From: a virus
IMG/VR virus record: IMGVR_UViG_3300007760_000065
Location: 1 to 30,129 of that record
Length of the DNA stretch: 30,129 nucleotides
Reading direction: 5' to 3' (one strand)
Below, piece after piece: positions 1-30,129 of the stretch (its first letter is position 1; each line of letters opens with the position of its first letter). A program made the translations under genes and the position numbers. The notes below the pieces were generated by a model. That model made no database searches and was not told the DNA's origin. It saw only the letters and a list, made by a program, of their open reading frames with translations.

Positions 1-1
1 T

Positions 2-874
2 TGCGAAACCCGCTGGATTCCCTGCCAGCCCACCACGACCAGCACATCCACCACGACAGCCGCCCCAACAACCAGCACCGGCGGACCAACCACGACGACC
101 GGCAGCCCCACGACCACCACGACCTGCACGCCTGGCAGCGGCGAGCGTTTTTGGAAGTGCGTCGATAGCCCGCCCGGTTGCTGCACTGGCGTAACGACGG
201 CCGGCCCTGGCTGTTTTCCCTACTGGGAATTGCAAGAACCTGATAACTGCTGCGGTGAGCCAGACCCCTGCCTAGCACCGGCCAGCCCCTGCGACTGCGC
301 ACACCTAGGCGAAATGATAACTTGCCCGTGCGGTAGCACTGAGTGTACCACCACGACGACCACCACCACCTGCGCCCCGTGCGCGGCCATGACCTGCGCG
401 GATGACGATTGCTGTATACAATACCGTTGCAACATCGTAACCCGAACGTGGGAAGTCGAAGATACAGGCGTATACTGTGACACCCCACCAAGCGCCGCGG
501 TTTGCATGGGCGCGGACCCATCGACCTATAACAGCTGCCTAGACGGTACGCTGACATGCGCCGGGGACGCCCGCTGCGTCAATTGCGACTGTGGCCCCTG
601 CGCGACCACCACCACCACCACCACGGCCGGCCCGCCCACCACCACCACCTGCGCCCCCAACGCATGTGGCCATTGCGCCTGGCTATGGCAGCAATGGCCC
701 GCGCCTGGCCGATGGGTAAAGGTTACCGACAATTGCAGCTGCGGCCAGGACGGTAGCCTATGCCGGCGGCCCCGCGGGACTGGCAGCCACGCGAACCAAA
801 TGCAGCTAACCGACTGCTGCGGTAACAGCGGCCTAGGAGTAACAGAAGGCACTTCCACGCTACCGCCACCGTAG
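2..874 (+). CDS. Cys-rich modular protein with poly-Thr linkers (5' truncated)
   Basis: The reading frame is open from the left edge to a TAG stop, so the true start lies outside the window; a TTG at 230 is only an internal codon. The protein alternates Thr-rich linkers (runs of 4-8 Thr at several places) with Cys-rich blocks containing CC, CxC and CxxC pairs. The last block (about 70 residues) has Trp residues spaced among cysteines followed by a CSCG segment. This pattern suggests small disulfide- or metal-stabilised domains joined by extended mucin-like linkers, as expected for a secreted or virion-surface protein. It lies directly upstream of a coiled-coil membrane protein and a glycosyl/sulfo/methyl-transferase island, so a tail-fibre or adhesin role with O-glycosylated linkers is possible but inferred. 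I do not recognise a named family. Confidence 0.8.
   Translation, partial: CETRWIPCQPTTTSTSTTTAAPTTSTGGPTTTTGSPTTTTTCTPGSGERFWKCVDSPPGCCTGVTTAGPGCFPYWELQEPDNCCGEPDPCLAPASPCDCAHLGEMITCPCGSTECTTTTTTTTCAPCAAMTCADDDCCIQYRCNIVTRTWEVEDTGVYCDTPPSAAVCMGADPSTYNSCLDGTLTCAGDARCVNCDCGPCATTTTTTTAGPPTTTTCAPNACGHCAWLWQQWPAPGRWVKVTDNCSCGQDGSLCRRPRGTGSHANQMQLTDCCGNSGLGVTEGTSTLPPP
347..370 (+). repeat. ACC/ACG trinucleotide tract encoding eight Thr
   Basis: Eight consecutive Thr codons (ACC with two ACG) form a near-perfect trinucleotide repeat inside the Cys-rich gene. Replication slippage here would change linker length without shifting the frame. Confidence 0.85.
605..625 (+). repeat. ACC trinucleotide tract encoding seven Thr
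   Basis: Six ACC codons and one ACG encode a second poly-Thr linker, followed a few residues later by a four-Thr run. It is the same kind of linker as the tract at 347 and separates two Cys-rich blocks. Confidence 0.85.
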
Positions 875-910
875 AAACGCACGACGCAACACGATAACGA
901 GGCCGCCACG

Positions 911-1264
911 ATGGCGAAGACGACCGCGGAACGGCTGGCCGACTTAGAACGGCGAATAGCGAGCGAAACGGGTAAACTGGATGCCTGGTGGGCAGCTCAA
1001 CACAAGTGGAACGAGGAAATGCACGAAACCGCCCACGAAACCGCCAGCAGTCTGCAGTCCCACCTGGTGCGCTGCGAAGAAACCCACAAGGCCGCCACGC
1101 TACGCGCCGACCGCGTAGAGGCCCAAATCTGCACGATAGCCGCGGCCAGCAAAGGCCACGACAGAGACCGCGCCTTCAGCCGCGGCGCCTACGCAGTGAT
1201 AGCTGCGCTGGTAATTATTGTGCCCGTGCTAATTCAGCTGGCCACCTTTGTACTGCAGAAGTAG
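911..1264 (+). CDS. Small coiled-coil protein with C-terminal membrane helix
   Basis: This 117-residue protein begins MAKTTAERLADLERR, with an N-terminal amphipathic, charged region (residues 1-85) likely to form a coiled coil. A single hydrophobic helix (about 93-114, AVIAALVIIVPVLIQLATFVL) lies near the C-terminus. The layout of cytoplasmic coil plus terminal anchor matches XhlA-type haemolysin/holin-accessory proteins of phages, but no diagnostic motif proves that. A GAGG Shine-Dalgarno-like stretch lies about 10 nt before the ATG. It follows the Cys/Thr-rich protein by 36 nt and probably shares its transcript. Likely a lysis or virion-associated membrane protein; confident as a gene, not as to function. 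Confidence 0.75.
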   Translation: MAKTTAERLADLERRIASETGKLDAWWAAQHKWNEEMHETAHETASSLQSHLVRCEETHKAATLRADRVEAQICTIAAASKGHDRDRAFSRGAYAVIAALVIIVPVLIQLATFVLQK

Positions 1265-1272
1265 CCGCTATT

Positions 1273-1281
1273 TGATACACT
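1273..1281 (+). promoter_or_regulatory. Candidate extended -10 promoter
   Basis: TGATACACT fits the TGn-TAnAnT extended -10 pattern and lies in the 62-nt gap before the glycosyltransferase gene. The surrounding TTTGATACACTG is nearly the same as TTTGCTATACTG at 18207. A weak TTGTAC lies further upstream but at the wrong spacing for this hexamer. Motif evidence only. Confidence 0.35.
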
Positions 1282-1326
1282 GCGACCGGCGAAAAACACA
1301 CACACCCAAAACCAGCGAGGCCGGCC

Positions 1327-3354
1327 ATGCAGCCTAGGCTAACCATCGGTATGGCGCACCATACCGACTATCACGGGCTCTATTTCACGCTACAGAGTTT
1401 GCGGCTACACCACCCCGAGGCCATGCAACACTGCGAGCTAATCGTGGTGGATAACAGCATCGGCAGCCCGCATAGCCAGATGGCCGGCGGCCTAATAAAC
1501 GGCGCTATGGCCGGCCGCACGTATAACCCCAACTCGCAGACTTGGGACGACCGGCGAGACGAGGCCGGCCAGGATGACCAGTTTGCCCAAGTCGGCCTGG
1601 CCGGCGCCCGCGTGGTGCACCTTAAAGACGACATCGGCACCAGCGCGACCCGGCAGAAGATATTCGAGGAAGCGGCCGCGCCGGCCGTTCTTGTCATGGA
1701 CTGCCACGTCTTGCTGCCACCCGGCACGCTAGACCGCTTGCTGGATTGGTACGACACCGACGAACCGCGGGCCGATATTTACAGCGGCCCGCTTATCTAC
1801 GACACCCTGCGCGGCTACTTGCACATGCGCCGCGGCGAAACCCGCCCGCAAGACGTAACGACCCATTTTGACGACGCCTGGCGCGGCGAAATGTGGGGAA
1901 CTTGGGGCAAGGCCTGGCGATGCAATTGCGGGCCCAAAGGCGTGCACCTGGCGACCGTCCAGCACACCGGAGACGGCGGCGACGTGGTGCAGTTTCGCAG
2001 CCTAGAGACACAGGTACCAATCACGGCTTGCTATAACTGCGACCAGGCCCTGCCCGAGGCCCTGCCATGGGCGAACCACCAACAGGCCCTGCACGCCCTA
2101 GGATTCTACCCGCTAGGCGAATCAGACACCGACGCGCCCTTCGCTATTCCAGGTTGCGGGCTAGGCGTATTCTCAGCCCGCGTAGATAGCTGGCCTGGAT
2201 TCAATGAACACGCCAAAGGGTTTGGCGGCGAAGAACTATACATTCACACGAAATACCGGCAACAGGGCGGCCGCGCTATCTGCCTACCCTGGCTAAAGTG
2301 GCTGCACCGATTCGGCCGGCCGGATGGCGTACCCTACCCGTTAACGCTTTATAACAAGGTCCGCAATTATGTCTTAGAACTTGACGAACTAGGCCTATCG
2401 CTTGATCCCATCCATGAGCATTTCGTTCTAGATGGCCAACTAACCCAGGCCAACTGGGAACACCTAACCGACGACCCGATAACCAACGACGAACCACTAG
2501 CCACCGGCCAGCCGAGAAAGTGCGGCGGCTGCCAGGCCACTAAGCAGCTCGACAACGCCGACACACTGGACGCGCTATACGCAATTCTGGCCAGTCTACC
2601 GCGTGACCTAGACCAGCACCTGCCAACGCTACGCGACCTGGCCGGCAAAGTTGGCCACGTCACCGAAATAACGAAGCGCCGCGAGTCTACGGTAGCGCTA
2701 CTATCCGCCAGGCCCGCGGCGCTAGTTAGCTACCAGATCGAAAACGACAGGACCCTAACGCGAGCGATTGAGTACGCCCGCGCCGATGGCGTAGACGTGG
2801 AGATAACGCACCGCAAGAAAGGACCGCACACCGAGGGCCCGCAGGACGCCACCGACTTACTATTTATCGACGACGAACACCGCGCCCAAGTGCTACGCGA
2901 GCAGCTGGCGAAGTGGGGCCCCCGTGTTTCGCGGTTTATCGTACTGCACGACACCCAGACCCACGGCGAAACAGGCGTAGACGGCGGCCCCGGTTTGCTT
3001 CCCGTGTTGCGTGATTTCATGGCCGACAGTCCCGAATGGTCAGTCATCAGCCACACCGAGAAGCAGCACGGCCTAACCGTGGTGGGCCGCCTGGACGAGG
3101 ACAAACCGCAGCTGCCACCGGCCACCGAACTAGCCGGCAACCTAGGCAAAGCGCTGGTAGGGTTTGCTTTTAGCGCCGGCAAGACCTGCACGGCCGATGA
3201 GCTAGAGGCCCGGCTAAAGGTTTGCAGCACCTGCACGCAGCGCCGCAATACCCGCTGCGCGGTTTGCGGTTGCTACCTGGCCGCCAAGGCGAAACTAGCC
3301 AGCCAGACCTGCCCGCTAGGCTATTGGCCCAAGCTGGACGAGGCCGCCCAATGA
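1327..3354 (+). CDS. Glycosyltransferase / degenerate methyltransferase-like / Cys-cluster fusion protein
   Basis: This 675-residue protein appears to have three parts. Residues 1-345 are a GT-A glycosyltransferase: LIVVDNS near 38, a DxD-like MDCHV at 124-128, and GFGGEELYIHTKYRQQGG (298-315) followed by W..LHRFGRP, the acceptor-side pattern of polypeptide GalNAc-transferase-like enzymes. Residues 440-590 resemble a CmcI/cephalosporin-hydroxylase-type Rossmann domain (STVALLSARP, LLFIDDEH, FIVLHDT), but the usual glycine-rich SAM loop reads EITKRREST, so catalysis there is doubtful. Residues 633-668 hold a cysteine cluster (CSTC, CAVCGC, TCPLGYW) typical of small zinc sites. A GAGG ribosome site precedes the ATG. 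The stop overlaps the sulfotransferase start (ATGA), indicating translational coupling. Role: probably transfers sugar to a protein or glycan; acceptor unknown. Confidence 0.8.
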   Translation: MQPRLTIGMAHHTDYHGLYFTLQSLRLHHPEAMQHCELIVVDNSIGSPHSQMAGGLINGAMAGRTYNPNSQTWDDRRDEAGQDDQFAQVGLAGARVVHLKDDIGTSATRQKIFEEAAAPAVLVMDCHVLLPPGTLDRLLDWYDTDEPRADIYSGPLIYDTLRGYLHMRRGETRPQDVTTHFDDAWRGEMWGTWGKAWRCNCGPKGVHLATVQHTGDGGDVVQFRSLETQVPITACYNCDQALPEALPWANHQQALHALGFYPLGESDTDAPFAIPGCGLGVFSARVDSWPGFNEHAKGFGGEELYIHTKYRQQGGRAICLPWLKWLHRFGRPDGVPYPLTLYNKVRNYVLELDELGLSLDPIHEHFVLDGQLTQANWEHLTDDPITNDEPLATGQPRKCGGCQATKQLDNADTLDALYAILASLPRDLDQHLPTLRDLAGKVGHVTEITKRRESTVALLSARPAALVSYQIENDRTLTRAIEYARADGVDVEITHRKKGPHTEGPQDATDLLFIDDEHRAQVLREQLAKWGPRVSRFIVLHDTQTHGETGVDGGPGLLPVLRDFMADSPEWSVISHTEKQHGLTVVGRLDEDKPQLPPATELAGNLGKALVGFAFSAGKTCTADELEARLKVCSTCTQRRNTRCAVCGCYLAAKAKLASQTCPLGYWPKLDEAAQ

Positions 3355-3989
3355 GGCGCCCGCCCCGATACGTCAGCCAGGCCGCGGGCCTGGAATATAT
3401 CGAAATGCCAAAGAGCGGTTGCACCAGCATAAAGGCCGCTTTATTGCAGACCGATGGCCACACCGTGCGAGATGGCGGCCACGCCCATTGCCATAACGCA
3501 TTTGAGCAAGTGCCCGACGACTGGCGGCCGCGGTTGCTGTTTACTTTTGTTCGCCACCCGTTCGATAGACTGGTGAGCAACTACTGCGAGAAACTACAGA
3601 AGGACCTGGCGAAACGACTACGCGGCAAATGCCCGCTGCCACCCAACGCCCCGTTTCTAGACTGGGCTAGATGGGTTTGCACCCAAGACCCGGCGACCGT
3701 AGACAGGCACTGGCGGCCGGCCAAGCTACTAATTGACCACGCCAGGCGGAAACCGCAGGCCGTCTACCGTTTCGAGGGCCTGGCCCATTACTGGGAGACC
3801 GTATTACGGCCGACCTTTGCACCACTAGGCCCGCTGCCACACATGAACCCATCACCCGGCAAGAAGGCCTGGACTGGCTACTACTGCCCAGAGTCCGCCG
3901 ACCTGGCCGCCAAATTCTACGCGGCCGACTTGCGAGAGTGGCGCTACCAACTACCGGCGACGACACCCAAACCCAAGGCGACAACATGA
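3351..3989 (+). CDS. Sulfotransferase-family protein
   Basis: The 212-residue protein carries both PAPS-binding signatures of sulfotransferases: a 5'-phosphosulfate loop PKSGCTSIK (20-28) and a 3'-phosphate motif FVRHPFDRLVSNY (66-78, R68 and S76). It would transfer sulfate from PAPS to a carbohydrate hydroxyl, as in the carbohydrate Sulfotransfer_2 group. The start at 3351 is chosen because ATGA overlaps the preceding stop; an upstream in-frame ATG at 3222 would put 43 unrelated residues inside the glycosyltransferase. Its own stop overlaps the next ATG in the same way. Position between two glycosyltransferases suggests sulfation of a phage- or host-derived glycan. Family assignment is solid from motifs; the substrate is unknown. 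Confidence 0.85.
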   Translation: MRRPPRYVSQAAGLEYIEMPKSGCTSIKAALLQTDGHTVRDGGHAHCHNAFEQVPDDWRPRLLFTFVRHPFDRLVSNYCEKLQKDLAKRLRGKCPLPPNAPFLDWARWVCTQDPATVDRHWRPAKLLIDHARRKPQAVYRFEGLAHYWETVLRPTFAPLGPLPHMNPSPGKKAWTGYYCPESADLAAKFYAADLREWRYQLPATTPKPKATT

Positions 3990-4576
3990 GCACCGGCACC
4001 ACACGCAAACCCGCCGGCTGGCTGCACCGCGATGAACAGACCGCCCTAAGCAAACTAGCCCGCGGCCGGCACGTTCTCGAGGTAGGCGGCTGGCAGGGCC
4101 TAAGCACCACCGTTATCGGACAAGTGGCCGCGCACGTGGTGACCGTCGATACGTGGCTAGGCGACGCCTTTACCGAAGCAGTGGCCGGCCCCCGAAAACG
4201 CAGCGAGCTATTACCGAAGTGGCTGGCGAACATCGAGGCCGCCCTAGAGCTAGACCGAGTGGCGCCCATGGCCGGCGACTTGCACCGGCTACTCCCCTGC
4301 CTGGCGCCCGAGCATTTTGGGCTCATATTCTACGACGCCGACCACGCCCCGCGGCCTACCCGGTTTGCACTGGATTGGGCCTGGCGCGGCTGCCTTATGC
4401 GAGAAGACCAAGGCAAACCATGGGCCATAGCAGTGCACGACTACAAACCAAAGAATCCTAAGTACACCGAGACAAACCAGCAAATAGACAGATGGGCCGC
4501 AGACCGCGGCCTGGCGCCCACGTTCGCGGTTAGCTTGGCGATATTCCAAGGCGGAAACGAACCTATCCAATTCTAG
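3986..4576 (+). CDS. Class I SAM-dependent methyltransferase
   Basis: The 196-residue protein shows a motif I HVLEVGGWQGLST (29-41), followed by a VVTVDTW acidic-loop strand (51-57) and FGLIFYDADH later, as in Methyltransf_24-type enzymes acting on sugars or small molecules. The start at 3986 is fixed by the ATGA overlap with the sulfotransferase stop; an in-frame ATG at 3938 would overlap that gene by 52 nt. It is the third cistron of a coupled set with a glycosyltransferase and a sulfotransferase, so O-methylation of the same glycan is a reasonable inference. Substrate not determinable from sequence. Confidence 0.8.
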   Translation: MSTGTTRKPAGWLHRDEQTALSKLARGRHVLEVGGWQGLSTTVIGQVAAHVVTVDTWLGDAFTEAVAGPRKRSELLPKWLANIEAALELDRVAPMAGDLHRLLPCLAPEHFGLIFYDADHAPRPTRFALDWAWRGCLMREDQGKPWAIAVHDYKPKNPKYTETNQQIDRWAADRGLAPTFAVSLAIFQGGNEPIQF

Positions 4577-4590
4577 CGAGGCGCGGCGCT

Positions 4591-5421
4591 ATGCGAATTG
4601 TGGCCCTAATGCCGACATACAACCGCGCTACCGAAACGCCGCGGCTATTGCAAGAAGCGGTAGGCAGTTTCCTGGCCCAGGACTGCCACACCGGCCGGCC
4701 GAAAGACCGCCACGACGCGCACCTCTTAATCGGCAACGACACACCCGGCCAGGGCCTGCAGTGCGACCACCCCCGCGTGCACGTCCTGAACTACCGCGAA
4801 CGATTCCGCGGGCTAGGCGCGAAGCTACAAGCTATGGCCGAGTACGCCACCGAAGAGATGGCGGCAGAGGCCCTTTGTCGTTGGGATGACGACGACTACA
4901 ACCTAGCCCACCGCCTAAGCACCAGCGCGGCCATGCTGACCACACCGGCACTGGCCCGCGAAGACGACAGCCAGCAGCAACTCCGGCTAGAGTGGCGGCC
5001 TACCAACTATTGGTGGCATCGGCGCGGCCTACCCGGCGAAGTCTGGGAGGTAGAGCGCCCTGGAAATACCCACTGCATGGCCATTTGGCGGCCGGCAGTT
5101 TTGGGGATTATCGGAGGTTATCCCGACACCACCGGCGACGAGGATCAGCAATTTAACAGCCAGTTAGCCCGGCACGCGATAACGGCCGCGCCAGGTTGGG
5201 GACGACTACCCGCGGACCGCATATTCTACGTCTACCGTTGGGGAGTCAGCCCGCGCCACCTAAGCGGCGCCGGCGGCCGCCGCGGCGAACTCGACGCGCA
5301 GTATGAGAAAATCGGCCGGCGAGACATCACCAAAGGTATATTTGAGATACGACCGCGGCAGTGGGAACTACCCGCCAAGCGCCTAACGCTAGAAGAACGA
5401 CCAGACCGGCAACCCCAATAA
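4591..5421 (+). CDS. GT-A (family 2-like) glycosyltransferase
   Basis: The 276-residue protein begins MRIVALMPTYNRATETPRLL, the standard N-terminal strand and loop of family 2 glycosyltransferases. It has the metal/nucleotide-sugar binding acidic motif WDDDDYN (98-104). A later GDEDQQF resembles the catalytic-base region ED of this fold. A GAGGCG ribosome site lies about 10 nt upstream. It follows the methyltransferase by 14 nt and precedes another methyltransferase by 15 nt, so it very likely belongs to the same operon. Expected to add a sugar residue to a growing glycan or protein acceptor; donor and acceptor are unknown. Confidence 0.82.
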   Translation: MRIVALMPTYNRATETPRLLQEAVGSFLAQDCHTGRPKDRHDAHLLIGNDTPGQGLQCDHPRVHVLNYRERFRGLGAKLQAMAEYATEEMAAEALCRWDDDDYNLAHRLSTSAAMLTTPALAREDDSQQQLRLEWRPTNYWWHRRGLPGEVWEVERPGNTHCMAIWRPAVLGIIGGYPDTTGDEDQQFNSQLARHAITAAPGWGRLPADRIFYVYRWGVSPRHLSGAGGRRGELDAQYEKIGRRDITKGIFEIRPRQWELPAKRLTLEERPDRQPQ

Positions 5422-5436
5422 TAGTAGGGCCACCCC

Positions 5437-5949
5437 ATGGACTGGACCGCAATCATAGCCGCGACCGATGGCTGGCGAATTGTCCAAGACCGGCCCGAGT
5501 GGCAACACCGCGCGGCCCTGGCCGCCAAACTAATTACCCCGCGGCAGTCTGTCTTCGAGTTAGGATGCTACTCGCAGCACCTGGCGACACTACTACCCAG
5601 CGGCTGCAGTTACAGCGGCGCGGACCTGCACCCCCGCGGGCCAGGCGTGCAAGTGGTGGACCTGAACCACGAACTACCCGACTGGCCCGAGGGTATCGAC
5701 GTGGTGGCCATTCTGGGAGTGCTCGAGTATTTGAACACCGGCCGCGCCGCGGCTATCCTGCAGGCCACCCCGACGCGCGAGCTAATCGTAAGTTACGGAT
5801 TCCGCCCGGCCGCGGCGAGGCCGGCGCTAGAGTTTCAACAAATAGACTTCTTGCTGATGGCCCAGCGGCTAGGCTGGCGCCTATCGGCTATCGTGCAGTA
5901 CGACCACCGGCAACCGCTGCGAATTATCATGCACCTAAAACGACGCTAG
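5437..5949 (+). CDS. Small class I SAM methyltransferase-like protein
   Basis: The 170-residue protein has a motif I-like VFELGCYSQHLATLL (39-53), then YSGADLHPRG and VVDLN, and VVAILGVLEYL as a motif IV-like strand. This is the arrangement of compact Methyltransf_11/23-type enzymes, although motif I has C-Y-S where G-x-G is usual, so SAM binding may be altered. The C-terminal half ends in alternating strands as the fold predicts. It closes the five-gene glycan-modification cluster. The next gene starts 11 nt later with an AGGAGG ribosome site that overlaps this stop. Methylation of a sugar is the contextual guess. Confidence 0.7.
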   Translation: MDWTAIIAATDGWRIVQDRPEWQHRAALAAKLITPRQSVFELGCYSQHLATLLPSGCSYSGADLHPRGPGVQVVDLNHELPDWPEGIDVVAILGVLEYLNTGRAAAILQATPTRELIVSYGFRPAAARPALEFQQIDFLLMAQRLGWRLSAIVQYDHRQPLRIIMHLKRR

Positions 5950-5959
5950 GAGGCGAAAC

Positions 5960-6721
5960 GTGCTAGACCGCCTTAAGACCACCGCCAGGACGCTAGGCGC
6001 CTACTCTATCACAGCGGCGATTATCGCAGGCCTGGCCCTGGCGGTTTGGCCACCGGCACGCCCGGCCCGCGGCCTGGCGGCGACAGCCCAGCAAGGCCGC
6101 CGCGCGGAAATCACCACACCCGAGCACACGCTAACGATTCTACGGCCGGACGTGGACCTACCCGCCGGCCATGAGCTATTCGGTGTACACTGGCGCACCG
6201 GTACGCTATCGGTGGCCCTGTTTGAAAACGACCAGGCCGCGGTGGCCACCGGCCCGCCTGGACAGTACAGCGTCGAGTTTTGGGCCAGCCACGCCCGCGT
6301 GAAAACCGACGCCGATGGCGACAAGGTGCTAGTATTCCCGCCGGCCAGCGTAACGCAAACCTGGCTAGTTACGATCAGCGGCGAAACCCGGCCGAACCCA
6401 CCCCCTAAAGACCCGCCAAACCCGCGGCCAGGCGAACCGGCCACGGCTATTATCTACGACGCCAACGCCGGCACCCCCGTAGCCGGCGAAGGCGCGGCCT
6501 TGGAATTGCGGAACCAGGGCCAGACCGCCTATTTCATAAGCGCGGGAACGGTGACCGGCGACGGTGGAGCGCCCGCATTTTTAAGCGCCGCAATTGACGC
6601 GGCAGAGAAGGTAGGCCTACCGGCCCTGGTGATCTTAAACGGCCGCCAGGTTGCCAGCGCCGCCCCACTACCGGAAACCAAGGCCGCTATCTTGCAGGCC
6701 GTGCAGGCCGCACAAAACTAA
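5960..6721 (+). CDS. Membrane-anchored or secreted protein with thioredoxin-like C-terminus
   Basis: The start is a GTG, chosen because AGGAGG (5948-5953) sits six bases before it. The 253-residue protein has a short basic N-terminus and one hydrophobic segment (about residues 14-30, AYSITAAIIAGLALAVW), so it is exported or anchored. Residues 50-140 look like a beta-rich domain. A Pro-rich linker (about 144-160, NPPPKDPPNPRPGEP) follows. The last 95 residues end KVGLPALVILNGRQVASAAPLPETKAAI, which resembles the cis-Pro strand and final helix of a thioredoxin fold but lacks a CxxC. I do not recognise a named family. Neighbours suggest a phage accessory or lysis protein. Confidence 0.7.
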   Translation: MLDRLKTTARTLGAYSITAAIIAGLALAVWPPARPARGLAATAQQGRRAEITTPEHTLTILRPDVDLPAGHELFGVHWRTGTLSVALFENDQAAVATGPPGQYSVEFWASHARVKTDADGDKVLVFPPASVTQTWLVTISGETRPNPPPKDPPNPRPGEPATAIIYDANAGTPVAGEGAALELRNQGQTAYFISAGTVTGDGGAPAFLSAAIDAAEKVGLPALVILNGRQVASAAPLPETKAAILQAVQAAQN

Positions 6722-6759
6722 CCACCCACCACCGACCACCGCGGACGCCAGGCGAACCC

Positions 6760-7713
6760 ATGCCACACCTAATAATCCCAGCCCGCTACATCGACCAGGA
6801 CACCTACCGGCCCCGCGGTATGGCTGGCGTGATCGAGACCGCGGAAGACGCCAGCTACGGCGCGGCCTGGCCAGAGTCCCTGCCTATCTATCCGCGGCGA
6901 GAATGGGCCGAGCGGAAACGCGAACAGCTCGAGAACCTAGGCACCCTAAGACCAGGCCGACTTTACCTAGACGCCTGGAACGACCAAACGCCAGAAAGCA
7001 GTTGTGTCTACAACGCAACAGAGTCCGCCTGGCGGTATTTGTGGGCCCGAAGTTTAGGCCACCCGTTCCTAATGAAGTGCAGCCCCATGGCCGGCTATAT
7101 CAACCAGACGACCCGCCGGCACAGCGGTAGCACAATGTGGGGCGCCATGGAATGGGCTACTACCGTTGGGCTACTGCCCGAGAGATCGAGCGCCAAGAGC
7201 CATGCCGCCGGCTTGACCCTATGCCACGACCGTGCGAAGGCCCTTTGCAAGCACACCTGGCACCAAAACACCCCCTTTACACAACGCAGCCAGCTACCGG
7301 ATGGCTGGCGGACCACCGCCAAGCATTTTCGAGTATTGGAATGGGTAAGACTAGACCACGCCGAGCATTTCGCCAGCGCTTTACTGCACCGGCTGCCTAT
7401 CGTCTACGGCCGCCAGGGCCACAGTATCTGCGCTTGCGACCTGGTGCAGGATACCCGCGGCCGATGGCTGGCCGAGTACATCGACAGCTACGACACAGAC
7501 CGCGGCGACAATGGCCGGCTATACGATAGCGAGCGGAACTGGAACACGGGCGGCGCATGGGCCGCTATGTCGGTAACGCTACCCGCTAACCCGCTAGCGC
7601 CGTGCGGTAACGACGGCCAGCGAGTAGACCGGCAGACGCTGCGGCGCCTCTATCCGGCCGTCACAGATCAGCTATTCACCCAGTTGGTGCGAACGCTGCC
7701 CGCGGCCGCCTAA
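6760..7713 (+). CDS. Putative papain-like (C1-fold) cysteine peptidase
   Basis: The 317-residue protein contains NDQTPESSCVYNATESAWRY, matching the papain pattern in which the oxyanion Gln precedes the catalytic Cys by six residues (Q76, C82). A candidate catalytic His follows at H221 in GRQGHSICACD, and an acidic/Asn-equivalent site at D242 in YIDSYD, where papain has NSWG. No signal peptide is visible. The C-terminal 60 residues are unrelated to the peptidase core. It could be a cell-wall or prohead-type peptidase, or use the fold without catalysis. It sits between an exported protein and a secreted repeat protein, so a lysis or envelope role is possible. Family call is motif-based. Confidence 0.65.
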   Translation: MPHLIIPARYIDQDTYRPRGMAGVIETAEDASYGAAWPESLPIYPRREWAERKREQLENLGTLRPGRLYLDAWNDQTPESSCVYNATESAWRYLWARSLGHPFLMKCSPMAGYINQTTRRHSGSTMWGAMEWATTVGLLPERSSAKSHAAGLTLCHDRAKALCKHTWHQNTPFTQRSQLPDGWRTTAKHFRVLEWVRLDHAEHFASALLHRLPIVYGRQGHSICACDLVQDTRGRWLAEYIDSYDTDRGDNGRLYDSERNWNTGGAWAAMSVTLPANPLAPCGNDGQRVDRQTLRRLYPAVTDQLFTQLVRTLPAAA

Positions 7714-7716
7714 ACC

Positions 7717-7725
7717 TGGTAAACT
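7717..7725 (+). promoter_or_regulatory. Weak candidate extended -10 promoter
   Basis: TGGTAAACT fits TGn-TAnAnT and lies 46 nt upstream of the secreted repeat protein, followed by a leader made almost only of A and C. No good -35 hexamer is visible. Confidence 0.25.
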
Positions 7726-7770
7726 CAAACCCCGCCACCACCCACCCCCGAACCCGCCGAGGTAACCCCG

Positions 7771-8238
7771 ATGCGAGCTTTGCTTATCGTCGCAATGATT
7801 TTAGCGGCCCCGACCTGGCTATCCGCCGGCCAAACGGCACAGAAGACAGGCGAGAAGACGGCCGCACAGAAGACGGCCGCACAGAAGACAGGCGAGAAGA
7901 AGACAGCGGCACAGAAGACAGCGGCACAGAAGACAGCGGCACAGAAGACAGCCGAAAAGACCGATAAAAAGAGCACCTGGCAGGCCATCGCAGAACGCCG
8001 CGCCGCCACCATGGCCGCCCGCGGCTATCGTGGCCACCTGCCAGGCGTACCCGCCGGCACCTTTGAGGGCGTAGGGTTTGGCGGCTGGAATTGCGCCACC
8101 TGCGTAGGAAGCGGCCAGCTACTAGCCGATGCGCAGGCCCAGGGCGCGGACGGTATCGTCTACAGAGTACGGCTATGGACGGGCGGCAGCGCCGTGCGAT
8201 ACAGGGCCAGGCGGCGAATATTTACCCGCCGGCGCTAG
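7771..8238 (+). CDS. Secreted protein with KTAAQ repeats
   Basis: The 155-residue protein starts MRALLIVAMILAAPTWLSAGQ, a clear signal peptide (cleavage probably near residues 19-20). Residues 23-65 are tandem five-residue units of KTAAQ/KTGEK type, lysine-rich and likely extended or helical. The C-terminal domain (about 85-155) contains EGVGFGGWNCATCVGSGQLLADAQ and a very basic tail. A GAGGTAA ribosome site precedes the ATG. The stop codon shares the palindrome CTAG with the integrase stop on the opposite strand. Function unknown. A secreted or wall-associated phage protein is the best reading; the lysine repeats could bind nucleic acid or an acidic surface. Confidence 0.7.
   Translation: MRALLIVAMILAAPTWLSAGQTAQKTGEKTAAQKTAAQKTGEKKTAAQKTAAQKTAAQKTAEKTDKKSTWQAIAERRAATMAARGYRGHLPGVPAGTFEGVGFGGWNCATCVGSGQLLADAQAQGADGIVYRVRLWTGGSAVRYRARRRIFTRRR
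7836..7955 (+). repeat. Tandem 15-bp in-frame repeats (KTAAQ units)
   Basis: Imperfect copies of GCACAGAAGACAGCG, in phase with the reading frame, occur about eight times. The last three copies are identical at the DNA level, suggesting recent slippage or unequal recombination. Confidence 0.85.
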
Positions 8239-9332
8239 GCTAATCGAATCAGGCTATCGACCTGGCCGGCTAGTTCCACCAATTCCGCGGCCGATCTTTG
8301 CGCGTATAGTTCCGTGGTGGCCAATCTGGCGTGGCCTAGCCACCGCTGCGCCGACTCAACACCCGCGGCCCTGGCCAGCTCAGTAGCGATACCATGGCGC
8401 AGCTGGCCAGGCGACCACCGCGGCCCGCTGCCTAACGCATCGAGACCGTAGGCCACCGCCTGGCGATACGTGGCCGCCGTATATTGCTGATTGATTCCGC
8501 GCCGCCCCCGGCGCCCATGCCAGGCGAGGCTATCACCAGGCCGAAACAGCGGCCGTGCAATCTGAGGAACGAAAAACCCGCGCACCTCGTCATGCAGGGC
8601 GGGCGGTATCGCTTTGACGAGCGACGACCCGCGCCAGCTGTTTTTGTGCAGTGGCGGGCGGTAAAGCCAAATCGGGCCCGACATATCAAGCGCCGCCCTA
8701 GTCACCTGCACGACTTCCCCGGGCCGCATACCGCACCAATATTGCAGCCGCACCATGCACCGCACGGGCGGCGCCAGGAATTCGAGCACTGGCACGACGT
8801 CGGACCACGCCACCGGCTGCACGCCTGGCGACTCCCGCACACCCAATTCGCCCAGCCGCAGCCCGCGTACGACTGACAGGCGGGCCCATGCGTCAGCTGG
8901 GAACCAGCCCGCCAGGCACCCCCAACGCACAAACCCCTTAATGCGGGATAAGTGGCGATTAGCGGTACTGCGAGCGTATTTAGCCGCCAGGCCTGCGCGG
9001 ACCTGTAGCAGCTGCTGCGGGCCGAACGAGTAGCAAGGCAGGGCCGCGAATGAATCGAGCGCAGCCAGGGCCACGCTGATTGCCCGAGACTCAAAACCCC
9101 GGCCGGTTTCATCACGCCAGGCCGCCACAGCGGCACCCATGCTGCCAGCCTGGTGCACGACGTCCGCGCCCCGGTCAATCTCCACCAGGCCCGCCACAAA
9201 CGCCCGGTATCGGCGGTGGCTGGCTGGTGAATCATAAACGCCCAGATACAGCCGATGCTGCGGGCGGTTGATCGAGCGATGATAAACGAACGCCTGGCCG
9301 TTTGGGTGGCGGCGGTATTTTGGCGTTTTCAC
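8235..9332 (-). CDS. int: Tyrosine recombinase integrase, planctomycete type
   Basis: The 365-residue protein begins at a GTG (9332) that overlaps the stop of the upstream zinc-ribbon gene (GTGA). The N-terminal arm-type segment (YRRHPNGQAFVYH..., LYLGVYDSPASHRRYRAF) is like that of planctomycete integrases. The catalytic domain has the Arg box CGMRPGEVV, a lysine region HKNSWRGSS, SPGQLRHGIATEL, WLGHARLATTELYAQR with the nucleophilic Tyr. In the HxLRH box the first His is Gly (GQLRH), an unusual substitution, while the second His and Arg are kept. It would integrate or excise the phage by site-specific recombination. No attachment site was recognised nearby. Converges with the secreted repeat gene. 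Confidence 0.92.
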   Translation of the reverse strand: MKTPKYRRHPNGQAFVYHRSINRPQHRLYLGVYDSPASHRRYRAFVAGLVEIDRGADVVHQAGSMGAAVAAWRDETGRGFESRAISVALAALDSFAALPCYSFGPQQLLQVRAGLAAKYARSTANRHLSRIKGFVRWGCLAGWFPADAWARLSVVRGLRLGELGVRESPGVQPVAWSDVVPVLEFLAPPVRCMVRLQYWCGMRPGEVVQVTRAALDMSGPIWLYRPPLHKNSWRGSSLVKAIPPALHDEVRGFFVPQIARPLFRPGDSLAWHGRRGRRGINQQYTAATYRQAVAYGLDALGSGPRWSPGQLRHGIATELARAAGVESAQRWLGHARLATTELYAQRSAAELVELAGQVDSLIRLA

Positions 9333-9568
9333 TTTGCATCGCCCGGCGCGGGCTTGGCGTGGGGCCCGATCTCGTCATTCTCTTGACACGTCCCAGCCCC
9401 GCACCGCTCACAAGGCGCCCAAGGCCGCGGCCGCAAATGCCCGTTTTTACAGGGTGTCGAATCGTCATTTTTTTGGGTGTCGGTTTCGGCCGGCCGCGGC
9501 GACTTGCGGCAAACCGGGCAATCTGGCCCGCCGCCCGATTTGCGACCGCTTTCTTCACAGTTGACCAT
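9329..9568 (-). CDS. Small double zinc-ribbon-like protein
   Basis: The 79-residue protein from the ATG at 9568 contains CPVC (residues 18-21) and later CKNGH and CERCGAGTC. The C-terminus is hydrophilic. The start is chosen because GGGAG lies about 10 nt upstream; in-frame codons further up extend to 9634 without a better site. The stop overlaps the integrase GTG, so the two are translationally coupled. This suggests a role in recombination control (for example an excisionase-like or regulatory partner), but no family is recognised. Confidence 0.6.
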   Translation of the reverse strand: MVNCEESGRKSGGGPDCPVCRKSPRPAETDTQKNDDSTPCKNGHLRPRPWAPCERCGAGTCQENDEIGPHAKPAPGDAK

Positions 9569-9621
9569 TTTTGCTCTACTCCCATTTTCGTTAGTAATCG
9601 CCCCGCAAGATGCGAGGCTTG

Positions 9622-9954
9622 CTAAGACTCGCATCGCATTCTATTTCTGCCCATTCGATAGGCCGCCCGCCACCGCGCCCGCACGTCTTGCGGGCCACCG
9701 GCGGTGCAGTAGACCTGCAGAGAATACCGGACCACCAGCGGCAGCCGCCGGTCCGCCAGCTGGCTGGCGTATATGTCGCGGCTACTAGCCCTGGCCAGAT
9801 TATGGCGAGACGCAAACGACCCGCCGACCTGGCCGCAGCTGTAGCACTTCATAGGGCCCGCGGCCGGTTTAGTCGTCCACTGCTTTGCTTTACAAAACAG
9901 GCAGACGTGCTCCATGTCCCAGAACCGGCGAGAAACGACACTAAGCCTGGCCAT
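9622..9954 (-). CDS. Small zinc-ribbon protein
   Basis: A very good ribosome site, AGGAGG (9963-9968 on the plus strand, reading leftward), lies nine bases before the ATG at 9954; a GTG six bases further upstream is too close to it. The 110-residue product has paired cysteines HVCLFCK...MKCYSCGQ (about 17-40), a CxxC-CxxC zinc ribbon. A basic C-terminal half (RRLPLVVRYSLQ, RARWRAAYR) follows. Such proteins bind DNA or RNA or act as adaptors. It lies in the leftward integrase operon, between the one-helix membrane protein and the second zinc-ribbon gene. Function unknown. Confidence 0.6.
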   Translation of the reverse strand: MARLSVVSRRFWDMEHVCLFCKAKQWTTKPAAGPMKCYSCGQVGGSFASRHNLARASSRDIYASQLADRRLPLVVRYSLQVYCTAGGPQDVRARWRAAYRMGRNRMRCES

Positions 9955-9967
9955 ATTCACGCACCTC

Positions 9968-10084
9968 CTATTGAGAGACCAACCCCAGGGCCACCAGGGC
10001 CACCAGTACCACTATCGGCACAACCAGCAAGCAACCTAGACACCCAAAAACGCCGCGCCCCATAATTTTATCAAGATCCGACAT
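9968..10084 (-). CDS. Very small single-helix membrane protein
   Basis: The 38-residue product is MSDLDKIMGRG followed by a long hydrophobic stretch ending LVALVALGLVSQ. A GGGGG ribosome-site-like run lies a few bases before the ATG at 10084. The in-frame extension to 10171 would add 29 residues read through the control region and is rejected. It is the first leftward gene from the divergent control region. Short one-helix phage proteins in this position can affect superinfection or lysis, but nothing here proves that. Confidence 0.5.
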   Translation of the reverse strand: MSDLDKIMGRGVFGCLGCLLVVPIVVLVALVALGLVSQ

Positions 10085-10118
10085 GGCTACCCCCGATAGA
10101 AAGTGACACAAAGACAGG

Positions 10119-10147
10119 TTGACAGTGCGACACGATAACGCAATACT
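10119..10147 (+). promoter_or_regulatory. Strong candidate sigma70-type promoter, rightward
   Basis: A perfect TTGACA (10119-10124), a 17-bp spacer and AATACT (10142-10147, four of six matches) form the best consensus promoter in the window. It sits in the 100-bp gap between the leftward integrase operon and the rightward early genes, with the 55-residue gene starting 40 nt downstream. GTGACAC and GTGCGACAC, short inverted GTG/CAC sites, flank and overlap it and could be operator half-sites. No repressor gene is recognisable in the window. Confidence 0.6.
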
Positions 10148-10186
10148 GGCCGCCATGCAACACGCAACCACAGGATCTTAACAACG

Positions 10187-10354
10187 ATGACTTTCTCACA
10201 ACTTCTAAACGAAATCGCCGACACCTACCGCGACGAATCGCGGGCCTTTCACGTCTTAGCGACCCGATACTACATCGGCGCGGAAAGCCGCGAATCGCTT
10301 AAACGCGGCCCGCTGACCTCCGCGCAGGTCGCTGCGATCATTAAAAACAGGTAG
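10187..10354 (+). CDS. Small hypothetical early protein
   Basis: The 55-residue product starts MTFSQLLNEIADTYRDESRAF and ends SAQVAAIIKNR. It is highly charged and probably helical. It is the first gene after the consensus promoter at 10119, which argues that it is real. The ribosome site is weak (AGGATC about 10 nt upstream). Codon use has more TTA/CTT/TTC than neighbouring genes. As the first gene of the early rightward transcript it could be a regulator, but no motif identifies it. Confidence 0.55.
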   Translation: MTFSQLLNEIADTYRDESRAFHVLATRYYIGAESRESLKRGPLTSAQVAAIIKNR

Positions 10355-10381
10355 CCCTGGTGCAGCTAAAAAAAACCGACA

Positions 10382-10591
10382 ATGGCCGAAACAAAGAAAC
10401 CCGCCCACTGCCTAACGAAACGCTGCCGCAGGCCGAGCAAGGCCCGCGGGCTATGCCCGACCTGCCTACGCGCCGCCTATCGAATGATCGAGCGAGGCGA
10501 GGCGACGGACGCAGGCCTGGTAGCCGCGGGATTGATGCGAGAGAACACCCGGCCGGCGGCCGGACTATTTAGAAAGCAGGCCACCAAGTGA
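10382..10591 (+). CDS. Small Cys-cluster (zinc-binding-like) protein
   Basis: The 69-residue product contains CLTKRCRRPSKARGLCPTCLRAAY, a Cys-x4-Cys...Cys-x2-Cys arrangement suited to one zinc ion, within a basic helix-rich protein. Its stop overlaps the GTG start of the next Cys-cluster gene (GTGA). Such mini zinc proteins are common among early phage genes and often bind nucleic acid. No named family recognised. Confidence 0.65.
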   Translation: MAETKKPAHCLTKRCRRPSKARGLCPTCLRAAYRMIERGEATDAGLVAAGLMRENTRPAAGLFRKQATK

Positions 10592-10785
10592 CCGGCCAGG
10601 CCCGCTGCCATTGTGGAAACCCGAAACGAAAGGCCAAACAATTCTGCAACCGCTGTTTTTTCCGGTTGCCACATGAACTACGCACGGAAGTGGCCGAGCG
10701 TGACCCGGCCGCTATCCAAGCCGCTAACGACTTTTTGTATAACGCCCAGGCCGCAAACGGCCACCCGCGGGCCCCCGAGAGTTGA
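10588..10785 (+). CDS. Small Cys-cluster (zinc-binding-like) protein
   Basis: Starts at a GTG within a GTGA overlap with the preceding stop. The 65-residue product has CHCGNPKRKAKQFCNRCFFRLP, four cysteines in a treble-clef-like spacing, followed by a helical region ending AANDFLYNAQ. This pattern of C-x-C...C-x2-C then LP and helix is seen in many small hypothetical phage proteins. The stop codon sits in the loop of a strong hairpin just upstream of csrA. Confidence 0.65.
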   Translation: MTGQARCHCGNPKRKAKQFCNRCFFRLPHELRTEVAERDPAAIQAANDFLYNAQAANGHPRAPES

Positions 10786-10796
10786 GGGCCCGCGGG
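10764..10796 (+). promoter_or_regulatory. GC-rich hairpin between zinc-binding gene and csrA
   Basis: CCCGCGGGCCC and GGGCCCGCGGG form a perfect 11-bp stem with an 11-nt loop containing the upstream stop codon. No T-run follows, so it is not a standard terminator. It lies about 20 nt before the csrA ribosome site and could form an mRNA processing, stability or translational control element. Confidence 0.55.
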
Positions 10797-10828
10797 CCAT
10801 AAGGGCCCAACTTTGGAGCATGGACGCA

Positions 10829-11011
10829 ATGCTAATCCTAGGACGGAAACACGGCGAGGCTATTTTGATTGACGGCCCCGCAGAAGTGACCTATTTAGAC
10901 AAGGGCCGCCTGGCGATAGACGCCCCGAAAACCACGCGAATACTACGCAAGGAAGTGGCCGAGAGGGAGACGGCCAGCCAGGAAGGCCACGACGCGCGAC
11001 GGAACGAGTAG
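10829..11011 (+). CDS. csrA: CsrA-family RNA-binding translational regulator
   Basis: The 60-residue product begins MLILGRKHGEAILIDG and continues through IDAPKTTRILRKEVAER, the whole CsrA/RsmA pattern: L4 and the first strand, the GE-x-I turn, DAPK, and the RNA-contacting LRKEV with R40. CsrA dimers bind GGA motifs in mRNA leaders and change translation or stability. I choose the ATG at 10829 because GGAG (10815-10818) is 10 nt upstream; the in-frame ATG at 10820 is one base from it. GGA occurs at the ribosome site, in ATGGACG and again in CTAGGACGG, so self-repression is plausible. It is followed by an intrinsic terminator. Targets may be phage or host messages. Confidence 0.88.
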   Translation: MLILGRKHGEAILIDGPAEVTYLDKGRLAIDAPKTTRILRKEVAERETASQEGHDARRNE

Positions 11012-11057
11012 GCCCGCAGGGCGGCAGGCCTAGGCAGTGAAGCCACCCAAACCCCGC

Positions 11058-11093
11058 GGCCCCGCTGGCAGGTATGCCAGTGGGGCCGTTTTT
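11058..11093 (+). terminator. Intrinsic transcription terminator after csrA
   Basis: GGCCCCGCTGGCA (11058-11070), a GGTA tetraloop, and TGCCAGTGGGGCC (11075-11087) form a 13-bp stem with one G-U pair, followed by G and five T. It ends 13 nt before the next gene's ATG, leaving no room for an ordinary promoter, so read-through or antitermination probably controls downstream genes. Confidence 0.85.
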
Positions 11094-11106
11094 ACAGGCA
11101 GAACCG

Positions 11107-12432
11107 ATGGCGAACCCCTGGCAGCCTATACCGATCAGCCCAGGCCGCGGCGAGTGCCCACCCAGGCCGAACGCAGAGGCCGACGACGACACCGCGAAGC
11201 GGCAATGGCTGCGCCGCGGCCGCTGGCTAGTGGAGAACCGCCAGGCCGTTACCAGCCAGGCGGACCAAATCTACGCAGTGGCTGCCTATTACCGACTAAA
11301 GCGCAATATTGTCGCCCAGGCCGGCGAGTGCAGCTTTGCCGGCTGCCAACCCGACAACCGAACCCGCACCACCGCCGGCGCGGTGGTTTGCATACACACC
11401 CGCAGGCCCTGCCCGGCCTATCAACTCAAGCCGATATTGGAGCGCTGGACGATGACCACCGAGATAACGAAACCCGAACCAGGCCAGCTAGTGCCCGCGG
11501 CGCAGGCCCGCCAGTTAATGGCCATTGAGCAGCTGCGAACCGCGACCGGCAGCGAACTGGCAGACGCCGAGGCCCAAGGCCACGACGTTATTAAAGGCCT
11601 AATTTTAGCCAAGGCCATGCAGCGGCTGCGCGAGCTACTGACGCCCGAGGTTATGCAGGACGTAATGGCCCTGCAGAACAGCCCGCTAGGCTTTATGACC
11701 GACCGAAACCAGGCCGGAAAACCACCCTACGACGTGGAGACCGTAAGAGACTGCGCTATAACGGCCCTGCTGCAAGGATTCAAATTGACCGGAAACGAAT
11801 TCAACATTATCAGCGGCCGATTCTATGCAGCGCAGGCCGGCTGCCAGGCCCGCGTGCAGGCCTGGCCTGGATTGCATGACCTGCAGATAGAGCTAGGCGT
11901 ACCGCAGATGGCCAGCGAGAAGGGCGCTTTAGTGGCCTGCAGTATCCGCTGGCAGGTAGGCGAGAAGGCCTACGCTATCGAGTGCAAAGCACCCGCGGGC
12001 CCCGATGAACTAGACACCCGCCTGGCGATCAGAGTAAACGCAGGAATGGGAACCGATGCGATTCTAGGCAAGGCCAAGCGCAAACTATACGCCAGGGCCA
12101 TCGAGCGGCTAACAGGAATCAGCCAGGACGACCGCGGCGACCTGCCCGCAATGCAGAACCCAGCCCCGCCGCCTAAGATCGAAGACACCAGCCACCTGGC
12201 CGACCTGGTGCACGAAGTGCTAGACGCCCTGGCCGCGGACCTGGAAACCTGCGAAGGCGTGACCGACTGCGACCGCCGCGCGCGGGCCGCCACGGTTGCC
12301 ATAGAAGGCCTAGCCGCCCGCGGGCTACCCCTGCCAGCCAGCGAAGCGGCCCAGCGCGTGATTATCGACAAGCGAGGCCAGCGAGCGGCCGCTATCCGCG
12401 ATGGCCGCGGCGAAGGTAGCAACCATGCCTAG
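11107..12432 (+). CDS. RecT-like or other phage recombination protein candidate
   Basis: The start at 11107 is preferred because the upstream in-frame ATG lies inside the terminator hairpin. The product is 441 residues. Residues 1-115 hold a cysteine group (CSFAGCQPD, CIHTRRPCPAY). From M116 (ATG 11452, with GGAG about 9 nt upstream) a distinct domain follows: LLTPEVMQDVMALQNSPLGFMTDR, GNEFNIISGRFYAAQAG, then AIRVNAGMGTDAILGKAKRKLYARAIERLTG. The last stretch recalls RecT/Redbeta-type annealing proteins (KAKRK before a terminal helix), and this family is common in phage early regions, but the match is by memory and loose. The internal ATG could produce a shorter second product. The stop overlaps the next small gene by 8 nt. 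Confidence 0.55.
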   Translation: MANPWQPIPISPGRGECPPRPNAEADDDTAKRQWLRRGRWLVENRQAVTSQADQIYAVAAYYRLKRNIVAQAGECSFAGCQPDNRTRTTAGAVVCIHTRRPCPAYQLKPILERWTMTTEITKPEPGQLVPAAQARQLMAIEQLRTATGSELADAEAQGHDVIKGLILAKAMQRLRELLTPEVMQDVMALQNSPLGFMTDRNQAGKPPYDVETVRDCAITALLQGFKLTGNEFNIISGRFYAAQAGCQARVQAWPGLHDLQIELGVPQMASEKGALVACSIRWQVGEKAYAIECKAPAGPDELDTRLAIRVNAGMGTDAILGKAKRKLYARAIERLTGISQDDRGDLPAMQNPAPPPKIEDTSHLADLVHEVLDALAADLETCEGVTDCDRRARAATVAIEGLAARGLPLPASEAAQRVIIDKRGQRAAAIRDGRGEGSNHA

Positions 12433-12529
12433 CCACCGAGAACGCAATAACGTGGCCCTGGTAACTGTAGGCCTGGCGATAACCGCCCTGGCCCTATTGG
12501 CCTGGCGGATTATGACCAGCACACCCTAA
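12425..12529 (+). CDS. Very small single-helix membrane protein
   Basis: The 34-residue product MPSHRERNNVALVTVGL... has a short basic, hydrophilic N-terminus and one transmembrane helix (about 10-28) ending RIMTSTP. Its ATG overlaps the previous gene by 8 nt, with GAAGGT as a ribosome site about 8 nt upstream. Small enough to be missed by length filters. Function unknown. Confidence 0.5.
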   Translation: MPSHRERNNVALVTVGLAITALALLAWRIMTSTP

Positions 12530-12552
12530 ACGAAGACCGACAAAGGGCGGCT

Positions 12553-13443
12553 ATGAAACGCGAAGCAGCAAACCACCCAAAGATGCACGACCTAGCCGCC
12601 AGGCTAGGGATAGAAAACGAGCACGCCCTAGGCCTGGTACAGCGGCTTATATGGTTCACCGCAGACCACGCCATAGCCGGCGATATTGGCAAATGGGCCG
12701 ATGGCGCTATAGCCCGCGGTTGCGGCTGGCAGGGCCCCGCGGGCCATTTTGTGGAGTCATTAACCGCGGCCGGCTGGCTGGACGAGTCCGCAGACCACCG
12801 CCTAACGCTGCACGACTGGCCAGACCATGCCGAGAATTGGGTAAAGGCCAAACTAGCCAAGGCCGGCCTACAATTCTTGCCCGAGTACGACACCGCGAAC
12901 GCTGCAACGCCAACCCGCCGGAAACCGGCGAAAACCAGGCGAACCACGCCAGTAGCCACGCCAGTAGCCACGCCAGACGACCCGCCAGACTATACGCTAG
13001 ACGCCACACAAGCGGCGACTGGCGAGCCATCCCCAAACCGAACCGAACCAAACCAAACCAAACCAAACCAAAACCGGCAGCCACCGCTGCCAGCTGGCCT
13101 GGCGGCCAATAGTTTATTTTGTCGAGTTTGGGACGAGTGGCTGGCCTATCGCAAAGCGGCGAAGCTAACACGCAACGGCAAAACCCTGCAGGCCCAATTG
13201 GCCGAACTCGAGCAGCACCCGCCGGCTGCCGGCGCCAGGGCCCTGCAGAAATCAATTGCGAACGGCTGGAAGGGTATCTTCTTGGACGCCCCGCAGGGCG
13301 ACCCACAAGCGAACGGTAAAACCAAGGACGCGACCCGAGACCGCGAAATGGCCCGCGCCAAGATTGTCAAGCAGATGCGCAAAGAGGGCACCGCGCTAGA
13401 CGAGGCCGAGGTAGACAGACGCCTGGCCGAGGCCCTGCCATGA
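12553..13443 (+). CDS. Replication-initiator / helicase-loader-like protein
   Basis: The 296-residue protein has an N-terminal winged-helix-like domain (about 1-100: MHDLAARLGIENEHALGLVQRLIWFTADHA, then GWLDES...LTLHDWPDHAENW), typical of phage replisome organisers. A low-complexity linker (120-178) follows with PVATPVATP and PNQTKPNQ repeats. The C-terminal domain (about 185-296) has VWDEWLAYRKAAKLTRN and ALQKSIANGWKGIFLDAP, a segment seen at the ends of many phage primosomal/replication proteins. The linker DNA is an AAACC pentamer array, as lambda keeps its origin iterons inside gene O. The stop overlaps the sigma-like gene (ATGA). Function is inferred from layout and patterns. Confidence 0.6.
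   Translation: MKREAANHPKMHDLAARLGIENEHALGLVQRLIWFTADHAIAGDIGKWADGAIARGCGWQGPAGHFVESLTAAGWLDESADHRLTLHDWPDHAENWVKAKLAKAGLQFLPEYDTANAATPTRRKPAKTRRTTPVATPVATPDDPPDYTLDATQAATGEPSPNRTEPNQTKPNQNRQPPLPAGLAANSLFCRVWDEWLAYRKAAKLTRNGKTLQAQLAELEQHPPAAGARALQKSIANGWKGIFLDAPQGDPQANGKTKDATRDREMARAKIVKQMRKEGTALDEAEVDRRLAEALP
13035..13075 (+). repeat. AAACC/GAACC pentamer array (candidate origin iterons)
   Basis: Eight consecutive copies of (A/G)AACC, the last with an extra A, lie inside the linker of the replication-initiator-like gene. Three units make 15 bp, so the frame yields repeated PNQTK. The position parallels the origin within lambda gene O, but the unit is much shorter than usual iterons. Confidence 0.6.
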
Positions 13444-13952
13444 CCCGCCGCACCACCGCACACCAAATAGCATCGGCCACCCGCGTAGCCAAGCGGCTAC
13501 TAGCCGACCAGCCCGGATGCACAGTCCCGATAGCCGACCTGGTGCAGGAAGCATTTGCGGAATGCTACGCAGCACCCGCGGACGACTGGCAGGCCCGAGA
13601 TATAAAGCGGGCCCTGGTGCGATGCGTGGCCAGGTACTGCGAACCCGCCGAGCAGCTGCAGCGGCCTGGCCAAGTTGAGGACGCCAGGCCCGGCGTAGAC
13701 TTCGACGCAATCGACGCCCGCAGCCTGGCCGGCCAGGCCTGGCGTGTTTTGTCGTTCCGAGAACGGGAGATCCTAGCCGCCCGCTGGACCGGCCACACCC
13801 TAGGCGACGTGGCCAGAGAGTGGCGGGTAACCCGCGAACGTATACGCCAGATCGAGCAGAAAGCCTACCGAGACCTGGCCGCTATCGGCCGAGTGCTCGA
13901 GACTACCGAACGCAAACGCCACCACCACCGCAGAAGGAACGCGAAACCGTGA
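13440..13952 (+). CDS. Sigma70 region-4-like DNA-binding protein
   Basis: The 170-residue protein has a C-terminal stretch VLSFREREILAARWTGHTLGDVAREWRVTRERIRQIEQKAYRDL (about 103-146 in total), nearly the classic region 4 of sigma70 including the TRERIRQIE recognition helix. The N-terminal 95 residues are helical and may be a reduced region 2 (residues 30-65), but no -10 recognition motif is evident. A very basic His/Arg tail (KRHHHRRRNAKP) follows. It is translationally coupled to the replication gene (ATGA) and to the next gene (GTGA). It could be a small sigma factor or a region-4 regulator of late phage transcription. Confidence 0.78.
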   Translation: MTRRTTAHQIASATRVAKRLLADQPGCTVPIADLVQEAFAECYAAPADDWQARDIKRALVRCVARYCEPAEQLQRPGQVEDARPGVDFDAIDARSLAGQAWRVLSFREREILAARWTGHTLGDVAREWRVTRERIRQIEQKAYRDLAAIGRVLETTERKRHHHRRRNAKP

Positions 13953-14332
13953 ACCAACTAGACCTATTCGGCAGGCCGCCCGCAAAACCCCGCAAGAAAC
14001 CACCGACCACCGCGGAGGCCAGGCAGCGAGAAGCGGCCGCCAGGGCGGCAAAATCGCGGGCCCTAGCTAGGGTGACCGAAGCGGCTGGCGAGTATTGGAA
14101 AAGGGCCGCGCTTGAGGTATTCCGCGGCATGGCCGGCGAAATGACCGGCGAAGACATCCGGCTAACCTGCAACGCCGAGGGAGTGACACCCCACCACCCT
14201 AACGCTTGGGGTGGATTCGTCGCCGGGCTAGTGAAGGCCGGCGAGCTAGAACCCACCGGCCGCTATCGGCCTATGGTATCCGCCGAAGCGCACGGCCGAG
14301 AAACGAAGATATATAGGAAGGCCACACCATGA
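13949..14332 (+). CDS. Hypothetical early phage protein, winged-helix-like
   Basis: Starts at a GTG within a GTGA overlap with the sigma-like gene, supported by AAGGA 11 nt upstream; an in-frame ATG at 13820 is rejected because it lies deep inside that gene. The 127-residue protein has a basic N-terminus and a C-terminal domain with GVTPHHPNAWGGFVAGLVKAGELEPTGRYRP and HGRETKIYRK. The HPNAWG...G...TGR...HGR...W/Y pattern is a recurrent small phage protein found near replication genes, probably binding DNA, without an established function. Coupled to the next gene by ATGA. Confidence 0.65.
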   Translation: MNQLDLFGRPPAKPRKKPPTTAEARQREAAARAAKSRALARVTEAAGEYWKRAALEVFRGMAGEMTGEDIRLTCNAEGVTPHHPNAWGGFVAGLVKAGELEPTGRYRPMVSAEAHGRETKIYRKATP

Positions 14333-14634
14333 CAGAAACCGAACGGCTGGCGATTATGAACGAGACCCGCGGGATCTTATCCCAGGCCGCAAACGACCTG
14401 GCCGAGTTTACAGGCGCACCCGCCGGCTGGCGCAACCGCCTGGATTGGTCAGTTTTAAGGGTAACCCTAGAGCAGATAGAGCAGGCCAAGGCCCGCGTAT
14501 TACTTTTACAGTCAAACCACGAAATAGGCGGCACCCATGACGACCGGCAAAGCGGCGAGAGCACGGAAACGCAAAGCGAGGAAACAACGGAACAAAGCCC
14601 GCGCGATGCGAGAGAAGGCGAAGGCAACGGCTAG
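14329..14634 (+). CDS. Small hypothetical protein
   Basis: The 101-residue product starts MTETERLAIMNETRGILSQAANDLAEF and has a helical core to about residue 63, then a Glu/Ser/Thr/Gln-rich tail (about 68-101). The tail region overlaps the start of the next gene by 98 nt in another frame, where that gene encodes a Lys/Arg-rich stretch. The ATG sits in an ATGA overlap with the preceding gene. No family recognised. The tail may be unselected read-through of the overlapping gene's start. Confidence 0.55.
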   Translation: MTETERLAIMNETRGILSQAANDLAEFTGAPAGWRNRLDWSVLRVTLEQIEQAKARVLLLQSNHEIGGTHDDRQSGESTETQSEETTEQSPRDAREGEGNG

Positions 14635-15253
14635 TAAGGTTTACGGCCGACCAGGCCACACTATCGGCGGCACGACAGTTACGCGGCAAGTGCGAGGCCG
14701 CCCGCTGGAATGGCTGGACGAATCAGAACGCTGCGAGGCCTGGCCATTTGATAGCCCGGCGCCTATTCGGATTGCAGTTGACAACCAGCGGCAATGGGCC
14801 CTCACAGTCTGGCGCCACATCGACTACGGCCCCCTGGCCGGATCTTTGCGCGTAGGAATTCGAGCGAACGCCAGGCCACCCCGAGAAGGCGACCGCACCG
14901 AAATACCGGCCGGCGAAATACTGGCCACGTGGTCAGAAATGCAGGCCATAAAAGACCAATTCTGGCCGCACCGCCAGGCCGTGGAAATCTACCCGCCCGC
15001 GGCCGAAGTGGTGGACGTGGCGCCGATGCGGTGGTTGTGGATACTGCCCGCCGGCGAGGCCCTGCCATTCGACCTACGAGCCCAGGCCCTGGCCCCCGAG
15101 GAACCCACCGAGGAACCCACCGAGGAACCCACGGCCGGCCGCTACTGTATCGGTTGCGGCGAGCCACCGAGCAAGTGCGACTGCGACCCCACCGACACCT
15201 ACGACTACGTAGCCGACGATCTAAACTACGACGCCGCCCGCGAGCGCTGGTAA
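14537..15253 (+). CDS. Hypothetical phage protein of the AVEIYPP / LWILP type
   Basis: The 238-residue protein has a strongly basic N-terminus (about 1-35) and a core with WSEMQAIKDQFWPHRQAVEIYPPAAEVV and APMRWLWILP. That pattern, a short globular domain seen in many phages (DUF7694-like), has no proved function. A triplicated EEPT linker (about 194-205) and a terminal Cys cluster CIGCGEPPSKCDCDP follow. The ATG at 14537 is 98 nt inside the upstream gene; an alternative ATG at 14609 would remove part of the basic tail. Its TAA lies within the first copy of the duplicated 29-bp element. Confidence 0.65.
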   Translation: MTTGKAARARKRKARKQRNKARAMREKAKATASKVYGRPGHTIGGTTVTRQVRGRPLEWLDESERCEAWPFDSPAPIRIAVDNQRQWALTVWRHIDYGPLAGSLRVGIRANARPPREGDRTEIPAGEILATWSEMQAIKDQFWPHRQAVEIYPPAAEVVDVAPMRWLWILPAGEALPFDLRAQALAPEEPTEEPTEEPTAGRYCIGCGEPPSKCDCDPTDTYDYVADDLNYDAARERW

Positions 15254-15300
15254 AAACCCGTAGCGCCCGATTTTACCGGCGGCCTGGCTGGCTATATCAT
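15250..15300 (+). promoter_or_regulatory. Duplicated 29-bp element plus -10 box (copy 1)
   Basis: Bases 15250-15278 are identical to 22617-22645. The element starts at the upstream stop codon and contains an inverted repeat GTAAAA/TTTTAC with a 15-nt loop (7 bp here with GG/CC ends). TTTACC (15272-15277), a 17-bp spacer and TATCAT (15295-15300) form a promoter-like pair. It precedes the 96-residue gene at 15334. Confidence 0.65.
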
Positions 15301-15333
15301 CGGCACACACCCACGCCCACAGAGGTAGCCCCC

Positions 15334-15624
15334 ATGGAATGGCTTGCGATCATTACGGCCCTGGCCCCGCTGATTGAACAGTGCAGGCAAAACCGCGGCG
15401 ATGCAGCGGTTAGGCAATCACTAGCCACCGCGGACGCCAGGGCGCAGCGGGCCGTTATCAGCCATATACGCGAATCGACAATAGACGAGCACGGCCGGAA
15501 ATACTGGCGCAAACACCGCGACCGCCTAAAGGCCGACGCACTAACGCAGCTGCAGGGCCTAACTGGCTTGGAAATTGACGGAATACTAGCCGATAGCGCG
15601 GCCGCGGCCGCCGGCGACGACTAG
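15334..15624 (+). CDS. Hypothetical helical protein
   Basis: The 96-residue product begins MEWLAIITALAPLIEQCRQ and is predicted helical, with a basic middle (HGRKYWRKHRDRLK) and an Ala-rich acidic end. The start is chosen because GAGGT lies eight bases upstream; the frame upstream overlaps the previous gene and is rejected. It follows copy 1 of the duplicated promoter-like element by about 30 nt, so it is probably the first gene of a transcript. No family recognised. Confidence 0.6.
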   Translation: MEWLAIITALAPLIEQCRQNRGDAAVRQSLATADARAQRAVISHIRESTIDEHGRKYWRKHRDRLKADALTQLQGLTGLEIDGILADSAAAAAGDD

Positions 15625-15631
15625 AAAGAAA

Positions 15632-15663
15632 GGGCCTAGGGCGCGAAAAGGCCCGCCTGTTTT
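15632..15663 (+). terminator. Weak candidate terminator
   Basis: GGGCCT (15632-15637) and AGGCCC (15649-15654) form a six-bp stem with an 11-nt loop, followed after five bases by four T. It lies just after the 15334 gene. Short stem and short T-run make this tentative. Confidence 0.35.
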
Positions 15664-15680
15664 GGGTGTGAGGGCCAGCG

Positions 15681-15695
15681 CTACAACGATTGTAG
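15681..15695. promoter_or_regulatory. Perfect 15-bp palindrome (possible operator)
   Basis: CTACAA-CGA-TTGTAG is a perfect inverted repeat with a three-base centre, 77 bp upstream of the next gene in an otherwise unstructured gap. It could be an operator site or a short hairpin. Confidence 0.4.
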
Positions 15696-15771
15696 AGGCC
15701 CGCCCCCTGGCCGCAGGAAGCGGCCCGCTGGACTTCTCAACACGAACCGAACCACGCAAGAGGCCGCGGCT

Positions 15772-16026
15772 ATGTCATTACTGCAGAACGGCGTAAAAAA
15801 ACTGGTCGCGCCCACCGCCCACACCAGCAACCCGACGCCCGAGGGCCCCGCCCAGGCCTTGCTGGTGCGAGTGGCTGGAATAGTGAAGATAAAGTGCGCC
15901 GGCGACTCGAGCTATACACAGCTAGAATCTGGCGAACTGGCGGCCGGAGTATGGCACCCCATGCAGGTTACCCACGTGCACACCGACACTACCGCCACCG
16001 TGTTGCTAGGTTACAACGTCTACTAG
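15772..16026 (+). CDS. Small virion protein candidate
   Basis: The 84-residue product is beta-rich: QALLVRVAGIVKIKCAGDS, LESGELAAGVWHPMQVTHVHTDTTATVLLGYNVY. The pattern of strand-turn-strand ending in VHTDTTAT...LGY is like small spike or head-fibre proteins found in many marine phages. A GAGG site precedes the ATG. The next gene follows 12 nt later. Probably structural, by pattern. Confidence 0.6.
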   Translation: MSLLQNGVKKLVAPTAHTSNPTPEGPAQALLVRVAGIVKIKCAGDSSYTQLESGELAAGVWHPMQVTHVHTDTTATVLLGYNVY

Positions 16027-16038
16027 AGGCCGCCCGCT

Positions 16039-16830
16039 ATGCCACAAATAGACAATACCGATAACCGCATCCTGGCCGCTATCAACGAGGTACAGAAATC
16101 GGCTGGCGTGGCCATCAGTGTTGCCAGCAAAGGTAAGGCCCTACTAAAATTCGGACGCAACAAAGTGGTAGGCACCAGCGGCGCCACCTTGCAAGAATTC
16201 TTGGCCGGCGAAACGGACGAGACCTACCTATCCGATAACCTAATAACGCACTTTGCCTCTAGTAATGCAGGCGATACGGTATCAGGCGTGATAGAGGGCC
16301 ACACCATATCGGGCGGTCAGCTCACGTTCGTGACGCAGACCTTTACCTTAGCAGGCCAGACGAAAACCGCACTAGCGACCCCGTTAGCCAGGGCCACCCG
16401 CGCTTACATTACCGGCGCAACCGACCTGGCCGGTATTCTCTACTTCTCCACAGACGTAAGCTATACCGCTGGCGTGCCCGCATCTAACGCCCACCTAATC
16501 GTGGATGGCGTAGACAGCCACAACCAGAGCGAGAAGTGCAGCACGTCACTATCCGCCACTGATTATTGGCTAGTTACCAGCATATACGGCAACGTCTTAA
16601 AAAAGACCGCGGCCTATGCTGACATCGAGCTGCAGAGCAGAACTATAGGCAACGTGTTTAGAACCCGAACCACCTTTGGCGCTAGCAACGTGGCCGGTGG
16701 GCGGATCGAGTTTGACCCGCTACTCATCCTGCCCGCCAATTCAGACGTGCGGCTGCGAGCTATTGCCGATGGCGCCAACACGGACGTATCCGGCGGGATA
16801 GAGGGACACCTGGCAGCTGTTATAGGTTAA
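16039..16830 (+). CDS. Phage structural protein candidate
   Basis: The 263-residue product is soluble, Thr/Ser/Gly-rich and largely beta-predicted (TLAGQTKTALATPLARATRAYITGATDLAGILYF, later DPLLILPANSDVRLRAIADGAN), as in receptor-binding or tail-associated beta-sandwich proteins. No catalytic motif. A GAGG site precedes the ATG. It lies in a block of virion-type proteins between the middle genes and the holin-like gene. Exact role unknown. Confidence 0.6.
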   Translation: MPQIDNTDNRILAAINEVQKSAGVAISVASKGKALLKFGRNKVVGTSGATLQEFLAGETDETYLSDNLITHFASSNAGDTVSGVIEGHTISGGQLTFVTQTFTLAGQTKTALATPLARATRAYITGATDLAGILYFSTDVSYTAGVPASNAHLIVDGVDSHNQSEKCSTSLSATDYWLVTSIYGNVLKKTAAYADIELQSRTIGNVFRTRTTFGASNVAGGRIEFDPLLILPANSDVRLRAIADGANTDVSGGIEGHLAAVIG

Positions 16831-16859
16831 CACCCCCCGCCACAGGTAAGGGCCAGACT

Positions 16860-17294
16860 ATGCCACCGCCAACCCCCGAAACCTTGACCGATGAACAGGC
16901 CGAGGCCTGGCGCCAGGTTTCCCGCCAGACCTTACTACCAGGCGAGCCCGAATGTACGCCCGCCGACGCCCTGCGATACCGCGACAAGTGCGACTGTTAC
17001 ACGCTCGACATTGCAGGCCACGCAGTGCTTGTGTTGACTATTCCGATGACGGAGACCAAGACAGCCCACGGCCGCCTATCCGTTCTGGCCGTGCGAGACG
17101 TGTTATACCCGGCGGCAGTGGACAAGCGGGCCCTGGCCAGGGCCCTGGTGCAATTTGCACAAGACATAGACCAGGACCTATGCTTCTTGGGAGGCATTAA
17201 CCGGCTTGACGCCCTTATGGACGACCACAAGGCCGAGAACCCACGGCTAGTGGTCAAAGGCAAGCACGGGCTACTACGAAGGGGCGGCCAATGA
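16860..17294 (+). CDS. Hypothetical protein
   Basis: The 144-residue product starts MPPPTPETLTDEQAEAWRQVSRQ and contains AVLVLTIPMTETKTAHGRLSVLAVRDVLYPAAVDKRALARALVQFAQ, an alternating strand/helix pattern. No clear motif. Its stop overlaps the next ATG (ATGA). Ordering among structural genes suggests a virion or assembly role, inferred only. Confidence 0.55.
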   Translation: MPPPTPETLTDEQAEAWRQVSRQTLLPGEPECTPADALRYRDKCDCYTLDIAGHAVLVLTIPMTETKTAHGRLSVLAVRDVLYPAAVDKRALARALVQFAQDIDQDLCFLGGINRLDALMDDHKAENPRLVVKGKHGLLRRGGQ

Positions 17295-17806
17295 CCGTTA
17301 ACACGATACGCCCCGATGCGAACGTTAACGCAGTTTGGGATTTTTACGACTACACAAACATTGACGACGCCGTAACGGAACCAACAGCGGGAAACGGCGA
17401 CGAAGCATCACATCAAGACCCATCCACAGGCGCGGCCCAGATATGGGGAATGGCCGACCTAGACGATACCGCCGGCGTAACTGTCACCGAAGTAAAAGTC
17501 TGGATGTACGCCAATAACGGCATTATCGTTGGCGGGCCGGCAACGGTCCGCGTGAAGGTAGATGGTACGTGGTCAGCCACGCAAAACATTACGGGCGGTT
17601 GGGCGTGGACTTCGTACACTTTTGCGATCAGCCAACCCGCGGGCGCCGGTGAAATCGAAATAGAAATAGATACACAGACGCTAGGCAAGAGCGATTTAAT
17701 AGGCGTAGACGTGCTATACGCAGTTGTTACCTATACGGCCACGCCGCCGGCAACACCCCCCAGCGCCACCGCCACAGGCGTGGCGATGTCCGCAGGATTA
17801 CGGTAG
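17291..17806 (+). CDS. Beta-sandwich virion protein candidate
   Basis: The 171-residue product, coupled by ATGA to the previous gene, reads as a jelly-roll domain: VTEVKVWMYANNG, TVRVKVDGTWSA, WTSYTFAISQPAGAGEIEIEIDTQ, DVLYAVVTYTA. This resembles carbohydrate-binding-like modules on phage fibres. A Pro/Thr/Ala tail follows (about 150-171). No enzymatic residues are evident. The stop is three bases before the first unit of the palindrome array. Confidence 0.6.
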   Translation: MTVNTIRPDANVNAVWDFYDYTNIDDAVTEPTAGNGDEASHQDPSTGAAQIWGMADLDDTAGVTVTEVKVWMYANNGIIVGGPATVRVKVDGTWSATQNITGGWAWTSYTFAISQPAGAGEIEIEIDTQTLGKSDLIGVDVLYAVVTYTATPPATPPSATATGVAMSAGLR

Positions 17807-17808
17807 CC

Positions 17809-17872
17809 GTCTCAAAATAAGACGCCGCGGCGTCCCAAAATGAGACGCCAGCCTGGCGTCTCAAAATGAGAC
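17809..17872. repeat. Triple GTCTCA-AAA-TGAGAC palindrome array
   Basis: Three 15-bp palindromes (17809-17823, 17832-17846, 17858-17872) are each built on GTCTCA-AAA-TGAGAC with one changed base in the first two. The spacers between them are themselves palindromic (GCCGCGGC and GCCAGCCTGGC). As a result 17841-17863 is a perfect 11-bp inverted repeat with one central base. The units start 23 and 26 bp apart, roughly two helical turns. The array lies in a 185-bp gap that also contains a T6-G4-C7 run (17893-17909). It may be an operator cluster, an enhancer or a set of alternative hairpins. Confidence 0.75.
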
Positions 17873-17991
17873 CGCCAGGAAATCGTGGGTCCTTTTTTGG
17901 GGCCCCCCCGTGGGCCGTTTCCCACCGGCTGCACCCGTCGCGCATATTTACTCCATCCCGCAAACCGCCCACCCTAACACAGGCCGAGAAA

Positions 17992-18198
17992 ATGAACGCA
18001 AACGCCCTGGCCGTTAACTGGAAAACCACCGCCACAGGCGTGGCCCTAGTGCTAACCGCGCTAGGCACCGCCATACACGCCCTGGCCCAGGGCGAGCCCG
18101 TGCAGTGGGAATTAGTGATAGCGCAGTTGATTACTGGCGTCGGCCTAATCACCAGCCGAGACGCCGACAAGAGCAGCGAAGACAGCCAGCGCAAATAG
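17992..18198 (+). CDS. Holin-like small membrane protein
   Basis: The 68-residue product begins MNANALAVNWKTTATGVALVLTALGTAIHAL, a hydrophobic helix, then a second, weaker hydrophobic stretch ending GVGLITSRDADKSSEDSQ. The NWKTT...GLI..RD...S layout is a common small phage membrane protein often annotated as a holin. The ATG at 17992 is preferred to an in-frame extension to 17866 that would translate the repeat-array spacer. Likely lysis-related but not proved. Confidence 0.6.
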   Translation: MNANALAVNWKTTATGVALVLTALGTAIHALAQGEPVQWELVIAQLITGVGLITSRDADKSSEDSQRK

Positions 18199-18208
18199 CT
18201 GGCCGGTT

Positions 18209-18217
18209 TGCTATACT
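18209..18217 (+). promoter_or_regulatory. Candidate extended -10 promoter
   Basis: TGCTATACT is a good extended -10 (TGn-TATACT, five of six in the hexamer), 11 bp after the holin-like gene. No clear -35 lies at 17 bp, which extended -10 promoters tolerate. It would drive the oxygenase, PLD-like and terminase genes with a leader of about 105 nt containing a hairpin. Confidence 0.45.
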
Positions 18218-18243
18218 GTTTTCGGCTTTGACGCTATGCCCCC

Positions 18244-18278
18244 AGGCCCGCGGGCGACACCAACCCGCCCGCGGGCCT
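18244..18278 (+). promoter_or_regulatory. Perfect 13-bp hairpin in a leader region
   Basis: AGGCCCGCGGGCG and CGCCCGCGGGCCT form a perfect 13-bp stem with a nine-nt loop, between the extended -10 box and the oxygenase ribosome site. It is followed by ATCTAAAAAA, not a T-run, so a leader structure is more likely than a rightward intrinsic terminator. Confidence 0.6.
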
Positions 18279-18330
18279 ATCTAAAAAACCACGACGACCT
18301 AACCAGGCGGGCGGCCTAGGAGGTATGGCG

Positions 18331-18894
18331 GTGGCGACTTTCCCGATATACGAGAACCCCGGCGCACTAAGCCCCGCAGAGGCCGCGGCCATTCTCGCAG
18401 CGAACCCACCCAGCCAGCTGCCTACTTCCACCGTGCGAACGCCCCGCGGGCCTGCACCACGCCCGCACTACCGACGCAGCCGAAGCGGCGACATTACCCA
18501 ACCGCCGGCCGTGGTTACAGCACTGCGCCAGCGGTTTGCGGATCTTTGCGGGCTACCCCTGGCCCACATTGAACCGGCACAGATGGTCAACTACGGCCGC
18601 GGCGAGTATTACGGATTGCACAACGATAACCCGCAAGACCCCGCCAGCGCCGAGCAGATGCAGGCCCATGGCGGCCCGCGGAAGTTTACGGCGGTGGTTG
18701 CTATTTCAGACAGCCACGACGGTGGCGGCCTATACTTCCCAGAAAACGGCTGGCCGGCCGTGCACCCGAAGCTAGGGTGGTTTACGTGGTGGCGGAACAC
18801 CGGCCGAGCAGCACGCCACGAAGCGCTGCCCGTCGAAAAGGGCCACCGCACCGTGGTGGTACTATTCGCCAGAAAAGGGCCCTACGTGGAATAA
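18331..18894 (+). CDS. 2OG-Fe(II) oxygenase, prolyl 4-hydroxylase-like
   Basis: AGGAGGT (18318-18324) abuts the in-frame ATG at 18325, leaving no spacer, so the GTG at 18331 (seven bases from AGGAGG) is the likelier start. The 187-residue product has QMVNYGRGEYYGLHNDN with H97xD99, then KFTAVVAISDSHDGGGLYFPENGW, and RHEALPVEKGHRTVVVLFARKG with H163 and basic residues for 2-oxoglutarate. These are the iron triad and cosubstrate residues of the P4Hc family. It would hydroxylate a protein, peptide or nucleic-acid-linked substrate. Position before terminase is unusual. Family firm; substrate unknown. Confidence 0.85.
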   Translation: MATFPIYENPGALSPAEAAAILAANPPSQLPTSTVRTPRGPAPRPHYRRSRSGDITQPPAVVTALRQRFADLCGLPLAHIEPAQMVNYGRGEYYGLHNDNPQDPASAEQMQAHGGPRKFTAVVAISDSHDGGGLYFPENGWPAVHPKLGWFTWWRNTGRAARHEALPVEKGHRTVVVLFARKGPYVE

Positions 18895-18908
18895 GGCGAA
18901 CCTGCCAC

Positions 18909-19664
18909 ATGATCGAGAGACACAAAAACCCGCTATTGGCCCAGCGGGCCGCCCCCGCGACCACCGGCCCGGCCGGCCTGCAGGCCAGGGCGGCCACGAA
19001 GGACAAAATAAAAGGCGAACTGATAAAGAACGCACCGCTAGGCGGTATCTTAGGCCAGCACACCCACTATCGCACCGCCCTAAAACATAGCCACGAAGAC
19101 CTGCAGAGAGTGCGTAAAGCGGCCGACCTACTAAAACGGCTGCCAGACCCCGGCGAGGCCCTGCACGCAATTATCAACGGCACTTTTTGCTTTTTCGACG
19201 TAATACCCGCACTGGTTGACCTGGCCGGCGCCCGCTGCGAACGGCTCGACATCACCACGCTAGGATTTAATAAGCGAAACGCCGCGGCGCTACTGCGAGA
19301 AATGGACGCCGGCCGAATTGGCCACGTTGAATTATGTTGCAGCGTATTGCATGAAGCGCTAGAGCCTGGCCTATGTCAAAAGCTATGGAGCGAATTGCAC
19401 GACCGCGGCAGCGTACTAAAGTGCGCCAGGAACCATACCAAGGTGCAGTTATTCGAGATGGACGACGGCCGCGCCTACGTGATCGAAGGCAGCGCCAACC
19501 TACGCAGCTGCGCGATGGCCGAGCAGTTTATGATATGCCAAGACCGTGGTTTGCTCGAGTTCCATCGTAGTTGGGTGAGTCAGTTGTGCGCCGACGAGAA
19601 CACCCGGCGCCTAACCGGCCAATTCAACAAGAAGCACGTTATACCGACCAGGCCCGCGGAGTGA
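18909..19664 (+). CDS. Phospholipase D-like superfamily protein
   Basis: The 251-residue product has one HKD-type motif: H176-T-K178...DGRAYVIEGSANL with G194 S195 N197. The PLD superfamily uses two such motifs or one in a dimer; the region FFDVIPAL...ERLDITTLGF matches the first half of a PLD fold. Single-motif members near phage packaging genes can be nucleases or DNA-binding proteins. The ATG follows the oxygenase stop by 14 nt. The small terminase candidate begins right after its stop. A role in DNA processing for packaging is possible; catalytic activity not certain. Confidence 0.72.
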   Translation: MIERHKNPLLAQRAAPATTGPAGLQARAATKDKIKGELIKNAPLGGILGQHTHYRTALKHSHEDLQRVRKAADLLKRLPDPGEALHAIINGTFCFFDVIPALVDLAGARCERLDITTLGFNKRNAAALLREMDAGRIGHVELCCSVLHEALEPGLCQKLWSELHDRGSVLKCARNHTKVQLFEMDDGRAYVIEGSANLRSCAMAEQFMICQDRGLLEFHRSWVSQLCADENTRRLTGQFNKKHVIPTRPAE

Positions 19665-19736
19665 TGCGCGATAGACGACCAACCAACCACGCCCGCAGAC
19701 CCGCAGCTGCCCGCTGCGACAGCCAGCCAGGCCGCA

Positions 19737-20000
19737 GTGGTGGCCGAGGTAAAAGCCTGGCTAGTGGCCGGCCAGACTATGGATTCCATCAGCGAGGCCC
19801 TAGCCCACCACCACCCAACCGCCGACCAGACGGCCACCCTAACCGCGGTGGCCGAGAGCTTGGCCAACGACGCCAACACCGACCCCGCGGCCCTGCGAGG
19901 ATGGGCGCTAAACGCTTACAGGGAAATCTACCGCCGTGCACTCGAGCTAGGTGACCTGGCCATAGCGTTACGCGCGGCCAAGACTATGGCGGAAATGTAA
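19737..20000 (+). CDS. Small terminase subunit candidate (start uncertain)
   Basis: From a GTG at 19737 the product is 87 residues, helical, with VKAWLVAGQTMDSISEALAHH and a C-terminal LRGWALNAYREIYRRALELGDLAIALRAAKTMAEM, resembling small terminase C-termini. It directly precedes the large subunit (TAATATG). The frame stays open and coding-like back to 19665 (DDQPTTPADPQLPAATASQ), but has no ATG, GTG or TTG there. An ATA at 19671 lies 9 nt after GGAG. A TGATG start at 19664 is one frame off, so either a rare start or a one-base indel is possible. Confidence 0.6.
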   Translation: MVAEVKAWLVAGQTMDSISEALAHHHPTADQTATLTAVAESLANDANTDPAALRGWALNAYREIYRRALELGDLAIALRAAKTMAEM

Positions 20001-20001
20001 T

Positions 20002-22281
20002 ATGTTTCCCACCGCCCCACCGCCACCGGCGAAGGCCGTAGCTGCGCCACCGCGAGCGCGGCCCACCGTGCGCGCGAAGGATAGCGCCCGCAAACGGGCG
20101 GCCGCGGCCACCGCCCGCCTGGTGATTGTCCCACCGTGCGAGCACCGCCGGCGGCGCGATATGCTCGAGCAGAACCTAGCCCGCTGGCTACGCTGGTACT
20201 TTCACCACATTTTTACCGACGCCTTCACAGAGCAGCAGCTGGCCATGATCGAAGCGCTACGCGCGGCCGTGGTTCACGGCGGCGACCAGGCGATAGCCGC
20301 CAGCCGCGGCGAAGGTAAAACGACCCTATGCGAGTGCGTGCTAGCGTGGTCCCTTCTGACCGGCCAATCTCGGTTTGCTGTATTGTTCAGCGCCACCGGC
20401 GGCGATGCAGAGAACAGCCTAGCGACGTGGAAAGCACTTTTCATAGACGACGAATCAAAACGGCTGCAGGCCGACTATCCCGAAGTATGCACCCCGGTTG
20501 CGGCCCTAGAGAACACCCCGAACCGTGCGCACTACCAGCTCATAAGCGGCAACCGCCACGACACCGGCGAACCCTACGGCCCCGTTTCTAGCAAATTCCA
20601 GTGGTGCGGACGCCGCGTACAGCTGCCCAAAGTCCCCGGCGCACCTGGTAGCCGCGGCATATTCGCCACCCGCGGGCTAGACGCCGCAGTCCGCGGCCTA
20701 AAGGTAGGCAACCAGCGGCCAGACGTGGCCGTAATTGACGACCCCGACACCGACGAGACCGTAAACAGTAGCGACCAGGCCGCCAAACTGGTGCGAAAGA
20801 TAGAACGCAATATTGCGGGCCTGGCCGGCCAAAAACGGCCGATGGCTCGAGTGATGCTAACGACGATTCAGCGCACCGAGTGTGTCAGCGCCTGGTATAC
20901 AGACCCGGCCCAAAAGCCCACATGGAAAGGCCAACGCCACCGTTTCATGGTGAAACCGCCGGCAAACCTCGAGCTATGGGAAGAATACCAGGCTATGCGA
21001 CTGCAGGCCCTTGAACAATTCGCCAGCGGCCAGGGCGACGACGAACACGCCCGCGGCGCCCATCAATTCTACATCGATAACCGCGCCGAGATGGACCGCG
21101 GCCACGAAGTGGCGAACCCCAACCGATACGACCAGAGCACCCTACCGGATGGCAGCCAGGCCGAGCTATCCGCAGTGCAGGCCTACTATAACCTGGTGGC
21201 CCGGCTTGGCGCAGAAGCAGTGGCTACCGAATACGACAACAGCCCGCCCGAAGAGGCCGCCGCATTAGACACCGGCCTAACCGCCTACCGAGTACAGCAC
21301 CAGGTAAGCGGCTACCCGCGCAAGAGGATACCGCCAGGCGTGGTATGCCTAACCGCTGGTATTGACGTGCGCAAAATAGCGCTGCACTGGACCGTCCGCG
21401 CGTGGGAGATAAACGGCACCGGGTACACGATAGACTACGGCATCCAAGAAGTGCACGGCACCGTGGTGGGCAGCGACGAAGGCCTAGACCTGGCCATCCG
21501 GCGCACGATCTTAGAACGCATGGAAGACTGGCAGGACAGCCCCTACGTGAGAGAGGGCGGCGAGCAGCTGCCGATAAAATTAGCGCTGGTAGACGCCGGC
21601 TGGCGTACCGAGGCCGTCTACCTGGCCACCGAAGAGTGGGGCCACGGCCTAATGCCCGCCATGGGATTCGGGCGCAGTGGCGGCTGCGCTAAACCGAACT
21701 TTTCAGACGGCCAAGGCCAAACCGCGACTCGCAGAAGTGGCGACGGTTGGTTTATGTCCCACCGACCCACCGCGGGCCAGGGCGTCTGGCTAGTCGGCAT
21801 GGACGCAGACCGCTGGAAAGCATGGGAACATGACCGCTGGCTAACCGACCCCGGCCAAGTTGGCGCCATGCACAACCACGGCGCACCGACCGACCCCAAG
21901 AACCGAGATCACCGAAAGCGGCACTTTGCCTATTCCAAACATATTACCGCCGAGGCCGAGGTAGAAGAAATTGTAGACGGCCGGCTAAAGCGGTACTGGA
22001 TGACCAAATCAGACAACAACCACTACCTAGACGCCAGCTATATGGCGAACGTGGCCGCTAATATCTGTGGCGTTAAACTACTGCGCAACGTAAAACAGAC
22101 GGCGGCGAAACAGCCGACAGCTGCGACGGCCCCGGCAGCTGCGGCGAAAACAAAACCACCACCCAAACCTGCAGCCCCGCCGGCGCAGACGCTAGAACCA
22201 CCACCCGCAAAGCGCACGCCGACCAGGCGGCCCCGCGGTGGCGGCCGACCTGGTGGCAACATGGGGCGCAACCGCTGGTAA
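20002..22281 (+). CDS. terL: Terminase large subunit, GpA-like
   Basis: The 759-residue protein has a Walker A loop ASRGEGKTT (100-108), a Walker B strand DVAVIDDPD (241-249), and C-terminal acidic residues TAGIDVRK, LALVDAGW and NHYLDASYMANVAA that fit the RNase H-like nuclease of GpA-type terminases. It packages DNA into the prohead and cuts it. Residues 1-50 are a basic, Pro-rich extension, and the last 75 residues are an Ala/Pro/Lys tail ending in a Gly/Arg stretch; both are longer than in lambda GpA (641). The ATG overlaps the TAAT after the small-subunit stop. This is the best structural anchor of the window. Confidence 0.93.
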   Translation: MFPTAPPPPAKAVAAPPRARPTVRAKDSARKRAAAATARLVIVPPCEHRRRRDMLEQNLARWLRWYFHHIFTDAFTEQQLAMIEALRAAVVHGGDQAIAASRGEGKTTLCECVLAWSLLTGQSRFAVLFSATGGDAENSLATWKALFIDDESKRLQADYPEVCTPVAALENTPNRAHYQLISGNRHDTGEPYGPVSSKFQWCGRRVQLPKVPGAPGSRGIFATRGLDAAVRGLKVGNQRPDVAVIDDPDTDETVNSSDQAAKLVRKIERNIAGLAGQKRPMARVMLTTIQRTECVSAWYTDPAQKPTWKGQRHRFMVKPPANLELWEEYQAMRLQALEQFASGQGDDEHARGAHQFYIDNRAEMDRGHEVANPNRYDQSTLPDGSQAELSAVQAYYNLVARLGAEAVATEYDNSPPEEAAALDTGLTAYRVQHQVSGYPRKRIPPGVVCLTAGIDVRKIALHWTVRAWEINGTGYTIDYGIQEVHGTVVGSDEGLDLAIRRTILERMEDWQDSPYVREGGEQLPIKLALVDAGWRTEAVYLATEEWGHGLMPAMGFGRSGGCAKPNFSDGQGQTATRRSGDGWFMSHRPTAGQGVWLVGMDADRWKAWEHDRWLTDPGQVGAMHNHGAPTDPKNRDHRKRHFAYSKHITAEAEVEEIVDGRLKRYWMTKSDNNHYLDASYMANVAANICGVKLLRNVKQTAAKQPTAATAPAAAAKTKPPPKPAAPPAQTLEPPPAKRTPTRRPRGGGRPGGNMGRNRW

Positions 22282-22293
22282 GGAATTACGACT

Positions 22294-22620
22294 ATGGCCA
22301 AACGAAAACGAGCACCGAGCAAGGTAACGATAGCCGCACCGATGGACACCACCGCAGACGCGGCGCCATTCCGAACGCACCTAGACCTACACCTAACGCG
22401 AGAACAGGGCACGGCCCTGCGACAGCTGGCGGCCGGCCTGGACGACGCAAAGGCGTGCAGCAACTGCGGCCCGAATTGCAGGCGTGGCCCGCGGCGAGTG
22501 ACCAACCCGCAGGGCGCAGTGCGATGGCTACTAGAAGAACTAGCCCGCCAGGTAGCCGCCAAGCGGCCGGCCAAGGCCAAACCGAAACCGCCGGCAGAGC
22601 AACCGGCCGCCAGCCAGTAA
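22294..22620 (+). CDS. Small hypothetical protein with CxxC site
   Basis: The 108-residue product has a basic N-terminus (MAKRKRAPSK), a helix LHLTREQGTALRQLAAGLDDAKACSNCGPNCRRG with a CxxCxxxC cluster, and a Lys/Ala/Pro tail. AAGGA lies about 8 nt before the ATG. It sits between terminase and the gpW-like gene. Its TAA is part of the second 29-bp element. No family recognised; DNA binding is a guess from composition. Confidence 0.6.
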   Translation: MAKRKRAPSKVTIAAPMDTTADAAPFRTHLDLHLTREQGTALRQLAAGLDDAKACSNCGPNCRRGPRRVTNPQGAVRWLLEELARQVAAKRPAKAKPKPPAEQPAASQ

Positions 22621-22667
22621 AAACCCGTAGCGCCCGATTTTACCGCCGACCGCGGGCCCGCTATTAT
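22617..22667 (+). promoter_or_regulatory. Duplicated 29-bp element plus -10 box (copy 2)
   Basis: Bases 22617-22645 repeat 15250-15278 exactly, again starting at the upstream stop codon. TTTACC (22639-22644), a 17-bp spacer and TATTAT (22662-22667) form a promoter-like pair. The next ATG is at 22675, seven bases after the box, so the transcript may start at or near the start codon. Confidence 0.7.
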
Positions 22668-22674
22668 TCGGACC

Positions 22675-22989
22675 ATGGCCGACGACCTAACCACCCTAGC
22701 GGGTATCGAAACCGTTTTAGCCGCCACTAGCGACTACGACACCGACCACGACACCGCGAAGGCCGAGCGATACATAGCCGCTATCCGCCGGCGGTTGCAC
22801 TACGCAGCCAGCAGTGGCCGAGACGGCGAGACCGTGGCATTTAATGTGCAAGTGCTGCAAGGCGAGCTACGCGCCGCGCAGGCCTGGCTGGCGGCGAACC
22901 GGACCCGCACCGAGGCCCAACGTAAAGCTAACCCGAACGTAACGCACGCCGACTTCTCGACATTCCGCGGCTATACGGGAAACAGTTAA
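22675..22989 (+). CDS. Head-tail joining protein candidate (gpW-like position)
   Basis: The 104-residue product is helical: YIAAIRRRLHYAASSG, then DGETVAFNVQVLQGELRAAQAWLAANR. Lambda places the small head-tail joining protein W between terminase and portal, and a central GxxVxF strand followed by a helix with an aliphatic/Arg pattern is compatible with that fold. No ribosome site precedes the ATG; translation may be leaderless from the promoter-like box seven bases upstream. Assignment depends on position. Confidence 0.6.
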   Translation: MADDLTTLAGIETVLAATSDYDTDHDTAKAERYIAAIRRRLHYAASSGRDGETVAFNVQVLQGELRAAQAWLAANRTRTEAQRKANPNVTHADFSTFRGYTGNS

Positions 22990-22995
22990 CCCGAT

Positions 22996-24768
22996 ATGAG
23001 CACCACGAACGGAAACGGCCACAAACCGCCGACCACCGGCCGGCCTATCCTGCCCGCCAATGGCCGGCAGCCCGCGAAGACTGCACCCGCGGCACAGGGC
23101 CAGCATGAGACGCTAAACCGACTGCTTGAACTGGACCGCGAACACTACGCCAAGCGGGCCGCCGCGCCGCAAGACCCGCAAAGCAGCTATCTAGCTGGCG
23201 AGTCAAACCGGATGAACCCCACGCCGGCCGGTATCGACCCGCTAGGCAGTGATGCAGACTACCACTACGGAACGGCCCGCAATTATTACCTAATGATGGA
23301 GCGAGCCAGGGCGGCCGTGCGGAACCACCCCCTGGTGGAGCAGGCCGTAAACCGGCTAATCGCTAACCTACGCTTGACGCAGATTCGGCTAGACCCGGCC
23401 ACCGGCGACAAACCGCTAGACCGGCTACTAAAGGAAAAATGGCTCCACTGGACCGGCGACAAGCGGCTATGCGATTGGGAGATGGCCCGCGACTTTAATT
23501 CTATCGTTTCGCAGTCGTTTTTTAACGAAGTGGTGGACGGCGATATTTTGCACATACCGCTGGCCATGGGCGCCCTGCAAACTTGGGAAGCGCACCACAT
23601 ACGCAGCCCCTACCTGCACCAGTCCACCGGCCAATCGCAGAACGGAATTATGCACGGCGCGGAAGTGCGAAACGGCCGCACGGTAGGCTGGCACGTCACC
23701 CCGGCCAGTTTGAGCTACCTAAACCGCGTGACACGACAGGCCGGCACCCACTTCTATAAACAATACGACCCGGCCGGCAACCAGTTAGCCTTTTATGCCG
23801 GATTCACGCACCGATTTAGCCAGCGCCGCGGAATCAGCCGGCTATCACCGCCGCGCGACGCAATGAACGGTTTTGACGATCTAAACTACGCGCACATCAA
23901 AAGCGCACTGCGCCGTAGCCTCATTAGCTACCTAATGACCAGCACCGGCCCGCCTGGCCCGCCCGTTATGGATGGCGAAGAACTGCCCCAGGCCGGCGAC
24001 CGCTTTGCCGAAGAGATGGGCCTAGGCCTGGAATCGGTTATCGTGGAGCAGCAAGGCGAGCCAGCGCAAGTATTCAAGACGCCCCGCGGTTGGGACTTGC
24101 AAGGCTGGAATGCCAACATGCCCGGTAGCGGCTACTTCGAGCAGTCCGCCCTACTGCTAACCATGCTGGCCGTTAATTTAGACCTGCCCCTATCATTCTT
24201 GCTACTAGACGGCAGCCTAACGAACTTTCACGGCGGCCGGATGACCTTTGACCAGGTGAAATTGCGGCTAGAAGAATTGCAGCGACACGTTATTGCTACC
24301 CGCCACCGGCCCACGTACCGCTGGAAGCTACGACAGTGGACAACACAAGGCCACCACGAATACGACCCAAGACTAGCCGCCGCAGTAGACGCTGGCCGAG
24401 ACCTAGACCGCGTGCAGTTTAGGCCCAAAGGATGGCCCTACGTTAAGCCGATGGAGGACGCCGCGGCCGAGAACCTAGCCGAGAATAGGCAGCTACGCAG
24501 CCGGCGGGAGATCCTAGCCACCCGCGGCCAAGACATCGAAGAGGTAGACGACGAAATTCTAGCCGACCGCGGCGAGTATTTTGCCAAGAGTCTAGAGGCC
24601 GCCCGCGGAATAGTCGCGGCAAACGGCGACCTAGAACTAGACGTGGCAAAGGTAGCGGCCGAGTTACGCTATGGCGGTGGAAGCGCCACTGGCGTGCAGC
24701 TCACGATGGCCGCCGGCGACCCACCACCACCCAACAACAGCAATAACGGAGGGCCGCAAAGTGCCTAG
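22996..24768 (+). CDS. Portal protein, lambda B-like
   Basis: The 590-residue protein shows the lambda-type portal pattern: NYYLMMERARAAVRNHPLVEQAVNRL, HHIRSPYL, LAFYAGFTHRFSQRRGISRLSPPRDAM, then LDLPLSFLLLDGSLTNFHGGRMTFDQVKLRLEELQ. The last segment is diagnostic of Phage_portal_2. It forms the dodecameric channel at one head vertex. The N-terminal 60 residues are disordered-looking (Pro/Asn/Gly). The C-terminus ends DPPPPNNSNNGG, and the next gene starts inside it at a GTG with GGAGG eight bases before. Context (terminase, W-like, protease) matches lambda. Confidence 0.9.
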   Translation: MSTTNGNGHKPPTTGRPILPANGRQPAKTAPAAQGQHETLNRLLELDREHYAKRAAAPQDPQSSYLAGESNRMNPTPAGIDPLGSDADYHYGTARNYYLMMERARAAVRNHPLVEQAVNRLIANLRLTQIRLDPATGDKPLDRLLKEKWLHWTGDKRLCDWEMARDFNSIVSQSFFNEVVDGDILHIPLAMGALQTWEAHHIRSPYLHQSTGQSQNGIMHGAEVRNGRTVGWHVTPASLSYLNRVTRQAGTHFYKQYDPAGNQLAFYAGFTHRFSQRRGISRLSPPRDAMNGFDDLNYAHIKSALRRSLISYLMTSTGPPGPPVMDGEELPQAGDRFAEEMGLGLESVIVEQQGEPAQVFKTPRGWDLQGWNANMPGSGYFEQSALLLTMLAVNLDLPLSFLLLDGSLTNFHGGRMTFDQVKLRLEELQRHVIATRHRPTYRWKLRQWTTQGHHEYDPRLAAAVDAGRDLDRVQFRPKGWPYVKPMEDAAAENLAENRQLRSRREILATRGQDIEEVDDEILADRGEYFAKSLEAARGIVAANGDLELDVAKVAAELRYGGGSATGVQLTMAAGDPPPPNNSNNGGPQSA

Positions 24769-26290
24769 CAACCTGCAGCAGCTCGAGACGTTCAGCACGC
24801 TAGAACCGGCTAGCATTATGCCACAGGCTATCGGCGCACGAGTACCGAACCTGGCCGACTATTTTGGCGTTTGGGCAGTCTATCCGCAGGTATTTACGCC
24901 GATGGTTGAGCGTATAAATAGCCTGGACTTGCGAGCGCATACCAGCGACCCTCGCAACGAAGCGGTGGCCGTTTCGAGGAACGCCCGCCGCGCGTTTGAT
25001 ATGACCGCAGACGGCGTGGCCCTAATTCCGATCAGCGGGCCGACGATGAAGGCAGTCGGCAGCGCCCAGGCCGGCACTAGCACCGTGCGAGTGCGCCAGC
25101 AATTGGCAGCTGCCAGGAAAGACCCGACAGTCCGCGCGGCTATGCTAATCATGGACACGCCAGGGGGAACGGCCAAGGGTAACAGCGACCTGGCCAACGA
25201 GGTAGCCAGGTTTGCCCTGGCGAAACCTGTCCACGCCTTTGCCGAGGACATGGTAGCCAGCGCTGGCGTATCTGTAGCCAGCCAGGCCGGCCGGATCACG
25301 GCGAACTGCAGCAGCTGCCTATATGGCGCCATGGGCACTTTTGCGGTAGTGGTGGATTCTAGCGAGCGGGCGGCCCAGCTAGGCGTGGAAGTGCACGTAG
25401 TGAAGGCCGGCGAATTCAAAGGCATGGGAACACCCGGCACACCCGTAACCAAGGCCCAGCTAGACGAAATGCAACGCATAGTTGAAAGCCTCAACGAGAG
25501 CTACCTAAACCTGGTGGCCCGCGGCCGCGGGATGACCCCGGCCGCCGCGGCAAAGTTAGCAGACGGCCGCATCCACCCGGCGAGCGAAGCGCAGGCCCTA
25601 GGCCTAATTGACGAGATCGGAACTTTCGACGCAGCCTATCAGACGTTATTGGCTGCAATTGACAGACCAGGCGCGCGGCCTGCCACGTCTCAGGTATTCT
25701 TTAACGCCGAAGACGACGAAGACGACGAAGGCGCGGACAGTCCGCCCGACGAAGACGACGCCGAAGAGGCCGACAAGAGACCGACCGACGAGGACGACGC
25801 AGCCGACGACAAAGAAAGCGAAAAGAACATGGCAGCCGCAACCCTACAAGAATTGCGAGACAACTTCCCGAGTAGCACGGCCGATTGGCGAGAGGAGCAG
25901 CAAGTAGCCGGCAACGACCTGCAGACGGCGGCAATTCAATTCGCCAACCTGCAGGCCGACGAAAACGCGAAATTGCGGGCCGCGGCCGAACAGCCGGAAG
26001 ACACGCCCGCACCGCCCGCCAGCCCGCTGGCTATTGGCCACCCACCGCTAACCACGGCCAGCGCCGCTGCGGCGGACCAGGGCCAAAGCGGTAACGCAGT
26101 GGAGGACTTCAACCAGGCCGTAACGGCTATTTGCGGAGCGAACCCCAACCGCGAACGACGAACGCAGGCTATCCGCACGGTGGCGGCCCGCCAGCCGAAC
26201 TTGCACGCAGCCTATCTACTGGCCACGAACCCCGGCCGCAAACGCCAGCGCCAGATTATCGAAAAACTCGAGGAACAGCCGGCCAGCTAA
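24761..26290 (+). CDS. S49 prohead protease with C-terminal scaffold region (lambda C-like)
   Basis: The GTG at 24761 has GGAGG eight bases upstream and is chosen over an in-frame ATG at 24671 inside the portal gene. The 509-residue protein has an S49/SppA core: LIMDTPGGTAKG (129-140), the nucleophile S167 in EDMVASAGVSVAS, and the lysine K220 in GEFKGMGTPGTP, 53 residues later as in SppA. An Asp/Glu-rich linker (about 312-352) follows. The C-terminal 150 residues are helical, Ala/Glu/Gln-rich and end RQRQIIEKLEEQ, as expected of a scaffold. Lambda gpC carries its scaffold Nu3 the same way. Confidence 0.88.
   Translation: MPSNLQQLETFSTLEPASIMPQAIGARVPNLADYFGVWAVYPQVFTPMVERINSLDLRAHTSDPRNEAVAVSRNARRAFDMTADGVALIPISGPTMKAVGSAQAGTSTVRVRQQLAAARKDPTVRAAMLIMDTPGGTAKGNSDLANEVARFALAKPVHAFAEDMVASAGVSVASQAGRITANCSSCLYGAMGTFAVVVDSSERAAQLGVEVHVVKAGEFKGMGTPGTPVTKAQLDEMQRIVESLNESYLNLVARGRGMTPAAAAKLADGRIHPASEAQALGLIDEIGTFDAAYQTLLAAIDRPGARPATSQVFFNAEDDEDDEGADSPPDEDDAEEADKRPTDEDDAADDKESEKNMAAATLQELRDNFPSSTADWREEQQVAGNDLQTAAIQFANLQADENAKLRAAAEQPEDTPAPPASPLAIGHPPLTTASAAAADQGQSGNAVEDFNQAVTAICGANPNRERRTQAIRTVAARQPNLHAAYLLATNPGRKRQRQIIEKLEEQPAS
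25829..26290 (+). CDS. Possible nested scaffold protein from internal start
   Basis: An in-frame ATG (residue 357 of the protease) begins MAAATLQELRDNFPSSTADW right after the acidic linker and would give a 153-residue scaffold alone. This mirrors lambda Nu3 inside gene C. The upstream GAAAGCGAAAAGAAC is purine-rich but has no strong GGAGG, so expression is uncertain. Confidence 0.4.
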   Translation: MAAATLQELRDNFPSSTADWREEQQVAGNDLQTAAIQFANLQADENAKLRAAAEQPEDTPAPPASPLAIGHPPLTTASAAAADQGQSGNAVEDFNQAVTAICGANPNRERRTQAIRTVAARQPNLHAAYLLATNPGRKRQRQIIEKLEEQPAS

Positions 26291-26355
26291 CCTGGCCCTG
26301 GCCCGCCCGACCCCAACCGACCTAACCAACCGAACCAAACCGAGGACTTGGAACT

Positions 26356-27159
26356 ATGACCGCTAAAGTATATGGCGACGTTCGCAGCTTTCCGAATAAC
26401 GCCGCGCTAGGCCGCGGAATTCGCGTGCACCTGTCCAGTAGCAACCTGGCCGCGGCCGGTATTACTGACGACGAAATCGGAGTCATGGAGGAACTAAGCC
26501 TGGCCGGCGATACAAAAGGCGCCGTCCGATTGACTAACGCAGCGGGATCAGTACGAGCGGTGGCCGCCGGCGCTATTACGCAGTACGCAGAAGTCTACGC
26601 AGCTGCCAGCGGCAAAGTTTCCGCGACGGTCAGCGGCCCACGTTGGGGAATTGCCCTAGAAGCGGCCAGCGGCGACGGTAGCGAAATCGAAGTCTTGCGG
26701 CTGCCAGCCAGCAGCGCCGCGGGCGGCGCTATCGTGGCCGAAGAGGTGACGTTCACCGAGGACGGCGACACAACCTACACCGGCAGCGTAAACGTCCCCG
26801 CAGGCGCTACCTTGCTGGACGTTATCGTCCACGCAGTGGCATTGTGGGACGACGGCACCAGCGCTTTACTGGACGTTGGAGACGCCACCGACCCGAATGG
26901 CATCTACACAGCCGTTAATCTCAAGGCCACCGACTTGCTGGCCGGCGAGTCTATCAGTTTCGGATTGACCGGCGGAAAAGAAGGTGCAGACCTGGACGGC
27001 GGCGAAACAGCCGGCGACCACACCCGCCGGCGTTATTTGGCCACCGCGCGAGTTATCAGCGGCGTGGTGACCACCGGCGGCCAAGACGGCACCGCCGGCC
27101 GTACCCGTATGACCGTGGTTTATGCTTTGCCTAACAGCACGGCCGCCACCGGCGCCTAA
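26356..27159 (+). CDS. Head decoration / stabilisation protein
   Basis: The 267-residue protein has an N-terminal segment (about 55-120) with GAVRLTNAAGSVRAVAAGAITQYAEVYAAASGKVS and WGIALEAASGDGSEIEVLRLP, the beta-barrel pattern of DUF2190-type decoration proteins. A second beta-rich region (about 125-265) follows, with GSVNVPAGATLLDVIVHAVALWDDGT. The second part is an extra domain relative to the usual length of about 110 residues. Located between protease/scaffold and major capsid, as lambda D. The leader upstream is G-poor with AACC/CCAAC repeats ending in GAGG. Confidence 0.75.
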   Translation: MTAKVYGDVRSFPNNAALGRGIRVHLSSSNLAAAGITDDEIGVMEELSLAGDTKGAVRLTNAAGSVRAVAAGAITQYAEVYAAASGKVSATVSGPRWGIALEAASGDGSEIEVLRLPASSAAGGAIVAEEVTFTEDGDTTYTGSVNVPAGATLLDVIVHAVALWDDGTSALLDVGDATDPNGIYTAVNLKATDLLAGESISFGLTGGKEGADLDGGETAGDHTRRRYLATARVISGVVTTGGQDGTAGRTRMTVVYALPNSTAATGA

Positions 27160-27223
27160 CACGGACCAAGACCCGACCTAAACCGAACAACCAGCAAACT
27201 ACAACATGTGAGGACGTAAAACC

Positions 27224-28258
27224 ATGGCCGCACCTAGCACAGCCATTACCCGGCTAGACTTGTCGTTTTCGTATGGCGAATTCAACCTAGCGGCGAACGC
27301 CGGTAAGTTTATCGGCCTGCAGATGCTACCCCCGTTGGGAGTGGCGAAAGAGGCCAGCGACTTTGCCAAGGTCGAACTTGAAAGCCTGCTGACGAAGACG
27401 GAAGACACCGAACGCGCGCCCAAGGCCGAATATGGCCGAGATAGTTGGGACTGGACGACCGACAGCTATGCCTGCAAAGAGCACGGCGTAGAGGAAGTGG
27501 TAGACGATGCAACGGTTGAACGCTATGGCGACGTGGTGCGGGCCGAGTTTATCGCAACCAACCGAGCTATCAACCGAGTTTTGCAGCGGCTCGAATTCGA
27601 CATTGCAGCGGCTTGCGAGACGGCCGGCAACAATGGCGCCAGCACGGCGGCCACCACCGCCTGGACGACCGCGGCCACCGCAGACCCCGTGGCCGACATC
27701 GACGCCGCGCATGACCGACTGGAAGCAGCTTGCGGCGAGAACGCCAACACGCTGCAGGTTACCCGCAAGGCCTTCCGCGCGATGATCCGAACCGACCGGC
27801 TGGAAGCCTTGCTAAAGTACGACGCCAGCGAGTTACTGGTAGCGTTAAACAACGGCCAGAATCAGAATATGGTCAGCGAGATCATGAGCGGGCTCAAAGA
27901 CCTGCTGCAAGTTGACCGAATTCTGGTGGCCCGCGGATTCAAGAACACCGCAGACCGCGGCCAGACCGGCAGCCTATCCCGAGTATGGGACGACACCAAG
28001 GCGCATCTTTGCGTGGTGCAGAATGATGGGCTCGAGGGCGACCTAGAAAACCCATCGCCGCAATGGGGCCGCACTGTTTTCTCAACCCAGAACGGCGAGC
28101 AGCTGCCTGGCGTAAATGATGGCGGTTTGGCGTCTCTCATCATGGACGAGTACCGAGACGAACCCGTTCGCGGCAGCGTATTGCGACCACGCAACAAGCG
28201 GGCCGTCAAAATTCTGCACGCGAATTGCAGCCAGCAACTTACAGGCGTGACCGCCTAA
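27224..28258 (+). CDS. Major capsid protein
   Basis: The 344-residue protein begins MAAPSTAITRLDLSFSYGEFNLAANAGKFIGLQMLPPLGV and ends ASLIMDEYRDEPVRGSVLRPRNKRAVKILHANCSQQLTG, with HGVEEVVDDATVERYG and WDDTKAHLCVV between. This arrangement is that of an HK97-fold major capsid family found between decoration and neck genes; the family resembles lambda E-like proteins only in fold. It directly follows the decoration gene, with an A/C-rich leader ending GAGG. Very likely the most abundant virion protein. Confidence 0.88.
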   Translation: MAAPSTAITRLDLSFSYGEFNLAANAGKFIGLQMLPPLGVAKEASDFAKVELESLLTKTEDTERAPKAEYGRDSWDWTTDSYACKEHGVEEVVDDATVERYGDVVRAEFIATNRAINRVLQRLEFDIAAACETAGNNGASTAATTAWTTAATADPVADIDAAHDRLEAACGENANTLQVTRKAFRAMIRTDRLEALLKYDASELLVALNNGQNQNMVSEIMSGLKDLLQVDRILVARGFKNTADRGQTGSLSRVWDDTKAHLCVVQNDGLEGDLENPSPQWGRTVFSTQNGEQLPGVNDGGLASLIMDEYRDEPVRGSVLRPRNKRAVKILHANCSQQLTGVTA

Positions 28259-28317
28259 CGCAGGCAATGGACCTGGCCCACCCATAAACCCGCGGGCCGC
28301 TATTTACTGGTGACCCA

Positions 28318-28704
28318 ATGCCTAGCGAATTCGATCAGCAATTCAGCGTAAGCGCCGCGCCGATACTGTCTAAACAGTTTGGCGTGCGCGTGCAGCTGAA
28401 ACGCACCGGCAGCGCGGCCAGCGCCACCTTTACCTGCCCGTTCTCGCGCATTATTGACGAGGTAAACCTAGACGAGGACGCCCTAGGGACCGCGATAGAG
28501 CGGCGCACGTGGAACCCCTTAAAGGCGGACCTGGTTATCTCGGTTGCAGTGGAACCCCGCGCCGGCGATATTTTGCAGCTAGTGGACTCGAGCGATACGC
28601 TAACCGGCGAGCAGCACGAAATTACACCGAACGGCAGCGACCGCGCCGTGGAAGAACACCCCGGCGGCGATAGCTACATCATACGCACTAAGCGGATTGC
28701 CTAG
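28318..28704 (+). CDS. Head-tail connector candidate
   Basis: The 128-residue product, FDQQFSVSAAPILSKQFGVRVQLKRTGSAASATFTCPFSR..., is beta-rich and lies directly after the major capsid gene, the position of lambda FII-type connectors. The N-terminal pattern of a PxLxxxFG helix followed by strands is compatible with that role. The following gene starts three bases after its stop. Confidence 0.6.
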   Translation: MPSEFDQQFSVSAAPILSKQFGVRVQLKRTGSAASATFTCPFSRIIDEVNLDEDALGTAIERRTWNPLKADLVISVAVEPRAGDILQLVDSSDTLTGEQHEITPNGSDRAVEEHPGGDSYIIRTKRIA

Positions 28705-28707
28705 CCC

Positions 28708-29187
28708 ATGGCCCGAGAAGCAATACAGGCCAAACTAGCCGACGCGATAGCCGCCGCGGTAAACGCCAGCGGCCTAGTGGCGGTGACCGCGGCCGCCAGT
28801 TGGGCCGACTGGGACGAGAAGCTACAAGACCTAGACACGCTAAATATTGACGTGGTGCCGAGTGAAGTGACGAGCGAGCTAAATGACCGCGGCGAGCTAG
28901 TCTATACGTTGGGCACCGATATAGGAATTCGCCAGCGGTTTGGCCAGGCGAACCAAGACAGCGGAACCGGCCGAATAGCGAGAGCATCACTAGACGCACT
29001 CTCATTACTAACCGAGCAGATTCACGAACTATTCGCAGCCGACAGGCCGACCACGCAAACGCAGGCCGTATGGCTCGAGGTAGAGTATAAAGCGCCCTTT
29101 ATTCGCAAACACTTGCGAGAATTCCGGCAGTGGACAAGCATTATAAAGACCACCCACGACTGGACAAAACCGATAGGGGCCGAATAG
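28708..29187 (+). CDS. Tail-completion / minor tail protein candidate
   Basis: The 159-residue product begins MAREAIQAKLADAIAAAVNA and contains LNIDVVPSEVTSELNDRGELVYTLGTDIGIRQRFG and LLTEQIHELFAADRP. The mixed alpha/beta pattern and position between connector and HK97 gp10-like genes fit a neck or tail-terminator protein. Its stop shares a G with the next GTG start. Function by position. Confidence 0.6.
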   Translation: MAREAIQAKLADAIAAAVNASGLVAVTAAASWADWDEKLQDLDTLNIDVVPSEVTSELNDRGELVYTLGTDIGIRQRFGQANQDSGTGRIARASLDALSLLTEQIHELFAADRPTTQTQAVWLEVEYKAPFIRKHLREFRQWTSIIKTTHDWTKPIGAE

Positions 29188-29654
29188 TGCTAAAAGTGAA
29201 GATCGACACCCGCGCGGTTAACTTTGTGAAAACCATCGGCGCGAAGAGTCCGCCGGTAACGTCCGCCAAGTTTCGCAGCTTCCAGCACGGCGCGGCGAGC
29301 ACCCGAAAGGCCGCCAGGGCGAGTATCAAGACCGCCCCGAAAGGCCAGAAGACCGGCGGCCGGCGCAAGGGCGGTAAAAAAGTGCGCCGCGCCGTGCACC
29401 AGGCCGCCCCCGCCGGTAGCCCCGTGCGAACCCAGCGCGGCGCCTATCGTAAGGCCATCGTATACGACGCCAACGAAGACGGCGCGATAATCGGACCGCG
29501 GGCCAGTGTGATCGGAACCAGCGGCCAGGCCCACGAACACGGCGGCAGCTACCGCGGTGGAAAGTATCCACAGCGGCCAGTGATGGGCCCAGCACTCGAG
29601 CTAGGCGCGGAACGCTTTGCGGCCAATTGGGAAGGCGCCATAGGCGGCAACTAG
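29187..29654 (+). CDS. HK97 gp10-like neck protein candidate
   Basis: The GTG at 29187 overlaps the preceding TAG by one base and has AGGGG about eight bases upstream; an in-frame ATG at 29130 lies inside the previous gene. The 155-residue product is basic in the middle (KTAPKGQKTGGRRKGGKKVRR) and ends HEHGGSYRGGKYPQRPVMGPALELGAERFAANW. The H-E-x-G-G...P-x-RP-M-x-P-AL pattern is characteristic of gp10-type head-tail proteins. It fits the neck cluster. Confidence 0.7.
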   Translation: MLKVKIDTRAVNFVKTIGAKSPPVTSAKFRSFQHGAASTRKAARASIKTAPKGQKTGGRRKGGKKVRRAVHQAAPAGSPVRTQRGAYRKAIVYDANEDGAIIGPRASVIGTSGQAHEHGGSYRGGKYPQRPVMGPALELGAERFAANWEGAIGGN

Positions 29655-29686
29655 ACAACCAAACGAAACCAAACGAGGTAACGGCT

Positions 29687-30129
29687 ATGGCCAAGAAAAG
29701 AATGGGTTTTGCTGGCAAGTTAATGTGGGATGCTATCGGAGCGACGGCCACCACCGAGCTAACCGAGGCCCGAGACGTTAGCTACAACATCGAAAGCACC
29801 GAGGGCGACGTAAGCGACCGCGCCAGCATCTTCGACCTGGCAGACGTGGCTGGCGTCAAGTTTTCGATTGAGTTTGAAGTATCGAACAAAGAGAGTAGCA
29901 CCTTTGTAGCCGCGGCCCGCGCGGCCGTGGTGGCCGGCACTGGCATGGCCCTGGTGACCGCGGACGATTATGGCGGCTGGGGTGTGGATGCCGACTTTAT
30001 CCTAAGCCTGGACGAGTCCCAACCGCTGCGAGACGCGCAGCGTATTAAAGTGACGGCGACCCCGACCGACAAGAACGGCCGAGTCCCATCATGGGGAACG
30101 CAGAACAGCACCACGACCGCGGCGCCGTA
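29687..30129 (+). CDS. Major tail tube protein (3' truncated)
   Basis: The ATG follows a GAGGTAACGG site. The visible 147 residues, MAKKRMGFAGKLMWDAIG...LTEARDVSYNIESTEGDVSDRAS, match the N-terminal pattern of siphophage tail tube proteins. VKFSIEFEVSNKESSTFVAAARAAVVAG follows, then DADFILSLDESQPLRDAQRIKVTATPTD. The frame is open at the right edge, so the protein is incomplete. The leader is again almost only A and C plus GAGG. Position after gp10-like gene agrees. Confidence 0.8.
   Translation, partial: MAKKRMGFAGKLMWDAIGATATTELTEARDVSYNIESTEGDVSDRASIFDLADVAGVKFSIEFEVSNKESSTFVAAARAAVVAGTGMALVTADDYGGWGVDADFILSLDESQPLRDAQRIKVTATPTDKNGRVPSWGTQNSTTTAAP

Follow-up and report, generated by a model that had tools for sequence, protein, structure and literature searches.

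The DNA analysed here comprises positions 1 to 30,129 of the IMG/VR virus record IMGVR_UViG_3300007760_000065, and this whole stretch of 30,129 bp is referred to below as the window. A second contig, IMGVR_UViG_3300008954_000300, is 99.9% identical to it and links the end of the window (30129) to its start (1) by a bridge of 6156 bp (L009 4555-10710), so that the genome maps as a circle of about 36.3 kb and some of the tail genes fall outside the window. The genes relevant to this study begin with an integrase (8235-9332, minus strand), followed by a phage-encoded CsrA-like RNA-binding regulator (10820-11011), a replication initiator (12553-13443), the adjoining gene of a small sigma-factor-like protein of 170 aa (P0001; 13440..13952, plus strand), a DUF7694 gene (14537..15253, plus strand) and the first copy of a repeated element. 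Downstream of this copy lie mostly unknown genes, a 2OG-Fe(II) oxygenase, an endonuclease-like gene, the large terminase subunit with a GpA nuclease domain (20002..22281, plus strand), the gene of P0003, a protein of 108 aa without an assigned family (22294..22620, plus strand), and the second copy. A small gene then precedes the late head genes, which occupy 22996..28258 of the plus strand: a lambda-family portal (22996-24768), an S49 protease (24671-26290), an unknown gene (26356-27159) and the major capsid gene (27224-28258). Further on are the tape measure and then glycosyltransferase- and methyltransferase-like genes. The integrase, replication initiator, portal, protease and capsid were assigned by family matches, and because an integrase is present the phage is temperate. 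Each of the two blocks of late genes is preceded by one copy of the element, and none was found in the early region. Elsewhere in the window, a cluster of glycosyltransferase-, sulfotransferase- and methyltransferase-like genes extends over 1327-6721, and a palindromic 23-bp tandem array (CGTCTCAAAATGAGACGCCAGCCTGG) at 17808-17878 covers the ATG of the gene at 17866, where it is a possible operator. Scans for tRNAs and Rfam families gave no matches.

An exact sequence comparison over the whole window confirmed the initial annotation in that copy 1 of the element (GTAAAAACCCGTAGCGCCCGATTTTACCG; 15250..15278, plus strand) and copy 2 (22617..22645, plus strand) are identical at 29/29 positions. 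This pair is the longest non-tandem exact repeat of the window, in which the only longer exact repeat is a 15-bp tandem array near 7.9 kb, and the longest repeats found in 60 third-order Markov simulations measured 15-18 bp. Two comparison phages (L023 and L024), which make up a small control only, contained no non-tandem exact repeat longer than 22 bp. The identical block consists of a dyad, GTAAAA-N15-TTTTAC, plus two bases, so that the inverted repeat described earlier is present in both copies, with its arms at 15250-15255/15271-15276 in copy 1 (dyad 15250-15276, centre 15263) and at 22617-22622/22638-22643 in copy 2 (dyad 22617-22643, centre 22630). The centres of the arms are 21 bp apart, which corresponds to two helical turns. 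Inverted repeats of the same geometry (6-bp arms, 15-bp gap) occur 20 times in the window and are thus not rare on their own; the notable point is that the edges of the identical block coincide with the arms of the dyad. The two copies also agree at all 15 positions between the arms. This exceeds the needs of a simple two-arm operator, and the interior may also be contacted, or the copying may be recent.

Both copies are placed alike with respect to the preceding gene. The TAA stop codons of the DUF7694 gene (15251-15253) and of P0003 (22618-22620) lie within the element, as had been noted before, but the identity does not begin at the stop codon itself: the block starts with a G one base ahead of both TAA triplets. 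TAA terminates 13/38 genes of the phage, and since this stop is common, its placement is better ascribed to compact packing than to a special signal. P0003 has a Cys-rich middle part and is encoded just before copy 2; a by-eye suspicion that it is a ribbon-helix-helix regulator was dropped, as there was no Pfam match and the structure model was too poor (pLDDT 55).

The presence of an inverted repeat right at the ends of two genes, in a phage that has a CsrA-like gene, might suggest an element that works at the level of RNA, such as a terminator or a translational control hairpin at the stop codon. We consider this very improbable: the 27-nt hairpin has a predicted energy of only -0.6 kcal/mol, its arms are unpaired in longer folds (z -1.1 and +0.2), and the element holds no GGA motif for CsrA. 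An intrinsic terminator in particular was rejected, because there is no stable G+C-rich hairpin with a T run; no such run follows the element, and the terminator scan did not report it.

A different function is suggested by what overlaps and follows the right arm of the dyad. A putative -35 hexamer, TTTACC, is found at 15272..15277 in promoter 1 and at 22639..22644 in promoter 2 (both plus strand), overlapping the right arm in each case, and the coordinates agree with the earlier statement that exactly 17 bp separate it from a putative -10 hexamer, which is TATCAT at 15295..15300 and TATTAT at 22662..22667 (plus strand). The -10 boxes lie outside the identical block. Only 7/17 positions agree between the two spacers, while 10/17 differ; what is kept is therefore the boxes and their spacing, as the initial annotation had argued. 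By a simple frequency estimate, the probability is about 5e-6 that -10-like hexamers (5/6 or better) would stand at a shared offset of 16-18 bp in both copies. The sites resemble those of the sigma-70 type, with TTTACC agreeing at 4/6 positions with TTGACA, a 17-bp spacer, and TATCAT or TATTAT at 5/6, although the promoter consensus of the host may differ. In a generic promoter scan, both sites scored 9/12; it returned 12 sites in all against 5.3 expected by chance, so that, given ten other sites, the scan taken alone is weak evidence, to which the agreement of the two copies adds. No third composite site (TTTACC-like, 16-18 bp, TATAAT-like) was found on either strand of the window or the bridging contig.

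The predicted transcription start of promoter 1 lies at about A15307. The resulting leader would measure 27 nt and contains an SD-like GAGG, about 12 nt upstream of the ATG at 15334, where the first gene (15334..15624, plus strand) encodes a protein of 96 aa with a weak Bbp19-like Pfam match below the cut-off. For promoter 2, the predicted start is 22674/22675; position 22674 is one base before the ATG at 22675, and, judging from the sequence, the mRNA would have no leader or almost none. No SD-like motif was found before 22675, and about a third of the predicted genes of the phage are without one. The gene at this position (22675..22989, plus strand; 104 aa) has coding potential and lies between the terminase block and the portal; its product gave no family match, and by position only it could be a head-tail joining protein.

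The number of copies was established over the entire genome. In the window, no third site matches the 27-bp dyad with 3 or fewer mismatches, and shuffled sequences contained none either. The contig IMGVR_UViG_3300008954_000300 contains one copy, which matches the position of copy 2, and no further copy was found in the 6156-bp bridging stretch. Since this stretch lacks the element and the window holds two copies, the genome has exactly two, which answers the earlier suggestion to search the rest of it. Outside this phage and the one near-identical contig, the element was not found. Searches of viral contigs for diverged relatives, using the terminase, capsid, portal, protease and DUF7694 proteins as queries, yielded near-identical contigs or nothing, and the terminase had no match in 84,980 genomes. 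A 9-kb stretch compared with phage records by megablast had no match, and tblastn against the same kind of records gave distant matches, none of which covered 80% of a structural protein. A degenerate form of the dyad was found among viral contigs only in IMGVR_UViG_3300008954_000300. When the dyad was combined with the -10 box, 12 further stretches were retrieved from viral contigs, but all were in AT-rich contigs (27-37% GC), several being copies of one sequence, and they were taken as chance matches; a 35-bp blastn match in HK97-like tape measure genes was also attributed to chance (E = 4). The contig that is 99.9% identical to the window tells nothing about selection.

These data bear on the view that the element is a short duplication without a regulatory role, arising by copying or recombination between gene ends, or representing a small mobile repeat or a recombination site. 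Such an origin would account for 29 bp being wholly identical, the interior included, and for both copies being placed alike on a TAA stop. It would not account for the matched -10 boxes, which stand at equal distance outside the repeat. Moreover, there are only two copies, the exact element is absent from the 84,980 genomes and from other viral contigs, and recombination between direct copies would delete the terminase. We therefore regard a functionless duplication as improbable.

From the arrangement described above, we favour, at somewhat better than even chances, the reading that each copy is the operator-plus-promoter region of one of two late transcription units, with the dyad serving as an activator site. 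In support of a promoter/operator, both sites are intergenic, carry sigma-70-like boxes at 17 bp, occur as two genomic copies and have late genes downstream; points counted against it are that TTTACC has only 4/6 agreement with TTGACA, that promoter 2 is near-leaderless, and that the interior of the dyad is identical. The initial annotation had proposed a promoter/operator class for middle and late genes. The promoter/operator part is still the best reading and copy 2 is clearly late, but the term "middle" goes beyond the sequence evidence: the genes that follow copy 1 are mostly unknown up to the terminase at the end of the block, and both promoters may thus be late.

Relative to the predicted starts, the centre of the dyad lies at about -44 in both copies, and the dyad overlaps the -35 region, which is the position of class-II-like activators (about -41 to -44). 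The main rival reading is that a phage repressor binds the dyad and shuts both late promoters in the prophage or in early infection. Any protein bound to the dyad would lie on the -35 box and keep the polymerase out, and the phage is temperate, as its integrase indicates. On the other hand, a scan of the window found no copy of the dyad near the predicted early region (10.1 kb) or the integrase, family scans recognised no repressor gene, and temperate phages usually repress early, not late, promoters. A repressor operator is accordingly a possible but rather unlikely explanation, and we rank the activator site ahead of it.

The activator reading is based on analogy with Mu Mor and P2 Ogr. At the Pm promoter of Mu, inverted repeats centred at -43.5 and separated by a G/C-rich spacer are bound by a dimer of Mor, which takes the place of the -35 contact (PMC4390567). 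The present sites are similar in that a dyad whose spacer is G/C-rich lies at the -35 region, followed by a -10 box of the sigma-70 type and by phage genes, an arrangement also comparable with C at the Mu late promoters, and the centre of the dyad, at about -44, nearly coincides with that of the Mor site. However, the Mor site is 16 bp long with 5-bp arms, whereas ours is 27 bp with 6-bp arms and N15, and Pm has no -35 hexamer, whereas TTTACC is present here. Family scans gave no match to Mor/C above the cut-off and only a match below it, PF08765 on P0001 (E 0.042). In P2, four late promoters share the motif TGT-N12-ACA, which is used by Ogr (PMC3931495). The likeness to P2 and its Ogr, or to P4 Delta, consists in several late operons having one dyad motif upstream, which in P2 is read by one small phage activator. 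The differences are that the dyad of our phage is GTAAAA-N15-TTTTAC, and thus not a motif of the P2 type, that it marks two promoters instead of four, and that Ogr is a zinc-finger protein, of which none was recognised in this phage: family scans covering most predicted genes and part of the small ORFs gave no match for an Ogr-type gene. The P2 motif also lies further upstream, at about -55.

With regard to the protein that might act at these sites, P0001 is the first candidate regulator of both promoters because of its location and its sigma-like domains. Its gene belongs to the preceding block and lies 1.3 kb ahead of copy 1. The protein has a significant match to Sigma70_r4 (E 2.6e-9), whereas region 2 is weak, and its region 4 retains the RpoD-like stretch VTRERIRQIE; the sub-threshold match to PF08765 (Mor) falls on its HTH. 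Residues 15-146 align to a two-domain sigma70-ECF model below the cut-off, and a structure search with a weak model placed mostly sigma chains on top, none of them significant. Phages with their own sigma-like late regulators include T4 with gp55 and those with sigma-r4-like proteins of the ArpU/RinA types, and our phage resembles them in that its replication block, which precedes the late genes, includes a small sigma-like gene. It differs in that the boxes resemble sigma-70 sites and are accompanied by an extra 27-bp dyad, and in that P0001 is a candidate only.

The same properties could mean that P0001 replaces the host sigma factor and itself reads TTTACC and TATNAT, the upstream part of the element being a recent duplication without a separate role. 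The significant region 4 match, the two-domain alignment and the structure search speak for this, but VTRERIRQIE in region 4 suggests TTGACA over TTTACC, and the end of the identity at the dyad arms would be left without a reason. A sigma factor alone would not explain the conservation upstream of -37, and we consider this reading unlikely. With similarly low probability, the element could be part of a late-gene switch with a new 27-bp operator in which all positions are used and which is read by a sigma-like protein or by an unrelated new dimeric activator, the head operon then having a leaderless mRNA.

Returning to the preferred reading of two coordinately controlled late promoters with an activator site, we infer promoter activity, binding of a dimer, activation over repression and the identity of the binder from the features above, and the following mechanism may be proposed. 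P0001 would be made from the replication block just upstream. A phage-encoded dimer would bind the 27-bp dyad, its arms presented on one face of the helix, from about -57 to -31 with the centre near -44, and would most likely recruit the polymerase, as class-II-like activators do. The polymerase, either that of the host or a host core with the phage sigma-like protein, would use TTTACC-N17-TATCAT/TATTAT. Unit 1 would then extend from 15334 through the terminase, and unit 2 from or next to the ATG at 22675 through the head, tail and glycosyltransferase genes.

Mu and P2 already provide examples of an operator shared by several late promoters, and the element is in this respect an ordinary kind of phage control element, although its duplication is unusually exact. 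Should P0001 be the activator, this would connect a small phage protein of the sigma-like kind with a specific site on the DNA. Acting through one operator at two promoters, a single regulator could turn both blocks of particle genes on or off at the same time, and this gives a concrete hypothesis for the activation of late genes in a temperate phage that is uncultured and lacks close sequenced relatives.
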